From Betaproteobacteria bacterium (GTDB lineage: Bacteria > Pseudomonadota > Gammaproteobacteria > Burkholderiales > SG8-41), in NCBI GenBank assembly GCA_021730905.1, contig JAKFYK010000044.1, forward strand, positions 1 to 64,000: DNA of 64,000 bases. Direction: 5' to 3'. Positions 1 through 64,000 of this stretch are shown in pieces. A program made the position numbers and the translations under genes. The notes below the pieces were generated by a model. That model saw only the letters and a program-made list of their open reading frames with translations. It had not been told where the DNA came from and did no database searches. Every line of letters starts with the position of its first letter. Positions within the stretch are counted from its first letter, which is position 1.

Positions 1-2
1 CG

Positions 3-761
3 CTCGAAAAGGTTGCCGTGCTTTACGAAAGCATCATCAATGCCGGCGTATTCCGTGCATCGAGTATCAAGGTCGCCGAGGCTGCCAAGGTGATCGAGAA
101 TACGCAGCGTGACCTCAACATCGCGCTGATGAACGAACTTGCTATCCTGTTCGACCGGATTGGTATCGATACCCTCGAAGTGCTTCAGGCTGCTGGCACC
201 AAATGGAATTTCCTGCCGTTCCGCCCCGGGTTGGTCGGCGGGCACTGTATCGGCGTGGATCCCTACTACCTTACCCATAAGGCCGATATGATCGGTTATC
301 ATCCACAGGTGATCCTGGCGGGGCGGCGCATCAACGACGGCATGGGAAAATTTATTGCGGAGCAGACTGTCAAGCATATGATTCGCAACGGCTCGCTGGT
401 CAAGGGTTCGCGGGTTAACGTGCTGGGACTGACCTTCAAAGAAAACTGCCCAGATATCCGCAATACGCGTGTGATCGATGTGATCCAAGAGTTGAATTCG
501 TATGGTGTAGATGTGCACGTCCATGACCCAGTGTCCGATGCGGACGAAGCGCGTCACGAGTACGGCATCGAACTAAAGCCGTGGGGTGCATTGCCACGCG
601 CGGATGCCATTGTGGTAGCGGTAGCACACCGGCAGTTCCTTGGTCGGCCACTCGCCGATTACTTGTCGAAGCTGGTCGAGGGTGGTTGCTTTATCGACGT
701 AAAGAGCCAATTTGATTTGCTTCCGTTCAAGCAGGCAGGGCTTACGGTCTGGCGCTTGTAA
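3..761 (+). CDS. UDP-N-acetyl-hexosamine dehydrogenase, TviB/WbpA-like (5' truncated by window edge)
   Basis: This is the C-terminal part of a nucleotide-sugar dehydrogenase that oxidises UDP-GlcNAc or UDP-GalNAc to the uronic acid with NAD. The frame is open back to base 3, so the listed GTG at 18 is not the true start. Visible are the central-domain segment ending in [12 protein letters not shown], which carries the catalytic cysteine of the UDP-glucose/UDP-HexNAc dehydrogenase family, and the C-terminal UDP-binding domain with the typical [16 protein letters not shown] stretch. The next gene is a UDP-HexNAc 4-epimerase, the same pair found in Vi antigen (tviB-tviC) and Pseudomonas O6 (wbpO-wbpP) loci. 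I infer that it supplies a HexNAcA sugar to an exopolysaccharide locus upstream. The family call is firm; the exact substrate is not. Confidence 0.93.
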
Positions 762-1054
762 CGAATAAATCGCGCCACGGCTAGGCGTGAATATGACCTG
801 CCATCTCCGAGCTGCCGATGAACGTAGACAATATCAACCACAAAATGCACCTGCTGCAGACGACATAACGGTGACGGAAACGACGAAGCAAGCCTTGCGA
901 CAGGCACCCCTGGTCTTGCAACCAGTGATCGCTAGTGGGCTGGTTTTCGATTTTTTCGGTGCTCGTCTGCGGGTTTCAGTAACTCGGCTCTTCCTGGCGT
1001 TGCCGGTGTGTATAGGCGTTTACCGGCAGCAAAATATTTTTATTGATTATTGAG

Positions 1055-2089
1055 ATGGTTTCCCGATATCTGGAGGTTCAGGAACTGCTGCGGCAACGCC
1101 CGCGCCGCTGGTTGATCACCGGCGTGGCAGGTTTTATTGGCTCTAATCTTCTGGAGGCGCTGCTGAAGCTCGACCAAGAGGTTGTGGGTCTCGACAACTT
1201 CGCGACGGGTTACACCCACAACCTGGAGCAGGTGAGGCAGGCGGTGGATCCCAAGGCATGGCGTAACTACACAAGTATCGAAGGCGACATCAGGGACCTC
1301 TCCGTTTGCCGGAGCGCCTGCGCCGGCGTGGATAGCGTGCTGCACCATGCGGCCCTGGGCTCGGTACCGCGCTCGATTGAAGACCCCTTGGCGGCCCATG
1401 AGGTCAATATCACAGGTTTTGTAAACATGCTGGTGGCTGTCCGTGATGCCCGAGTAGGGCGCTTCATCTACGCCGCCTCCAGCTCGACTTACGGCGATCA
1501 TCCGGGCCTGCCCAAGGTGGAAGACGTGATCGGCAGGCCGCTGTCGCCCTATGCCGTTACCAAGTATGCGAACGAACTCTACGCCGATGTGTTCGCGCGT
1601 TGCTACGGCGTAACCTCAGTCGGCCTGAGGTATTTCAACATCTTCGGACCACGCCAGGATCCCGACGGCGCTTATGCGGCGGTGATCCCGCGCTGGATCG
1701 GCCAGTTTGTCGGCCGCGAGCCGATATATATCAACGGCGATGGCAATACTAGCCGTGACTTTTGCTATGTTGAAAATGCAATCCAAGCAAACTTGCTCGC
1801 TGCCACCACTGAAATGCCCGAAGCTTTGAACCAAATTTATAACGTGGCGGTGGCCGAACGCACTACGCTGAATGAACTGTTCGAACTGGAGCGCGCGCTG
1901 CTGTCTGACCATTGCCCATGGGTGCGCGACAGTTGCCCGCAATACCGCGAGTTCAGGGAGGGCGATGTACTCCATTCGCAAGCTGATATTTCCAAGGCTC
2001 AAAGGTTGCTGGCCTATGCGCCGACCCATCGGATTTGCGACGGACTCAGGGAAGCGATTGATTGGTATGTACGGAATTTGCCACGCTAG
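1055..2089 (+). CDS. UDP-N-acetylglucosamine 4-epimerase, WbpP/TviC-like SDR
   Basis: An extended-SDR sugar-nucleotide epimerase that interconverts UDP-GlcNAc(A) and UDP-GalNAc(A). The Rossmann motif [13 protein letters not shown] is near residue 25, the active-site serine lies in AASSSTYGD, and the catalytic YxxxK is YAVTK. A conserved [14 protein letters not shown] block and the substrate-loop VIPRWI also match the WbpP group. The ORF track begins at a TTG at 1043; I prefer the ATG at 1055, giving about 344 residues, the usual length. It lies 293 bp downstream of the dehydrogenase on the same strand. Together they would make UDP-GalNAcA for a polysaccharide, which is inferred from the gene pair. 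Confidence 0.92.
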
Positions 2090-2395
2090 CCACGCATAAA
2101 AGAACGGGTTACTTTATCGTTTCTTTTGTTCTTTCCATTTTCAGCAGCGGCAGCGGGCGACAGTTTCTGGTCGTGGTTCTGTTGCCTGCGATGCGCGTTA
2201 TCCTCAATTGCACGCAATGCGTGATTTTGTGAAGCAATTGGGATGGTCAGTCATTTCATCAATAGGGATTTATGATTTTAAGTATTTGATTTAATTGTAT
2301 ATTTTTTATTCATGAGATAATTTCTAATAACTGAAGTAGACATGTGGTTGATGCTATAACCTCATGAGAAGTGCAAAGAGATGAAGGTGAAAGTG
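2090..2395. other. AT-rich intergenic region upstream of prsT
   Basis: No coding signal was found here. The right half is AT-rich and presumably holds the prsT promoter. I looked for a sigma-54 -24/-12 element and for the TGTCGGA-N5-TTAC box seen at other genes in this window and found neither. Confidence 0.5.
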
Positions 2396-5170
2396 ATGAA
2401 AAAATTTGTCAATACCGTTGCATTGCTGTTGATCGTTGCTACGGCGGCAGGTTGCGGTTTATCCAGCGATCCTCAACGCATGATCGCCAAGGCGCAAGAA
2501 TATCGAGAGAAGAAAGACAACAAAGCGGCAATAATAGAACTTAAGAACGTTCTTCAGAAAGATAGTAGCCACGCCGAGGCGCGCTACTGGTTAGGTGTAA
2601 CGTATTACGACGCCGGTGATTTTCGGTCGGCAGAGCCGGAGTTGCGCCGCGCGCTTGAGTTGCGTTACGACCGAAATAAAGTGATGCCCGCGCTTGGTAA
2701 GTCGATGTTGCTGCTGGGGGATTTTCAGAAGATTCTCGACCAGATGCAGGTGGAAGAAGGGGCCAGCAACAAAGTGCAGGCGGAAATACTCACGATACGT
2801 GCGCGTGCATCCGTGGGGCTGGGACGTATTGGTCCAGCGCGTGAGTTACTTGATCAGGCACTTGCAAAGCAACCTGAATTCCCGAGTGCTCTAATTGAGC
2901 AGGCACGGCTCGCGGCAGGAGACCAAAAGCTCGATGAGTCAGCACGCTTAATTGCACGTGCAATTGCAAGTGAACCAAAGAGTATTGACGCGTGGTTGAT
3001 GAAAGGTGAACTTGCCCGCGTTAGCGCCGATCAGGCGGGCGTCCTAGCGGCGAACCAGAAAGTCCTCGAAGTTGACCCTAGAAACATCCCGGCTCGCTTG
3101 AATATCGCGTCGCTCCACATCGCTAATAAAAGGTTCGATGAAGCGCGTAAGTTAATTTCACAAGTTAATGAGATTACTCCTGGAAATCCAATGGCCGGTC
3201 ACATGCGAGCACTGGTTAATTACCAAGTGCGCGACTATAAAGCGGCGCAAGACGACATACAACGGGTGCTTAAGGTGGCGCCAAATTACATGCCCAGCGT
3301 GTTGTTGGCCGGGAATATTTTCATGGCGTTGGGATCGTATGAGCAGGCCCAAGCTCATTTTGTGCGCGTCCTCGATAGCGCGCCGGGAAATCTTTATGCG
3401 CGAAAATTGATGATCTCGTCCTTGGCGCGAAACGGGCAGCTGCAGCGAGCAATTGAGATTTTACAGCCGGGATTGAAACAGGCGCCAGAAGACAACGGGT
3501 TGCTGACAATTGCAGGTGAGTTATACATCCAGAGCGGTGAGTTCGCGAAGGCGGCAGAGTATCTTGACTTGGCAACGAAGCGAGATCCCAAGAACGCGAT
3601 GGCGCGTACTAAACTCGGCGTGAGCCGCATGGCGTTGGGCGACACGGATCGGGCACTTGCTGACCTCGAATCTGCGGCAGAACTTGATACAGACAGGCAT
3701 CAGGCAGACATTGTGCTGATAGCGTCATATTTGAAGCTCGGAAAATACGATCAGGCGCTCAAGGCAATGGAGGCGCTGGAAAAGAAGCAGCCCAATGAAC
3801 CATCGAATTACAATCTGAAGGCGGCCATCTATCTTGGGAAGAAGGATATTCCCAATGCCCGCAAGAATCTTGAACGCGCACTTGAGTTGCGGCCAACGTA
3901 TTTGGCGGCCGCAACGAATCTTGCACAGCTCGATATTCAGGACAAGAATCCCAAAAGTGCTCGCCGCCGGTTGGAATCGATTCTGGAGAAAGATAAGAAT
4001 AATGTGCAAGTATTGCTCACGCTCGCCAACCTGGGTGAGGCTGTCGGCGCCACTCAAAAAGAACAAATCGACTGGTTGGAACAGGCAGGGAAGACAGAGC
4101 CGCGTTCCGTGCAACCGCAATTGATGCTTGCTCGCTTGTATGTTGTGATGGGGGACACGAAGAAGGCCCTCGAGGTTGCACTAAGAGCACAAGGGACTAG
4201 TCCGGAAGACCCGCAGGTACTCGATCTTCTAGGCGCAACGCAGATTAAGGCAGGGCAGGCTGTGCAAGCGATAATCACCTATGGCAAGTTAGCTCGGTTG
4301 CAGCCCAATTCCCCAGTGGTTCTCTACCGACTTGCGAGCGCACAGGCAGGTAATGCTGACCATGCGGCAGCGGGTGAAACGTTAAAAAAAGCTTTGTCAC
4401 TTAAGCCCGATTACCTCGACGCGCAAATTTCGCTGATGAGTACGGAAGTTCGTGCGAAGCGTTATCAGGAGGCAGTAGATGTCGCACGACAGATACAAAA
4501 ACAGCATCCCAAGTCCGCAGTAGGGTTTGCTCTCGAGGGAGACGTGTTGATGGAGGAAAAGAAGTATTCGCAAGCCATTAAAATGTATGAAACTGCCCAC
4601 GGCATGGCAAAAAACGCTGCCTCGATGATCAAGTTGCATATGGCATATGCATTAGCAGGCAAGACGGGAGAAGGAGACACGCGCTTGGTGCAGTGGCTCA
4701 AAGCGTCACCCGAGGATGCTACGGTCAGGTTATATGTAGCTGACATTGCTTTGAAGCGTGGCAATTACAACGATGCGATTCCGCAATACGAATGGTTACT
4801 GAAGAAGCAACCGGACAACGTGATATTCCTTAATAATTTGGCTTGGGCGTATTACGAAATGAAGGATACGCGCGCGTTGGAAACTGCAGAGCGCGCACTT
4901 AAACTTGCCCCCGAAAATGCGGAGGTTGTGGATACGGTTGGCTGGATCCTTATTGAACGAGGTAATACGAAACGCGGACTCGAGTTGCTGGAAAAGGCGG
5001 CTAAGGCGGCGCCGAAGAGCCCACAAATCGCTTATCACCTAGCTCAAGGCTGGGCAAAGGTCGGAGACAAATCGAAAGCCCGTAGGGAACTCGAACGCCT
5101 GCTTGCTACAGATGTGAAGTTTCCACAGCTAGCGGAAGCTCAAAAATTGTTTAAGGAGTTGAGCAAGTAG
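2396..5170 (+). CDS. prsT: PEP-CTERM system TPR-repeat lipoprotein PrsT (copy 1)
   Basis: A long periplasmic or outer-membrane-facing TPR lipoprotein found beside exosortase/exopolysaccharide genes, probably a scaffold for polysaccharide export or assembly. It begins with a lipoprotein signal peptide (lysines, hydrophobic core, lipobox TAAGC). Nearly the whole mature part is tetratricopeptide repeats, with recurring A..Y...G..A..AL.P patterns such as the ARYWLGVTYYDAGDF unit. About 924 residues is normal for PrsT. I chose ATG 2396 because AAGGTG sits six bases before it; ATG 2381 in the same frame is possible and adds five residues. A second paralogue lies at 28340-31090. It is the only gene on its strand here before the IS3 remnant. 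Confidence 0.9.
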   Translation: MKKFVNTVALLLIVATAAGCGLSSDPQRMIAKAQEYREKKDNKAAIIELKNVLQKDSSHAEARYWLGVTYYDAGDFRSAEPELRRALELRYDRNKVMPALGKSMLLLGDFQKILDQMQVEEGASNKVQAEILTIRARASVGLGRIGPARELLDQALAKQPEFPSALIEQARLAAGDQKLDESARLIARAIASEPKSIDAWLMKGELARVSADQAGVLAANQKVLEVDPRNIPARLNIASLHIANKRFDEARKLISQVNEITPGNPMAGHMRALVNYQVRDYKAAQDDIQRVLKVAPNYMPSVLLAGNIFMALGSYEQAQAHFVRVLDSAPGNLYARKLMISSLARNGQLQRAIEILQPGLKQAPEDNGLLTIAGELYIQSGEFAKAAEYLDLATKRDPKNAMARTKLGVSRMALGDTDRALADLESAAELDTDRHQADIVLIASYLKLGKYDQALKAMEALEKKQPNEPSNYNLKAAIYLGKKDIPNARKNLERALELRPTYLAAATNLAQLDIQDKNPKSARRRLESILEKDKNNVQVLLTLANLGEAVGATQKEQIDWLEQAGKTEPRSVQPQLMLARLYVVMGDTKKALEVALRAQGTSPEDPQVLDLLGATQIKAGQAVQAIITYGKLARLQPNSPVVLYRLASAQAGNADHAAAGETLKKALSLKPDYLDAQISLMSTEVRAKRYQEAVDVARQIQKQHPKSAVGFALEGDVLMEEKKYSQAIKMYETAHGMAKNAASMIKLHMAYALAGKTGEGDTRLVQWLKASPEDATVRLYVADIALKRGNYNDAIPQYEWLLKKQPDNVIFLNNLAWAYYEMKDTRALETAERALKLAPENAEVVDTVGWILIERGNTKRGLELLEKAAKAAPKSPQIAYHLAQGWAKVGDKSKARRELERLLATDVKFPQLAEAQKLFKELSK

Positions 5171-5343
5171 CTGGACCGCCCACAGCGTGGTTCACGCTTG
5201 CTTCGGTTTGCCGCACCCACTTGCGGAGCACGTTGCCGTGAACTTACAAATTCTCGGCAACCTTTCGACTTTAATACCCCCGGTTGGGGCGCTTGCCTCA
5301 CCGCCTCAACCTTGAGCTTCGCTGTGAATCGCCTTCTCTCCAT
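5171..5343 (-). pseudogene. Degenerate IS3-family transposase OrfA fragment
   Basis: On the minus strand the ORF starts MERRRFTAKLKVEAVRQA, the typical N-terminus of IS3-family OrfA proteins. The match then moves to another frame: the stretch encoding VHGNVLRKWVRQTEA, the helix-turn-helix part of OrfA, reads one frame away with a stop just before it. At least one indel and one stop therefore separate the two halves. The fragment ends directly at the prsT stop codon, and no OrfB or terminal repeats are visible. It is a decayed insertion sequence, not a gene. Confidence 0.75.
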
Positions 5344-5481
5344 TTTGACACCTCCGATAAGATCGTTAACTTACCAAATATGTCCGGAAAATCGGGTGAA
5401 GCCCAACTTTCGACTGGATCGAAAAAAACAAGGAGGCTTCAGCAGCACCAAAATGACTTCTAGTTGCGCCTTTGGGTCGAT

Positions 5482-5503
5482 CTCTGTGCGCTATCGCACA
5501 GAG
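5482..5503 (+). promoter_or_regulatory. Perfect 9-bp stem-loop in leader of the next gene
   Basis: CTCTGTGCG-CTAT-CGCACAGAG forms a perfect nine-pair stem with a four-base loop, ending 63 bases before the ATG at 5567. No T-run follows, so it is not a standard terminator. It could be an operator or an mRNA leader structure. The structure is seen directly; a function is not known. Confidence 0.45.
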
Positions 5504-5566
5504 CGTTCCGTGAGGACAGATTACAGTGCCGCCTGTCATCTTGTTCGTTGCACTAGGAGGCAGGCT

Positions 5567-6013
5567 ATGAATCCTTGGAAAGTTATAGGCGGGATCGTGC
5601 CGCTGGGGGTTCTGCCTGCAGTCGTTATGTTTCAATGCGGTAACGTTCTTGATCCACCAAAAGTTCTCGATCCGGCAAAACAATTCGTTACAACAGATTG
5701 GTTACAACAGCACCCCGTAAACAACTTAAAGGTTGAATCGACGTGCCTTGACAATGATGGGCGTAAGATAGCCAACGTTCATCTGACCAACACTAGCAAT
5801 GCAACCATTCCTTCCGCAACTGTAATGGTAATCGCGCGGTTCAAAGATACAGGCGGCAACGAGGTCTCTATAGCAAGCAACTACCTAAGTCCTCAGAATA
5901 TTCTCCCTGGCGGTACGAAAAGCACGAAGCTTTATTACGATGGTGGCGATGCAAAGTCTTGTGAAGTCGTAATTGTGCAGTACGGTGATGGCGAAGCAGT
6001 GGTAATACAGTAG
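5567..6013 (+). CDS. Small secreted protein, FxLYD-like fold (hypothetical)
   Basis: About 148 residues. The ORF track extends to 5198, but a strong AGGAGG at 5555-5560, six bases before ATG 5567, marks the real start. The protein opens with a hydrophobic segment (residues 5-22) ending in MFQCG, which may be a lipobox-like cysteine or a membrane anchor. The remainder resembles FxLYD-type domains, in which a beta-sandwich carries V.LTNTSNATIPSATV and a later ILPGGTKSTKLYYDG block. The FxLYD likeness is by eye only. It lies between PrsT/IS3 debris and the convergent acyltransferase, so it is probably monocistronic. No function can be assigned. Confidence 0.7.
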   Translation: MNPWKVIGGIVPLGVLPAVVMFQCGNVLDPPKVLDPAKQFVTTDWLQQHPVNNLKVESTCLDNDGRKIANVHLTNTSNATIPSATVMVIARFKDTGGNEVSIASNYLSPQNILPGGTKSTKLYYDGGDAKSCEVVIVQYGDGEAVVIQ

Positions 6014-6073
6014 CTATGGTGCCGGCGCACCTCGACAGGTTCCGCGAGACTGGGGTACGATATAGAAACGACA

Positions 6074-6835
6074 TTACTGGGCTCTGACCTTGCTCGGCTC
6101 AGAATGTCTCGCAATTTCTTCGGCGATTACCCGGTAGAGTGGTCGCATTAGCATCCGCAGATCGTCGAGAATACCCGTGGTGCTCAGCATGGACGGGATA
6201 CGTTGACCGCGATGTTCAACTGGACCGCCGATTGCTTGAATATTGACACCCAGTTTTCGGAAATGACTGGCCAGCCTTTCTTCTGTAAGCACGAATAGGG
6301 TTTTTATACCGTTTAGACGCGCAAGTTCGACGGTACCGAGATACAGGCCAATTGGAATGTAGGGAAAGCGCGGCTGTTCCGGCGTTCCAAAATCCGAATC
6401 CGTTATCGAAATCGGGCTGTTCTTCTTGTCTTCTTTACGTCTGCGAAACTGCGCCACGACCGCGAGTCGTGACACCTCGGCAATGGAGTCGCGGGGTAAT
6501 TGCGCCGGATCAATGATGGATCGATCGATCGTTTTGGCACAGGCTTTCTCAAATGGCAACGGATGATATGGATCCGATGGCCGCATTCGAACGAGGCGGG
6601 TGCAGCCGATGAATCCCCCGGTCTGAATACTTCGTATCAAAAGGTGAAGTGACTGGGCGTCGTAATCATCAGTCTCGCGGCGGTCTGGCCTTTGCGGTTC
6701 AAAGGCTAATTCCTCGCAATAGACTTGATGGCGTATGCGGAAAACCTCGTCCTTTAGTGCCTCTGAGTAGGCCGGTACTATTTCAAAGTATTGCCTAAAG
6801 GCTTTTCCCAGGTTAAATATTTCTGGTAAAAACAT
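6074..6835 (-). CDS. PEP-CTERM/exosortase system-associated acyltransferase
   Basis: A member of the exosortase-associated acyltransferase family (GNAT-like, related to LuxI-type and N-acyl amino acid synthases), expected to join an acyl group from acyl-ACP to an amino-containing substrate. Visible family features are the N-terminal DEVFRIRHQVYCEELAFEP block, the FIGCTRLVR strand, and ISEVSRLAV-like EVSRLAV before a basic RRRKEDKK stretch. I use ATG 6835 (MFLPEIFNLG), giving about 253 residues, rather than the TTG at 6877. It starts 55 bases downstream of a LolA-like gene on the same strand, so the two are probably co-transcribed. The substrate is unknown. Confidence 0.88.
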   Translation of the reverse strand: MFLPEIFNLGKAFRQYFEIVPAYSEALKDEVFRIRHQVYCEELAFEPQRPDRRETDDYDAQSLHLLIRSIQTGGFIGCTRLVRMRPSDPYHPLPFEKACAKTIDRSIIDPAQLPRDSIAEVSRLAVVAQFRRRKEDKKNSPISITDSDFGTPEQPRFPYIPIGLYLGTVELARLNGIKTLFVLTEERLASHFRKLGVNIQAIGGPVEHRGQRIPSMLSTTGILDDLRMLMRPLYRVIAEEIARHSEPSKVRAQ

Positions 6836-6890
6836 CGCTTTTTGTACTCTTGAACACTGAATGAGTCGGCAATGCAATTGCGTCCGGCTA

Positions 6891-7661
6891 TTACAGCTTG
6901 TTAAGCTGGTCCTTGGTGAACATCCTGTCCGGCAAGTCTCGAAGTTTCATCGAGGAGTACTCCAGCACGGATTCTTCGCCTTTTCGCAGGGCGTCTTCCA
7001 TGACAAGGCGAGTCGGGCGCATGGCGCCGACCTGCGTTTGATAGTTTTCGTAGCGGCAGGTCTTGAGCAAGCGGTTCGACAGAGAATAAAACTCGGCGCG
7101 ATGGGGCCGGGAATTGGATTTATTTACCCAATAAAGAACTTTGCTATAGGTCACGCTTTTATCGACCGCTGTTAGTTCCAGTACATGGTAAGTTTCGCCG
7201 TTGATAACGTCGTCTCGCAGTATCTTTGGCGAATAGTCACCTGAGAAATTTGCGCGCGCTAAATCGCCGTTGGCTACCTGCCCGGTAAGCCGTTGGCCCA
7301 GTGACAATCTAACAGGCTGCGAAACACTGGGTAAATAAATCCACAAATCCCGGTCTTTCATCAGCATGATTTGGCCGCGCTCGGAGGCAGGCTCGGTAAC
7401 CATGACTAAGGTATTGGTGTTGCCCTTGGAAAGAATTTGGTATTTGCGTACTTCAGGGGATTGGCCAGTTGTCACGGTATTGATGCGGACTTCGACTTCG
7501 AACCCTTGGTTTGGAAACCGTATCTGATCCGCTTTTTCCAGTATGCGGCGTGCTTCACCCACATCATCTGTAGCGACGCCGGCGCCCGATGCAAGTTGTA
7601 TGTATGCCACAGCGATTAAAGCGGTCATGATCGCCAAATATCGATGAAGTTTCGCGTTCAT
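6891..7661 (-). CDS. LolA-like outer-membrane lipoprotein-sorting protein
   Basis: A 256-residue periplasmic protein of the LolA-like/outer-membrane lipoprotein-sorting family (PF17131 type). It has an N-terminal signal sequence (MNAKLHRYLAIMTALIAVAY, then a cleavable region). It also carries the characteristic half-barrel signature with DRDLWIYLPSVSQPVRLS and a later YSKVLYWVNKSNSRPHRAEFY strand. Members usually sit next to MacB/LolCDE-type ABC transporters and carry lipids or lipoproteins between membranes. Here the ATPase gene is divergent, 69 bases away, and the acyltransferase follows in the same transcript. This supports, but does not prove, a role in moving an acylated product to the outer membrane. 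Confidence 0.85.
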   Translation of the reverse strand: MNAKLHRYLAIMTALIAVAYIQLASGAGVATDDVGEARRILEKADQIRFPNQGFEVEVRINTVTTGQSPEVRKYQILSKGNTNTLVMVTEPASERGQIMLMKDRDLWIYLPSVSQPVRLSLGQRLTGQVANGDLARANFSGDYSPKILRDDVINGETYHVLELTAVDKSVTYSKVLYWVNKSNSRPHRAEFYSLSNRLLKTCRYENYQTQVGAMRPTRLVMEDALRKGEESVLEYSSMKLRDLPDRMFTKDQLNKL

Positions 7662-7730
7662 TTCTGTCCCTCATGTAGAATATGATTTGTTATCCGGTTT
7701 ATGCACATAATCAGTGGAGGCATGGTATCC

Positions 7731-8753
7731 ATGAGCCTTGTTCAAATCGAAAATGTACACAAAGAATATATGTTGGGCGAGCAACTGGTCCACGCACTAA
7801 GGAACATTACCCTTAGCATAGATGACGGTGTTTTCCTGGCCATTGCCGGGCCCTCTGGTAGCGGTAAGTCTACTATACTTAATTTAATTGGTTGCATCGA
7901 TACGCCGTCGCAGGGAAAAATACTCATAAATGGGCGGGATGTCAGCGGTCAGACGCCCGACCAGCTTGCCGATATGCGCGCAAGGACCATTGGGTTTATC
8001 TTTCAAACGTTTAACCTTTTTCCGGTGCTGTCGGCTAAGGAAAACGTCGAGTACCCTTTGCTGCAGATCAAGGAACTGTCGGCTGCTGAGCGCCGTGAAC
8101 GAGTCAACAAGTATCTCGGAATAGTCGGTTTATCCAAGTATGGCGGTCATCGGCCGAACCAGCTCAGTGGGGGGCAACGGCAGCGAGTTGCGATTGCTCG
8201 CGCCTTGGCCACCCATCCCAAAATTGTGCTTGCGGACGAGCCGACCGCCAACCTTGATCATGCCACGGGGGACGGAATATTGCAGTTGATGAAGGAAATT
8301 AACCGCGAGTCCAAGACTACCTTCATCTTCTCAACCCACGACAATCGGGTCATGACGATGGCTGATCGGCTGGTACGCGTTGAGGATGGTGTTATGACGT
8401 CTTCCGGACTGGCTGAGAAGGCTACCCCTGCCGCAGTTGTTAGAGAAAAAATACTGCAAAATCAACAAATTAAGTCATTGGGTGTCGAGTCCGGTTCTGT
8501 TCCCGCGATGGCAATTCGAGGGCAGGTGAACCGCTACCTGTTCCTCGAAAACAACAACGTTTACATGGCTACGCCATGGCATATTAATACCGAAGCTGGC
8601 AATTGGGTCGTAAGTAGTTGTTTCGATGATGTGGATGCTACTGCATTCATTCACGAGCACCTCAATGCCCGCGACGCATTCTATGTAGACTTTCACAAGC
8701 TAATCACAACGGCACGGCAGCAGGGCATTAATGTGGAGGGCTGGCCTACATAG
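7731..8753 (+). CDS. LolD/MacB-type ABC transporter ATPase with C-terminal extension
   Basis: A cytoplasmic ATPase of the LolD/MacB class. Walker [10 protein letters not shown], the Q-loop in [14 protein letters not shown], the signature [15 protein letters not shown], Walker [13 protein letters not shown] and the switch histidine STHD are all present within the first 225 residues, a full-length LolD. About 110 further residues follow, with a predicted alpha/beta character ([20 protein letters not shown] and FYVDFHKLI segments), that LolD proteins normally lack. I chose ATG 7731 because GGAGG sits ten bases upstream; ATG 7722 and 7701 are in frame. The two FtsX-type permeases at 10.9-13.3 kb, on the opposite strand, are the likely partners. 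Confidence 0.93.
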
Positions 8754-9462
8754 TGGGGTTGTTCCGTATTGCGGGGAAATCCAGTAGGTATCCCTTGAGC
8801 ATGTGTGCATAAATTGATTGCCCGCTTAAAGCGGGTGTAGGCTGCAGAAAAACAATGCAGGGTATTTTGATGCAGCTTAACGTTGCCATCGCTAGCGGCT
8901 GCCCATAGCCACAGTTTTCGTCTTCTTGGCCATAGAAACGTAGTTGCCATGCACGCGACCGTCGATGTAGGTTTTCTACCTCAACGTGGCCGAAAGCTGT
9001 GGTGGAGTGTTTGCGTTGTCCTCTGTACCTTGCGTCCATAAAGCTCCGCAGCTGGTATTGATACACCCAGCGCATTTGTAAATCACTCCAAGCTGCCGTT
9101 GCAGTTCATTGGCCGATACGCCGTTGTGATCAGATACATGGCGTGAAACCACGGCGTTAGCGGCGTGCTGAAATGATCGGAGATCGTCCTAGCGCTGGGG
9201 TAGCGATGGAGGCCACATGCTTAGTAGGGGCATAAGTCAGACACCTGGTGATTTTTACGGAAAGTGTGTCTATTACGCCACATCCCGGATAGGTCATGCG
9301 CTTTTTCGGCGCGTCCCTTTCCACACTTGATAAAATAGTGGAATATATGTTGATAATACATTGTTTGTATTAATATTATTCTTATGAAATTGACGGGTTC
9401 AGGACAGTTCATAGCGACGGAGATGATCTGTCAATACAGCCCTAGGCTTGGATCAGAATATA
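8754..9462. other. Intergenic region holding an IS1595-like remnant
   Basis: About 700 bases without an intact gene between the ATPase and the DUF1302 protein. The left half is transposase debris on the minus strand (described separately). The part from about 9260 is AT-rich and presumably holds the promoter of the outer-membrane protein. No sigma-54 element or PrsR-type box was seen. Confidence 0.55.
8892..9255 (-). pseudogene. Degenerate IS1595-family transposase fragment
   Basis: Reading the minus strand in changing frames gives consecutive pieces that align with the IS1595 transposase order. These are STPLTPWFHAMYLITT (the conserved PLTxWF segment), then NGVSANELQRQLGVIYK (helix that normally reads NGISALELQRQLG.SYKTAW), then RWVYQYQLRSFMDA, then HVEVE joined by a frameshift to KTYIDGRVHG (the DDE-type VEVDETYVGG motif). 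At least three frameshifts and an early stop separate them. The N-terminal zinc ribbon and the rest of the catalytic domain are missing. The identification is by eye from motif order. Confidence 0.65.
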
Positions 9463-10845
9463 ATGATATTTAATAATATAATCAAATACTTAAATAATTT
9501 TATTATGCTTGGGATACTCCTCTCAAGCACGGTGGCAATCGCTCAGACCCCAGTCCAACCGCAGGTGCAACCGTCTGCAGATGCCGACAAGGCCGGAGCG
9601 GAAAAGTCCCGGGATGGTCTGGATGCATCGAAGCCGGTTGAGAAGCCATCAGCATCGGGCTGGCGTGGCTTCGTGCAAGCGGAGGCTGCACGAGCGTACC
9701 GTGATCCGGATCACTGGTCCAAGGCGCGTCTGCGACTCGACTTGAACCGCCAAGGGCAGTTCAGTGAGAACGTGAAATGGAAGATTGGCGGCCGATTTGA
9801 CTACGATGCGGCCTATGACCGTTCAAATTTTTATCCACCTGACGTTCGCAAAGACCAGCGCTACGGCTTTGCCTTGCGCGAAAACTACCTCGATATAGGT
9901 GCTGGTGATTGGGACGTTCGCTTAGGCCGACAACACGTCATATGGGGTGAGATGGTGGGGCTATTTTTCGCGGATGTGGTGTCGGCCAAGGACATGCGCG
10001 AATTCCTGTTGCCCGAGTTCGACCAGCTACGGACACCGCAATGGGCGGCGCGGGCTTCGTACTACAAAAATGACACGAATTTCGAGCTGCTGTGGATCCC
10101 GGTGCCTACTATCGATCGGATTGGCAAGCCGGGGGCCGACTTTTATCCTTATCCGTTACCGGTGCTGGCCAACTATCTCGGAGAAGTCAAGCCCGCACGC
10201 AAGCTCGACAACTCGAACTATGGAATGCGCCTGTCGCACTTGAAAAACGGGTGGGACGTCTCCGGATTCCTGTACCATAGCATTGATGCGGCGCCGACGT
10301 TTTACCGCGTTAGCGCACCTTTGGCACCGCTGGCTTTCCAGGCACGACACGACAAGATTAATCAGTTTGGCGGTACGCTTGCCAAGGACTTGGGCTCAAC
10401 AGTATTGAAGGGCGAGGTGGTCTATACCGGAGGGCGTAAGTTTAACGACACGCGATTTATCCAACCGGATGGGCTGGTCAAGCAAAATACGCTGGATTAT
10501 GCGGTCGGCCTTGATTTCACCTTTGAGGGTGATACACGGGTAAATCTACAGGCTTTCCAGCGTGTATTTTTTGACCACGATCCTGGCATTATTCCCGATA
10601 AACGGGAGAGCGGCGCCAGCATCTTTGTTAGCAGCAAGCTTGGACACAATCTCGACGCGCAGGCGTTGCTGGTTCATAGTCTGAATCGGCGCGACTGGAT
10701 GCTGCGCCCACGGGTCACCTGGGGCTTTGAAAAGAACTGGCGGCTGGCGGTGGGGGCAGACGTCTTCAGCGGGTCGCAGACAGGTCTATTTGGCCGATAT
10801 AACAACAACGACCGCGTCTATACCGAAGTGCGGTACTCATTCTGA
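9463..10845 (+). CDS. DUF1302-type outer-membrane beta-barrel protein
   Basis: A predicted outer-membrane protein of about 460 residues resembling the DUF1302 family. It has a signal peptide (LGILLSSTVAIAQ), a low-complexity Pro/Gln spacer, then a beta-rich body with repeating strand patterns such as RLRLDLNRQGQF. A DVRLGRQHVIWGEMVGLFFAD block is typical of DUF1302, and the chain ends in an aromatic C-terminal strand (VYTEVRYSF), the usual signal for barrel assembly. ATG 9463 is preferred to the TTG at 9448; ATG 9505 is a further in-frame option. It sits between the ATPase and the two permeases, so it may be the outer-membrane end of that export route. Confidence 0.85.
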   Translation: MIFNNIIKYLNNFIMLGILLSSTVAIAQTPVQPQVQPSADADKAGAEKSRDGLDASKPVEKPSASGWRGFVQAEAARAYRDPDHWSKARLRLDLNRQGQFSENVKWKIGGRFDYDAAYDRSNFYPPDVRKDQRYGFALRENYLDIGAGDWDVRLGRQHVIWGEMVGLFFADVVSAKDMREFLLPEFDQLRTPQWAARASYYKNDTNFELLWIPVPTIDRIGKPGADFYPYPLPVLANYLGEVKPARKLDNSNYGMRLSHLKNGWDVSGFLYHSIDAAPTFYRVSAPLAPLAFQARHDKINQFGGTLAKDLGSTVLKGEVVYTGGRKFNDTRFIQPDGLVKQNTLDYAVGLDFTFEGDTRVNLQAFQRVFFDHDPGIIPDKRESGASIFVSSKLGHNLDAQALLVHSLNRRDWMLRPRVTWGFEKNWRLAVGADVFSGSQTGLFGRYNNNDRVYTEVRYSF

Positions 10846-10886
10846 TTGGCTTTTTGTTTTGCTCTGACGACTGCGTCGCAATATCT

Positions 10887-12098
10887 TTAGATGTTCTGCC
10901 TTAGGGCATCAACGATCGGCATACGGGCCACTCGTTTGGCGGGAAGGATTGCCGCGAGTACAGTGGCGCTAAGGCCAATGACGAAAGACACCAGAATCGC
11001 CGTAGGAATGAGCTGAATGCGTGCGGTATAGCCTATATTCGCGTTCGGTGGAGGAGGCATCGGAATGCCAACACTGGAGATGGCTAACCCCAATCCAATG
11101 CCAACTGCCACACCAATGGTGCTGCCTATCAGCCCCAACAAAACACTCTCAGTCAGAATCAACCGTGTTACTTGGCTGCTGCGACTGCCTAGCGACATCA
11201 TTGTGCCAAACTCTCCGACTCGCTCGAACACACTCATGTTAACGCTATTCGCAACGCCCAGCAGAACCATAAACAAAATAATAAATTGCATTACGCCAAA
11301 TTGACGCCTATAGAGGTCTACAGTCTTTTCGTAGAAGTCATTCAGTTCGACCCACGTCTTTACCTCCAGATCCGATGCCGCCAGTTGTGTTTTAAACAGC
11401 GCAGAAACGCTGTCGGTATCGGACGTTTTTTTCAAAGACACGACCAGCGCATTTACCCCCTTGGTTCCGAGTAGTTCCTGGGCTGCGGCCAATGGAATCT
11501 TCACGGCTCTGGCGTCATATTCGTTGGAAAAGCTTTGAAATACACCAACGACCTCGAACTCCAGGCTGTTTAGCGCGCCTTCCAGCGCATTCGCGAGAAT
11601 CGTAACGCTGTCACCGGGCGATAACTTGAGGGATTTTGCCACGCCTTGGCCGACCTCGATTCCATATTTGTCTTTGTCGGCGAGGCGGCGTCCTTTGACC
11701 ATTTGTACGAAGCTGCCAAGTTCGGCTTCCTTCCCGGGCTCGACGCCTTCGCCGATGATGGGCACATCACTACGGCCATTGTTGAGCAATGCCCCAAAAT
11801 TGAGGCGCGCCATGACGTCGCTGACGCTGGTGGAACTCGTAATGCTTTTCTTGACTTCATCCGGATTCAAAATGACATACTTTTCCGGGGCGCGTGACCC
11901 GGCGGCGTAGAATCCCTTCTTGTAGACCTGCAGGTGGCCTGTCTGTGAATGAATCAGAACTTCACCAAGCTGCACAAAGATGTCGTTCACCCAACCACCG
12001 GCAAGAACGAGCGCCATCACGCCAAAAACAACCGCCGCAAGTGTCATTGCAGTGTGTGTTTTCTTGCGCACGATGTTGCGCAATGCAAGTCCTATCAT
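10887..12098 (-). CDS. FtsX/LolE-type ABC transporter permease (second gene)
   Basis: A 403-residue inner-membrane permease of the MacB/FtsX/LolCE class. A first transmembrane segment (residues 17-38) follows the LALRNIVRKKTHT lead. A large periplasmic domain (about 45-260) comes next, and the C-terminal FtsX domain has three membrane segments and ends in the usual ILPAKRVARMPIVDALR motif. It starts 14 bases after the preceding permease gene on the same strand, so the two form an operon and probably a heterodimer. The ATPase at 7731 is the nearest candidate energiser. A PMPPPPNANIGYTA stretch between the last membrane helices is shared with its neighbour. Confidence 0.92.
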   Translation of the reverse strand: MIGLALRNIVRKKTHTAMTLAAVVFGVMALVLAGGWVNDIFVQLGEVLIHSQTGHLQVYKKGFYAAGSRAPEKYVILNPDEVKKSITSSTSVSDVMARLNFGALLNNGRSDVPIIGEGVEPGKEAELGSFVQMVKGRRLADKDKYGIEVGQGVAKSLKLSPGDSVTILANALEGALNSLEFEVVGVFQSFSNEYDARAVKIPLAAAQELLGTKGVNALVVSLKKTSDTDSVSALFKTQLAASDLEVKTWVELNDFYEKTVDLYRRQFGVMQFIILFMVLLGVANSVNMSVFERVGEFGTMMSLGSRSSQVTRLILTESVLLGLIGSTIGVAVGIGLGLAISSVGIPMPPPPNANIGYTARIQLIPTAILVSFVIGLSATVLAAILPAKRVARMPIVDALRQNI

Positions 12099-12112
12099 AG
12101 GGGAGCAGACAT

Positions 12113-13342
12113 CTAACGGTTAAAGCGCAAAGAGTTGACAATTTCCATGCGTGAGGCCCGCCAGGACGGGTAGATACTAGCAATCAATGTCGTACCTACT
12201 GCCAACGCGAAAGCTTCTATTCCCATACGCCATGTTACGAGCACCCCGCCAAGGAACCCGTGGCTCTTTCCGGGCGGGGGGGGCATCGGAATGCCTATAG
12301 CCGAAATGACGTGTGCAAGAGCGACACCCACTATCAGCCCAAGGATGCCGCCGGCGCATCCGAGCAGAACGCCTTCGCAAATAAACAATCGCAGGATACC
12401 GCTGCGCTTAACACCGAGCGCCATGGCTGTGCCGATCTCGCCGATACGCTCCAGCACGCTCATGATCATGGTATTCGAAATACACAATAGTATGATCAAC
12501 GCGATGATCACACGAAGCCCCTGAATCTGTTTGGTGAACAACGCAGCCGTTTTGTTGTAAAAATCCGAGAGCTGATTCCATGGAACCACCTCGTACTGAT
12601 CCTTCGGCAACTTATCCCGCACCTTGGCAAGCATGGCGTTGGTTTGCGCCGTGTTGTTCAGCAGCACAATCCAGACGTGAGAACCTTTGGTGCGCAACAG
12701 CTCACGCGTTGTTGCCAGCGGTAGACGCAATGCCGAATCGTCATACTGCTTGCTCACTGAACTAAACAAGCCTAGAACGGTGACTTCGACCGCATTGGTG
12801 CCTCCCGATGCTGTCGTGGCTAAGAGTACTACGCGATCGCCAACATTAATACCGAGGTTTCGCGCGAGTCCTTCACCGACTATGACCGTTCGCGGATCAT
12901 TGGCTGAAAGGTTCTTGCCTGCCGATATCTGCAGGGCATCGCCAAATTCCGCCTCTTCTTTCGGACTAACGCCTTCGCCGATAAAGGAGATCGTCGAAGA
13001 GCCGTGGCTGATCAATCCGCTAAACGACAGCCGTGGGGCGATTGTTTTGATACTACTCGGTTCATTCGGCGCTTCGAGCTGCGGAATCACATCGGGTAAC
13101 AAAAACGCGTAGGGATTGGACTTGCCGGTATCGTGGTATCCCGGTTTGACAATTTGTAAATGGCCAAGCTGAGAATTGATCGTCTCCTCGCGAAAATCCA
13201 CGAAGATCCGTTCTATGAAGCCCGTGGCTAGCAATAAAGCTGTTATTCCAAAGGCCACCGCCCCAATGGCAATGGCGCTGCGCCGCCGCTGACGGATGAT
13301 ATTGCGCGCGGCCAAGGAGAAATCCAGCAAGATCGTTCGCAC
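12113..13342 (-). CDS. FtsX/LolE-type ABC transporter permease (first gene)
   Basis: A 409-residue paralogue of the downstream permease with the same plan: N-terminal membrane segment after LAARNIIRQRRRS, periplasmic MacB-like core, then the FtsX domain ending SWRASRMEIVNSLRFNR. Both proteins carry PMPPPP in the last extracytoplasmic loop, which marks them as members of one subfamily. Two different FtsX permeases plus a LolD-type ATPase and a LolA-like carrier give the same parts list as LolCDE-LolA. The organism's housekeeping lolCDE should be elsewhere, so I treat this as a specialised copy. The promoter should lie just upstream of 13342. Confidence 0.92.
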   Translation of the reverse strand: MRTILLDFSLAARNIIRQRRRSAIAIGAVAFGITALLLATGFIERIFVDFREETINSQLGHLQIVKPGYHDTGKSNPYAFLLPDVIPQLEAPNEPSSIKTIAPRLSFSGLISHGSSTISFIGEGVSPKEEAEFGDALQISAGKNLSANDPRTVIVGEGLARNLGINVGDRVVLLATTASGGTNAVEVTVLGLFSSVSKQYDDSALRLPLATTRELLRTKGSHVWIVLLNNTAQTNAMLAKVRDKLPKDQYEVVPWNQLSDFYNKTAALFTKQIQGLRVIIALIILLCISNTMIMSVLERIGEIGTAMALGVKRSGILRLFICEGVLLGCAGGILGLIVGVALAHVISAIGIPMPPPPGKSHGFLGGVLVTWRMGIEAFALAVGTTLIASIYPSWRASRMEIVNSLRFNR

Positions 13343-13524
13343 AGTACTCGCTCAGCAATATGAAGAAGCAATGGCCGTTAGCCGGGCGCCGGAACGTGAT
13401 TTTCCAGCAATAGTTTCCTACATGGGCATAGTAACATCGCCATGAACGAAACATCAAAAACAGTGACAAACCGTTGAGCTTCCCCGCTTTTGGTCTCCTT
13501 GGGGCATCAGTCAATTGACGCTAA

Positions 13525-13541
13525 TGTCGGATATTCTTACG
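13525..13541 (+). promoter_or_regulatory. Candidate PrsR (PEP-CTERM box) binding site 1
   Basis: TGTCGGATATTCTTACG fits the pattern TGTCGGA-N5-TTAC(A/G) that recurs four times in intergenic DNA of this window. It lies about 65 bases upstream of a -24/-12 promoter, the usual distance for a sigma-54 enhancer site. Assignment to PrsR is inferred from the neighbouring prsR gene. Confidence 0.6.
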
Positions 13542-13605
13542 TTGATTGTCTCAACAGCCCCGGCATAAATTATTTTTATAGTTAACAATCAAGTACTTAA
13601 TATAA

Positions 13606-13621
13606 TGGCTCGGAATTTGCT
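13606..13621 (+). promoter_or_regulatory. Sigma-54 (-24/-12) promoter of the lytic transglycosylase gene
   Basis: TGGCTCGGAATTTGCT matches the sigma-54 consensus TGGCACGRNNNTTGCW at all but one defined position, with exactly ten bases between GG and GC. The ATG follows at 13660. PrsR, encoded in this window, is a sigma-54-dependent activator. Confidence 0.75.
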
Positions 13622-13659
13622 TGGCTATTGAGGATTCTGATGATTAAAGCCAAGTTTCG

Positions 13660-14562
13660 ATGATAAGGTTAATTCAAAATTCGGTTGTAGCAGCGGTTCT
13701 GGCGTCGATGCCGAGCTTTGCTGCAGCTAACGTTCAATCCAGCGATTTGGAGATTTCCGCCAAGCAAGGCGATCCCAAGGCGCAGGTGGAGTTGGCGGTC
13801 AAGTACGCCCATGCCGAAGGCGTACCCAGAGATTTAGGCAAAGCCAACAGCCTGTATTGCCTTGCTGCAAAGCAGGGTTATGCCGAAGGGCAATTCAAGC
13901 TCGGCTGGGTTTATGCCAATGGCCGTGGTGTGCCCCGAAACGATAGCGTGGCTGCCGTATTGTTCAAGATGGCGGCAGATCAAGGGCACGAGTACGCGGC
14001 AAGGCTGCTCAGCGTCGTGCATGCGCAGCCCGATGTTCAAATGCCGACCTGCCTGCTACCCGATCCGCCGCCAGTTGCGGTTGTACCGCAGGAAGATCCT
14101 GCGGTTACCATAATGGCTCCGAAAGAGATCATGCAGTTGGTGCAACGGCTCGCGCCTCACTATGCTGTCGATTCAAACTTGGCGCTGGCACTGATCTCGG
14201 TGGAGTCGGCCTTCAATCCATCGGCACTGTCTCCGAAAAAGGCGCAGGGTCTGATGCAATTGATACCCGCGACAGCAGAACGGTTTGGCGTAAAGAAAGT
14301 GTTTAACCCGGACGAAAATGTCAAGGGCGGGCTGGCGTACTTGCGCTGGCTGCTGGCCTATTTCCAGGGGGATGTATCACTGGTATTGGCTGCCTACAAT
14401 GCAGGCGAGGGCGCGGTCGAGAAATACCGTGGTATCCCCCCCTACGCAGAAACCCGCGATTACGTCCGCAAAATTACCGGCATCTACAAGAAGACCACCC
14501 ACCCCTACAACCCTGACGTCGTCAGGCCATCGGCTATTATTGCCCAGGCGAAACGCATGTAA
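13660..14562 (+). CDS. Lytic transglycosylase (SLT) with N-terminal Sel1 repeats
   Basis: A periplasmic peptidoglycan lytic transglycosylase of 300 residues. A signal peptide (ending near SFAAANV) is followed by two Sel1-type repeats (residues 35-105, e.g. AVKYAHAEGVPRDLGKA). A proline-rich linker leads to a lysozyme-like SLT domain (about 150-285). The catalytic glutamate is in LISVESAFNPSALS, and the GLMQLIPATAERFGV and LAAYNAGEGAV motifs of family 1 are present. Its promoter is sigma-54 type with an upstream box shared with PEP-CTERM genes, so it is probably part of the PrsK/PrsR response. I infer that it may open the cell wall for an envelope-spanning export or exosortase process. Confidence 0.93.
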   Translation: MIRLIQNSVVAAVLASMPSFAAANVQSSDLEISAKQGDPKAQVELAVKYAHAEGVPRDLGKANSLYCLAAKQGYAEGQFKLGWVYANGRGVPRNDSVAAVLFKMAADQGHEYAARLLSVVHAQPDVQMPTCLLPDPPPVAVVPQEDPAVTIMAPKEIMQLVQRLAPHYAVDSNLALALISVESAFNPSALSPKKAQGLMQLIPATAERFGVKKVFNPDENVKGGLAYLRWLLAYFQGDVSLVLAAYNAGEGAVEKYRGIPPYAETRDYVRKITGIYKKTTHPYNPDVVRPSAIIAQAKRM

Positions 14563-14847
14563 TGGTGGTGATGCTCTTCGGTCGCGTTTGCACGTGCTAC
14601 CAATATATCTAGGCAATTGCAAAGCTTGATGGTTCAGAACACGCAGGTGCTCCTAAGGCACAATCGATGCACATGCTTTTCTGCGTTGCTGATCTGTCCC
14701 GTTGCGATCACCGCATTCGAGATAATTGAAGTGGTTTTGTCTCGGGCCGGTTACCATATCGTCAAGATGTACACTGATCGCCCTTCTATGCAACCTGCCG
14801 AAAGGTCGATCCAATGCTTGGCTGACATTTCCATGCTCAGGCGGTAG

Positions 14848-14864
14848 TGTCGGATTTTTTTACG
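14848..14864 (+). promoter_or_regulatory. Candidate PrsR (PEP-CTERM box) binding site 2
   Basis: TGTCGGATTTTTTTACG, the same TGTCGGA-N5-TTACG arrangement as site 1. It lies about 340 bases upstream of the -24/-12 element of the PEP-CTERM gene. That is long but workable for an enhancer acting by looping. Confidence 0.5.
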
Positions 14865-15204
14865 CCTCAACGAATCAAGATACAAATGGTAAGCATATGT
14901 TTAAAATTGGTTTTTGTACTTTATACGGTTTTCGAGCGAAACAGGGCGTTAACAAGGGTAGGGATAAGCAGAGTGTCATAAGTGCACAATAAACCGTTTA
15001 CATGGCTACAGCAATTGCGGCGGCCAGAACGGGCGCAGTTTTATGTTATGACACTGTTTATAAAGGGACTTTTTGTAAAGATACTGAATCGAATTATGCA
15101 GGGCTTTCCCTTGGGGCTAATGCGGTGACGGAATTCTTTACATTTTGCATACAAGATAAATATTATAGTTTTATAATCCATTGTTTTTAAACAATATATT
15201 ATGT

Positions 15205-15221
15205 TTGGCACGGTTAGTGCT
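15205..15221 (+). promoter_or_regulatory. Sigma-54 (-24/-12) promoter of PEP-CTERM gene
   Basis: TTGGCACGGTTAGTGCT matches YTGGCACGRNNNTTGCW at every defined position except one (G for T at position 13). The GG-N10-GC spacing is correct. Transcription should start near 15232, just before the TTAACT repeats, giving a leader of about 55 bases. Confidence 0.8.
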
Positions 15222-15240
15222 ATTAATTGGACGTAGCTTC

Positions 15241-15264
15241 TTAACTTTAACTTTAACTTTAACT
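15241..15264 (+). repeat. Hexanucleotide tandem repeat (TTAACT)4 in a 5' leader
   Basis: Four perfect copies of TTAACT followed by a degenerate fifth (TTTAGC). The array ends 22 bases before the ATG at 15287 and lies downstream of the sigma-54 promoter, so it would be transcribed into the leader. Such short tandem repeats can change copy number during replication. Confidence 0.85.
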
Positions 15265-15286
15265 TTTAGCTAGATTGGGGTACAAA

Positions 15287-16297
15287 ATGAAACTTAGAAA
15301 AACGGCGATTGCAGCGGCTGTCTCGGTAGTGGTGGGTGTTGGAGCGGCTGGTCAAGCACAAGCCGGATCGTTTGCGAGTTCGTTGCTTGATGTTAGCAAT
15401 TTCACGTTGGGAACATATTCTAGCGGGACGGTTACTCCATTTGACTTCTCTCAGTTTAATTCCCTGAGTATTAACGATAACGGTACTAATACCGCGGTTA
15501 TCGTGGGGCAACCAGGCGTAAACCTCAATGCCTCAAGTACAACTCTGGTCGCGGCCATGGACAATTCTTTGGCGTTGGTTGGAACATACGCGGGAGGACA
15601 GAATAATTTCACTCCTTCCGGTGTTCCTCCCACTACACTGTTTTCGCGCAGCGATTCACTATTGCTTGGAACTCCAATTTCTGCTATCGCCCTCGGAATT
15701 ACCCCGGCTATGGTAGGCGTCCGGGCCATAACGATCTCTGAAACCTCGTTGACATCCACTGCTATCGGCAATGCCGGGTCATCGCTGAATCTGACTTCGA
15801 CGCTGGATTTTGTCTTGAATACCAGCATCACAAACGCAGCCATTTCTTTTGATGCCACTCGGATCGTGCGCGCGTGGACTTCAGCGGACGCAAGACCAGG
15901 GAGTTCGGCGTCGGCTAATACTGCATGGTCAATTTCACTTTCACATGCAGACCCGCTTACCGGTGAGGCTGTCGTGGATTTTCAATGGAATCCGAACGGT
16001 GGCGCACTTAATACCGGGACGCACGATGGACTGACAGAGATTAACGACTCGTGCAACTTGGCTGCGAACGTGAGCGCATCGTTCAATCAGCAGTTCGCCC
16101 CATTGTCATGCAGTGGCGCGTTCTTGGCTGTTGCAAACGGCGTAACACTGCTATCTGGCTTGAATTATAGCTTGAACATTAATCACCAAAGCCAAGACAA
16201 TGCAGTTTTTGTACCCGAGCCTGGCTCACTTGCATTGTTGGGCCTTGGACTTCTGGGCCTCGGAGCTTTTGGCCTGCGGAAAAAAAGCGCCTCCTAG
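15287..16297 (+). CDS. PEP-CTERM sorting domain surface protein
   Basis: A secreted exosortase substrate of 336 residues. It has an N-terminal signal peptide (MKLRKTAIAAAVSVV... ending near QAQAG) and a Ser/Thr/Asn-rich beta-type body without a known enzymatic domain. The C-terminal sorting signal is VPEPGSLALLGLGLL, a hydrophobic helix, then the basic tail LRKKSAS. Exosortase would cleave at the PEP motif. The start is ATG 15287; the track's TTG at 15275 is upstream of a better start. It is preceded by a sigma-54 promoter and a tandem repeat and followed by a strong terminator, so it is monocistronic. The body contains two cysteines (NDSCNLA and LSCSGA), perhaps one disulphide. Confidence 0.93.
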   Translation: MKLRKTAIAAAVSVVVGVGAAGQAQAGSFASSLLDVSNFTLGTYSSGTVTPFDFSQFNSLSINDNGTNTAVIVGQPGVNLNASSTTLVAAMDNSLALVGTYAGGQNNFTPSGVPPTTLFSRSDSLLLGTPISAIALGITPAMVGVRAITISETSLTSTAIGNAGSSLNLTSTLDFVLNTSITNAAISFDATRIVRAWTSADARPGSSASANTAWSISLSHADPLTGEAVVDFQWNPNGGALNTGTHDGLTEINDSCNLAANVSASFNQQFAPLSCSGAFLAVANGVTLLSGLNYSLNINHQSQDNAVFVPEPGSLALLGLGLLGLGAFGLRKKSAS

Positions 16298-16357
16298 AAG
16301 AGGTTTCGACTTCTGGGTTTTGTGAGTAGCACTTACTGAGCGCGCATCGCGCATGTG

Positions 16358-16384
16358 AAAAAGGCACCCTCGTGGTGCCTTTTT
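16358..16384 (+). terminator. Rho-independent terminator after PEP-CTERM gene
   Basis: AAAAAGGCACC-CTCGT-GGTGCCTTTTT: an 11-pair perfect stem with a five-base loop, whose right arm runs into a T-run. It could also work from the other strand because of the left A-run. Confidence 0.88.
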
Positions 16385-16631
16385 CTATGGGCCTTCTTAA
16401 AGTTTGGGGCTGCACTAGCAAAGGTTTTCCTGCTGTTCCGCGGGACTGCCAATGGGAAATACTGCGAGATTTATTTTACGGTGTGGCAACCAAGGACTTG
16501 TTAACGCAATGGACAACGCTTGTCGAGTGATCAACATATTTTCGACAGGCATAGTAAGATTAACCTACAAGGGCATCAAGAACGGCACGAAGATATGATG
16601 TCGGCTTGGGTGAGCCATGAGGAGAGGTGTG
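16385..16631. other. Leader region of the thiF-nitroreductase operon with a dyad
   Basis: No gene seen. A dyad TGTCGA-N15-TCGACA occupies 16521-16547, about 85 bases before the GTG start at 16632, and could be an operator. A loose GG-N10-GC match at about 16404-16420 is too weak to call as a sigma-54 promoter. Confidence 0.4.
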
Positions 16632-17495
16632 GTGAAAATAGAATTCAACTACGAAAAAGCGTTCTCTCGCAATATCGGCTGGGTCACTGAGACCGAGCAA
16701 CAAGCTCTGCGTGGTAAGCGCATTGCGATTGCAGGGCTGGGAGGCGTAGGCGGCGCTCATCTGCTGACACTGACCCGGTTAGGCATCGGCGCATTCCACA
16801 TCTCGGATTTTGACGTTTTTGATGTTCCAAACTTCAATCGTCAGGCTGGTGCCATGATGAGCACGGTGGGCCGGCCCAAATCAGACGTACTCGCCGCCAT
16901 GGCGCGCGACATCAATCCAGAGGTGCAAATCAAGGTCTTCGAGAAGGGTGTGAACGCAGAGAATCTCGAGGCTTTTCTCGAAGGTGTTGATCTGTATGTG
17001 GATGGTCTTGATTTTTTTGCATTTTCTGCCCGAAAGCTGGTCTATCCGGCGTGCGCTGTCAAGAGCATCCCGGCGACAACTGCCGCCCCTCTAGGCATGG
17101 GTACCGCCATGCTCAATTTTTTACCAGGTGGCATGACTTTTGAAGAGTATTTTCGCTGGGACGGCTGTACTGAGAACCAGATGGCGCTACGTTTTCTGAT
17201 CGGGCTTTCTCCGGCCATGCTTCAGCGTGGCTACCTGGTCGATCAAAGCGCGGTGGATTTCAAGGCACGTAAAGGGCCATCAACGCCTATGGCGTGTGAC
17301 CTGTGTGCTGGTGTCGCGGCGACACAGGCGCTGAAGATACTGCTGCGTCGAGGAGATATCGTGTCGGCGCCATATGGCCTGCATTTTGACGCCTACCGCA
17401 ACAAGATGGTGAAAACCTGGAGACCGTGGGGTAACGGCAATCCCATTCAGAGGATCGCCCTAGCAATCGCTAGTCGCCAGTTGGGTGTGGAGTGA
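16632..17495 (+). CDS. ThiF/MoeB/E1-like adenylyltransferase
   Basis: A stand-alone E1-like adenylating protein of about 287 residues. The nucleotide-binding motif GLGGVGGAHLLTLTRLGIG is near residue 35, followed by the acidic DFDVFDVPNFNRQ loop with the expected Asn and Arg, and a late CDLCAG segment. The family activates a carboxylate as an acyl-adenylate. I prefer GTG 16632, preceded by AGGAG seven bases away, to ATG 16617. Its stop overlaps the GTG of a nitroreductase-like gene (GTGA), so translation is coupled. No ThiS/MoaD-like partner is nearby, so the substrate may be a small molecule or peptide carboxylate. The N-acyl amino acid synthase that converges from 19466 suggests one possible substrate class. 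Confidence 0.85.
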   Translation: MKIEFNYEKAFSRNIGWVTETEQQALRGKRIAIAGLGGVGGAHLLTLTRLGIGAFHISDFDVFDVPNFNRQAGAMMSTVGRPKSDVLAAMARDINPEVQIKVFEKGVNAENLEAFLEGVDLYVDGLDFFAFSARKLVYPACAVKSIPATTAAPLGMGTAMLNFLPGGMTFEEYFRWDGCTENQMALRFLIGLSPAMLQRGYLVDQSAVDFKARKGPSTPMACDLCAGVAATQALKILLRRGDIVSAPYGLHFDAYRNKMVKTWRPWGNGNPIQRIALAIASRQLGVE

Positions 17496-18568
17496 CCGGC
17501 ATGCAGGTCTGCGAGCAGATACTTGAGCTTGCGCGCTGGGCGCCGAGTGGCGACAACACTCAGCCTTGGCGGTTCGAGATCAAAGGCGAGCACGAAGTTG
17601 TGGTTCACGGATTCGATACGCGTGATCACTGCGTATACGACCTGGACGGCCATCCCAGCCAGATGGCGCTGGGCGCCTTGCTGGAGACTATGCGCATAGC
17701 CGCAACAGGCTACGGACTGCGCGCTGACGTGACTCGCCGGTTAGGGCTGCCTGACGAGAAACCGACTTTCGACATCCGGTTTGTACCTGACCCGGCAGTT
17801 CAGCCGAGCCCTCTCATCCCGTTCATAAAGGTTCGCACGGTTCAACGGCGACCGTTAAAGACTACTGCCCTCACGGCGGCACAAAAGTTGGCGCTGGATG
17901 CCAGTGTTACACCCGACTATGAAATTGCTTGGTTCGAGACGTCGAAAGAGCGGTGGGGTGCAGCTAAGCTATTGTTTCATAATGCAAAACTTAGATTGAC
18001 CATGCCTGAGGCATTCGAGGTGCATCGCAATGTCATTGAGTGGAACGCCCAGTTTAGTGAAGAGAAGATACCGGATCAAGCAGTTGGTGTTGATCCCTTA
18101 ACGGCAAAACTAATGCGCTGGGTCATGCAGAGCTGGTCACGTGTGGAGTTTTTTAACAACTGGCTTGCAGGCACCATAATGCCGCGGGTTCAGCTCGATC
18201 TTATTCCAAGCTTGGCGTGTGCCGCGCACATTGGTCTTGCGGCGAAAACAGTGCCGAAAACTCTAGACGATTACGTTGCGGCCGGGCGTGCTATGCAGCG
18301 CTTCTGGCTCGAGGTTGCTAGGCTCGGGCTGTGGTTGCAACCTGAAATGACACCAGTCATATTCGGCCGGTATCACCGCGAACACAGGGTGTTTACTTCG
18401 GATGCGTCTGCAAAAGTACTGGGTGCAGCAGTTGCATCAGAATTTACGAACTACTTAGGGGAAGAAAGGTCCGGGCGGGTGGTGTTTTTTGCTCGCCTAG
18501 GAACAGGCAATGCGCCGCAAGCTCGCTCAACTCGAATCCCGCTTTCTCGTCTTTACATCTCGAAGTAG
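17492..18568 (+). CDS. Nitroreductase-family flavoprotein (Acg-like)
   Basis: A 358-residue nitroreductase-fold protein. The N-terminal LARWAPSGDNTQPWRFEI segment is the FMN-phosphate binding region of the family, and the duplicated, longer architecture resembles Acg/Rv3131-type proteins rather than the compact 200-residue enzymes. The GTG start at 17492 overlaps the thiF stop by four bases; ATG 17501 is an alternative. Flavoproteins of this fold act as reductases, or as dehydrogenases, for example forming azoles in peptide natural products. Coupling to an E1-like gene suggests a two-step modification of one substrate. That reading is inference. Confidence 0.85.
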   Translation: MTGMQVCEQILELARWAPSGDNTQPWRFEIKGEHEVVVHGFDTRDHCVYDLDGHPSQMALGALLETMRIAATGYGLRADVTRRLGLPDEKPTFDIRFVPDPAVQPSPLIPFIKVRTVQRRPLKTTALTAAQKLALDASVTPDYEIAWFETSKERWGAAKLLFHNAKLRLTMPEAFEVHRNVIEWNAQFSEEKIPDQAVGVDPLTAKLMRWVMQSWSRVEFFNNWLAGTIMPRVQLDLIPSLACAAHIGLAAKTVPKTLDDYVAAGRAMQRFWLEVARLGLWLQPEMTPVIFGRYHREHRVFTSDASAKVLGAAVASEFTNYLGEERSGRVVFFARLGTGNAPQARSTRIPLSRLYISK

Positions 18569-18641
18569 GTCGGGTGAGGCGAGATTTGAAATTAGCCTAG
18601 TTTTCTAACTGAAGACTTCCACAACGCACGATATTCCCTGA

Positions 18642-19466
18642 TCAGCGGATCGCTGAATCGCAATCGCCAAGAGGTTTGGGGTTTGCAAGTGAAGCAATAC
18701 ACGGCATTTTGTTCGTCAGTCCACGCACTTCGGCTGCTGAAAAGAAGTAAGAGTAAAGTGACTTTTCACTGGTGTCGTGAAAACCGGCATGCTTGGATAT
18801 TTGCGACGCCACATAATTCGTTGAGACACGTAGTAGTATTGCCGGCGCATTGACGCGAGCACATATGCGTGGTTCTCCGATTTGTTGAAAGCCTAGCCTG
18901 CGTTGGTAGAAGCCCACATGGTGTGGATTCACTTCAATCAGTATGTCTGTGGCATTGTGAATGTTGTGGGCATAAATGTGGGCGAGGTGAAACAACGATG
19001 CGATGACTTCTTTCGAACTGTATTTTGGGTTGAAGGCAAGCTTGGTGATTTCGCAGACCTTGCGACCTGTTCTGCGCAGGATATTGATCTCGGACCGGTA
19101 TAGCTCGTCGGCAAACAATCCTTCCGCGGAATCAATCGCTACAGTGAGCGTACCAAATACCTTTTTCCCAGTTGATGCTTCCAGCGTGACGCAGTTTGAA
19201 GGTTCCTGCAGTGCAGCAGTGCTGTATGTGGCATAGCCCCGCCATGCATACATGCTATTTATAAGCGCACAGGCTTTTTTGCGCTGGGCAAGGGAATTCG
19301 CATGCCGCACACAATATCCGCTGCGTGCGAGTAGGAACTCTGGGATCTTCTGGGGAACGCGCGTCGCGTGACAAGGAATGCCATGCGGCTTGCTGTGCGG
19401 GATTGGGCGCTCGCCTTGCCAATGGCGCGCTGTAATGTCCAGGAGATTTGCTACGGTGCCATCCAT
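18642..19466 (-). CDS. FeeM-like N-acyl amino acid synthase
   Basis: A 274-residue GNAT/autoinducer-synthase-like protein that should join an acyl chain from acyl-ACP to an amino acid. The recognisable parts are YCVRHANSLAQRKKACALI followed by MYAWRGYA, the hallmark opening of FeeM-type N-acyl amino acid synthases. A central KVFGTLTVAID strand, CEITKLAFNP (the EVSRLAV counterpart) and VNPHHVGFYQRRLGFQ also match. It is convergent with the ThiF-nitroreductase pair, 73 bases from the nitroreductase stop. It is the second acyl-amino-acid type synthase in the window, besides that at 6074. Substrate and acyl length cannot be read from sequence. Confidence 0.82.
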   Translation of the reverse strand: MDGTVANLLDITARHWQGERPIPHSKPHGIPCHATRVPQKIPEFLLARSGYCVRHANSLAQRKKACALINSMYAWRGYATYSTAALQEPSNCVTLEASTGKKVFGTLTVAIDSAEGLFADELYRSEINILRRTGRKVCEITKLAFNPKYSSKEVIASLFHLAHIYAHNIHNATDILIEVNPHHVGFYQRRLGFQQIGEPRICARVNAPAILLRVSTNYVASQISKHAGFHDTSEKSLYSYFFSAAEVRGLTNKMPCIASLANPKPLGDCDSAIR

Positions 19467-19897
19467 CGCGCGGACTATATATGTTTAAGATTGGATCAGG
19501 CAACCCCTAAGTGCTATTCTCTATATGAGAATTCTTGATATATATTTTCTCATCTACCACGCTTTGTGCTGTTGCGGCGCCCCAGCTCGAAACAACAATG
19601 AACTGAAAACTGTATATTCCTGTTGCATTTTAAAACTTAAAATATCAATAAAAACAATATATTACATTAAATATCCTGTGTTTCAGTTGATTAGTGGATT
19701 TCTTCAATTGGATCATGATGTAGGGGCATTGATAGCAAATACACATGAGGCACTGAAGACGTTACAACGAGATAGAGGGGTGTTGTCAACTGAGTAATTG
19801 TGTAGTTCGAGAAAATACATTTTTTTGATCTATTCTGGTAGTGCAGGCATCAAAGGGCGTTTGGTCCGAACCAAGGGTAGCGACAAATACAAACATG
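19467..19897. other. AT-rich intergenic region between feeM-like gene and prsR
   Basis: About 430 AT-rich bases. A perfect palindrome ATTCTC-TATAT-GAGAAT lies at 19516-19532, 50-66 bases upstream of the FeeM-like start, a good position for an operator. The ORF at 19525-19797 has no family likeness and unusual composition, and I do not call it. Confidence 0.45.
19516..19532 (-). promoter_or_regulatory. Perfect palindrome upstream of the FeeM-like gene
   Basis: ATTCTC-TATAT-GAGAAT, a 6-5-6 perfect inverted repeat 50 bases from the start codon. It may be an operator overlapping the promoter. The repeat is seen directly; its role is inferred. Confidence 0.45.
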
Positions 19898-21280
19898 TCA
19901 GTCCTCGTTCACCCGAGGACCGACCGACTGTTTCAGATCATGGCGTTTGATCAAGTCATAGAGAGTAGGCCGGCTGACACCCAGCAGTTGCGCTGCTTCT
20001 GAGATATTTCCATCTACCCGACTCATGACCCTGACGATTGCCATGCGTTCGGCTTCATCGCGCACCTGTCTCAGGTTGACCGGCTGTGGTTTCCCGGTCG
20101 GTGCTTGCAAGCCCAAATCCTCTATGCCAATCTGGGATTCATTGGCCATGATGACCGCTCGCTTGATAAAGTTTTCCATTTCACGCACGTTGCCCGGCCA
20201 CAGGTAGGCTTCCATGGCATCGAGCGCATCCTGCTTGAAGCCACGGATTGAACGTCCTTCCCGACGGCTGAACTTGTTCATGAACGCGTGTGCGAGTAGC
20301 ACTACATCTCCGCGCCGATCGCGCAGTGGTGGAATCGAGATCACGATCTCGCTTAAGCGGTAGTACAGATCTTCGCGGAAATGCCCCTCTTCGATGAGTT
20401 TTTTGAGGTTCTGATGGGTTGCGCACACGATGCGAACATCCACAGGAATCTCTTCCCGCCCGCCGATGCGCTCTACGACCCGCTCTTGCAGAAATCGCAG
20501 GATCTTCGCTTGTAACGTCGGGGAGAGGTCACCCACCTCGTCGAGAAAAAACGTGCCGCCATCAGCAAATTCGATCTTGCCGGGCGTCTGGCGATTGGCA
20601 CCAGTGAAGGCCCCTTTCTCGTAGCCGAACAGTTCCGACTCGAGCAGGTTCTCCGGAATTGCAGCACAGTTGATCGCCACGAATCGCTTGGTTGCACGTG
20701 GGCTCAGCTGGTGCAACGCTCGTGCCAATAATTCCTTGCCGGTGCCGGACTCGCCTAACAGCAGCACGGTCGCGTCAGAGGGCGCCACTTTTTCCACGCT
20801 GCGGCAAATGGCAAGCATACCCGAATCCCGCGTGATAATGCCGTGGGGTGATGCATTGCTCGATACTTGCAGGCGTTGGTTCTCCTGCTGCAAGGCGTGC
20901 ATGCGGAACGCTCGCTCCACGATGAGGTTTAATACTTCCGGATCGAAAGGTTTTTGGCAGAAATCGTAGGCGCCCATTCCCACGGCTTTCACCGCGTTGG
21001 CGCGGTCCTGATTGCCCGTTACTACGATTACCTTGGTGTCGGGCAATAGCCGCAGCACTTGGTCCAAAGTGGCTAACCCTTCGGATGCGCCGTCCTGGTC
21101 TGGGGGCAAGCCCAAATCCAACGTGACGACCGATGGCTCGTGCCGACGCAGTTGCGCCAGCGCGCTTTCGCGATCGCTGGCGACAATAGTCTCGTAACCG
21201 TCGAAGCTCCAGCACATCTGTTTTTGCAGACCTGGATCGTCTTCAACGATTAGCAGGAATCTCTTCTCGTCTTTGCTCAT
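19898..21280 (-). CDS. prsR: PrsR, PEP-CTERM-box sigma-54-dependent response regulator
   Basis: A 460-residue NtrC-type regulator. It has an N-terminal receiver domain with the phospho-acceptor aspartate in VVTLDLGLP (near residue 55). A central AAA+ domain follows, with Walker A GESGTGKE, the sigma-54-contacting GAFTGA loop and Walker B GGTFFLDEVGDL. The C-terminal Fis-type helix-turn-helix contains GNISEAAQLLGVSRPTLYDL. Its start overlaps the prsK stop by four bases (ATGA). It should activate sigma-54 promoters of PEP-CTERM and related genes, and three such promoters with a common upstream box are visible in this window. Confidence 0.95.
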   Translation of the reverse strand: MSKDEKRFLLIVEDDPGLQKQMCWSFDGYETIVASDRESALAQLRRHEPSVVTLDLGLPPDQDGASEGLATLDQVLRLLPDTKVIVVTGNQDRANAVKAVGMGAYDFCQKPFDPEVLNLIVERAFRMHALQQENQRLQVSSNASPHGIITRDSGMLAICRSVEKVAPSDATVLLLGESGTGKELLARALHQLSPRATKRFVAINCAAIPENLLESELFGYEKGAFTGANRQTPGKIEFADGGTFFLDEVGDLSPTLQAKILRFLQERVVERIGGREEIPVDVRIVCATHQNLKKLIEEGHFREDLYYRLSEIVISIPPLRDRRGDVVLLAHAFMNKFSRREGRSIRGFKQDALDAMEAYLWPGNVREMENFIKRAVIMANESQIGIEDLGLQAPTGKPQPVNLRQVRDEAERMAIVRVMSRVDGNISEAAQLLGVSRPTLYDLIKRHDLKQSVGPRVNED

Positions 21281-23355
21281 TCGTGACTCGCGATCGTGGT
21301 GCTAGTGTCGGTTGTATTGGCGGGACTGTGAAGCGGCAGCACCACGCGGAAAACGGTGCCCCGTGCTTCGCGGCTGTCCACGTCTATTCGACCGCCGAGC
21401 TCCCGCACGTATTGCCGCGTCTCATAGGTGCCGATCCCCATTCCGGTAGCCTTGGTTGATTCGAAGGGCTTGAAAAGTCGGTTGCGAAGGAATTGCTCGC
21501 TCATGCCACAGCCGGTATCAGTGATCTCAATTATGGCGGAGTCTTGTTCCCGCAAGAGCCGCACTCGCACCTCTCCATCCGCTGGAGTGGCTTCGATCGC
21601 GTTCTGGATCAAGTGTCCAATCACTCGTTCAAGCCGCACCGGATGGCCGACTATGCGCACCGTATCATCATGCAGTTCAAGCCGGGGAACGGGTTTCGAG
21701 CCGGCCTTAGCCGCCAGCGTACGCCGTAACAGTTCGTCGAGCGCCAGCGGCACAGCAGGTTCCAGCGTATAGGCACCGCGCAACTGAACCAGCAGCCGCT
21801 TCATTTTTTCAACCGAATTGGCGACTGTCCCAAGCATGTCTTCCTGAAAAGCAGGATTGTTCTTATGTCTCTCCGCATTCGACATTATCAGCGATAACTG
21901 CGCGATTAGATTTTTCAGATCATGTACTACGAAAGCGGACATGCGATTGAATGACTCAAACTGGCGGGCCACCAGCAGCGCCTTGGCAGCCTCTAGTTGC
22001 GCGAGATAGCTTGCTGCCTGTCTGCCAGCCGTCTTCAAAATATCGCTTACCTCCCAATCGAAGTTGATTCTACCTTTGGAACGCGCTAGCAGTACAAAGC
22101 CAAGCAATCGCTCATGGAGTATGAGCGGCACTACCAGCCACGCTTGCGGGGTTGTGCGCAGCCATTCCGGAATTCTCAGGCCATCGTAAGTATCGTCCTG
22201 TGCCTCGTGTTCCGTAACGTCGAGGACCCATTCGCGGCTTTGCAGAAACTGGCACAGCGGACTGTCGGTTGGTTCTAACCCCTTGGCCGCAGGCATGTTC
22301 CAATGGGCAACCCGTTCGAAGATGCCCGAGTCCGGGGCGAGCCAGAGAGCTCCTCCCGGACTGTCCACGAGTTCGGCAATCGCCTGGATGGAGCGCTCGT
22401 GCAATTGAGTTCCCGGTTCGCCTTCAGAGAGCGTCCGCGTAAACCGCAACCATTCCTCACGGTAGTCGTAGCGATAACTGAAAAAATGCTTGCTGAGTAA
22501 AACTTTTAACCGGGCGCGTAGTGAGCCGGAGAAAAATATGATGAAGAGGAGCAGAATCGCGCCGAATAGGAACGTCACCTGTAGCACGGCTCCCCAACTG
22601 CCACCGAAGTAGCGGATGTAGTAACCTGCCGCAGCCATTACGAGTAGGTACACCGCAGCACCGGAGATAGTAGTTGTGTGGAATACCACGCGGCGCGAAA
22701 CGGCAACGTCGAGCGACAACCCAGGGTTGCGGGCCGTTGCCACGGCAAGCAGCGGCACAACAAGGACATCGACTATGCCCCGAGCGGCCCAGATGTCGTT
22801 ACTCAGGCGGCGGAATAGCAGAGCGTCGGAGTAAAGGTAGAAATCGCAAGCGAACATGCCGCCCAGTCCCAAGCACAGAAACTTGATTCCCCACCGGCGC
22901 TGCGGATGGACATTGCGAAAGAGCTGCTCGATCAACACCATGCCAATAACTGCCAGCACCAGTCGACCGAAAATGGCGAATACGTTCGGTCCTGCGGCAG
23001 CGGTTCTGCCCGAGTAAATTTCGGCAACGAGAGCAACGGCGCAAATCGCGAAGATGCCTACTGCAATAGGCCGCAAAGTGCGCGCGGATTTCCAAGCGTA
23101 GCCTAGCAGCACCAATAAAAATGCGAACCAGGCTGCATTGCGTAGAATTTCGAAAATGCCCACGGCTAGTTCGGGCGTTTGCGGATTTGCGGCAACATAT
23201 GCCAGCACTGATGCCCAAGTAGCTGTTGCGGCACTGGCGAATGCGAGCAGCATGCCCTGCACACGCCCGCGCCAGCTCTTCAGCAGTATTGCGAAAAAAG
23301 CCAAGTATGCCGCAGCGGCCAGGGCATAGCTTACAGTCCCAATCGGTATCGCCAT
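21277..23355 (-). CDS. prsK: PrsK, PEP-CTERM system sensor histidine kinase
   Basis: A 692-residue membrane histidine kinase. The N-terminal third has about nine to ten hydrophobic segments (residues 5-290). A GAF-like domain follows (about 310-455), then the histidine phosphotransfer helix with FVVHDLKNLIAQL (His near 478). The HATPase domain has the N box QNAIEAT and the G1 box DTGCGMS. This is the standard PrsK layout. The gene is followed by prsR with a four-base overlap, so the pair is translationally coupled. The stimulus is unknown, and the many membrane helices suggest a signal within or at the membrane. Confidence 0.95.
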   Translation of the reverse strand: MAIPIGTVSYALAAAAYLAFFAILLKSWRGRVQGMLLAFASAATATWASVLAYVAANPQTPELAVGIFEILRNAAWFAFLLVLLGYAWKSARTLRPIAVGIFAICAVALVAEIYSGRTAAAGPNVFAIFGRLVLAVIGMVLIEQLFRNVHPQRRWGIKFLCLGLGGMFACDFYLYSDALLFRRLSNDIWAARGIVDVLVVPLLAVATARNPGLSLDVAVSRRVVFHTTTISGAAVYLLVMAAAGYYIRYFGGSWGAVLQVTFLFGAILLLFIIFFSGSLRARLKVLLSKHFFSYRYDYREEWLRFTRTLSEGEPGTQLHERSIQAIAELVDSPGGALWLAPDSGIFERVAHWNMPAAKGLEPTDSPLCQFLQSREWVLDVTEHEAQDDTYDGLRIPEWLRTTPQAWLVVPLILHERLLGFVLLARSKGRINFDWEVSDILKTAGRQAASYLAQLEAAKALLVARQFESFNRMSAFVVHDLKNLIAQLSLIMSNAERHKNNPAFQEDMLGTVANSVEKMKRLLVQLRGAYTLEPAVPLALDELLRRTLAAKAGSKPVPRLELHDDTVRIVGHPVRLERVIGHLIQNAIEATPADGEVRVRLLREQDSAIIEITDTGCGMSEQFLRNRLFKPFESTKATGMGIGTYETRQYVRELGGRIDVDSREARGTVFRVVLPLHSPANTTDTSTTIASHE

Positions 23356-23667
23356 TGGTTGCTGCCATCTCCCGGCTAAACCGCCATTAATGTCGCGAGA
23401 TCGCGAAAACGCACAGGTTATTGACGGATATGGTGATCATACAGGAGTGTTGGTATATGGCATCGCCAAGCACTTCGCCTCCAGCGTGGTCGGCGCGCAT
23501 AGATTGGACTCCGTGGTTGTCATAGCTGGCCGATTCCATTGTCGAGCTTTGCGATTTTTCTCGTGCGGCGCGCACCCGAGCAATCCTTCGGTTTTATTGA
23601 AGGATTTTTGAATCGTTCATTAATACATAACTATCCATCTGCATCGCCGGATGCGGTACCCATAGAT
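23356..23667. other. Intergenic region upstream of prsK
   Basis: 312 bases. It has a TCGCGA-GA-TCGCGA direct and palindromic repeat at 23393-23406, about 40-50 bases before prsK. A hairpin AATCCTTC-N9-GAAGGATT followed by TTT lies at 23582-23609. The hairpin is terminator-like on the plus strand, although no plus-strand gene precedes it. No coding signal. Confidence 0.45.
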
Positions 23668-25200
23668 CTACTTCTTTACGGTATAACGTATCCACTCATA
23701 CTCGACGGCGGTCTCAACGACTCGTGAAGGTGTCAGCGACATCGGCTGTTGCTCCTGGCCAAAGGTGACGTCGATGTCTTCCTTGAGCGTAAACGTGCCT
23801 GGTCGCATCAGCACATGCACGCCGCCATCGCGGCTGGGTTTGGTATTGAGAAGAATGCCCGGCTCCGGCTTGATCTGATTGCCAGCACGCATCTTCGAGT
23901 GCATATACGCCGTCACTGGCCTGCGTGCAATTACACGTATGCCAACTTTGCGTTGCTCATGCTCGTTGCTTTCCACACGTCGTATCACCGCAATGCTCCA
24001 GAAGTCGCGGAATTCGAGACGTATGGCAATTAGCGCACCCAAACGTAGCCACGCGCGCAACCCTTTAGGCACGATGGCGCGATAGCCGCCACGCCCCGCG
24101 TTGTCAACGATCCAGTATTCCGGGCGTGCCGCCGCTGCATCGGTAAAATCCAACTCCCCATTTTCAGCTTTTTCCAGCGTCTGCCGCACCGAACCGTAAT
24201 CATGCTTCACTTCGATGCAAGTTGTGGTCAATCTGCGATCCCATTCGCGTGCAGGCAGTTCTTCTCCCCAATGCAGTACGAAATGTTCCAATACCTTCAG
24301 TACATGCTTAGTCTCGCCGCCCTTGGGCAGTCTGAATGGCGCCGGTATGGCGCCGGTCTTTTGCGTGGATTCGAGGTATTCCTGGATTTGTGGCAACGCG
24401 TCGGAAGCGCCAAAAAAACGCCGATGTGGGGCCTTAATGGGCGTACCGACGAATCGGCGCGGGGGTAGCTCGCGATCCAGATCAAAATACAAATTCAGAG
24501 CATTTCCAGGCTGCCGTGCCATTTTGAACGTGCCTGTGAAATGCTCGATCCAGCGATCGGCAATTTCTTGTTCCATCACCGACAGGCTGTCTGTCGACGA
24601 GGCCGACAGCATCGCCGCACGCAGGAACTCTTGATTTGGCGAACTTTTCGCTTGGCTCGACAGATACAGGGAAACCGCCTTGTCTGCGATATTGTGCGAC
24701 TCCGCGAATTTCTGGCATAGCGCGAGATTCATCCACACCCACGGTTCGACAAGTCCGAAGCGGAACCATAGCCACTTAATCTGCATCGCCACGGCGCGTG
24801 CGCCGCGTGCGGCCAGAGTGGGCAGCTTGGTCTTGAGCGTACTGCTGGATGGCAGATCACTCAGTGCATGTGCCATGCATTCAAGATATGCGGCGCTCAA
24901 CGCCACCCAAAATCCATGTGCGGTTTCCCACAACAATTTCTCTTGTTTGCGGTTCGCGTGTATCAACGCGAGATAATCGTCAACGATCTGCTTCTGATGC
25001 TTTCTCGTCGCGGTATCAAGGAGATCCACGCTGTCGTATCGCTGCGAGAGCGAAAGGTCTGATGTCCTTTCTATCGAGTCCAGCCAGGCTGTGGCCTTCA
25101 TCAGCGCGGCCGCAGTGTCCGCTTCCCGGAATTGTGTGGCTATTTTCTGGGTTTGACTGAGATCTATAATCACCTGTTCGCCCATGTCAGCCGGGTTCAT
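23668..25200 (-). CDS. Conserved hypothetical protein with possible C-terminal PilZ-like domain
   Basis: A 510-residue soluble protein without signal peptide. Residues 1-330 are helical and alanine/leucine-rich with no family I recognise. From about 385 the pattern EYWIVDNAGRGGYRAIVP, then LRLGALIAIRL and a VIRRVESN...VGIRVIARRP stretch, resembles the strand order of PilZ-like domains in large betaproteobacterial proteins. The usual RxxxR c-di-GMP motif is not evident. It ends 312 bases upstream of prsK on the same strand. A c-di-GMP link to surface-polymer control is possible but unproven. Confidence 0.6.
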   Translation of the reverse strand: MNPADMGEQVIIDLSQTQKIATQFREADTAAALMKATAWLDSIERTSDLSLSQRYDSVDLLDTATRKHQKQIVDDYLALIHANRKQEKLLWETAHGFWVALSAAYLECMAHALSDLPSSSTLKTKLPTLAARGARAVAMQIKWLWFRFGLVEPWVWMNLALCQKFAESHNIADKAVSLYLSSQAKSSPNQEFLRAAMLSASSTDSLSVMEQEIADRWIEHFTGTFKMARQPGNALNLYFDLDRELPPRRFVGTPIKAPHRRFFGASDALPQIQEYLESTQKTGAIPAPFRLPKGGETKHVLKVLEHFVLHWGEELPAREWDRRLTTTCIEVKHDYGSVRQTLEKAENGELDFTDAAAARPEYWIVDNAGRGGYRAIVPKGLRAWLRLGALIAIRLEFRDFWSIAVIRRVESNEHEQRKVGIRVIARRPVTAYMHSKMRAGNQIKPEPGILLNTKPSRDGGVHVLMRPGTFTLKEDIDVTFGQEQQPMSLTPSRVVETAVEYEWIRYTVKK

Positions 25201-25309
25201 CTTAGACTCCCCTTGACATCAACCTGATTATGCTGCAACTCATTGTTATTATGTCCCTTTCCCTCCGGGACGCCAAGGCCCAGCCTTGCACCGAAGAATT
25301 TAGCTGATT

Positions 25310-25585
25310 CTAGCCCGCAAACATCTTCAATAGTTGCGGCTCGAACTGGCTCTGGCACTTTCCCAGGATAGCGTTTACCGCAGACACAAATCGCGCGCAC
25401 TGGCTGGAGGCGAGGACGACGATGTCGTTTTCATGCGGAATCGGCACAAAGCCGGGCACGGACAGCGCTTCGCCGTACAGGCGCGCGCGCATTTTCAGTC
25501 CGCGGCAATTTGCCGCCGCACTTTGCACCGGAGTAGTCTGGGCAAAATCCATAGGGTTGCCGAGCACATCGTTGCCTGGCAGCAT
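25310..25585 (-). other. Possible small or remnant ORF of unknown function
   Basis: 91 codons on the minus strand with reasonable codon use but no family I recognise and no clear ribosome-binding site. A short FVPIPHENDIVVLA segment looks protein-like, but I cannot place it. It may be a gene fragment, because the local composition changes at its 5' end. Confidence 0.25.
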
Positions 25586-25878
25586 CAGTTCCGTTGACTA
25601 CGCGTACGATTCGAATGGCTTCCACAAACTTACGAAGCCTTTCTTAAACTTATCTGTTTCCTCTGGCCTGATTGGCGCTTCGCAATATTCGTATGAGTCT
25701 GACTTGTTGAATTTGTCTGAAAATTTCCTGAAAGTATCTCCAACATGTTATTCTAAATCAATAGTTTGAATGAGATGGTCTTGAAAGACTGCGTCGCAGT
25801 GGGAAAAGATTATTGCTTCCTTTGGATCATGCCCTCGAAATGATTGATAACTGCACAATGTTCGGCGATTTTCGAGGC

Positions 25879-25894
25879 AGGCAGGGGATGTGCT
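25879..25894 (+). promoter_or_regulatory. Possible sigma-54 promoter of the zinc-ribbon/Sel1 gene
   Basis: AGGCAGGGGATGTGCT has the GG-N10-GC core of -24/-12 promoters with three mismatches to the consensus. It lies 79 bases before ATG 25973. No PrsR-type box was found upstream, so this is weaker than the other three. Confidence 0.35.
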
Positions 25895-25972
25895 CTGAAA
25901 GCGTATGCTGGGTTAATAAGAATTTCGCGATTATCAACATAAACAATAAAGCTTGATTGCCTGATCCGCACG

Positions 25973-26764
25973 ATGAAGCCGGGTGCAGCATTAAAGGTTG
26001 TTTCCGCGAAATGCCCAAAGTGCAGCAGCACTAATCTGCGTCGTTCGCGTTGGCACCGGGACGACAGTAGTCAATTGCGGCAGCGGTGGTCGCCGTATCG
26101 GTGCCTAGCCTGTGGCAATCGCTTTTTCAGACTGAGTGGCCGGATTGTCTCCTTTGTGGGTGTAGCCAGCGTGTGCGTGTTGATTATTGCTGTCATCGCG
26201 TTCGCTATCTTTGCGATCACTACGGACCCTCCTGGAATTGCGCAGCCTGCATCATCTCAATCAGTCACTTTGCCAGCGAACGCTGAAAAGAACGCCGAGC
26301 CAGCGGCTGCGCAAGCGTTAGTCGAGGGTGGAGACGCCAAATCGCATTACGAACGGGGTGTGCGGTACCTTTCTGGCGAAGGCGGGCTGGCGAAAAATCC
26401 TGCCGAAGCGTTGAAATGGCTGGAGTTGGCCGCGAATCAGGGGCACTCGGGAGCGCGCTATAAACTCGGTATCTTGCACCGAACAGGGCTTGGAGTAATC
26501 CAGAATTTTGAGACTGCGTTTCGGTGGCTCGAGCTGGCCGCGAAGCAGAATCACGCTGATGCACAGTACGACATCGGCCTTATGCACAAGAATGGCCAGA
26601 GCGTACCGGTTGATTTCGTCAAGTCGTATGTTTGGCTGAATCTGGCAGCCGCCCAAGGGCACCTCGCTGCAACCCAGGCGCGCGAAGAAGTGCTTCAAAT
26701 GATGTCGACACAACAAGTCGCGGAAGGGCAGCGCGCTTCACGCGATTGGACACCCGTTCAGTAG
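25973..26764 (+). CDS. Zinc-ribbon, single-pass membrane protein with Sel1 repeats
   Basis: 263 residues with an unusual order. An N-terminal zinc ribbon (CPKC near 14 and CLAC near 46, four cysteines) is followed by one transmembrane helix (about 58-83). An Ala/Pro linker leads to three Sel1-type repeats (about 115-235, e.g. ALKWLELAANQGHSGARYKLG). The ribbon would be cytoplasmic and the Sel1 part periplasmic. Sel1 repeats are protein-binding scaffolds, and the lytic transglycosylase at 13.7 kb has the same repeats. There is no strong ribosome-binding site before ATG 25973. It converges on a PEP-CTERM gene with a shared terminator. Function unknown. Confidence 0.82.
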   Translation: MKPGAALKVVSAKCPKCSSTNLRRSRWHRDDSSQLRQRWSPYRCLACGNRFFRLSGRIVSFVGVASVCVLIIAVIAFAIFAITTDPPGIAQPASSQSVTLPANAEKNAEPAAAQALVEGGDAKSHYERGVRYLSGEGGLAKNPAEALKWLELAANQGHSGARYKLGILHRTGLGVIQNFETAFRWLELAAKQNHADAQYDIGLMHKNGQSVPVDFVKSYVWLNLAAAQGHLAATQAREEVLQMMSTQQVAEGQRASRDWTPVQ

Positions 26765-26855
26765 TAGCCTTGACAAGCAATAGGAGAGCACGCAGTCAGC
26801 GGCTGTCGATGCAAAACGGTATAGTGGCTCTACCGCGGATTGCTATTAGGGGTGC

Positions 26856-26884
26856 AAAAAAACCCCGCCGCAGCGGGGTTTTTT
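26856..26884. terminator. Bidirectional terminator between convergent genes
   Basis: AAAAAAACCCCGC-CGCA-GCGGGGTTTTTT: a GC-rich stem flanked by A- and T-runs, so it can work on both strands. It lies between the Sel1 gene and the leftward PEP-CTERM gene. Confidence 0.9.
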
Positions 26885-26903
26885 ATCTATATATGAATAC
26901 GGA

Positions 26904-27761
26904 TCAACTGGAACGTGTGCGGCGACGGGCAAACCCCAGTCCTACCAAGCCCAATCCCAGCAATGCAATCGAGGCCGGCTCGGGTATTTTTCCTGTAGCA
27001 GTAAGTTGCTTTAATTTAAAGGCATCACCTAACTCACCAGCGATGACCAGATAGCGCCCATCCGGCGTGCCATTAAGGCCGGTATTGGTAAGGGTATTAT
27101 TGCCCACATTGACCATTTGGGCGGTGGTAAACCCTAGATTGGCCAGACTGTTTGTGCAACCAGAAAAGCAAAAATTATTCCCCAGATTAGCATTCCCTAA
27201 ACCAGGAAGGGAGTTACCAGACCAAAGATTAATTTCCGGCGTACCTGCGCCTCCTGACGTCGAACCGCTGCCATTCGAACCAGCGCCGCCTTCCCAGCCA
27301 TAGCCAATCATTAATTTGGTCCAATCTACGGTATTTCCCTCTCCGGCGTCTATAACAACAATATCCGTATAGCCACCTTTATTATCTATCGCGTGGCCAG
27401 GCGTACCATCACTGGCCTCATTGGTACCGGCAGCTTCCTGATGATTCCTTATCCCAATCCCCAAATCACCTTGGTAAGTGAAACCCGCAGGCAACGCGAC
27501 GCTGTTAGGAGCGGACGTGCCTGCCGCAAGCACCCAATTGCTAGTTGTATTAGTGTTCACCGTGGAGTATGCGTATAACTTGATAGTAGCGCCTGCTGTG
27601 AGCCCAGTACCGGTTATGCTAGTTTCCGTTATGGTCGAGCTTGGCAAGTTGGCTGTGTACTGAAAGTCCCACTTATAGCTAAGCGCATTGGCGCCAGTGG
27701 CTATCAAAGCCGCGGCCAACGCAAGGACCAGCTTGGTGTATGAGCGCATCGTATTTTTCAT
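26904..27761 (-). CDS. PEP-CTERM sorting domain surface protein (second)
   Basis: A secreted exosortase substrate of 285 residues. The signal peptide runs MRSYTKLVLALAAALIATG and ends near NALS. The mature body is Gly/Asn/Thr-rich with beta character and holds a CFSGC pair that could form a disulphide. The C-terminus is IPEPASIALLGLGLVGLG followed by the basic tail ARRRTRSS. AGGAAC about nine bases upstream supports the start at 27761. Upstream, on the same strand, are a -24/-12 promoter (27877-27893) and two boxes of the TGTCGGA-N5-TTACA type, so PrsR control is likely. Homologues have no defined enzymatic role; it is probably a surface or matrix component. Confidence 0.93.
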   Translation of the reverse strand: MKNTMRSYTKLVLALAAALIATGANALSYKWDFQYTANLPSSTITETSITGTGLTAGATIKLYAYSTVNTNTTSNWVLAAGTSAPNSVALPAGFTYQGDLGIGIRNHQEAAGTNEASDGTPGHAIDNKGGYTDIVVIDAGEGNTVDWTKLMIGYGWEGGAGSNGSGSTSGGAGTPEINLWSGNSLPGLGNANLGNNFCFSGCTNSLANLGFTTAQMVNVGNNTLTNTGLNGTPDGRYLVIAGELGDAFKLKQLTATGKIPEPASIALLGLGLVGLGFARRRTRSS

Positions 27762-27876
27762 ATTCTAGGTTCCTATACCAATCATTGGTGCAACCATCTC
27801 GGCACGTCAACGCTACGTAATTTAGTTGCAATTTAACCGAACTACATCCGCCTATAATCATCCGTGCACAAAATAG

Positions 27877-27893
27877 AGCAATAAGTACGCCAA
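27877..27893 (-). promoter_or_regulatory. Sigma-54 (-24/-12) promoter of second PEP-CTERM gene
   Basis: On the minus strand TTGGCGTACTTATTGCT has a -24 TTGGC and a perfect -12 TTGCT with the required GG-N10-GC spacing; the middle of the -24 box is less conserved. The predicted leader is about 100 bases. Confidence 0.62.
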
Positions 27894-27988
27894 TTCAAAT
27901 GATATTATATATATCTTATTGATATTATTATGTTAATTTATTTATTTCCAAAAATTTCGTCCATCATCTACTAAATTACTTATCGAAC

Positions 27989-28005
27989 TGTAAGAGTCTC
28001 CGACA
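27989..28005 (-). promoter_or_regulatory. Candidate PrsR (PEP-CTERM box) binding site 3
   Basis: Minus strand TGTCGGAGACTCTTACA, matching TGTCGGA-N5-TTAC(A/G). It lies about 95 bases upstream of the -24/-12 element of the PEP-CTERM gene. Confidence 0.6.
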
Positions 28006-28189
28006 GTAATACTTTCAAACCGGGCCTTCAAAGCAGATAATTATTGGTGAACTCGTTTGTTTCCTGACTGCGTTCGACTGCTAACGCGCTAATAGTGTAA
28101 GCTAACCTCATGAAAATTTTGTAAGTATTTGATTAAATTATACTTTATTTATTTTCACTGATGGAAAGGTTAATCAGTAACGAGGGCTC

Positions 28190-28206
28190 TGTAAAATTTT
28201 CCGACA
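28190..28206 (-). promoter_or_regulatory. Candidate PrsR (PEP-CTERM box) binding site 4
   Basis: Minus strand TGTCGGAAAATTTTACA, the fourth match to the same pattern, about 185 bases further upstream of site 3. Two sites upstream of one promoter fit the usual paired enhancer sites of NtrC-type activators. Confidence 0.55.
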
Positions 28207-28339
28207 CACTATCGCTTTCTGAAATTTGAACGGCCCCATAATCCAAGAAATTACTGGTCCTTTGATGCTAACTAACCGGCGCGATTAGCGAAATATCATG
28301 CAAGGGTGTCGATTTTATGACACTTTGGCCATGGAAGCA

Positions 28340-31090
28340 TCATGGCCCAATGCGATTGAGTAGAGCGCGTGCCTCCTCAAGTTGGTCGAACTTCCTGCCT
28401 GATGCCAACAGAGTCTTCAGTTCGCTCCGGGCACGGGCGGTGTCGCCCGCCTTCACCAGAGCCTGCACTAAATGGTAGCGAATTTCTGGATTGTCTTTAT
28501 CCAGCGACAGTGCTTTGGTAAGAACGGGCAAGCCTTCAAGCAATTTGCCCTGGCTCACCAATATCCAGCCTGCAGTGTCGGCCAGCCGCGCATCGTTGGG
28601 CTTTAACTGAAAGGCTTGTATCGCGTAGTCAGCTGCTTTGGGGTCGCCTTGCTGATGTAGTGCGATGGCGAGATTGTTGAGCGCGGGCGCATGCTTCGGA
28701 CTTACTTTCAGTATGGCCTGATAATGCTCGATGGATACTTTGGTGCGCCCAGCCTTACCTTCGATTTCGGCCAGGTAAAAACGCGTGCTGAGGTCTTCGG
28801 GGTGTGCTTTAACCCATTCCTGCAGCCCCGCGTCAGAAACGGCACCCTTACCAAGGAAAGTGCGAGCCTGATGCAGCCGTACACGAATCAGTCCGTTGGC
28901 TTCGAGGGCATTGGCGTTTTCAAAAGCCGCAGCCGCGCGTGCGTAGTCCTGCTGACCCATACCAATTTCGCCTTCAAGGATGTGACCGGTGGCCCGCTTG
29001 GGAACTAGCCGCTGAATTTGTTTTGCAAGGTCTATCGCCTCGGCATAGCGCCCGAACTGCATCAGGTTTTCCGCGAGCGCCGATTGGACGGCGATATTCT
29101 GCGGAAGAATTTTTAGGGTACGACGAAGGATGTTGTCGGCCTCGCGCAGGTTCCCATTACTTGAAAAGGCTTCAGCGAGCTTGATCTGCAGGGCAACCGA
29201 CATGGGTTCTAGTCGCGTGGCAGTGGCGTAGCTGACGATCGCCTCGTCTTTCTTTCCCATGGCCTTCTGAATATCACCAACCAATTCCGCCAGGCGCGCC
29301 TCCTTGGGGCTAAGCTCGCGTGCTTTCTGCGCTGGTGCCAGAGCATCGGCGGGTTGGCCTGCCTGCAATAGTGCGTTCGCATACACTGCAAAGGGCAGCA
29401 TGGAATCCGGATGGTCGTCCACCGCCTTGCGCAGCCAATCGAGTCCTTCTTTTTGGCGTCCCGCGTCAAATTCCATCGTGGCCAGCAACAGCAATGCATC
29501 GAGATTGCGCGGGTCAAGTTTGAGAACGCTCAGCATGCGCGCTCGTGCATCCTCCGGCTTCTTGTCCTTAATGTCGATCTGCGCGAGTGAGGCAGCGGAC
29601 GCGAAGGACTTGGGTTCCAGTTTAAGTGCCTGCTCAAAACTCGCTCGCGCCGCGGCCCAATCCTGCTTGGCGCGATACACCGCACCTTTGAGAAAATGGG
29701 TATCCGCCTTATCGGGCCGGCGCTTTTCCAGAGACTGTACAGCCCGCATCGCCTTGTCAGTTTCATTTTGTGCGATCAATATCATGATCAGCGTATGGTC
29801 AGCGCGGGATTCGCCCGGATTCAATGTAATAGCGGATTCAAGTTCAGCGATGCCTTTTTGCCGATCGCCGGTCTTGATTTGTACCACACCGAGCTTGACG
29901 CGGTTATTGGCGTTGTCCGGGTCAAGCGCCACCGATTTTTCATAATATTCCTTGGCCTTGCGCGTATGGCCGACCTGCAAATAGGCTTCTCCGGCCAAGG
30001 CCAACAGTTCGGCATCTCCTTCTACCAGCGGAATCATGGGCTCAAGCAGATAGACTGCGCTCTGTGGTTGCCCTTTGCGAATCAGTACCGCAGCCAGCAT
30101 TTTGCGCGCGTAGATGTTGCCCGGTTGCAGCGTAAGGTAGGCGGTGAATGTAAACTCAGCCTGTTGCAGCTCATTGCTGGCGAAGTGCATGGCACCTTTT
30201 AAAAGCAGACTGGGCATGTGGCGCGGAATGATGCGGAAAACCGCTGCCAGATTGTCGGTGCATTCCTCAAATTTGCGCTCACGCAGCGCTATGGAGGCCA
30301 GTGTGAATCTCAGCATGGCATTGGCGGGAGCACGCTTTAGTGCTTGCGCGAGATCGCCACGCGCCTCGGCGTACTTTCCGAGATCCGCGTAGGCCGCAGC
30401 CTGGCTTACTCGAGCTACGACATGAGCGGGATTTAAAGTGGAAGCCTGCTGATAGGCCTTCAGCCCCTCCTCACGTTTTGAGTCGCCACGCAGCAGGTCA
30501 CCTTTTGCAATCCATGCTTCAACGTTCGTTGGGGCGCTAGCCAAGACCTCTTCGGTCAGTTTGTACGCTGTCTTTCGATCATTCTCCACTGCTGCAAGTC
30601 TTGCCAGACCGAGCTTTGCCTCTGCCGGCTTGCTCTTTGTTGCGAGAAGGTATTGCGTACGTGCCTCGGTGAACTGCTTCAATTCTAATTGTGCACGCCC
30701 AATGAGCAGGGATACCTGGGCTATAGTCTCGGCATCAAGATCCTTGCCCTTGCGCAATTCGTCGATCGCCTGCTGATATTGCTCAGTTTCAATCAGTACC
30801 TGTCCGAGTGTCGGCAGAACGCGCGCCTGCGACACGCCGAGTTCCAGTGCCCTGCGCAATTTCTTCTCGGCGTCCACGGCCTCACCGACTTCGGCGTAAC
30901 TTAAACCGATCAGGGTATTCGCTTCAACGTTGTCAGGCTCTAGTGCAAGTGCGTTCTTGAGCTCAATGATGGCGGCTATGAAGTCGCCCTTGGCCCGATA
31001 GCCCTCTGCAGAGCGTATCAAATCCGACGGCGACGTACTGCAACCGGTGGTGAGGAGGGCAAGGAAAAACAGCAGTGTTACGGCCTTCAT
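28340..31090 (-). CDS. prsT: PEP-CTERM system TPR-repeat lipoprotein PrsT (copy 2)
   Basis: A second PrsT-like lipoprotein of about 916 residues. I use ATG 31090 (MKAVTLLFFLALLTTGCS), which gives a clean lipoprotein signal with lipobox LTTGC. The longer ORF to 31390 would bury this signal behind 100 residues with no sense. The body is continuous TPRs, and the opening IRSAEGYRAKGDFIAAIIELKNAL mirrors copy 1. Two such genes within 30 kb imply duplication and perhaps service to two export machines. It lies downstream of the ATP-grasp/Mur-ligase block on the same strand but 415 bases away, so it probably has its own promoter; none was recognised. Confidence 0.9.
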   Translation of the reverse strand: MKAVTLLFFLALLTTGCSTSPSDLIRSAEGYRAKGDFIAAIIELKNALALEPDNVEANTLIGLSYAEVGEAVDAEKKLRRALELGVSQARVLPTLGQVLIETEQYQQAIDELRKGKDLDAETIAQVSLLIGRAQLELKQFTEARTQYLLATKSKPAEAKLGLARLAAVENDRKTAYKLTEEVLASAPTNVEAWIAKGDLLRGDSKREEGLKAYQQASTLNPAHVVARVSQAAAYADLGKYAEARGDLAQALKRAPANAMLRFTLASIALRERKFEECTDNLAAVFRIIPRHMPSLLLKGAMHFASNELQQAEFTFTAYLTLQPGNIYARKMLAAVLIRKGQPQSAVYLLEPMIPLVEGDAELLALAGEAYLQVGHTRKAKEYYEKSVALDPDNANNRVKLGVVQIKTGDRQKGIAELESAITLNPGESRADHTLIMILIAQNETDKAMRAVQSLEKRRPDKADTHFLKGAVYRAKQDWAAARASFEQALKLEPKSFASAASLAQIDIKDKKPEDARARMLSVLKLDPRNLDALLLLATMEFDAGRQKEGLDWLRKAVDDHPDSMLPFAVYANALLQAGQPADALAPAQKARELSPKEARLAELVGDIQKAMGKKDEAIVSYATATRLEPMSVALQIKLAEAFSSNGNLREADNILRRTLKILPQNIAVQSALAENLMQFGRYAEAIDLAKQIQRLVPKRATGHILEGEIGMGQQDYARAAAAFENANALEANGLIRVRLHQARTFLGKGAVSDAGLQEWVKAHPEDLSTRFYLAEIEGKAGRTKVSIEHYQAILKVSPKHAPALNNLAIALHQQGDPKAADYAIQAFQLKPNDARLADTAGWILVSQGKLLEGLPVLTKALSLDKDNPEIRYHLVQALVKAGDTARARSELKTLLASGRKFDQLEEARALLNRIGP

Positions 31091-31505
31091 TACTCCACAT
31101 CCGAAGGGCTTGCCGAATCCACCAAAACCAGCGGTCACAAGGTTGAACTTGCCGTTAACATCGAGCAGATTGTGCATCACAAAATTGTGTATCAGTCTCC
31201 GCTTCATAACTGTAGCTTGATGACCGAACAGATTGCTTATTTGGCGTGCGGAATAAAAGGATCTGTTTAAAACAAGATCAACTTCTTCATTATAACATCC
31301 GTCGTCTTGCAAGTGAGCGGTGGATAAGATGCTAGTACGAATAACCGGCGTGGTGCGGTCAAGCGAGCGAAGCACGCGTGACTCGTTCATGGAACACGCG
31401 AGAAGGGCAAGGGTGTTGAAATGATCGATCAGACGATCTTAGTGCCTTCCCAAGGGGTTAGCCGTCAATAATCGGCAATTCGTGAGGCGAGATGGGAGAG
31501 CGGGG
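31091..31505. other. Intergenic region between prsT copy 2 and the Mur-ligase fusion gene
   Basis: 415 bases. The prsT frame is open through most of it, but this is read-through upstream of the real start. No RNA gene, sigma-54 element or PrsR-type box was found. Confidence 0.45.
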
Positions 31506-33407
31506 CTAACGCTGTTTCGTGACGGCGGGGCGTTCCACCATTTCGAGTAAGCGCGTCCTGGCAGTAGAGACCCCCTGGTCGACGGCCGCGCGGCTCTCTG
31601 CATCAAATGCAGTTAGCACATACTCAACACGATTGAGTTTTGCCCCTGTTTTCCCCACGCCGACTTTTATCCGCCGGAAGGCGTCGGTTTGAAATGCCTC
31701 CAGTATGGAGGCAACGCCACGATGCCCGCCCGCACCGCCGTTCAAGCGGGCGCGGACTGACACCATCGGCAGGTCTAGATCGTCGTGCACAAGCACGCAT
31801 TGTTCAGGACTGAACGACATACTATCCGCAAGCCGCTTCAGCCCCGCGCCCGTGAGGTTCATGGCTATTTGCATCTTGATCAGACAGAGTGACCTGCCCT
31901 TCATCGAACCACGCGCAATCCACGCTTCCGGGGCTTTGTCCCAAGTGAATCCCAACGAATCAGCCAGTTTTTCCACCACCTCATAACCAATGTTATGGGG
32001 CGTTCCAACATATTTGGATTCGGGGTTGCCAAGACCGACTATCACCTGCTCATCAGGTTCGATAGTGTGTGGGCTATATGGTGGAACTTGCGCTACCGTG
32101 CCCAAGACAGGCGTGTTGCCTATCAATAGTGGCAGGCCGGAAGGCTTGTTTCGATTGGGACACTCATTGCAGAATGAGTCCCGTCCACAGTCGTCGCGCC
32201 AGCAGGCGACACTGCCGGTACGTGCCAGGATGATGCGAAGCAGGTGATCCTGTTTGCCTGTGCCTTTGAGCAGGACCAGGTCGCCCTCGCGTGTGATCGA
32301 ATTAACGTACTCAGCAGCATCCCGCACATGGCTGAACATGCGCAACGCGTCTTCTCGCCCGTGCTTGCGTGCCTTGAGAACGCTGGACGCCCAAGGCCCT
32401 ACGAATATCGTTATATCCGCAATTTGCTGGGCAAGGATCGCGGTTTTTTCGTACTTCCCCTCCTTTCGGGGGCCGGTGTCAGAAAGCTCACCGATAACGA
32501 TGACTTTCCGCTTGGCCCGCGCCGCCCTCATGAATTCGAAGCACGCGTCAACCGTCCATAGCGATGCTTTGAAATCGTCCCGGATGAACGTCACTCCGTC
32601 AGGCATCGTCACCGGTTGCATGCGCCCTTCAAACGGAGCAACGCTCGCAATTCCTGCGGCACATTCCTCAAGGGTCATGCCCATAGCCAGGCCACCCCCA
32701 ATCGCCCCCAGCACCGAAGGAATCCAGTGCGTACCGCATAGGTGAGTCTGGACTTTCACGCGTTCAGAACCCCTTACCAGAGTCAATGCCAAACGATCCG
32801 GCCAAACTGACCTGATGTCTTCAGCGCGGAGTTCAGCGTTGGGTGACATTCCATACGTGATGACCTTAGCGGCGCAGGTCGCCTTCATGGCCAAGACAAG
32901 TTCGTCATCCGCATTGAGGACCGCAGTGCCGGTCGCAGGCAAGCCCGCGATGAGTTTGCCCACTTCAATGGCAATCCCTTTGCGGGAGTGAAAGGCACTC
33001 CAATGATCGTTTCCAATTACGGTGACGATACCTACACTGGGTTGCAACAGAGCCAGTTTTGTGTCCATCACGCCAGGCCGGTCTTCACTCAGTTCAGCCA
33101 CGCAGAAGTCGTGCGTAGTGCGCACTCGCAAGATCGTCTTCGCGACCTCAGGCAGGACATTGAGAGAAGAGGGGCTTCCCACCCCCCGCCTCTTGTAAGA
33201 AAGAACTGCCAGCAACAGTTCTTTTGCCGTGGTCTTGCCAGCACTTCCGGTGATACCGAAAAAAACCGGCTTCTTGAGAAACGGACGCCAGCGCTGAGCG
33301 ATTTTGACGATAGTGAGGTCTACATACTGATCGCCTACTAGTTCGCGAACACGCCAAGCGAGACCATCGCGGACATACGTGTAAATTCTACCTAGCGTCG
33401 GGCGCAT
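31506..33407 (-). CDS. Mur-ligase-like protein fused to a peptidyl-tRNA hydrolase domain
   Basis: A 633-residue two-part protein. Residues about 45-410 are a MurF-like Mur ligase: P-loop GSAGKTTAKELL, VIGNDHWSAFHSRKGIA, TAVLNADDE, and FEGRMQPVTMPDG followed by DDFKAS. It should form a peptide-type bond with ATP. A cysteine cluster CWRDDCGRDSFCNECP (near 425) may bind zinc. Residues about 450-625 are a complete peptidyl-tRNA hydrolase fold: VGLGNPESKY, the catalytic His in TPHNIGY, the MNLTG asparagine and the HDDLDLP aspartate. The Asn of the usual GGHNG is Arg here (GGHRG). Two ATP-grasp genes precede it, 87 bases away. The fusion is directly visible; the reaction is not known. Confidence 0.85.
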   Translation of the reverse strand: MRPTLGRIYTYVRDGLAWRVRELVGDQYVDLTIVKIAQRWRPFLKKPVFFGITGSAGKTTAKELLLAVLSYKRRGVGSPSSLNVLPEVAKTILRVRTTHDFCVAELSEDRPGVMDTKLALLQPSVGIVTVIGNDHWSAFHSRKGIAIEVGKLIAGLPATGTAVLNADDELVLAMKATCAAKVITYGMSPNAELRAEDIRSVWPDRLALTLVRGSERVKVQTHLCGTHWIPSVLGAIGGGLAMGMTLEECAAGIASVAPFEGRMQPVTMPDGVTFIRDDFKASLWTVDACFEFMRAARAKRKVIVIGELSDTGPRKEGKYEKTAILAQQIADITIFVGPWASSVLKARKHGREDALRMFSHVRDAAEYVNSITREGDLVLLKGTGKQDHLLRIILARTGSVACWRDDCGRDSFCNECPNRNKPSGLPLLIGNTPVLGTVAQVPPYSPHTIEPDEQVIVGLGNPESKYVGTPHNIGYEVVEKLADSLGFTWDKAPEAWIARGSMKGRSLCLIKMQIAMNLTGAGLKRLADSMSFSPEQCVLVHDDLDLPMVSVRARLNGGAGGHRGVASILEAFQTDAFRRIKVGVGKTGAKLNRVEYVLTAFDAESRAAVDQGVSTARTRLLEMVERPAVTKQR

Positions 33408-33494
33408 GCTCTTGTCACTTTGTAGTCCAACGTCGCAGGGTAGCGGAATGGCGCCGTTAAAACGTGCAAAGCACGTCTTACCGAGCAGGTGTAT

Positions 33495-34619
33495 TCACTT
33501 GCGAGCGTGCCGGGCAACGAATGCCTGCAACTGTTCATCGTACATTCCCCGCCCAGATGCGTACTGGAGAATGTAAGTGCTGCCCGTGACATTGACTTCC
33601 AGTACAATGGGACCACGCTCGGTAAGCGCTATATCCCAGTGCTGGAATGGCAACATGGGAAACAGATGCGCGCCATGTGTGACCAGCTCCAGCACGTCCT
33701 TCCAATCAGGCAAGATGGCGCCAACCAGTTCTGCCCCGGTATCAGGGTGCCGGGTCAGCACCTCCTGGTGCATGCCGTAGCCGCGCACGACGCGTTCTAC
33801 TTGGCCGGTGTCAAGATCGACCGCCGCGAGCAGATTGCCGGCTTCACCCCAGGAGTAATTGTCGGTGATGTTATGACCCGTGATGACTTTCCAAACTGCG
33901 CGGAATGGCCGTACGCCAGTTTCATCGGAGAGCACCACCACGCGCACACTAGAGATGGCCGGGCCGGAGAGATGGCGGAGCGCACCGTGCTGGCTGAGCT
34001 GTTCCTGGAACAAATAACCACTCCCGGCCTTCACATATTTGCGTGGCGCATCCAAGCCGGCAAGAAACCCGACAAGCGGCAGCCGCTCGCCCGCCGCGGT
34101 CAGGAGTGCATCGGCGGCAGCGTCATACCCGAGCAGGGCAAAATCGCCCGAACCGACGTCGCCATAGACCGGCTTCGCAAATAACGGATACGGTGCAGGG
34201 CCGCGTAGCCAACTGCCGAGCGCATCAAGTAATGCGAAGTCCCGCGTGTCGAAAAAATGACGACCGTGCCGCTCGTACAAGCCATGCAGGCGCGGGATGG
34301 GTAATCCACCCGCTTTGAGCAGGGAATACATGCACAATTTGTCGAATACCAGATTGCGCCAAGCGGGAGGGTTCAACTGGTCGTCGATCCAGTGCAGCAT
34401 GCGCCAGCCGGCGACATGCTCTTTCGGGTAGCGCCCAGTGAATTCGTCAGAGAATAGGCGAAAGTCGAAGTAGTCGCTAATGCCGAAATGAGTTGCGCGC
34501 ATCTTTAGCGAGAGAATCTCGCGCGCTTGGTGCGACCAACTCTTACCGGTCTGAGCGCGCACGGCAGCTAAGTTTCTGAAGAGTTCACTTGCGTAACGCC
34601 ATCCAGGCAAAGCTGCCAT
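33495..34619 (-). CDS. ATP-grasp protein, sugar-transfer-associated type (second gene)
   Basis: A 374-residue ATP-grasp ligase similar to the 'sugar-transfer associated ATP-grasp' group (PF14397). Visible are the ATP-binding FAKPVYGDVGSGDFALL strand-loop, the SSVRVVVLSD strand, the conserved HNITDNYSWGEAGNL block, and the metal-binding end HWDIALTERGPIVLEVNV. Such enzymes join an activated carboxylate to an amine or hydroxyl. I use ATG 34619, with AAGG just before it, rather than the 34685 start, which overlaps the upstream gene. It is a paralogue of the preceding gene and is followed by the Mur-ligase fusion. No transporter or sugar transferase is adjacent. Confidence 0.82.
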   Translation of the reverse strand: MAALPGWRYASELFRNLAAVRAQTGKSWSHQAREILSLKMRATHFGISDYFDFRLFSDEFTGRYPKEHVAGWRMLHWIDDQLNPPAWRNLVFDKLCMYSLLKAGGLPIPRLHGLYERHGRHFFDTRDFALLDALGSWLRGPAPYPLFAKPVYGDVGSGDFALLGYDAAADALLTAAGERLPLVGFLAGLDAPRKYVKAGSGYLFQEQLSQHGALRHLSGPAISSVRVVVLSDETGVRPFRAVWKVITGHNITDNYSWGEAGNLLAAVDLDTGQVERVVRGYGMHQEVLTRHPDTGAELVGAILPDWKDVLELVTHGAHLFPMLPFQHWDIALTERGPIVLEVNVTGSTYILQYASGRGMYDEQLQAFVARHARK

Positions 34620-34656
34620 AAACCTTTCCCTGATCCTTCGCGGGTTGAAACGATAA

Positions 34657-35748
34657 CTACTTGCGGCGCGCTCTGAGCGCATCAAGCATCAGTTCGTTAA
34701 GCATGCCCGAGTGCGTGACTGCCTGCGGAATACCAAGATCGGCCTCGGTGTTGACTTCCATCAAAACCGGCCCATCTTCGCAGATTGCCACATCCCAGTT
34801 CTGCAGACACAGGCCCGGAAAATGTGGCGCCACCGCGAGGCAAAGTTCTACAACCCGGTCCCAATGCGGCAGCCTAAAGCCTTGCAGCGTGCGCCCCGTA
34901 GTCGGATGACAGACGACAGGATCGGCTGCAGGCCCAAGACCGCCGATCGTATTGCCCACCGTTCCCGTCTTGACATCGACTGCCGCGATAAGGTTTCCGT
35001 GCCTCCCGAGGGAGAAGTTGTCGGTCATGTTGCTCCCTGCGACCACTTTCCAGAACGCGGTGTGTATCCTAGGTATAGTCCCAACGACAACCACGATTAC
35101 CCGGATGCAGCTGATGCGGGGGCCGGTTATCTCGGCGATCTCGCCATGCGGTATCAGCACTTCCTGCAAGAGCTTGCCGTCATACGGCTCGAACTCGAAA
35201 TCCGCAAGCAGTTCATCCATTCCGGTGAGCGTGCCGTCCAGCAAACGGAACTGATCGGAATCCTGCAGATAAGCGGAAATACCAAGCGCGCCACGCCCAT
35301 AGGTACCACATACCGGCTTGACGAACACGGGATAGGGTGCGTCGAAGCGCAGAAAGGCCCGGACGTCTTCCAGCGTGGCGAGCCGCTTTTCATCGCCAAT
35401 GAACCGGCCCTTTCTGTTGAAAATGGCGTGGGTCAGGGGAATCGGAAAACCGAACCTGGCGAGCAGAGCGTAGGTGATGACTTTGTCGTTCGCAAGGACG
35501 CGAGAATGCGAAGCATTAAGACTGCGGTCGAGAAACGTACTGTAACGGCGCCCAATGAAGCTCGCCTTCGATGTACCGCCATACAAGCTGTCGTCGAAGA
35601 GACGAAGATCGTAATACTCGGTCAAGCCAAGGGCGCGCGGAGACAGCCGTAACTTGAGAATCTCTAGGAACTGACTCAGCCGGCTCTTTCCCGTCCGCGC
35701 CCTGGCATCAGCCGCCATGCGAGAAACCGCCATGATATTTTTCAGCAT
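34657..35748 (-). CDS. ATP-grasp protein, sugar-transfer-associated type (first gene)
   Basis: A 363-residue ATP-grasp paralogue that leads the leftward operon. Shared features are FVKPVCGTYGRGALGIS (ATP-binding loop), SCIRVIVVV, SNMTDNFSLGRHGNLIAAVD and NWDVAICEDGPVLMEVNTE at the metal site. The N-terminal ALGLTEYYDLRLFDD stretch resembles LRLSPRALGLTEYY-type openings in this family and recurs in the next gene. The pair probably arose by duplication, and two different ligases could act on successive steps. About 495 bases separate it from a divergent patatin-NRPS operon, so a common control region is possible. Confidence 0.82.
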   Translation of the reverse strand: MLKNIMAVSRMAADARARTGKSRLSQFLEILKLRLSPRALGLTEYYDLRLFDDSLYGGTSKASFIGRRYSTFLDRSLNASHSRVLANDKVITYALLARFGFPIPLTHAIFNRKGRFIGDEKRLATLEDVRAFLRFDAPYPVFVKPVCGTYGRGALGISAYLQDSDQFRLLDGTLTGMDELLADFEFEPYDGKLLQEVLIPHGEIAEITGPRISCIRVIVVVVGTIPRIHTAFWKVVAGSNMTDNFSLGRHGNLIAAVDVKTGTVGNTIGGLGPAADPVVCHPTTGRTLQGFRLPHWDRVVELCLAVAPHFPGLCLQNWDVAICEDGPVLMEVNTEADLGIPQAVTHSGMLNELMLDALRARRK

Positions 35749-36243
35749 AACGCAGATCAGGTTGTTGTCATTTGTGTGAATGACGCGTATTCGGTCCAGG
35801 TTGGCAGTGCGCTCAACTTACTCGCTTTCAGTGTGAGGCATCATCGGCAATGATCTGCGGTGAGACGCGCCGAACACTCTCGATATTTCTCACAGCGCGT
35901 ACTCCTTGTAGCCTTTGATGCAATAGCGCAAGTTGATGTCGTCAATCTCTTTTCAACTGTGACTCGCTACCATCGCATCGTTGAACGTGTAACAATATAC
36001 CATGCTGTGTTCGGCGAACTCGCGCAGTAACTGGCTGTGGAAGGCGCACTGAATATTGAGGATATGAACGGTGGCCGCGCCACTGCTTCTCTGTCCTATG
36101 TATTTCAATACGGCCGAATTCCGCGACTGCGGTCTACCACTGCGAATTTAGCGCGCAAGTTCACGTGACTCGAACGCGCGAGTTCTCCTCGGAGCAATCG
36201 GAACCTATTATACTGGCCACTATTGTTAGCAATTCAGTCAGCC
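35749..36243. other. Divergent control region between ATP-grasp and patatin-NRPS operons
   Basis: About 495 bases with no gene. It must contain two divergent promoters. A GG-N12-GC element at about 36214-36231 has the wrong spacing for sigma-54, and no PrsR-type box is present, so this block does not obviously belong to the PrsR regulon. Confidence 0.45.
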
Positions 36244-38073
36244 ATGGAACATCAGAAAATCCGCACGCGTATTCACCAAGCTTTACGTGCTAGCGCGGTA
36301 TTCGGCGCGCTAGGGGACGAGCCCTTGGCTGACCTGGTGGACGCGATGGAGTGGCGCGAAGTGCTCGGTGGCGCAAGCGTGTTCAGCGAGGGCGATCCCT
36401 CCGACAGCGCTGTCTTTGTCATCAGCGGCGGTTTGCGCGTATCGCGCCGTGACCGCGACGGGCAGGTCTTGCTCTATAACCAAGTTTACCCGGGCCAGTG
36501 TATCGGTGAGATCAACATGATTCTGCAGCAGCCGCGCGCCCAAGATGTTACTGCCGTGCGTGACTCCACGCTGGCGCTGCTGCGCCGGGATGCCTATGAG
36601 GCGTTGCTGGTGCGTTATCCTCTGGCCGTGAGCGGGGTGTTCCTGAAGGCGGTTTATGACCGCCTGCGTTTTGACAGCAAGGTGAAGGATAAAGGGCTCG
36701 CTCAGACCTTTGCTGTCGTACCGCTGCATGAGGGCGTCGATGTTCATGCGCTCACCGGCGCTCTGGTGCAGGCCCTTGCCAAGAGCGGAGCGGCGGCAAA
36801 TGAGCGCGTTGGGCACTTGTGGGTCCGTCCTGACACGCAGCAAATCCTGCTCGGCGGCGAGCCGCTAACCGACCCCGAGAGTGTCGGGGCGCTGCAGTAC
36901 ACCCATGAGGTAATGGTCTTCGAGGCAGAGGCTCGTGCCAGCGACTGGACACGCTACGCCCTGCGCCAGGCCGATCAAGTGATCTTCGTGGCGGCTGCGG
37001 GCAGCCCCTCGGGTTTAAGCGCAATCGAGCGCGAGTTGATGCAAGAGCCGGGCTACCAGCTCAAACGCCATCATTTGGTTCTGATGCACCCAAGCAGCAG
37101 TGGCCAACCCGAACTTCCAACGCCTTGGCTGAAAGCACGTAGCGTCGAGCGCATTTACCCGCTGCGTACCGGTTCCGTGACGGATAGTGAGCATTTGGCG
37201 CGCTTTCTCACTGGCAGAGCGGTCGGCGTGGTGCTGGGCGGCGGTGGCGCGCGCGGTTTTGCCCATCTGGGCGTGCTCAAGGCGCTTGCCGAAGCCAACA
37301 TCCCGACAGACCTGATAGGTGGCAACAGCATGGGCGCACTGATAGGCGCGCAGGTGGCCTGCGGCGACTCGTTGGAGCAAATTCTTGCCCAGACCGTGCG
37401 CTTTGCCTCCGGCGGTGAGCGCCTCACCATGCCACTGGTGTCCTTGGTATCAGGCCGACGTGTCGAGCGCGACTTGAAGCGCATGTTCGGCGAGCGCCTC
37501 ATCGAGGAACTGTGGCGGCCCTTCTTTGCCGCGGCTTGCAATCTAAGCCGCGGTAGTACCACGGTGCAAGATCAGGGCTTGTTATGGCGAGCCGTGCTGG
37601 CCAGCAATTCGCCCGCCGGCCTTTTCCCGCCGGTGCTGTACAACGGCGAGCTACTGGTGGACGGCGCGATTCTGGAGAACGTGCCGGTGCAGCCGATGCG
37701 CATGCGATTGGGCGCACCGCTGGAGCGTCGGCACGGCAACGGTAGTGTGATTGCGATTGATGTGGACGTGCGCACGAATTTGCGGGCCGATGTGGGCCTC
37801 GCGCGTCTCACACCTCTGAGCACCCTTAAGCGTCATCTGCGCTCAGGCGCACCCGCCTCGCCCGGTATTGCCGAGATCCTCTATAGCGCCGGCCATATAG
37901 GCGGCGCGAGCCGGCGTGGCCAGACCATGGCTCAGGCGAATTACTATTTGGAGCCGCCAGTGGCCGAGTTTCCTCTGATGGCTTACGAGCGCGCCGCCGA
38001 GATAGCCGATGCCGGGTATCGCTATGCTATAGAAAAGATAAGTCAATGGGATCGCAGCAACCTGCCGCTTTGA
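36244..38073 (+). CDS. cNMP-binding domain fused to patatin-like phospholipase (NTE type)
   Basis: A 609-residue lysophospholipase-like protein. An N-terminal cyclic-nucleotide-binding fold (residues about 20-140) has IGEINMILQQPRAQDV at the phosphate-binding cassette position. A linker with a MinD-like look follows (about 155-320), then a patatin domain (about 325-600). The oxyanion loop is GGGGARGFAHLGVL, the serine elbow GNSMG and the catalytic aspartate DGAILENVP. I prefer ATG 36244 to the TTG at 36223. The last 28 bases overlap the NRPS start, so the two are translationally coupled. The family hydrolyses acyl esters of membrane lipids; here it may supply or trim acyl chains for the NRPS, which is inference. 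Confidence 0.9.
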   Translation: MEHQKIRTRIHQALRASAVFGALGDEPLADLVDAMEWREVLGGASVFSEGDPSDSAVFVISGGLRVSRRDRDGQVLLYNQVYPGQCIGEINMILQQPRAQDVTAVRDSTLALLRRDAYEALLVRYPLAVSGVFLKAVYDRLRFDSKVKDKGLAQTFAVVPLHEGVDVHALTGALVQALAKSGAAANERVGHLWVRPDTQQILLGGEPLTDPESVGALQYTHEVMVFEAEARASDWTRYALRQADQVIFVAAAGSPSGLSAIERELMQEPGYQLKRHHLVLMHPSSSGQPELPTPWLKARSVERIYPLRTGSVTDSEHLARFLTGRAVGVVLGGGGARGFAHLGVLKALAEANIPTDLIGGNSMGALIGAQVACGDSLEQILAQTVRFASGGERLTMPLVSLVSGRRVERDLKRMFGERLIEELWRPFFAAACNLSRGSTTVQDQGLLWRAVLASNSPAGLFPPVLYNGELLVDGAILENVPVQPMRMRLGAPLERRHGNGSVIAIDVDVRTNLRADVGLARLTPLSTLKRHLRSGAPASPGIAEILYSAGHIGGASRRGQTMAQANYYLEPPVAEFPLMAYERAAEIADAGYRYAIEKISQWDRSNLPL

Positions 38074-41000
38074 GTCCCATCGTGTTGCCTTTGGCTGTCA
38101 GCCAGCGCGAGGTCTGGTTGGATCAGCGCGCCTGGCCCGGCAGCGCGCATCTCAATATTGGTGGCGGCGGCTTCCTGATTGGTCCCCTGGACCAGGCCTT
38201 GTTCATGCTTGCCTTACGCCAACTGGTGGCCGATACCGAGGCATTGCGCTTAGTACCACTGTCCGATGGCACGCAGCGACTGCTGCCGCCGTTTGAACCG
38301 CAACTGGAACTGATCGATGTATCCGACGCGCCGGATGTGCGCGGGGCCATGCGGGACTGGTGGCGGCAACGGATCAGCGATCCTTTTGTCTTGGGAGAAC
38401 TGCCGCCCTGGCGCTTCGCATTGCTACGTGGAGGCAACGAACTGCACGGCCTGTCCATCCAGTTTCACCACCTCATCATGGACGGCTGGGGCACCACACA
38501 GGTCATGCGGCGCTGGAGCGAAATTTACAATGCGCTTGCGCAAGGGCAGTGCGTTCCCGAGTTGCCGGGTGCATCCTATCAGCACTTTATAGAAGAGTCG
38601 AATCAGTACCGGCGTTCCCACGCATTCGCGCGCGATGAGGCATTTTGGCTGAAGCAACTCAGCGAGCCGCCTGCACCACTGATTGAGAATCGTCTACGCC
38701 AGCGCGAATCCGATGTATTGCCACAGGCCCATCTGGTGCAGCAAGTCTTGGAGCACGAAGCCTATTCGCAACTAGGGCGCCAGGTGGCGGCACTCGGCTT
38801 TACACCATTCAGTTGCTTTCTGGCCGCACTGGCACTGTATTTCTGGCGTACCAGCGGGCGCGATGAGTTGGTTATCGGTGTGCCGTGTCTTAACCGCAGT
38901 GGCCGGCGTTTCGAATATACGCCGGGCATGTTCGTCGGCCTGCTCGCATTGCGACTGCGAATCACCCCGGGCATGACCTCGGTGCAATTGCTTGAACAAG
39001 CCAGCAGGCAGATGCAAGCGTCGCTGCGCCATGCGCGCTATCCCTTGAGCGAGTTGGGACACCAGTTGCAGTTGATGCGGCAGGGGCGTGACAGCGTAAT
39101 GGACGTGCTGCTGTCGTTCGAGCGTCAGAACTACCGATTGCAGTTCGGTGCCGCGCAATTGAGGGACTCGCGCCAGCTTTTTGCCGGCAAGGCACGTTAC
39201 CCGCTTGCTGTGACGGTGTGTGAGTTTGACAAGGATGCTGACCTGGAACTGGTACTCGAAGCCAGCACCACGTGCTTTGCGCGCGACGAGACCGAACTGC
39301 TGGGGCGCCGGCTATGGTGTATTGCCAAGCAACTGGCTGCGGACCCCGAGCAACCTCTCGCAGGGCTGGCCATTATGCCGCAGGAGGAGCGCTGGGCAAT
39401 ATTGGAGGGGCTGCACAAGGACTTGGCGCAACTGGATGAACCGCCACCTACCTTCATCGAGAGATTTGAGCATCAGGCGGCGTTGCAGCCCGAGGCCTGC
39501 GCCTTGGTGTGGGATGGCGGCGTGCTCAGCTATGCCGAACTGAACGGTCAGGCTTCCGCGCTGGCGCCGGCGCTGCGTGCGGCCGGTGCCGCGCCAGAGC
39601 GTGTGGTAGCGCTGGCTGTTCCGCGCTCGCCAGAAATGGTGGTGGCGTTGTTGGCTGTGGCCAAATCGGGTGCAGCCTTTCTGCCCTTGGACCTGGATGC
39701 ACCCGAAGCGCGTCTGCGTGAGGTACTGCAAGATAGCGGTGCGGTCGCCCTGCTAGTGTCGCAGGAGACGCCACAGGCAGTAGTGGCGTTGCATGCCAGC
39801 GTACTGCGGGTGCCACGGCCACAGCCCAATGCGGCGACATACAATGTGCCGGACTGGCACAAGGCTGGCCCCGACAACTTGGCGTATGTGCTTTACACCT
39901 CGGGTTCCAGCGGCAAACCCAAGGGCGTAATGATGCCGCATGGCAGTCTGTCGAGACGCCTGGCGTGGCTGGCCAAGAGTTGGGCTATCAACTCGCTCGA
40001 TCGTGCCGCGCAAACCACCCAACTGATCTTCGACCCGGCGCTCATCGAATTGCTGCTCCCGCTTACCCAAGGCGCCAGCGTGGCGCTGCCACCGCCCGGG
40101 CGCCTGCATCCGGAGCGTCTGGCTGAGTTTATGCTGGCGCATGGCGCGACGTTCTGCGCTCTGGTACCCAGCACGCTCGCCGGTGTGCTGAGCGGCTTGC
40201 GCGGGCGCGAACGCCTCAAATTGCGCGTGGCTTGTTGTGGCGGCGAGGTTTTGCCAGTAGAAATGGCGAATCGCTTTCTGGCGGAAACCGGTGCTCAGCT
40301 CTACAACGTCTATGGCCCTACCGAGACGGCGATCTTCGCTACAGCCTGGCGTTGCGTGCCCAGCGCAGGGGATAGCGCGTTGCCGCTGGGCCGCCCTATA
40401 GATGACACACGCATCTATGTGCTGGACGAGCGCTTCCAACCCCAGCCTTTCGGCGTGACGGGCGAGGTGTTCATCGGCGGTGGCGCGCTGGCACGTGCCT
40501 ATCTGGCGCGCCCCGAACTAAGTGACGAGTGCTTTTTGCCTGATCCCTTCCGGCCCGGTGCGCGCATGTACCGCACCGGTGACCGTGGCTGGCTGGATTG
40601 CCAGGGTCAACTGCATTTCGCAGGCCGCACCGATCGCCAGATCAAGCTGCGCGGCTTTCGCATCGAGCCAGGTGATGTCGAGGCCGCCTGCCTTGCCGTG
40701 CCCGGTGTGAAGCAAGCGGTGGTGCAAAAGGTGGAGCACGAAGGCGTGGCACGCCTGCATGCCTGGCTGGAGGGGCAGGTCGAACTCACAACGGCCGAGG
40801 TGCAGGCTGTGCTGCGGACACGCCTGCCCGACTATATGGTGCCCGCAGGCTTCAGTCTGGTACTTACGCTGCCGCTCAATGGCATGGGCAAGATCGATCT
40901 GCAAGCCTTGCCTATGCCGTCTGCGCCATCTGGAAGTGCTGCGCGTCGTGCCCCTTCCGGGGTGCTGGAGCCGGAGTTACTCGCGCTATGGGAGCAAGTA

Positions 41001-41912
41001 CTGCGCGTGCGACCTATAAGCGTGCATGACAATTTCTTCGACTTGGGCGGGGATTCGCTGGCAGCGCTCGCTATCTTCGGTGCGATGGAAGATCGTCTGG
41101 GCCGGCATGTGCCGCTGCAATTGATCAGCGAGTATCCGACGATTGAATTGCTAGCTAGGGTCTTAGCCGCACCACAAGCTCGCCCTGGTGTGCTGCGGCG
41201 ATTGAGCGAAAAGAGCGACGCCCCGCCGTTGTTTTTGGCCGCGTCGGGGTACGGCGACGTATTGCGTTTTCAGACTCTGGCGCGGGCCTTGGCTGGAGTA
41301 ATGAGTGTGTACATGCTGCAACCCCCGTATGGTGATCCGCCCGCCAGCACGGCCGACTTGGCCGAGGTTTATGCTGACAGCGTCACGGCTCTGGGCTTGG
41401 CCCCGGGCTGGGTGGCAGGGTTCTCGGTCGGCGGTGTAGTCGCCTTGGAGACGGCATGCGTGTTGCATGAGCGGGGTGTTGCGCCGCTGGGTCTGATGCT
41501 GCTGGATACCATACATCCTAAAACTGTAGTGGGAAGTAGTGGCTCATGGAATACGCTGGACTGGCTGGTGCGCAAGTTGCATGTGCAGGAACTCACCATG
41601 AATGGCCGGCGACTCGGTGCGATGTTCAGTGATCCCGGGTTGATCGCTCAGGTGATGGCTCAACGCGCCTATCGCTGCCGCGGCTTCGATGGCCCCTGTC
41701 TGTTGATCAAGTCCTCCGGACTGGCGAGTTGGAACCGCATATTGTTCAAGCCCTGGCTGCGCCTGATGCCTGACCGCATCACCGAGCAGGTGGTGAGTGG
41801 CTTGCATGGCTCAATCTTCGAGGCCGGCCATGTGGACGAACTGGCACAGGCGCTTAGCCACTTCGTTTCGGTGCATGCTCGAATGGAAACAACGGGGACA
41901 CACGGCGTATGA
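38046..41912 (+). CDS. Single-module NRPS (condensation-adenylation-carrier-thioesterase)
   Basis: A 1288-residue non-ribosomal peptide synthetase. The condensation domain (1-430) has FHHLIMDGWG. The adenylation domain (about 465-955) has YVLYTSGSSGKPKGV, YGPTETAIFA, YRTGDRG and IKLRGFRIEPGDVEA. The carrier domain (about 970-1045) has DNFFDLGGDSLAAL. The C-terminal thioesterase (1060-1285) has the serine elbow GFSVGG. A hand alignment to GrsA gives an approximate ten-residue code DPIAACVIFK, which does not match a substrate I know. With an N-terminal condensation domain and no loading module, it could acylate one amino acid (lipo-initiation) and release it. It is coupled to the patatin gene before it and the VTT gene after it. 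No phosphopantetheinyl transferase is nearby. Confidence 0.93.
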   Translation: MGSQQPAALSPIVLPLAVSQREVWLDQRAWPGSAHLNIGGGGFLIGPLDQALFMLALRQLVADTEALRLVPLSDGTQRLLPPFEPQLELIDVSDAPDVRGAMRDWWRQRISDPFVLGELPPWRFALLRGGNELHGLSIQFHHLIMDGWGTTQVMRRWSEIYNALAQGQCVPELPGASYQHFIEESNQYRRSHAFARDEAFWLKQLSEPPAPLIENRLRQRESDVLPQAHLVQQVLEHEAYSQLGRQVAALGFTPFSCFLAALALYFWRTSGRDELVIGVPCLNRSGRRFEYTPGMFVGLLALRLRITPGMTSVQLLEQASRQMQASLRHARYPLSELGHQLQLMRQGRDSVMDVLLSFERQNYRLQFGAAQLRDSRQLFAGKARYPLAVTVCEFDKDADLELVLEASTTCFARDETELLGRRLWCIAKQLAADPEQPLAGLAIMPQEERWAILEGLHKDLAQLDEPPPTFIERFEHQAALQPEACALVWDGGVLSYAELNGQASALAPALRAAGAAPERVVALAVPRSPEMVVALLAVAKSGAAFLPLDLDAPEARLREVLQDSGAVALLVSQETPQAVVALHASVLRVPRPQPNAATYNVPDWHKAGPDNLAYVLYTSGSSGKPKGVMMPHGSLSRRLAWLAKSWAINSLDRAAQTTQLIFDPALIELLLPLTQGASVALPPPGRLHPERLAEFMLAHGATFCALVPSTLAGVLSGLRGRERLKLRVACCGGEVLPVEMANRFLAETGAQLYNVYGPTETAIFATAWRCVPSAGDSALPLGRPIDDTRIYVLDERFQPQPFGVTGEVFIGGGALARAYLARPELSDECFLPDPFRPGARMYRTGDRGWLDCQGQLHFAGRTDRQIKLRGFRIEPGDVEAACLAVPGVKQAVVQKVEHEGVARLHAWLEGQVELTTAEVQAVLRTRLPDYMVPAGFSLVLTLPLNGMGKIDLQALPMPSAPSGSAARRAPSGVLEPELLALWEQVLRVRPISVHDNFFDLGGDSLAALAIFGAMEDRLGRHVPLQLISEYPTIELLARVLAAPQARPGVLRRLSEKSDAPPLFLAASGYGDVLRFQTLARALAGVMSVYMLQPPYGDPPASTADLAEVYADSVTALGLAPGWVAGFSVGGVVALETACVLHERGVAPLGLMLLDTIHPKTVVGSSGSWNTLDWLVRKLHVQELTMNGRRLGAMFSDPGLIAQVMAQRAYRCRGFDGPCLLIKSSGLASWNRILFKPWLRLMPDRITEQVVSGLHGSIFEAGHVDELAQALSHFVSVHARMETTGTHGV

Positions 41913-42628
41913 GCCAGCTTGTTCCGGGATTGCGCCGCCGCCTACTTATTCTCGCGGTTGCTTTGCTTGCTTTGCTGGGATTGACCCTGGCTTGGCGCTG
42001 GTCGCCGCTGCGGGATTTGCTGGAGCCCGAGTATGCCATCAACGGACTACGCCAACTGGGTCAGCGTATGGGGCCACTAGCCGCCATACTGGGATTCGGC
42101 GTCGCGCTTAGTCTGGCTGTGCCATTGATCCTCCTGACGCTGGTCAGCGTGGTGGCCTTCGGACCTTGGATGGGCAGCCTCTATATCCTTGGTGGTGCGC
42201 TACTCGGTGCGGCAGTCAGCCACGGCATGGGAAAGCTTCTAGGGCATGAACTGCTGGTGCGCCTGGGCGGCACGCGTGTCAATTTACTCAGCCAGAGTAT
42301 GGCGCGCCGCGGCTTGGTAGCGGTGATCGCGCTGCGCCTGGTGCCAGTGGCGCCCTTCGCTATTGTCAATATGGTGGCGGGGACGACGCATCTACGTCTG
42401 CGCCATATGTTGCTGGGCACGGCCTTGGGTATGTGCCCCGGTACTTTGGCCGTAGCATTGTTTACTGATCAGCTCATGTTGTCGCTCACGCAACCAGGCC
42501 CGAGCAGCTATGTGCTGCTGGCGCTGACTGTAGCACTGATTGTCGTAGGCGTATGGGGGCTGCGGTACTGGATGAACAAGCAGAAACTCGGCCTTGACGC
42601 GTCAGATGATCCGGGTCGTAACCTCTAG
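41909..42628 (+). CDS. TVP38/TMEM64-type VTT-domain membrane protein
   Basis: A 239-residue inner-membrane protein of the DedA/VTT group. It has an N-terminal helix (11-28), then a re-entrant region rich in Gly, with LGGALLGAAVSHGMGKLLG and ALRLVPVAPFAIVNMVAGTT. The latter is the conserved R-x-x-P-x-x-P-F signature of TVP38 proteins. Further helices follow near the C-terminus. Members act in lipid or lipid-carrier movement across the membrane. The gene starts in the NRPS stop (ATGA, four-base overlap), so it is in the same operon. I infer that it may help move the lipidated NRPS product or a carrier lipid. No good terminator was seen after it. Confidence 0.9.
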   Translation: MSQLVPGLRRRLLILAVALLALLGLTLAWRWSPLRDLLEPEYAINGLRQLGQRMGPLAAILGFGVALSLAVPLILLTLVSVVAFGPWMGSLYILGGALLGAAVSHGMGKLLGHELLVRLGGTRVNLLSQSMARRGLVAVIALRLVPVAPFAIVNMVAGTTHLRLRHMLLGTALGMCPGTLAVALFTDQLMLSLTQPGPSSYVLLALTVALIVVGVWGLRYWMNKQKLGLDASDDPGRNL

Positions 42629-42886
42629 CACTCATTTCACAAATAATAAGCAAGCCCCGATTTTCTGGACGAATAAGGTGACGAGATCAACCTATCCAGA
42701 CCGGACTTAAGAGAGACATGTTCATCCTGCATTGGCTAATCACGTAAACTGAACGTCCGAAATGTAGTGTATCAGTTCAGGGCGAGAGTGGGCTCCAGGC
42801 TGGACTCTGTAGCATCCTGCTGCTCGCAGTATCGGATCCAAACACCGGGCAGACCTCGTTTTGAGAGAAAAAGCACAATGCGGTGA

Positions 42887-43186
42887 TTAGGGTTCGTCTG
42901 CCGCTTTGAACGATTTCTTCCGCAGTCTGGCAACCACCGAAACCAGCAGATGCACGATCCACAGCGCGACCAATGCCCAGCAACCCAGGCTGATAAGGTG
43001 ATAGGGCGTCGTCTCCAGCCATCGGGCGGACACCCACAGCGGCAGCGCGAAAAACACACCGAGCAAAAATGACGGCCCGATGCCGAACTCACCCTCGACG
43101 AATCCGCCTACCGTCCACGGGACAATGGTTGCGAGGACGCCATAACCAAAAAGAACATATGGCCACGTGGATGCGGGCGTGGTCAT
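42887..43186 (-). CDS. Small membrane protein, hypothetical
   Basis: About 99 residues with three hydrophobic helices (approximately 9-28, 38-54 and 66-84) and a basic C-terminal tail RLRKKSFKAADEP. The start at ATG 43186 is weakly supported: no ribosome-binding site is clear, and a TTG at 43213 is in frame. It converges with the VTT gene and lies between two unrelated loci. I do not recognise the family. Confidence 0.55.
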   Translation of the reverse strand: MTTPASTWPYVLFGYGVLATIVPWTVGGFVEGEFGIGPSFLLGVFFALPLWVSARWLETTPYHLISLGCWALVALWIVHLLVSVVARLRKKSFKAADEP

Positions 43187-43382
43187 AGGGACGTCTCGGT
43201 ACAGAAATCCCAAAACAATTGCGATGATGGCAGTCTGCAGCGGACCGGAGATTCTCAGTTCATTGAGTGGGAAGGCGCACCTCTTGGGTAAAAGGTAAAT
43301 GGCGGAAGATCAAGCGTCACTGGTATGAAGTGCAGTGTCGTTCGGGTTTTCGATTTCCGGAATGCGCGGCGTTCGTTAGTTG

Positions 43383-44366
43383 CTACGGCTGCTGCCTTAC
43401 CAGCCCCACATCGACCAGCACCGACCTCGAGTCGGCGTATTCCTTCTCAAGGTTTTTCCTCAGCACTGCGCCGGTCATGAAGTAGTCGGACCAGTAGTAG
43501 CGTTCGAGTTCCGCTTTCCACTCAGTGGTTTCGCTTGCCCTGCGCAGGGCGTTTTCCCAATAGGCCACCTGTTCCGGCGAGATTCCTTTGGGACAGAGAA
43601 TGGCGCGCCAGCTTCCGTAGACCAGATCCACACCTTGCTCCTTCCAGGTCGGAACGCTCGCCATCGCTCCAGGCATGCGCTGGCCGGCGGAAACGCCGAC
43701 GATGCGCAGCTTGCCCGTCGTGGCGTGCGGTACGGCGTTAGCGGCGCCAGTGGACACAAACTCGATGTGGTTGCCGAGCAGCGCGGTAACGGCCTCCGCC
43801 GAACCCTTGAATACGACCGGTTTCAATTCCCGTGCGGCGGCGCCGATACCCTTCATGAAAAGTCCGGCGGCAATGTGGTGATGATTGCCAAGCGCCGAGG
43901 TGAAGCCAAACGTCATGGATTGCGGGTCCGCGCGCAGCCTCGCTACCAGGTCCTTGCCGACCTTCACCGCCGACGCTGCGTTGACAGCGAGCACCATGTG
44001 GTCATTGAAAATAGATGCGATCGGCGTGAAGTCTGTGTAGTTCAGTTTGCTCATGCCGGTAATGTGTGCGGTGAGCAGCGTGGGTGCTACGATCAGCAGG
44101 TAGTGCGGATCACCCGCATGCGGACCCAGATACGCGTAGGCAAGTTGCCCGCCTGCACCTGATTTGTGCACGACTGTCAGGCTTGTATTGACAAATTTTG
44201 CTGTGGCAAGCGTGCGTTCGACTTGCCGCGCGAGCTTGTCGTTGGTGCCGCCGGGCGCGCTGGGCACGACGATTTCCACATTCTTCTGCGGCGACCAGCC
44301 TTGGGCATGTACCACAGTGCCGAAGCACAGCAGCGCTGATGCGATCAGTATGTGATGAAAGTTCAT
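43383..44366 (-). CDS. Bug/TctC-family periplasmic substrate-binding protein
   Basis: A 327-residue periplasmic binding protein of the tripartite-tricarboxylate-transporter (Bug) family. The signal peptide is MNFHHILIASALLCFGTVVHAQG, followed by the conserved VEIVVPSAPGGTNDKLAR ligand-loop, and VSAGQRMPGAMASVPTWKEQGVDLV near the second lobe. The ORF begins at 44453, but ATG 44366 gives a correct signal peptide. No TctA/TctB membrane genes are adjacent, which is common for these orphan proteins. It is more diverged than the Bug proteins at 46.7-48.6 kb. Ligand unknown. Confidence 0.88.
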   Translation of the reverse strand: MNFHHILIASALLCFGTVVHAQGWSPQKNVEIVVPSAPGGTNDKLARQVERTLATAKFVNTSLTVVHKSGAGGQLAYAYLGPHAGDPHYLLIVAPTLLTAHITGMSKLNYTDFTPIASIFNDHMVLAVNAASAVKVGKDLVARLRADPQSMTFGFTSALGNHHHIAAGLFMKGIGAAARELKPVVFKGSAEAVTALLGNHIEFVSTGAANAVPHATTGKLRIVGVSAGQRMPGAMASVPTWKEQGVDLVYGSWRAILCPKGISPEQVAYWENALRRASETTEWKAELERYYWSDYFMTGAVLRKNLEKEYADSRSVLVDVGLVRQQP

Positions 44367-44871
44367 GAGACCCCCGTTGGAAAAGATGTTCAGGGTAGTA
44401 GGGCGCAATCCCATTGCGCCGTGAATTCTCCATTTAATGAGCATGCGGCGCAATAGGGCTGCGCCCTGCGCCGGCTGGGGACTGTGGATTTCATCTGCCA
44501 GTCTAATTTCGTTCTACGCGCCATTCTGGATCATTTTTTAAATATATAGTGACCATGCGGCTTGACCTATCGAAGAGTGAATGGTCATTTTGTTAGGCGC
44601 TCTTAAACGAACTTCTTAATTATTGCGAGCGTCAGTGATGGACGTAACACTCCAGCACTTTAAGCTAGGTCGAGGTGTCTTTGGCCAATAGCTCAGACGC
44701 GAACATCGCCTGAAATTGACCTGAGCCTGTCAGCGTGCTGTCCGCGGCAAGTAATTTAGTCATCAAAGCGCAGTTATGCGCGATGGCGAACATACCGCGT
44801 TGCGGATTCGAGTTACAACACACATACGGCTCCTTGCTTCCAGCATTGAGTCAATTTATCCAGGAGAAATT
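44367..44871. other. Intergenic region with a gene remnant
   Basis: About 500 bases. The only recognised content is the amidotransferase fragment near 44640-44745. A TTGTTAGGCG string near 44592 resembles an integron-type core by chance but has no partner arm. Confidence 0.4.
44640..44745 (-). pseudogene. Decayed fragment of a class II glutamine amidotransferase gene
   Basis: The minus strand encodes LTGSGQFQAMFASELLAKDTST, then a stop, then LKVLECYV. This follows the C-terminal part of the intact amidotransferase 500 bases away (MTGGSDTADSIMIASEPLTKDTSTWLEV), with TAG in place of the Trp codon. The nucleotide match CTAGGTCGAGGTGTCTTTGG versus CCAGGTCGAGGTGTCCTTGG is plain. It is the leftover of a duplicated copy. 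Confidence 0.6.
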
Positions 44872-45075
44872 ATGAAAAAGCTTGCTATAGCGTTAATTGC
44901 CATCGGCGGCCTTATGTCGGGTTGCGTTGCCTACGAGGTTCCAAACAGAAATGCTGGCATACATCAAGGTGATCGTGACCGTGATGGTGTACCCAATCGG
45001 GTGGATCGCGACCGCGATGGCGATGGTGTTGCCAATCGTCAGGACCGCCGTCCGAACGACCCCCGCCGCTACTAA
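44872..45075 (+). CDS. Small lipoprotein with thrombospondin type 3-like Asp repeats
   Basis: A 67-residue exported lipoprotein. ATG 44872 is preceded by AGGAG at 44862-44866. The signal peptide MKKLAIALIAIGGLMSGC ends in a lipobox. The mature part is a basic/acidic repeat: DRDRDGVPNRVDRDRDGDGV, in the DxDxDG style of thrombospondin type 3 or dockerin-like calcium-binding loops, ending RRPNDPRRY. It is below the size at which a family call is safe. It should sit in the outer membrane and may bind calcium. The track's start at 44776 is too early. Confidence 0.75.
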   Translation: MKKLAIALIAIGGLMSGCVAYEVPNRNAGIHQGDRDRDGVPNRVDRDRDGDGVANRQDRRPNDPRRY

Positions 45076-45204
45076 CCAGCGGTGTTCTGAAAAGGGGCGT
45101 GTGAGTGGGCTTCTTTTCAGAATCTCCAATCTCAGGGAAAGACCTGTGCGACTCCTTGCGCTGAACAGGTTTGTCGGTGTCAGCGCTTGCACGCTGTCTC
45201 CGCC

Positions 45205-46128
45205 TTAACTGAAGTAATGAATCTCCACGCTAGGCCGACCGCTGTGCGTATCCGCATAAATCATCGAATACTCCGGCACTTCCAGCCAGGTCGAGGTGTC
45301 CTTGGTCAGCGGCTCGGACGCAATCATGATGGAATCGGCGGTGTCAGAGCCGCCGGTCATTTTCCATTCATCATCGTAAAATCCGTATTCGCGGCCTGAG
45401 GTGTACCACAGGCTCAGGAAGTTCATGTTGGCCTCGTGTACCCTGGCGGGGTCTTCGGTGCGGTAGCAGCCGAAGTCGAAACAATAGCGCACGGCTGCGA
45501 GTTGTTCGCCGGTGGTGATGAACAGGTTCACCGACGAAGAGGTGGCGATACCGAGTTGCGCGCGCACATCGCGGATGATGGTCAGCGTGCGATCCACGGC
45601 GTTCACCAGTTCTTCGGCACTGCATTGGCGTGTTGGATCCTTCAGTTGCGAGGCGAGCAGGGCGTAGATCCATTCGCTGTCGGTGGTGCCGGAGATCAGC
45701 ATGGTAATTTCAGGCCGGATGAACTGCAATAGCAGTGGTTTCATCTCGCGCATGCGCGAGAGGTCACCGTTGTGCGCCAGCGCCAGTTTGAAGTCGGGAT
45801 ACTGAAATGGGTGCACGTTCTGCAGCGAGATATCGACTTCGGTGGAATACGCGACGCCGCGCACGTGCGCCAGCACGCAGGTCGAGCGTACTTTCTCGGC
45901 GAGTGCCTTAAGGTTGCGGTCAAAAACCGGCAGCGAGGTTGAGGCGTAGCTGAACGGTTTTGCTGCGTTAAACGAATGCCGGTCCCATGCGCGCATGCCG
46001 AAGCCGGCGAGGTTCAGCATGTGCAGCATCTTCGGCATGTACGACTGGCGGATCAGCGCACTGTCGGGCTGGAACAGCAGATGATCCAGCAGCACGGGCT
46101 GGCCAAGATAGGCAAGGGCGCGACACAT
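45205..46128 (-). CDS. Class II glutamine amidotransferase (YafJ-like)
   Basis: A 307-residue Ntn-type glutamine amidotransferase. The protein begins MCRALAYLGQP, and after removal of Met the cysteine at position 2 is the catalytic nucleophile. VRGVAYSTEVDISLQNVHPF and FKLALAHNGDLS provide the conserved Arg and the NGDL oxyanion motif; GTTDSEWIYALLAS follows. There is no synthetase domain, as in YafJ/EgtC-type enzymes. It should deaminate glutamine or a glutamine-like amide, but the acceptor is unknown. A decayed second copy lies downstream at 44.6 kb. The gene upstream (sugE) is 46 bases away on the same strand. Confidence 0.9.
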   Translation of the reverse strand: MCRALAYLGQPVLLDHLLFQPDSALIRQSYMPKMLHMLNLAGFGMRAWDRHSFNAAKPFSYASTSLPVFDRNLKALAEKVRSTCVLAHVRGVAYSTEVDISLQNVHPFQYPDFKLALAHNGDLSRMREMKPLLLQFIRPEITMLISGTTDSEWIYALLASQLKDPTRQCSAEELVNAVDRTLTIIRDVRAQLGIATSSSVNLFITTGEQLAAVRYCFDFGCYRTEDPARVHEANMNFLSLWYTSGREYGFYDDEWKMTGGSDTADSIMIASEPLTKDTSTWLEVPEYSMIYADTHSGRPSVEIHYFS

Positions 46129-46174
46129 TACAGGGCGATCTTATTATTATAAATTAATGTTTTAAAACATATGG

Positions 46175-46489
46175 TTATGATACTATCTTCAAGCCGATTA
46201 TACCTGCAACGATAAGCGCGATACAGCCGATGCGCGCGGCGGTCGCGGGTTCGGCAAACAGCACGATGCCGAGGATCGCAGTGCCGACGGCACCGATGCC
46301 GGTCCATACTGCATAGCCGGTGCCGACCGGTATGGTTTTTAAAGCCAAAGCAAGAAATATCACGCTCGCGATCATCGCTACTATGGTAATTACGCTGGGC
46401 ATGAGCTTGCTGAAGCCGTCAGTGTATTTAAGTCCGATTGCCCATACGATTTCAAGTACGCCAGCAATGATGAGATAGGTCCAGGACAT
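46175..46489 (-). CDS. sugE: SMR-family guanidinium/quaternary-ammonium exporter, SugE/Gdx-like
   Basis: A 104-residue four-helix small multidrug resistance protein. The essential membrane glutamate is in the first helix ([16 protein letters not shown]), and the WAIGLKY.GF and [18 protein letters not shown] motifs are those of the SugE/Gdx group, now known to export guanidinium in exchange for protons. I looked upstream for the paired ACGR hairpins of a guanidine-II riboswitch and saw none. The role as guanidinium exporter comes from family knowledge. A 46-base gap separates it from the amidotransferase gene. Confidence 0.93.
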
Positions 46490-46667
46490 TGTCGGTCAGG
46501 CGGTTGGGAATGAGCAATATCTGTCGCAAGTCAATGGATCAAGCGCGTGTGTCATGCTGGCTCCTGCAAATGAGGTATATGGCAATATTGATTCTAGCGC
46601 GTTTACGCCTTTGCGGAGATAATCCGCGAACGTTGCGTCTCGTGCAAATTACACTGTGGGAGCATCA

Positions 46668-47636
46668 ATGAAACGGATTAGTTTCGCTGCAATTTCGTTT
46701 TGTGTGCCGCTGACCGTCGCCGGCCTGGCGGTAGCCCAGACTTGGCCAGCCAAGCCGGTGCGCGTGGTGATTCCGTGGCCGCCCGGCGGCTCGAACGATG
46801 TGGTGGGGCGCATGGTGATGCAGAAAGTCGGCGAGTCGCTGGGGCAGCAGTTTGTGGTGGACAACCGGCCCGGCGCTTCGGGGGCCATCGGCTCAGAACC
46901 TGTGGCGAAGGCGCCGCCCGACGGTTACACCATCATGGTGCACTCGACCACGCATCTGGGCAACGCGCATCTTTACAAGAAACTGCCGTATGACACATTG
47001 AAAGATTTTGCGCCTGTGGGCATGCTGGCCGCGCAGCCGGGCGCGCTGGCGACGCATCCCTCGCTGCCGGTGAAAACCGTCAAGGAATTTCTCGCGCTGG
47101 CCAAGGCGCGGCCCGGGCAAATCAATTATTCGTCATCGGGCAACGGCAGTGCGCCGCATCTGTCGATGGCGCTGCTGACGTCGATGACGGGCATCGACCT
47201 GGTGCATGTGCCGTACAAAGGCGGCGCGCCTCAGGTCACCGCGCTGGTGGGTGGCGAATCGCAAGCGTCGCTGGCGACGATTTCCACGGTTATCGCCCAT
47301 GTGAAATCCGGCCGCCTGCGCGCGCTGGGCGTGTCGTCGGCCAAACGCAGCAATATTCTGCCCGATGTGCCGACTATCGCCGAATCCGGCGTGCCCGGCT
47401 ATGAAATGAGTCCATGGATAGGTGTGTATGCGCCGGCGAACACGCCCAAGGCCATCATTGATAGACTGAATGCCGAGTCAAACAAGGCGCTGAAGCATCC
47501 CGATGTTGCAAACAGTCTGACGAATCAGGTGCTTGACCCGCAGCCTTCCACGCCGGAGGAATTCGCGCAGCGCATCAGGATTGATTATGAGAAATACGGC
47601 AAGCTGATCAGGATGGCAGGTGTGAAGATCGATTGA
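46668..47636 (+). CDS. Bug/TctC-family periplasmic substrate-binding protein
   Basis: A 322-residue Bug protein. ATG 46668 has GGGAG seven bases before it. It has a signal peptide ending GLAVAQ, the ligand-binding PVRVVIPWPPGGSNDVVGR loop, YKKLPYDTLKDFAPVG and VHVPYKGGAPQVTALVGGE, all conserved in the family. It heads a rightward cluster with a close paralogue (47677), an SDR and an LVIVD-repeat protein. Small carboxylic acids are the usual ligands of Bug proteins. No transport subunits are present, so uptake would need partners elsewhere. Confidence 0.93.
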   Translation: MKRISFAAISFCVPLTVAGLAVAQTWPAKPVRVVIPWPPGGSNDVVGRMVMQKVGESLGQQFVVDNRPGASGAIGSEPVAKAPPDGYTIMVHSTTHLGNAHLYKKLPYDTLKDFAPVGMLAAQPGALATHPSLPVKTVKEFLALAKARPGQINYSSSGNGSAPHLSMALLTSMTGIDLVHVPYKGGAPQVTALVGGESQASLATISTVIAHVKSGRLRALGVSSAKRSNILPDVPTIAESGVPGYEMSPWIGVYAPANTPKAIIDRLNAESNKALKHPDVANSLTNQVLDPQPSTPEEFAQRIRIDYEKYGKLIRMAGVKID

Positions 47637-47676
47637 ACCAGCGCAATTAAAAGCGGTTATAACGAGACGAGGAAAA

Positions 47677-48645
47677 ATGATGATGAAAACAATAGTTCGG
47701 GCAGCGGCAATGTCGTTTGCGGTAATGGGCAGCGGGTTTGCGCTTGCGCAAAATTATCCGGTGAAGCCGGTGCGCGTGGTGATTCCGTGGCCGCCGGGCG
47801 GCGCCAACGATATCGTCGGACGCATCGTGGCGCAAAAAATGGGCGAGCAGCTTGGCCAGCAATTCATCATCGACAATCGCGGCGGCGCGGCGGGTACCAT
47901 CGGCGCCGACCTCGTGGCGAAAGCGCCCGCCGACGGTTACACCATTATGGTGCACTCGGCCACGCATGTGACCAATCCGCATCTCTACAAAAAACTGCCT
48001 TACGATACGCTGAAAGATTTCACCGGTGTTACCGCGCTCGCAGTGCAGGTCGGCATGTTGGTGGTGCATCCGCAGTTGCCGGCGAAGAACGTCAAGGAGT
48101 TCGTTGCGCTGGCGCGCGCGCGGCCTGGCCAGATGATTTATGGTTCATCGGGCAGCGGCAGCTTTGTTCACCTTGGCATGGCGCTGCTCAATGCAACGAC
48201 CAATACCCAGATGGTGCATGTGCCGTTCAAGGGCGGCGGACCCGCCGTGGTGGCGCTCGCTTCAGGCGAAGTACAGGCGATGGTGGCGACCATAGGCTCG
48301 GTGATTCCGCATTTGCCGAGTGGCCGCCTGCGCGGAATCGGCGTTACCTCGACCGCGCGCATGAAAGCGTTTCCGGACATACCGGCCATTGCCGAGGGTA
48401 TACCCGGCTACGAATTCGTGGCGTGGATAGGCGCATTCGTCGCGTCGGGCACGCCGCGACCCATCGTCGACAAGTTGAATGCCGAGATGAAAAAGACGCT
48501 TGAGAATCCCGATGTAGTGAAGATCATGAGCGGGCAGACGCTGGACCCGATGCATATGACGCCGGAGCAATATGCGGCACGGCTTAAAAGCGATTACGAC
48601 AAGTATGAAAAGCTGGTGAAGCTGACTGGGGTAACGACGAATTAA
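47677..48645 (+). CDS. Bug/TctC-family periplasmic substrate-binding protein (tandem paralogue)
   Basis: A 322-residue Bug protein clearly duplicated from the preceding gene: the signal peptide is followed by the same PVRVVIPWPPGGANDIVGR loop and YKKLPYDTLKDFTGVTAL, and it has an identical length. GAGG upstream of ATG 47677 supports the start. A 12-bp palindrome follows the stop. The pair may bind related acids, or one copy may act as a sensor. Confidence 0.93.
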   Translation: MMMKTIVRAAAMSFAVMGSGFALAQNYPVKPVRVVIPWPPGGANDIVGRIVAQKMGEQLGQQFIIDNRGGAAGTIGADLVAKAPADGYTIMVHSATHVTNPHLYKKLPYDTLKDFTGVTALAVQVGMLVVHPQLPAKNVKEFVALARARPGQMIYGSSGSGSFVHLGMALLNATTNTQMVHVPFKGGGPAVVALASGEVQAMVATIGSVIPHLPSGRLRGIGVTSTARMKAFPDIPAIAEGIPGYEFVAWIGAFVASGTPRPIVDKLNAEMKKTLENPDVVKIMSGQTLDPMHMTPEQYAARLKSDYDKYEKLVKLTGVTTN

Positions 48646-48657
48646 TAGCGGCCGTGC

Positions 48658-48685
48658 TGTCATTCTGGCGTTTGCCAGAATGACA
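48658..48685. repeat. Palindromic repeat (12-bp perfect stem)
   Basis: TGTCATTCTGGC-GTTT-GCCAGAATGACA: twelve perfect pairs with a four-base loop between the Bug gene and the SDR gene. TCATTCTGG...CCAGAATGA-type palindromes are dispersed repeats in many proteobacteria. There is no T-run, so it is not a standard terminator, though it may stabilise the upstream mRNA. Confidence 0.8.
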
Positions 48686-48708
48686 AATTAAAAATAATCA
48701 AATAAAAC

Positions 48709-49500
48709 ATGTACTTGGGTATAGATGGTGAAATCGCACTGGTGGTCGGTGCGAGCGAAGGTATCGGCTACGAAAGCGCGAAAGCGCTGCTGGAAGAAGG
48801 CGCGGATGTTCTGATTTGTTCGCGCAATGCCGACAATCTGAAGCGCGCAGCCGCGTCGCTCAAACAGGCGACGGGCCGCGATGCACGCTGGTTTGCTGCC
48901 GATGTCACGCGCGCCGAAGACGTGCAAAAACTCAGGGCATGGGTCGAGCGCGAAACGGCGCACCTCGACATACTGGTATCGGCGGTCGGCGGCAGCCACC
49001 GCGCGTTGTTTGAAGCACTCGACGATGCGGCGTGGCTGGCAAATTACGAATTCAACGTGCTGGGCACCGTGCGCGTGATCCGCGAACTGCTGGCCGCGCT
49101 GCGCCGCGCACCCGCTGCGCGCATTGTGATACTCGGTGCCGCCGGAGCGCGCATGCCGTACCCGAATCAGGTGGTGTCGAATGTGCACAAAGCAGGCTTG
49201 ATCGCATTGGTGAAAACGCTGGGCGCGGAATTCCATAAATACAATATCCGCGTCAACTCGGTGTCACCGGGGCGCACCATGACCGGGTTCTGGACGAAGC
49301 GCATTGCCGGCATGTCGAGCGCGCAGGGTGTGCCGCCGGAAAAAATCATTGAGGAGTTCTCGCATGAAATCCCGATGGAACGCTTCGGCAAGCCCGAAGA
49401 AATCGCGCCGATGGTGGTGTTTCTGGCATCGCATAAGTCGAGCTATATGACCTGCCAGTCGATACTGGTGGATGGCGGGATATCGCGCGGATTGATATAA
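48709..49500 (+). CDS. SDR-family oxidoreductase lacking the catalytic Tyr
   Basis: A 263-residue short-chain dehydrogenase/reductase. The cofactor motif GASEGIGYESA and the SAVGG...NVLGTV core are intact. At the active site the usual YxxxK reads SNVHK, so the catalytic tyrosine is replaced by serine; the preceding serine position also appears changed (ILGAAGARMP). The C-terminal ILVDGGISRGLI is typical. Either it has an altered reaction or it belongs to the SDR subgroup that carries SN..RAG or SN..KAG here. It lies in a Bug-Bug-SDR-LVIVD run on one strand and may act on the imported acid or a derivative. Confidence 0.87.
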   Translation: MYLGIDGEIALVVGASEGIGYESAKALLEEGADVLICSRNADNLKRAAASLKQATGRDARWFAADVTRAEDVQKLRAWVERETAHLDILVSAVGGSHRALFEALDDAAWLANYEFNVLGTVRVIRELLAALRRAPAARIVILGAAGARMPYPNQVVSNVHKAGLIALVKTLGAEFHKYNIRVNSVSPGRTMTGFWTKRIAGMSSAQGVPPEKIIEEFSHEIPMERFGKPEEIAPMVVFLASHKSSYMTCQSILVDGGISRGLI

Positions 49501-49546
49501 GTCCTGCACTGCGCAATCAATTAAGCCGAGCAAATAAAGGGAAAAA

Positions 49547-50779
49547 ATGAGCAAAGCCAAGGGAGTCAGGGAAGTCGCCTACGTTGATGTGCGCCAGGCC
49601 GGTGGCCACAGTCATCCGCACACGCACGATCAGTTCGGAACGCAATCATGGTTCGATTGTGCGGGCGGTGGGCAGGTGGTGGTGGAAAAGAACGTCGCCT
49701 ACGTCGGCAACATGCGCAATCCGGCAGGCACGCTGGTGATCGATGTCTCCGACCCCAAGCACCCGAAGCAGATCGGCGAAATCAACATGCCCACCGGCAC
49801 GCATTCGCACAAAGTGCGCGTGGCTGGCGACATCATGATCACTAACCGCGAAGTGCTGGGTGTACACGCGCTGAAGGGCGAGGTGCCGCCCGATGGTTAT
49901 ACCGGAGGCCTGTCGATCTGGGATATTTCAAATCCAGCCAAGCATAAACTCATCACGAATTGGGACGCCACCGACAAAAGCGCGGCGAACTACGCGCGCG
50001 GCGTGCACCGCTTCGATTTCGATGGGCGCTACGCTTACATTTCGCCGACGATGGATGGCTATATCGGCAACATCGTGGTCATACTCGACCTGAAAAACCC
50101 GGCCAAGCCCGAAGAAGTCGGGCGCTGGCATATGCCGGGCCAATGGGCGGCGGGCGGTGAGAAGGCCACGTGGAAGGGTTCGAATCACAAATGCCATCAT
50201 CCGCTGCGGCAAGGCAATCGCCTTTACACCAGCTACTGGTATGGCGGCTTCGTGATACTTGACATCGAAGACATGGCCAAACCCAAACTGGTGTCGCACG
50301 TGGACTGGAGCCCGCCGTTTCCGTGGCCCACGCACACCTGCCTCAAGATGCCGTTCAAGATCCAGGGGCGCGACATCATGGTAGTGTCGGATGAAGACGT
50401 GGGTCGCCTCGAAGGCTGCACGACACCGTATCCGGCGGCGTTTCTTTGGGTGGTGGATATTTCCGATGAGAAAAATCCAGTGCCGATTTCATCGTTTCAG
50501 CTCGAAGACATGCCCGATGAACCGCAGCCGACGATGACCGGCTGTCATCAGCCGTGCGAAAAAGTCACCGGCACCGAAATTCCCGTCGCATGGTTTGCCA
50601 ACGGACTGCGCATCATCGATGTCGCCAAACCGCATGCGCCAAAAGAAGTGGCGTATTTCATGCCTGATGTGCCGCCGGGCTGTCCGCGGGTGCAGAGTAA
50701 CGACGTTACTGTGGATGATCGTGGGTTGATTTATCTGCTGGATCGGGTGCGGGGGTTGCACATACTGGAGCGGGTCTAG
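49547..50779 (+). CDS. LVIVD-repeat beta-propeller protein
   Basis: A 410-residue protein built from LVIVD-type repeats: GTLVIDVSDPKHPKQIGEI, LSIWDISNPAKHKLI, VVILDLKNPAKPEEVGRW, FVILDIEDMAKPKLVSH and LRIIDVAKPHAPKEV. Each should be a propeller blade. Histidines (TGTHSHKVRV, HKCHHPLRQG) and a cysteine (TGCHQPCEKVTG) cluster could bind a metal, as in selenium-binding-like proteins. There is no signal peptide. It ends the cluster with the two Bug proteins and the SDR. The fold is well supported; the activity is unknown. Confidence 0.88.
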   Translation: MSKAKGVREVAYVDVRQAGGHSHPHTHDQFGTQSWFDCAGGGQVVVEKNVAYVGNMRNPAGTLVIDVSDPKHPKQIGEINMPTGTHSHKVRVAGDIMITNREVLGVHALKGEVPPDGYTGGLSIWDISNPAKHKLITNWDATDKSAANYARGVHRFDFDGRYAYISPTMDGYIGNIVVILDLKNPAKPEEVGRWHMPGQWAAGGEKATWKGSNHKCHHPLRQGNRLYTSYWYGGFVILDIEDMAKPKLVSHVDWSPPFPWPTHTCLKMPFKIQGRDIMVVSDEDVGRLEGCTTPYPAAFLWVVDISDEKNPVPISSFQLEDMPDEPQPTMTGCHQPCEKVTGTEIPVAWFANGLRIIDVAKPHAPKEVAYFMPDVPPGCPRVQSNDVTVDDRGLIYLLDRVRGLHILERV

Positions 50780-50801
50780 AGTCTGGTATTGTGCGGAAGC
50801 G

Positions 50802-51815
50802 TTATCCCGCGACTTTCACCGTCGCACCTTTCGCCGCTGATTCCAGTATCGCTTCCAGCACTGTGACGTTGTGTTGCTCGTCGCCGCCGGCTATCGCGAG
50901 CAGGCGTTTTTCTTTCACCGCATCAGCGAAATTTTCGAGTTCTGCCCGCTCGCTGCTGGTGTGAGGAAAGCTGATGGTCTGTGGCTGGGGATGCACGTAG
51001 GGATTCGCCGGATCGAAAAAGCAGGTGCGCAACTGCCATGTCGTCAGGTGCTGCACGTCGCCCACTTCGGCCCAGCCGCGTGAACCGCACACCTGCAGAC
51101 GCCAGGTTTCAGCGGTGGCGATCACCGTGCCGAGATAGGCGGTAGCGCCGCTTTTGAACTTGAACAGCATCGAGGTGGTGTCGTCGGTGCCGTAGTCGAG
51201 CGCGAGGCGGCAGCTTTGCGCATGCACGGTGTCGATGTGCCCGGCGAGATAGAGCATGGCATCGACCACATGAACGCCGCGTCCGGTCATGCCGCCGGCG
51301 GGACCTTCTTCGGGGTTTTGCCGCCAGTGTTCTTTGCCGACACGATACACGCTAGGTCCGTTGAAATTGCCTTCCATGTGCAATAGTCTGCCGAGCCGGC
51401 CATCGGCCAGCACGCGCTTGATTTCCCGCAGTGCGGGCTGGAAGCGCCAGTTGTAACCGACTGCCAGCGTGACCTTTGCATCCGCACACGCGCGCAGCGC
51501 GGCTTTGGCGCTTTCGGTGGTGAGTGTGAACGGTTTTTCGGTGAATACCGGCTTGCCGGCTTTGGCACAGGCGATGATTTGTTCGGCGTGCGCGGTGTGT
51601 GGTGTGGCGAGCACGATGGCTTCGACTTTGGGATCGGCGAGTGCCTTGTCGAGACTATCCACCAGCGGGAAACCTTTGCTGCTCGCGTAGTCGCGCGCGT
51701 TTTCCGGATGGCGCAGCACGCCCATCACGATACGAATTTTGTCGCTCTTGCCCTGTATGCTGTTGACGAGGTTTTGGCCCCAGCGACCGAGACCGACTAT
51801 GGCTGCGTTAAGCAT
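50802..51815 (-). CDS. Gfo/Idh/MocA-family oxidoreductase
   Basis: A 337-residue NAD(P)-dependent oxidoreductase. The N-terminal Rossmann motif AAIVGLGRWGQNLV, the conserved EKPFTL loop with the catalytic lysine, and a GNFNGPSVYRVGKEHWR segment of the C-terminal domain are present. Family members oxidise sugars, inositols or related polyols. It faces the LVIVD gene convergently and has a Bug gene just downstream of its promoter side; the arrangement is Gfo/Idh then Bug then GGT, all leftward from 54.4 kb. Substrate unknown. Confidence 0.92.
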   Translation of the reverse strand: MLNAAIVGLGRWGQNLVNSIQGKSDKIRIVMGVLRHPENARDYASSKGFPLVDSLDKALADPKVEAIVLATPHTAHAEQIIACAKAGKPVFTEKPFTLTTESAKAALRACADAKVTLAVGYNWRFQPALREIKRVLADGRLGRLLHMEGNFNGPSVYRVGKEHWRQNPEEGPAGGMTGRGVHVVDAMLYLAGHIDTVHAQSCRLALDYGTDDTTSMLFKFKSGATAYLGTVIATAETWRLQVCGSRGWAEVGDVQHLTTWQLRTCFFDPANPYVHPQPQTISFPHTSSERAELENFADAVKEKRLLAIAGGDEQHNVTVLEAILESAAKGATVKVAG

Positions 51816-51844
51816 GTTTTATATAAGTACTTGTTTTTAAATAA

Positions 51845-52801
51845 TTATTCAAGAACAAGGCCGGCCGATTTGACGAGCTTTGCCCAGCGCAGGGCATCGA
51901 CGCGGATCAGTTCCGCGAGTTCCTCGATGGTGCTCGATTGTACGTCGACGCCCTGCGCGGTGAGCCGTTCGCGCACATCATGCTCGGCAAGCACCTTGAC
52001 CAGTTCGGCGTTCAGGCGCTTCACGATGGCTGGCGGCGTCGCCGCGGGCACGACGATGCCGTACCACGCGCTGACTTCGTAACCGGGCAGCGATTCGCTG
52101 ACGGTGGGCACCTCGGGCATCGACGGCGAGCGTTTCGCGCCGGTGACACCCAAGGCTTTTAGCCGGGCGCTCTTCACGTGCGGAATTGCCGCGAGCAGGG
52201 GCAAAAACGAAATGTGTATCTCGCCTTGTATCGCCGCCACTACGTTTACCGCCGCACCGCGATACGGAACATGGGTGAGCGGAATGTTCGCCATCACGCG
52301 CAGCAGTTCACCCGACAGATGGTTGGTGGTTCCCGCACCGGATGAGCCGAAGCGCAATCCACCTGGCTGCGTCTTGGCATACGAGATCAACTCTTTGATT
52401 GAATTTACCGGCAGCGACGGATGCACCGCGAGCAGCGTCGGACCCGTAGCGATCAGCGACACCGGCGCGAACGCCTTGAGCGGATCAAAGCCGGGGCGCT
52501 TGCGAAAATTGGGGCTGAGTGTAATCACCGGCTGACCGAGATAGAGCGTATGACCGTCAGCGTTTGCGGCGGCGGCAATCTCCATGCTGACCACGCCGCC
52601 CGCGCCGGGGCGCCCGTCGATGATCACGCGCTGGCCGAGGCGTTCGCCGAGCTTTTCACCCGTGACACGCGCGATGGTGTCGCTGACGCCGCCGGGCAGA
52701 AAACCGGTGATCAGCCGCAGCGGGCGTGTGGGGTAGTCTTGTGCTTGAACGTTTGCCGCGATGGCGAACAGCAGTCCCGCAAAAAACCTTTTATTTTTCA
52801 C
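51845..52801 (-). CDS. Bug/TctC-family periplasmic substrate-binding protein
   Basis: A 318-residue Bug protein. I use GTG 52801, which overlaps the stop of the upstream gamma-glutamyltransferase-like gene (GTGA), giving the signal peptide KNKRFFAGLLFAIAANVQA. The longer ORF start at 52822 is unlikely. It has LRLITGFLPGGVSDTIAR and VHPSLPVNSIKELISYA as in the family. Coupling to a gamma-glutamyltransferase-like enzyme suggests that the ligand may be a gamma-glutamyl compound or its product. That is inference from context only. Confidence 0.92.
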   Translation of the reverse strand: MKNKRFFAGLLFAIAANVQAQDYPTRPLRLITGFLPGGVSDTIARVTGEKLGERLGQRVIIDGRPGAGGVVSMEIAAAANADGHTLYLGQPVITLSPNFRKRPGFDPLKAFAPVSLIATGPTLLAVHPSLPVNSIKELISYAKTQPGGLRFGSSGAGTTNHLSGELLRVMANIPLTHVPYRGAAVNVVAAIQGEIHISFLPLLAAIPHVKSARLKALGVTGAKRSPSMPEVPTVSESLPGYEVSAWYGIVVPAATPPAIVKRLNAELVKVLAEHDVRERLTAQGVDVQSSTIEELAELIRVDALRWAKLVKSAGLVLE

Positions 52802-54357
52802 TCTGCCACCGCACCCGACCACGGCGACATCACGTCGGCAATGCCGAAGTGTTCGCCGCCAACAGCCTGATACACGCTGCTGGGACAGGCGAAGTTCGTC
52901 GGATATACCACCAGCTCGGTGAAGTCGACGGGAAATTCCGCCTTGAGTTTCTGGATGATCGTCTCGGGCATGCGCGGATCGACACTTACGACGTCGCCGC
53001 CGCTGGCGTCAAGGCGTGGATGATGAAACGCGTCTTCGAGGCTCATGCCGTGGTCGATCATGAATGAGGTCAGTTGCAATACCGCCGGAAAAATCTTGCG
53101 TCCGCCCGACGCGCCAACAGCGAACCACGCCTTGCCATCCTTGTGCGCGATCACCGGGCACATATTGGTCAGCGGACGTTTGTTGGGCGCAAGCGAATTC
53201 GGTGTGCCGGGACGCGGGTCGAACCACATGATGCCGTTGTTCATGAGTATGCCGGTTTCCGGCAGCACGACCTTCGAGCCGTACACCGACAGCAGCGTTT
53301 GCGTGTGTGCAACCATATTGCCTTCGCTGTCCACTACGTTGAAGTGTGTGGTGCATGCCGGGTCGCGATGATCGCTGTCATCGCCCATGGTGGAGAGCCG
53401 CACGGTAAATGCTTCGCGCAACACCCTGGCATAAGCAAGGAACGCATCGGCATCCGGTTTGCCCGGATTGAATTTGACGCCGCGCAAATTATCCAGCGTG
53501 CGCAGCATCGACGGTCCGGCGGTGAGACTCGGTGGCAGCGCCAGTTGTGCGCCGTGATATTCGGTATTGATCGGATCAACAATGCGCGCGTGATAGCGCT
53601 TCAGGTCGTCGGCAGAGAGGATGCCGCCCATGGCCTTGATGTCCTTGGCGATGCTATGCGCGATTTCGCCCTCGTAATAGTCGCGCGGCCCTGCATCGGC
53701 AAGGCGGCGCAGGGTATTGGCAAGTCCCTTGAGTTGCAGGCGTTCCAGCGGCGCGCCTGCAGGCGTAACTGGCGGAAAGCCACCGGGCAGATAGACATTG
53801 GCGGAACTCGGGTAACGCGACAGTTCCTTCGCGGTGATGGCGATTTTCAGGGTGAGATACCAATCGACCGCCATGCCCCGATCGGCGAGCGCGATCGCGG
53901 GTTGAATCACTTCACGAAATTTGAGTTTGCCGAATTTCTCCAGCGCCAGCGACAGACCGGCGATATGGCCGGGCACGGCGATGGAATTGGGGCCGTGCAC
54001 GTTGCGGTCGTCCTTCACTGTAGGCCAGGTAAACAGATCGCTGGTGAAACCGCCGACCAGCGGAAAATCCGCGGGGTTCAGCGCGCCCGGCGAGATCGGT
54101 CCGAAATCGACCACCTGTACGCGTTTTTCCTTCGCCAGATATACCAGCATGAATCCGACACCGCCGAGGCCGCTGTTCCACGGCTCAACAGCGGCGAGCG
54201 CTAGGCCCGTCGCCACCGCGGCATCGACCGCGTTGCCGCCAGCCTTGAGAATTTTGATGCCGGCTTCTCCCGCAATGCGATTCTGCGTAGCGACGATGCC
54301 GCCGCGCGAGCGCGCGACGGGTTTGCGAACGTTCCAGTTCTGGACGAGGTGTTCCAT
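52798..54357 (-). CDS. Gamma-glutamyltransferase family protein
   Basis: A 519-residue Ntn-hydrolase of the gamma-glutamyltransferase family. The large-subunit region has GIVATQNRIAGEAGIKILKAGGNAVDAAVAT. The autoprocessing threonine lies in CTTHFNVVDSEGNMVAHTQTL, and the small-subunit end has GGRKIFPAVLQLTSFM and HHPRLDASGG. No signal peptide is visible, so it should be cytoplasmic, unlike periplasmic Ggt. It heads a coupled pair with the Bug gene. The family splits gamma-glutamyl bonds, although many such cytoplasmic members act on other amides or lactams. Confidence 0.92.
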   Translation of the reverse strand: MEHLVQNWNVRKPVARSRGGIVATQNRIAGEAGIKILKAGGNAVDAAVATGLALAAVEPWNSGLGGVGFMLVYLAKEKRVQVVDFGPISPGALNPADFPLVGGFTSDLFTWPTVKDDRNVHGPNSIAVPGHIAGLSLALEKFGKLKFREVIQPAIALADRGMAVDWYLTLKIAITAKELSRYPSSANVYLPGGFPPVTPAGAPLERLQLKGLANTLRRLADAGPRDYYEGEIAHSIAKDIKAMGGILSADDLKRYHARIVDPINTEYHGAQLALPPSLTAGPSMLRTLDNLRGVKFNPGKPDADAFLAYARVLREAFTVRLSTMGDDSDHRDPACTTHFNVVDSEGNMVAHTQTLLSVYGSKVVLPETGILMNNGIMWFDPRPGTPNSLAPNKRPLTNMCPVIAHKDGKAWFAVGASGGRKIFPAVLQLTSFMIDHGMSLEDAFHHPRLDASGGDVVSVDPRMPETIIQKLKAEFPVDFTELVVYPTNFACPSSVYQAVGGEHFGIADVMSPWSGAVAE

Positions 54358-54475
54358 TTTTTGTGACCGGAGTTGAGGGTTCGAAGTTCAGAGTTGAGAG
54401 TGGCGCAGGCTCATGCGATGATAGCAAAATCATGGGGTTGCTGTTTGACTGCCACTCCAGACTTCCAACGGCGCT

Positions 54476-55309
54476 ATGCACATTGTCTGCCTCACCTTCG
54501 ACTTCGACGGACTCTCCGGCTTCATCTCGCGCGGGCAGGTAGGGCCGTCATGGATTTCGCGCGGTGAATTTGGCCCGCGCGTGGGCGCGCCGCGCCTGAT
54601 CGAGTTGTTTCGCAAGCACGACATCCAAACGTCATGGTATGTGCCCGGGCACACCATCGAGACCTTTCCCGACGCCGTGAAGAAAGTCATCGACGCGGGT
54701 CACGAGCTTGCGCATCACGGCTGGACGCATCGTCCGCCGGCAAGTCTGAGTGCCGAGGACGAAGAGCGTGAACTCGTGCGCGCCAATGAGGCAATCAAAA
54801 ATATATCCGGGCACTACGCGCGCGGCTATCGTTCGCCGTCATGGGATTTGTCGCCGCACTCGGTGAAACTTTTTTTAAAGCACGGGTTTTCGTACGACAG
54901 CAGCATGATGGGCAACGACTACACGCCGTACTATGCGCGCCAGGGCGATGTGATCGAACTAGAACAACCTGCAATGTTTGGGAAGCAATCTGAATTGGTT
55001 GAAATGCCGATCCACTGGTCTACCGACGATTCGCCGCATTACGAATTCGTGCGCACCGAGACGTCGCTGCGTCAGGGACTAAAAAACGCGCATCACGTCG
55101 AACGGAACTGGGTGGACGATTTTCGCTATATGCGCGAAACGGTCGATTGGGGCGTACTCACATACACCTGTCATCCGTTCATCAGCGGACGCGGACACCG
55201 CATCATAGTGCTGGAGCGCATGATTCAACAATTGAAGAACGAGGGCGCGGTGTTCATGCGTGTGGATGAGGCGGCCGATGAATTCAGACGCAGGCAAGCA
55301 CATCAGTAA
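54476..55309 (+). CDS. Polysaccharide deacetylase family protein (NodB fold)
   Basis: A 277-residue NodB-type deacetylase. The metal site reads TFDFD (catalytic and metal Asp) near the N-terminus and ELAHHGWTH for the zinc histidines, followed by the conserved RSPSWDLS arginine motif and a late TYTCHPFISGRGHR histidine. There is no signal peptide, so the substrate is probably a small amide in the cytoplasm rather than a polymer, as in PuuE-type or imidase-type members. It is divergent from the GGT gene, 118 bases away. It may belong to the same pathway as the GGT, Bug and Gfo/Idh genes. Confidence 0.88.
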   Translation: MHIVCLTFDFDGLSGFISRGQVGPSWISRGEFGPRVGAPRLIELFRKHDIQTSWYVPGHTIETFPDAVKKVIDAGHELAHHGWTHRPPASLSAEDEERELVRANEAIKNISGHYARGYRSPSWDLSPHSVKLFLKHGFSYDSSMMGNDYTPYYARQGDVIELEQPAMFGKQSELVEMPIHWSTDDSPHYEFVRTETSLRQGLKNAHHVERNWVDDFRYMRETVDWGVLTYTCHPFISGRGHRIIVLERMIQQLKNEGAVFMRVDEAADEFRRRQAHQ

Positions 55310-55349
55310 AGGAGCATTCCTGGTTCGTGTAATATAAATTACATGTGGA

Positions 55350-55797
55350 TTGTGCACGATGCTGGTCACTGCGCTGCGTCAGGCACAATATGCCGCGCGA
55401 TCGGTTACGCAGCTGGTGCCTTGGGTTGCGGGTGGCAGGCAAGTGCAGGCGCATGCAGGAACACCTTCACGGGAATGGGTCGACGCCGGTCATATGCGCC
55501 CGCTGGTAATGTGGGGTAACGAGCGCAGCCCGCGCGCACCTCATATTCCGACATTGAAAGAACTCTACGGCATCGTCGCCAACTTACCGTGAGGCATCGG
55601 CGGCCCGAAAGGCATGGATCCGAAAATCATCAAGGTGCTTCATGACGCGTTTCGCCGCTCAATGGATGATCCTGCCGTGCAAAAAAACCATCGAACGGGC
55701 GGGCATGGAGCCGTATTAAATGGCGGGCGCTGACTACATGAAATGGGTGCGGCGCGCTGCTGACGACGAGAAGCTCGGTCGAGCGTTTAGAGCTTAA
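55350..55797 (+). pseudogene. Bug/TctC-family substrate-binding protein pseudogene (C-terminal remnant)
   Basis: The first frame gives RPLVMWGNERSPRAPHIPTL, typical of the second lobe of Bug proteins, then meets a TGA. Reading through gives GIGGPKGMDPKIIKVLHDAF and MDDPAVQK, the classic Bug C-terminus. A one-base shift in an A-run leads to TIERAGMEPY, another stop, and DYMKWVRRAADDEKLG. Two stops and one frameshift, with no N-terminal lobe, show a dead gene. It lies between the deacetylase and gltX. Confidence 0.82.
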
Positions 55798-55891
55798 TCC
55801 TAAGTAATTGTTTTTAAAGTGATTTTTTATTAATCTGTGAGACAAGACTGCCCGCATCGCGTAGAATGCGCGCTTTTCCAAAAGCGCCATC

Positions 55892-57295
55892 ATGATCCGT
55901 ACCCGCTTCGCGCCCAGTCCTACCGGTTACCTGCACATTGGCGGTGCGCGCACGGCACTCTACTGCTGGGCCTTTGCTAAAAGGCATGGCGGCGCCTTCG
56001 TGCTGCGCGTGGAAGACACCGACCGCGAGCGTTCAACGGATGCGTCTGTGCAGGCGATACTCGACGGCATGCAATGGCTAGACCTCGACTACGAAGGGCC
56101 GTATTTCCAGATGAAACGGCTGGATCGCTATCGCGAGATTGCCGATGAATTGCTGCGCAACGGGCATGCCTATCCGTGTTATGCAACGAAGGAAGAACTC
56201 GATGCCATGCGCGAACAGCAGCGCCAGCGCAACGAAAAGCCGCGCTACGATGGACGCTGGCGTCCGGAGAATGCGCAGCGACTCAGCCTGAAACCGCCTG
56301 CGGGCGCGCAGCCGGTAATTCGTTTTCGCAACCCGGACGCGGGCGACGTTAGCTGGAATGATCTTGTCAAAGGCACCATCACTATCGCCAACGGCGAGCT
56401 CGATGATCTGGTGATCTTGCGCGCGGACGGCATACCGACCTACAACTTCGGCGTGGTGGTGGACGACATCGACATGGAAATGACGCATGTGATTCGCGGC
56501 GATGACCATGTGAACAACACGCCGCGGCAAATCAACATCTACCACGCACTAGGCAAACCACTGCCATTGTTTGGCCACGTGCCGATGATTTTGGGACAGG
56601 ACGGGGAGCGCCTCTCCAAGCGCCACGGCGCGGTGGGTGTCATGCAGTATTTCGAGGAAGGTTTTTTGCCGGAAGCGCTGGTAAATTATCTTGCGCGGCT
56701 GGGCTGGTCGCATGGCGACAATGAAAAATTTTCGCGCGAGAAACTCGTCGAATGGTTCGACTTCGAGCATATCAGCGGCTCGCCGGCGCGGTTTGATCCC
56801 GACAAGCTGCGCTGGCTCAATCAGCAATATATCAAGGAAGCCGACAACGATCGGCTGGCGATACTGACTCAGCCGTTTCTGGAAAGAGATGGTTGCTCGA
56901 CCGGGCAGGGGGCACCCCTCGCCAGCGTGGTGGCGTTGCTCAAGGAACGTGTTTCCACCGTAGAAGAACTTGCCGACGCAGCCGTGTATTTTTACCGCCC
57001 GCTGGAGCCTTCAGCGGAATTGCAGCGGCAACACTATGCATCCGACGTCAAGCCTGCGTTGACGGATTTGCAATCGCGTCTGGCGGAAATCGAATGGAGT
57101 CGCGCGAAAATCAACGAAGCGGTTAAATCCGTACTCGCGGAGCACAAACTCAAAATGCCCAAACTCGCCATGCCGCTGCGGGTGATGGTGACGGGTGAAG
57201 CGCAAACGCCATCGATAGACGCCACACTCGAACTGATCGGACGCGAACAAGTGTTAGCGCGTATGACGAAACAACTGCAGGCCTTTCCTATGTAA
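55892..57295 (+). CDS. gltX: Glutamate--tRNA ligase
   Basis: A class I aminoacyl-tRNA synthetase of 467 residues, the normal length for GluRS. The HIGH motif appears as [18 protein letters not shown] and the KMSKS loop as [12 protein letters not shown]. The anticodon-binding C-terminal half is complete. It charges tRNA-Glu with glutamate in the cytoplasm. A tRNA-Ala/tRNA-Glu pair follows immediately, from a separate promoter. It is a housekeeping gene and marks the return to core genome after accessory DNA. Confidence 0.97.
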
Positions 57296-57318
57296 CGGTT
57301 TTTCCGCGCTTTTCTTCC

Positions 57319-57347
57319 TTTACAGGGTAGAGTGTCGCCGGTATAAT
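57319..57347 (+). promoter_or_regulatory. Sigma-70 promoter of the tRNA operon
   Basis: TTTACA, 17 bases, TATAAT: a near-consensus promoter with perfect spacing, whose predicted start lies near 57354, just before tRNA-Ala. Confidence 0.82.
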
Positions 57348-57361
57348 CCGCAGCCTTCCGT

Positions 57362-57437
<76 letters not shown>

Positions 57438-57484
57438 GCACTACCCGCAGTACGCAGTAATTGGTTGTTGTAGCTTGCCTCGCA

Positions 57485-57557
57485 GTCCCTATCGTCTAGA
57501 GGCCTAGGACATCGCCCTTTCACGGCGGTAACCGGGGTTCGAATCCCCGTGGGGACG
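57485..57557 (+). tRNA. tRNA-Glu (anticodon TTC)
   Basis: A 73-base tRNA without encoded CCA. The acceptor GTCCCTA pairs with TGGGGAC (one wobble), the anticodon stem TCGCC/GGCGG encloses CTTTCAC (anticodon TTC), and the T arm is GGGG-TTCGAAT-CCCC. It lies 47 bases after tRNA-Ala in the same transcript. Confidence 0.95.
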
Positions 57558-57565
57558 CTCGATTG

Positions 57566-57595
57566 AGTTAGCGAAAAGCTAACTATTTGATTTTT
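57566..57595 (+). terminator. Rho-independent terminator of the tRNA operon
   Basis: AGTTAGC-GAAAA-GCTAACT, a seven-pair perfect stem, followed by the T-rich ATTTGATTTTT, nine bases after tRNA-Glu. Confidence 0.75.
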
Positions 57596-57782
57596 CTCAA
57601 GTAATTTCTTGGCGGATTAGGTTCGATTTGCTAAATGCAGGTGGGACCGACGCCAACCCCGCCAAACTTCTAGTTTATTACTTCCTACCGATGCGATGAT
57701 TTTTGCGGAGTACAGTGGCGGCTCGACTCAGAATAAGAACGAACTGTGCGCGTCATCAGAACCGAAAACAGTGCGTGTCTCA

Positions 57783-58682
57783 TTAAGTGGTGCGTGCCAC
57801 GTCTCGCGCAAGTGAAGTGATCGTCTTTACCATCGCTGCAGCCAGCGACGTGAGCGGAGAGTCGATTCGCGTGTATAGGCCGACAGCATAAGAGGGCATT
57901 CGCTCAGCAACAGGAATCCTTTGCAGCAAGCCGCTGTCGAATGAATCTGTGAGCAACCGGCGCGAAATAAACGCCAGCATGTCGGTTTTTGCGAGCAGCT
58001 TCACTATGGTGCTGTATGACCCGCAGTCCACCACCTGTCGTGGAAGCGGCAAATTCGCATTGGTAAACGCCTGCTCCAGACGACTACTGCCTTCTGCCAT
58101 GGGGACGATCCAATCGGCACCCGTGAGTTCAGCGAGCGATCGCGCGCGGCAAAGAGCATGTCCTTTGCGCGCTGCAACTACGAAATCGTTGCGAAACAGA
58201 GGGCGGAACTTGAGCGCAGAATCAAGTTTGGCTTCGGTCTTGGTCCCGATGGCTAAGTCCAGCGTCTCATCCCGCACCATTGGCAGGAAAGTAGTCGCAA
58301 ATGCCTCGACTATCCGTACGCGAGCCAGGGGAAACTGCTTATGAAACCGGTCAACAGCGTCGGGAACGATTAGAAGCATGCCCAAAGGTCCGCTAGCGAG
58401 GGCAACGGAGCCCGAGCCTTCGCCGGAAAGTTGAGTCACCTCTTCTTTGGCCTTGCGGATCTCGGTGTGGGCAATCTGCACTCGGGCAAAGAAGGCGCGT
58501 CCTGCGGAGGTTGGTATCACGCCATGTGGCATGCGCCTCAATAACTGTGCATGCAACTCGCGTTCGAGTTCGCTAATGCTTTTGCTTATCGCGGGCTGCG
58601 ATACATGCAGACTGCGGGCCGCAGCACGAATACTGCCCATTTTGACTACGGCAATGAAATTGTGTATCTGTGTCAGGCGCAT
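57783..58682 (-). CDS. LysR-family transcriptional regulator
   Basis: A 299-residue LysR regulator. The N-terminal winged helix-turn-helix is complete (GSIRAAARSLHVSQPAISKSISELE). The effector-binding domain begins about residue 90 and has the usual VALASGPLGMLLIVPDA and DLAIGT strands. It is divergent from the Bug-LigB operon, with 102 bases between, so it most likely controls that operon in response to a small aromatic or carboxylic ligand. Confidence 0.93.
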   Translation of the reverse strand: MRLTQIHNFIAVVKMGSIRAAARSLHVSQPAISKSISELERELHAQLLRRMPHGVIPTSAGRAFFARVQIAHTEIRKAKEEVTQLSGEGSGSVALASGPLGMLLIVPDAVDRFHKQFPLARVRIVEAFATTFLPMVRDETLDLAIGTKTEAKLDSALKFRPLFRNDFVVAARKGHALCRARSLAELTGADWIVPMAEGSSRLEQAFTNANLPLPRQVVDCGSYSTIVKLLAKTDMLAFISRRLLTDSFDSGLLQRIPVAERMPSYAVGLYTRIDSPLTSLAAAMVKTITSLARDVARTT

Positions 58683-58784
58683 GGTATAACCGTAAGGTTA
58701 TCGTGATGCTCACCTAAGCATCTTACCACCGCTTGGCGCGCGCAGTATCTTCTCACGCACCAATTAGGCAATGGGGGAACACCG

Positions 58785-59741
58785 GTGAAGCACGCGTCTG
58801 TCATTTTCATTTTGATTGTCGCATCACTTTCGGCTCAGGCACAGGATATATGGCCTTCCCGGACAGTCAGGTTCGTCGTTCCCACCTCGCCGGGCGGCGC
58901 CACGGACGCCTACGCACGGCTGTTGGCTCAGGGATTGGGCGAGGCGTTGAAGCAGCAGTTCATTGTGGAGAACAGGGCGGGTGCAAGCGCCAACATAGGC
59001 GCGGAAATCGTGACGAAGGCCGCGCCGGATGGCTATACCTTTCTCGTTTCATCAAGCGCGCCGCTCGTCATAAACCCCAGCCTCTTCAAGAGCCTCGCTT
59101 ACAGTGCGGAGCGTGATCTCGCACCGGTGGCCCGAGGCGTAATCAGCCCCACTGTCGTCTCCAGCCATCCTTCGGTCCCTGCGAAGACACTGCCCGCATT
59201 GGTTTCGTTGGGAAAGCGCGAGCCAGGCAAGCTTACTTACGGGTCCCCAGGATCGGGCAGCCCGGGCAATATCGCCGTCAAAATGTTGGAGGAGATTACG
59301 GGCGCACGGTACGTACAGGTGCCCTACAAAGGCGCTGGTGAGGCGATCATAGGTCTCCTCCGCGGCGAAATCATGTTCTTGATTTCCGACATCAACACGG
59401 CGTTTCCGCATATCCAATCGGGCAAGATACTCGCACTCGTCACATCGCATCGCACTGTTAAACTTCCAGGCATACCCAGTTTGGCCGAGGCAGGCTATCC
59501 GGAGGTCCAATCCGAACCGTCATTCAGCGTTACCGCGCCTGCCCGCACACCCGTTGCGATCATCCAGCGACTTGGGGCCGAGATCGTGAAGGCGATGAAG
59601 GTCCCCTCAATCAAGGAAAGGCTCGACGCGCAAAGTCTGATACCGGTATTTGATACGCCGGACGAGTTCGCCATCATTCTTAAAAAAGAGAGAATGAGAT
59701 ACGCGGAAATCATTCGTCGCAACAAGATTGCTGCGGACTAG
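58785..59741 (+). CDS. Bug/TctC-family periplasmic substrate-binding protein
   Basis: A 318-residue Bug protein from a GTG start with GGGGGAA before it. It has a signal peptide (IFILIVASLSAQA), VRFVVPTSPGGATDAYAR, a QVPYKGAGEAIIGLLRGE segment and the usual C-terminus. It is the first gene of a LysR-controlled operon with a LigB-like dioxygenase, so the ligand could be an aromatic acid. The ligand is inferred from context. Confidence 0.92.
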   Translation: MKHASVIFILIVASLSAQAQDIWPSRTVRFVVPTSPGGATDAYARLLAQGLGEALKQQFIVENRAGASANIGAEIVTKAAPDGYTFLVSSSAPLVINPSLFKSLAYSAERDLAPVARGVISPTVVSSHPSVPAKTLPALVSLGKREPGKLTYGSPGSGSPGNIAVKMLEEITGARYVQVPYKGAGEAIIGLLRGEIMFLISDINTAFPHIQSGKILALVTSHRTVKLPGIPSLAEAGYPEVQSEPSFSVTAPARTPVAIIQRLGAEIVKAMKVPSIKERLDAQSLIPVFDTPDEFAIILKKERMRYAEIIRRNKIAAD

Positions 59742-59801
59742 CCGCCAGTTTCGTGAATAAATGTAGCTAAAATGGTCGCGTGTCGCGGTAGGAGATGATT
59801 G

Positions 59802-60872
59802 ATGGGACAGATTCTCGGACTCGGCATAACCCATGCCCCAAATTTGGCGGCAGAAGTGAACATGAGTGCGCGGTTCGCGAGGCGCCTCGCAGAACCCGGG
59901 CTTCCAGAGCGCTTCCGTTCGATCGAGAACTGGCCGTTCGCGATGCGCGCGCAGTGGGCAGAGGATCAGGGGCAGGCGCATTCCGATCGGCACCGCCGGG
60001 ACCTCATTGACCAATTCCGAATGATTCGTGCAGAGATTGACGCTTTCAATCCTGACTTCGTCCTAATCTGGGGCGACGACCAGTACGAGAATTTCCGTGA
60101 AGACTGCGTGCCATCGTTCTGCGTCCTCGCTTATGACGTTTTTGAGTTCCAGCCATGGAAAAATTACCGCCGAGGAAGGAACGTCTGGGGCGAGGCCGAG
60201 GATCACACTTTCGTTGCCAAGGGCCATCGCGCGGGAGGGAAGTACCTCGTGGAGGCGCTTCTGAAGGAAGGCATCGACATCGCCTACGCCTATAAGCCCC
60301 TTCACCATCCGCTCGGACATGCGTTTGCGAATTCGCTGCTCTATCTCGATTACGACCGGAAAGGATTTCCATATCCCGTTTTGCCTTTTTCGGTGAATGC
60401 CTACGGGCGCCTGCTCATCGCCAACAACAGCCTGCCGATTACGTCGGCGGCCGGCTCGCCACGGCGCAGCGACTTAACCGATTTCGATCCGCCCGCACCA
60501 CAGCCGTGGCGCTGCTTTCAGGTGGGCGGCGCGATCGCACGCACGCTCGAGGCAAGCCCCTGGCGCGTTGCGGTCATCGCCTCCTCAAGTTGGAGCCACT
60601 CATTCCTCACAGAGAAGAACTGGGGGCTCTATCCCGATGTCGAGGCAGACAAGGTCTACTATCAGGCGTTGACCAAAGGTGACTGGGGTCTGTGGCGTGA
60701 GACAACACTGGAGGACGTCGAGGATCGCGGCCACCACGAACTGCTCAATTGGTTCTGCCTCGCCGGCGCGATGCACGAGCTTGATCGCGGAAAGCCCGAC
60801 TCATCAACGTTCCTCGAGTCTTGGATCACCAGTTCGGACAAAGTATTTGCCGTGTTCCGGCCGGGCCGCTAA
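59802..60872 (+). CDS. LigB-like extradiol dioxygenase family protein
   Basis: A 356-residue protein of the class III extradiol dioxygenase fold (PF02900). ATG 59802 follows GGAG by seven bases. A metal-ligand histidine is in GLGITHAPN. The ADFVLIWGDD-type strand reads NPDFVLIWGDDQYENF, and later HHPLGHAFANS and SSSWSHSFLTEKNW carry further active-site histidines. The family opens catechol-like rings, or in some members acts on other substrates. It is downstream of the Bug gene under probable LysR control. Confidence 0.86.
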   Translation: MGQILGLGITHAPNLAAEVNMSARFARRLAEPGLPERFRSIENWPFAMRAQWAEDQGQAHSDRHRRDLIDQFRMIRAEIDAFNPDFVLIWGDDQYENFREDCVPSFCVLAYDVFEFQPWKNYRRGRNVWGEAEDHTFVAKGHRAGGKYLVEALLKEGIDIAYAYKPLHHPLGHAFANSLLYLDYDRKGFPYPVLPFSVNAYGRLLIANNSLPITSAAGSPRRSDLTDFDPPAPQPWRCFQVGGAIARTLEASPWRVAVIASSSWSHSFLTEKNWGLYPDVEADKVYYQALTKGDWGLWRETTLEDVEDRGHHELLNWFCLAGAMHELDRGKPDSSTFLESWITSSDKVFAVFRPGR

Positions 60873-61373
60873 AGGAGCAAAACAATGCGCGTCTTATTGA
60901 GGGTTAATTTCTGCTGTTCCCATTACGGCCAAGGATTTGCGGCTACATAAGAATATTTGAATATGACGTTTACTTGACTTGGACGGGTTGGTTATAGTTT
61001 GTTTTTGGATTCTTGACAATCGTTGGAACGTGCGGTGCTGAAGCGGTTGTCCATAGGTGTTCGCCTGGCGACTGCTTACCGGAAAAATAGGCCCCGCCGG
61101 CGAGTGGCTCAGACCGGCCACAAGCGGAACTAGACCCTAGCGGCGCAAAAGCGGTCGTTGGCTGGCTCTTGGCATCATAAGTGGTGCCCCCAAATGTGGG
61201 ATACTTTATCCGAAGTCAGTCCGACGCAGAGCTTGGGGCGTCGAGGACTGGTTCTGCGGGGTTTCACGATTCAATTCAAACGTTGGGCGTCACGAACACC
61301 TGGCTCTCGCGAAATCTTCGAACCCGCTTCACTTCAGATCAACCTCCTGTCACCAAAGTAGGGGAACTGGCAA
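60873..61373. other. Intergenic region with a truncated ORF start
   Basis: 500 bases without an intact gene. Directly after the dioxygenase stop, AAAGGAG precedes ATG 60885 by eight bases, but the frame ends after only 21 codons (MRVLLRVNFCCSHYG). This looks like the head of a lost third gene of the operon. The rest has no coding signal. Confidence 0.45.
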
Positions 61374-62183
61374 ATGAACACTTCTTCGACTTTCGTTGCT
61401 GCTGTTGGTGACGATTATGAGGCACTAATGGGGCGCTGGAGCCAGCGCCTCGCGGTGGCCTTCCTGGATTTTGTTGACGTAGCGGACGGCGAACGAGTCC
61501 TTGACGTTGGCTGCGGCACCGGTCATTTGGCATTCGCCGTTGCCGGTAGGTCACCGGGCAGTGAGATTCGGGCGGTTGACTTCGCTCCCGCTTACATCGA
61601 ATACGCGAATCGCAACAATCAAAGTCCAAGGGTCCACTTTACAGTCGGAGACGCCTGCGCGTTGGAGTTCCCGAGTCAGAGCTTTGATCGAGTGCTATCG
61701 CTCCTGGTCCTGCACTTCGTTCCGCAGCCGGAAAAGGCGATCGCGGAGATGTGTCGCGTTGCAAAGCCTGGCGGCGTCGTAGGCGCGGCGGTTTGGGATG
61801 CCCGCGGTGGGTTCGTCGCGAATCGGCTGTTTTTTGATACAGCAGCTACGCTTGATCCGAAAGCGAACGCGCGTCGCGCCCGCAACTACACTCGCCCGAT
61901 GACGCGGCCAGGCGAACTGCCCGCAGCATGGCGCGCGGCGGGGTTTGACAACGTTGTCGAGACGGAACTTTGCATTCGAATGGAGTTCTCATGTTTTTCC
62001 GACTACTGGACACCTTACGCCGGGAGGGACGGACCGGGTGCTGAGTACGTCATGACCCTTGGTGCGGCGGAGCGCTCGAAGCTCGAAGATGCAGTCAAGG
62101 CTGCTTATCTTGACGGCGAAGTCGATGGCCCCCGCTCCTTCGCTGCGCTCGCTTGGGCTGTAAAGGGCACCGCACCTTATTGA
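61374..62183 (+). CDS. Class I SAM-dependent methyltransferase
   Basis: A 269-residue methyltransferase (Methyltransf_11/UbiE-like). The SAM-binding motif VLDVGCGTGHLAFAVAG is at about residue 42, the acidic IRAVDFAPAYIEYA follows, and motif post-I VGDACALEFPSQSFDRVLS and LHFVPQPEKAIAEMCRVAKPGG complete the fold. GGGGAA precedes ATG 61374. It is followed by a broken phzF and is not obviously part of an operon. Substrate unknown. Confidence 0.9.
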   Translation: MNTSSTFVAAVGDDYEALMGRWSQRLAVAFLDFVDVADGERVLDVGCGTGHLAFAVAGRSPGSEIRAVDFAPAYIEYANRNNQSPRVHFTVGDACALEFPSQSFDRVLSLLVLHFVPQPEKAIAEMCRVAKPGGVVGAAVWDARGGFVANRLFFDTAATLDPKANARRARNYTRPMTRPGELPAAWRAAGFDNVVETELCIRMEFSCFSDYWTPYAGRDGPGAEYVMTLGAAERSKLEDAVKAAYLDGEVDGPRSFAALAWAVKGTAPY

Positions 62184-62354
62184 CGGCAGAAGTTTTGAGG
62201 CATCCAGTGGCACCCAACTCTTCGCTGGTTCGGACGCGCTGCGCGCGTCGCACAGCTTCACATTGGCTTGCGTATGTGTACCGCACGGACCATTTCGCGG
62301 AGCGAGCGGTTCGCGCAAACCAAACATCAACCCCGCAACGTCAGGGAAAACAAT

Positions 62355-62684
62355 ATGAGTGTTCTAAGAATTGCCGCGTTCTCTGATGGGGACATCGGGG
62401 GAAATCCCGCGGGCGTGTTGATTGCCGATGAGCTTCCCAACGAATCCGAGATGCAGCGAATCGCAGCAGAGGTTGGGTTCTCGGAAACCGCCTTTGCCGC
62501 TCCGGCCGGCACTGGCTGGCGAGTACGTTATTTCTCGCCGGAATCCGAAGTGCCGTTCTGTGGTCATGCAACCTTGAACGGACAAACTCGCCATCAGGGC
62601 TTGGCAATACTGAGTGGCCTCACTAAGCAGTATGTCGTCCGCAATTATCCACGACGCGCCGATTCGCAGCGTTTCCATGACTGA
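62355..62684 (+). pseudogene. Truncated PhzF-family isomerase
   Basis: The first 75 codons match the N-terminus of PhzF-like proteins: DGDIGGNPAGVLIAD, AAEVGFSETAFAAP and FSPESEVPFCGHATL. Similarity stops after CGHATLNG; the next 30 codons are unrelated, and the frame ends at 110 residues against the usual 260-300. It is a fragment whose break lies near 62585, close to a palindrome at 62693-62761. Confidence 0.8.
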
Positions 62685-62986
62685 TCAAGCTGCTGCCGTA
62701 GAGGAAAGTAAAGTTGACAACACGGCACTCCGGATGCGTTGTTTCCTTTCCTTTACGGTAGTGCGGTGACGTTGCGGCAATTGCACGCTGGGGTGCTGCG
62801 CGCATGAGTGCCTTGCAGTACGCGGAAGATACAGCGGGCAGTCATTCTCTAACAATGTTGCTTAAAATCAGATAGTAGTATTGTTCACTATTCACGCTGA
62901 CACGCGTTTGGCATGTCGAAACAGATTGCCGGGATCGTATGCGGTACTTGATAGGCTGACGTTCGTTTTGCTTACCACCAGCGGCC
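62685..62986. other. Intergenic region with imperfect inverted repeat
   Basis: About 300 bases between the phzF fragment and the acyl-CoA dehydrogenase. The 62693-62761 hairpin is the only feature. No coding signal. Confidence 0.45.
62693..62761. repeat. Imperfect inverted repeat (about 20-bp arms)
   Basis: CTGCCGTAGAGGAAAGTAAAG at the left and the reverse complement of GTTTCCTTTCCTTTACGGTAG at the right pair at about 17 of 21 positions, with a 27-base spacer. It could be a small palindromic element or the scar of one, and it lies just after the truncated phzF. Confidence 0.6.
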
Positions 62987-64000
62987 TCAGAACACCCGGT
63001 CGATGGCCAGGCCCAGCGCCATGCTGCCGGCATAGTCCGCCTGAGGACCACTCTGCAGCGGGTGATAGCGGGCACCCTGAATGTCGCGGAAACGCCGTTC
63101 CAGCCCGGCCGTCCGGTAGAAGGCTGCCCCTCCCGCAGCCTCCATGGCGAGCTCCACCGCCGAGATGGCATGGCGTGCCACCAAGGTGCGCCCGATCATC
63201 ACCTCGTTGACGCTCGCGGCACTCGGCTTATTTTCCAGCACCGTCGCCACCATCGCCCGGTGCGCCATCTGCGCGCCGCGCAGCTCGGTCTCCATTTGCC
63301 CGACCAGCGTGGTCACGTGCGAATCCGGGCGCCGCTTCTTGGCCATCGCCACCGCGATGTCGCGCGCGCTCTCGGCGATGCCCAGATAAACGGCGTAGAT
63401 CAGCGGGAAGGCGATAGTCGCAATGGTCTGGAACAGCGGATGCCATTCGCCTGCCTTGCGCTTCAATGCCACGCCGGCATCCGGCACCACGTGCCCGTCG
63501 ATTAGGATGTCGTGCGAGCCGGTGCCGCGCATGCCCATGGCCTTCCACACCGGAACGATCTTCACCTGCGGCGAGTCCATCGGGATGCCGAAATGCAACA
63601 CCTGCGGACCGCTGCCGTCGCCTTCCCACACCGCCGACGTCATCAGTAGGCTGCCGATGGGGGCACCGGAGGAGAATATCTTGCGCGCGGTGATGCGAAA
63701 GCCACCATCGACCTTCTCCGCCGTGCCGGAGCCGGCAATCCAGTCGCTGCCGCCGCTGGAGAGCACGATGATGCGTTCGGCGGCGATGCGCTTTAGCAGC
63801 GGCGCCACCGGCACCGCCTTCTGATGCACCCAGCGCCAGGCCGGGACGGCGACCTGGTGGGTATGCATGGAAAAGGCCAGCGCGGTCGAGCTGCAATGAT
63901 GTGCCAGCTCGCGCAGCATCGCCGCCAGCTCGGCCACGTCATGGCCGCCGCCGCCGAATTCCTTGGGTACGCCGGCTTCGATCAGGCCGGCCTCGCGCAG
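62987..64000 (-). CDS. Acyl-CoA dehydrogenase family protein (truncated by window edge)
   Basis: The C-terminal 338 residues of an acyl-CoA dehydrogenase, continuing past base 64000 in the same frame (LREAGLIEAGVPKEFGGGGH before the listed start). Visible are the central beta domain with TSAVWEGDGSG and GMRGTGSHDILIDG, the helical C-terminal domain, and the ending YAGSMALGLAIDRVF. The reading frame is intact. It uses FAD and oxidises acyl-CoA or a related thioester, though members with a short C-terminus may be flavin-dependent monooxygenases or desulfurisation-type enzymes. Confidence 0.92.
   Translation of the reverse strand: MREAGLIEAGVPKEFGGGGHDVAELAAMLRELAHHCSSTALAFSMHTHQVAVPAWRWVHQKAVPVAPLLKRIAAERIIVLSSGGSDWIAGSGTAEKVDGGFRITARKIFSSGAPIGSLLMTSAVWEGDGSGPQVLHFGIPMDSPQVKIVPVWKAMGMRGTGSHDILIDGHVVPDAGVALKRKAGEWHPLFQTIATIAFPLIYAVYLGIAESARDIAVAMAKKRRPDSHVTTLVGQMETELRGAQMAHRAMVATVLENKPSAASVNEVMIGRTLVARHAISAVELAMEAAGGAAFYRTAGLERRFRDIQGARYHPLQSGPQADYAGSMALGLAIDRVF

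Follow-up and report, generated by a model that had tools for sequence, protein, structure and literature searches.

Two ATP-grasp genes of the PF14397 family (ATPgrasp_ST, sugar-transfer associated ATP-grasp) lie in tandem in the window, by which we mean the whole 64,000-nucleotide stretch of Betaproteobacteria bacterium DNA analysed here, and they raise the question of which bond they make and for which product. A preliminary description had them ligate amino acids and stand apart from sugar-polymer systems. Both ORFs are real and correctly placed (Table 1). Their scores are far above the Pfam cut-off of 31.4 bits, they overlap by 29 nt, and no other PF14397 gene was found in the whole genome. 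A and B are old paralogues, about 37% identical. Full ATP- and metal-binding motifs are kept in both, as described earlier: the ATP-grasp Lys (KPV-C/Y-G), the D-A metal motif (NWDVA / HWDIA) and the E-x-N motif (MEVN / EVN). K144, D319, E331 and N333 of A are invariant across 20 relatives, and their equivalents are present in B.

Table 1. Coordinates of the features in the window and the matches that define them.
Feature	Position	Strand	Details
ATP-grasp A (PF14397), first cassette gene	34657-35748	-	363 aa, ATG start; 123.3 bits
ATP-grasp B (PF14397)	33495-34685	-	396 aa from TTG; alternative ATG at 34619; 105.2 bits
Mur ligase / four-Cys motif / Pth fusion	31506-33407	-	633 aa; Mur_ligase_M, Mur_ligase_C and Pept_tRNA_hydro in one ORF
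Mur middle and C domains	32256-33272	-	residues 46-384; PF08245 and PF02875 above cut-off
Four-Cys motif, putative zinc site	32160-32204	-	C402, C407, C413, C416
Pth-type domain	31533-32045	-	residues 455-625; N461, H471, N517, D542 kept; R563
PrsT, XrtA/PEP-CTERM TPR lipoprotein	28340-31390	-	TIGR02917, 718 bits, cut-off 312; probable true start near 31081
PEP-CTERM protein	26904-27761	-	PF07589 and several PEP-CTERM NCBIfam models
PrsK histidine kinase	21277-23355	-	TIGR02916, 898 bits
PrsR sigma-54 response regulator	19898-21280	-	TIGR02915, 738 bits
N-acyl amino acid synthase (FeeM-type)	18642-19466	-	PF21926, 168.7 bits
EDSAP-1 family PEP-CTERM protein	15275-16297	+	NF041538, 196.9 bits
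Module common to G150 and G020	6074-13342		FeeM-like GNAT, LolA-like, ABC ATPase, DUF1302, two FtsX/MacB permeases; Pfam

The predicted structure of A (AlphaFold, pLDDT 91.9) was compared with solved structures. Like the carrier-dependent or peptide ligases LysX/ArgX, RimK, Ddl and PylC, A has the fold and the catalytic motifs of these enzymes, whereas at the sequence level it barely resembles any solved structure (best E 0.016). Both ATP-grasp and Mur enzymes form amide bonds via acyl phosphates. Judged from the modelled fold, amide ligation would be the best chemistry for the pair, and the proposal of amino-acid ligation keeps this part, with the fold of A and the Mur-type neighbour both pointing to amide bonds; the contrast with sugar systems does not stand. 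As we understand it, PF14397 takes its name from gene neighbourhoods and not from sugar chemistry, so that setting ligation against sugar transfer poses a false alternative.

The phylogenetic placement that had been suggested was carried out. A falls in an ortholog clade with copies from Propionivibrio and from genomes G182 and G150 (support 100/99), and B has its closest counterpart in one gene of a G270 tandem pair (89/87). A separate clade (100/100) unites the second PF14397 genes of G182, Propionivibrio, G150 and G020. There are two PF14397 genes each in G182, Propionivibrio, G150, G020 and G107 and four in G270, mostly of different clades.

The window ORFs that were scanned with Pfam or NCBIfam include no glycosyltransferase, in agreement with the preliminary description; UDP-glucose dehydrogenase, NDP-sugar epimerase and polysaccharide deacetylase genes are present. 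A missing adjacent glycosyltransferase had been taken to set the enzymes apart from sugar-polymer systems, but their nearest relatives stand in XrtA (exosortase A)/PEP-CTERM exopolysaccharide loci with glycosyltransferase, amidotransferase, acyl-CoA ligase and N-acyl amino acid synthase genes. Linkage to polysaccharide genes, named earlier as contrary evidence, is thus what the relatives display, both in their XrtA glycosyltransferase loci and in the distribution of XrtA itself. XrtA scored above cut-off in 9 of 10 ATP-grasp carriers against 34 of 144 non-carriers in the order (Fisher p 4e-5), and in 5/5 genomes with a C-terminal fusion (see below) against 44/228 in the class sample (p 3e-4); both p-values are optimistic because the carriers include same-genus pairs and the genomes are not independent. 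Of eight genomes from the same family that were tested, none has XrtA above cut-off or an ATP-grasp match. Compared with other PF14397 systems, A and B share the family scores and the exopolysaccharide setting of the relatives; they differ in the lack of a glycosyltransferase among the scanned window ORFs and in a specific link to XrtA/PEP-CTERM and to a Mur ligase without its N-domain.

The linkage is also physical. In seven of the nine carriers with XrtA (G182, G107, G063, G150, G020, G270 and G039), at least one ATP-grasp gene is no more than about 30 kb away from it, and in G150 and G020 the two ATP-grasps flank XrtA at about 28-30 kb on either side. In G182 the two ATP-grasps and the fusion are placed amid genes matching TIGR03694, TIGR03098, TIGR03099, TIGR03100 and TIGR03101, that is, the XrtA models for an acyltransferase, an acyl-CoA ligase, a decarboxylase and, for the last two, hydrolases. 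The ATP-grasps and fusions of Propionivibrio adjoin TIGR03100, TIGR03101 and TIGR03098 genes, and those of G107, with a Mur-Cys gene, are near TIGR03108 (amidotransferase) and TIGR03088 (glycosyltransferase). In the genome of the window itself, XrtA is found on contig C17, accompanied there by FemAB, an asparagine-synthase-like gene and XrtA glycosyltransferase genes; this exopolysaccharide cluster is on a different contig from the cassette, which lies outside it. A PrsT gene is located directly downstream of the cassette. Like the XrtA/PEP-CTERM system described before, the genome or the relatives have PrsK, PrsR, PrsT, PEP-CTERM proteins, XrtA, FemAB, an amidotransferase and glycosyltransferases, whereas no ATP-grasp or ligase is named among the components in that description (PMC1569441). 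Matches resembling sigma-54 sites occur in the window at chance frequency, with no convincing site just upstream of the ATP-grasps; these matches lend no support to control of the cassette by the PrsR/sigma-54 element.

The left part of the window adds a second connection. Its LolA-like, ABC ATPase, DUF1302, SLT and two FtsX permease genes are 45-69% identical to genes of G150 and G020 (L131/L142); the FeeM-like GNAT of this module has just 30% identity to its counterpart there. In both genomes one PF14397 gene directly adjoins the FtsX gene of the module and a PEP-CTERM gene, with a TIGR03694 acyltransferase two genes on. The sharing of these genes links the ATP-grasps with N-acyl amino acid synthesis and an export-like module.

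A different reading of the neighbourhoods separates them from polysaccharide and sees a unit for small-molecule or peptide biosynthesis, to which the single-module NRPS at 38046-41912 may belong. This C-A-T-TE NRPS is divergent from the ATP-grasps at a distance of about 2.3 kb, the ligase-type folds of A and of the fusion would suit such a unit, and in G016 a PF14397 gene adjoins an NRPS and is near a decarboxylase-like gene and an apparent phosphopantetheinyl transferase, with XrtA on another contig. However, no NRPS is near the ATP-grasps in the stretches read from G182, Propionivibrio, G150, G107 and G270, where XrtA genes are found instead, and with the co-occurrence counts given above we consider such a unit unlikely. 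Anti-phage defence was dismissed, as PADLOC gave no match for the two ATP-grasps or the fusion.

The gene downstream of the ATP-grasps on the same strand had been described as a peptide-type ligase. A Mur-type ligase is indeed present, but the C-terminal third of the protein is a peptidyl-tRNA hydrolase (Pth) domain, which had been overlooked. The UDP-binding N-domain is missing, with only about 45 residues ahead of the Mur middle domain. Between the Mur and Pth parts are four Cys residues, which are invariant in nine aligned members and also occur in the G619, G379, G606 and G583 copies. The AlphaFold model of the fusion has a pLDDT of 90.0 and a pTM of 0.85, and Foldseek matched its parts to MurF (best 4qf5, TM 0.72 by target) and to Pth structures (TM about 0.9). 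Like MurF, the fusion has Mur middle and C domains, a P-loop (GSAGKTT) and a MurF-like fold. It differs from MurF in the lack of the UDP-binding domain, in the extra Cys motif and Pth domain, and at two catalytic places: the DDxYNANP-type motif reads RDDFKAxLW, and V149 stands where 12/12 MurFs compared have Lys, a position which we take to be that of the carbamylated Lys of Mur ligases. With its TIGR01143 score (189.5 bits, below the cut-off of 288.6), the missing N-domain and the changed motifs, a plain MurF was ruled out. The changes at the Lys position and in the motif indicate that the acceptor of the Mur part probably differs from that of MurF.

The fused Pth domain scored 133.3 bits with TIGR00447 (Pth1), above the cut-off of 100. 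Like Pth1 (TIGR00447, PF01195), it has the equivalents of N10, H20, N68 and D93 (E. coli numbering), which are kept in 9/9 fused domains; the importance of N10, H20 and D93 in E. coli Pth1 is known from mutagenesis (PMC4929431). Unlike Pth1, it is fused to a Mur ligase, has Arg for Asn114 and is a second copy beside the separate canonical Pth, with Asn114, that the genome also encodes. Position 114 is Arg or Lys in 9/9 fused domains and Asn in 26/27 canonical Pths.

Proteins of this kind, which we call the Mur-Cys family, form a clade of their own in the tree (100/100), and a family profile gives members about 330 bits or more and ordinary MurFs no more than about 240 bits. The family is rare: it was found in at least 3 of 300 genomes in the order (E 1e-60, whole fusion as query), in at least 5 of 369 in the class sample, own genome included, and in the own genome alone among 399 in the phylum sample, all of these counts being lower bounds because the searches scored the top candidates only. 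A contig scan by generic Mur patterns returned mostly ordinary MurFs, and only L010-L012 were members. A C-terminal Pth domain is present in the own genome, G182, Propionivibrio, the gammaproteobacterial contig L011 and G619; since this domain order is repeated in five genomes and eight proteins, a chimeric assembly as its source was ruled out. The Propionivibrio MAG has four consecutive Mur-Cys-Pth genes in tandem (L010:9373-17019). Mur-Cys proteins without Pth are those of G107, L012, G379 and both G606 copies. In G583 (L099:9153-11066) the order is opposite, with an N-terminal Pth that has Arg at position 114. The eight C-terminal Pth domains are one clade (99/97) and the G583 Pth falls elsewhere. 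Two independent fusions, as the G583 order might imply, are suggestive only: a single origin is compatible with the tree test and stands unrejected (p-AU 0.42). Elsewhere, L098:8025-10699 carries two tandem Mur-Cys genes without Pth and with no ATP-grasps nearby.

The correlation with neighbouring Mur ligases that had been proposed is borne out in part. A Mur ligase without N-domain accompanies the ATP-grasp pair in five genomes (own, G182, Propionivibrio, G107 and G270), the one in G270 (L133:1-4771) being a different MurF-like gene without the Cys motif beside two tandem PF14397 genes. The Mur-Cys family itself is absent from seven carriers (G016, G020, G039, G063, G150, G214 and G270), and it also occurs in G379, G583 and L012, where no XrtA was found above cut-off.

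The altered residues leave room for the fusion to be a non-catalytic scaffold or a degenerate enzyme, with the ATP-grasps alone active. The window copy has Val149 at the Lys position, L011 and two of the four Propionivibrio proteins likewise have a hydrophobic residue there, the DDxYNANP-type motif is replaced, and Asn114 of the Pth part is Arg. The remaining members, including G182 and the other two Propionivibrio copies, keep the Lys, however, and the intact ORF, 64-68% identical across three genomes, conserves the P-loop, the Cys motif and the acidic and DH motifs. We consider a non-catalytic fusion unlikely, although the window copy may have lost activity.

Also unlikely, in our view, is a safety valve in which the Mur domain would be only a tether and the Pth domain would hydrolyse aminoacyl-tRNAs mis-acylated by XrtA-linked N-acyltransferases or FemAB-type enzymes: the catalytic equivalents are kept in all fused domains, N-acyl amino acid synthase genes are present in the window, G182, G150 and G020, and canonical Pth recycles peptidyl-tRNA (PMC4929431), but a canonical Pth is already encoded in the genome, Asn114 is replaced throughout the fused domains, and four tandem copies of the fusion in Propionivibrio seem more than this purpose would need.

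We therefore favour, as the probable reading, an accessory ligation cassette of the XrtA/PEP-CTERM exopolysaccharide and surface-protein system, composed of the two ATP-grasps and the Mur-Cys-Pth fusion. Most likely it makes an amino-acid or peptide component of that system, and we infer its substrates and the role of the Pth domain as follows. From their fold and motifs, A and B would in all likelihood turn a carboxylate into an acyl phosphate and couple it with an amine, each enzyme in a different ligation step. The Mur part would then form a further amide bond, on a substrate presumably not UDP-linked because the UDP-binding domain is missing. The Pth domain might bind or hydrolyse an acyl ester whose carrier is tRNA or a comparable molecule; the fused enzyme would in that case carry out an acylation first and set an aminoacyl ester free afterwards. 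Homology of the Pth domain is what suggests that a tRNA ester is involved; among the loci scanned no tRNA gene is near the cassette, and the only two of the window are about 22 kb away. The product may be a short peptide, a lipo-amino acid or an amino-acid decoration, placed on the exopolysaccharide or in a moiety joined to PEP-CTERM proteins. Points that speak against this reading are the position of the cassette outside the exopolysaccharide cluster, the lack of a convincing sigma-54 site ahead of the ATP-grasps, the Mur-Cys members in G379, G583 and L012, and the NRPS beside the G016 gene.

A more specific form of this scheme, which we regard as a long shot, is that the cassette makes the moiety attached by exosortase A to PEP-CTERM proteins. 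The ATP-grasps would extend an N-acyl amino acid made by the FeeM/TIGR03694 synthases, giving a lipo-peptide that has a free amine, the Mur-Pth protein would build or release one link on a tRNA ester, and the LolA/ABC/FtsX module would carry the product to the outer membrane. In that case the fusion would represent a novel type of Mur ligase, one linked to tRNA. Exosortases have been proposed to be transpeptidases (PMC1569441) and the attached group has been called "some new moiety" (PMC11980579), which makes this form of the scheme testable.

XrtA exopolysaccharide loci encode chemistry that, to our knowledge, is for the most part unassigned, and a rare amide-ligase cassette tied to XrtA offers concrete, testable candidates. 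The Mur-Cys-Pth fusion in XrtA settings is a more interesting find than the contrast of the ATP-grasp pair with sugar systems. Searches of the open-licence literature that paired exosortase with ATP-grasp or with MurF, or combined Mur ligase, Pth and ATP-grasp, gave nothing relevant, and the Mur ligase-Pth fusion is, as far as could be found there, an undescribed architecture. It would connect cell-envelope ligases with tRNA esters.

Two further gene groups of the window were recorded. At 36223-42628, divergent from the ATP-grasps, a cNMP-binding patatin with an NTE P-loop-like domain overlaps the single-module C-A-T-TE NRPS and a VTT-domain membrane protein. At 16617-18568, a ThiF (E1-like) gene overlaps a gene for an Acg-type FMN oxidoreductase, and the two adjoin the FeeM-type N-acyl amino acid synthase gene and a PEP-CTERM gene.
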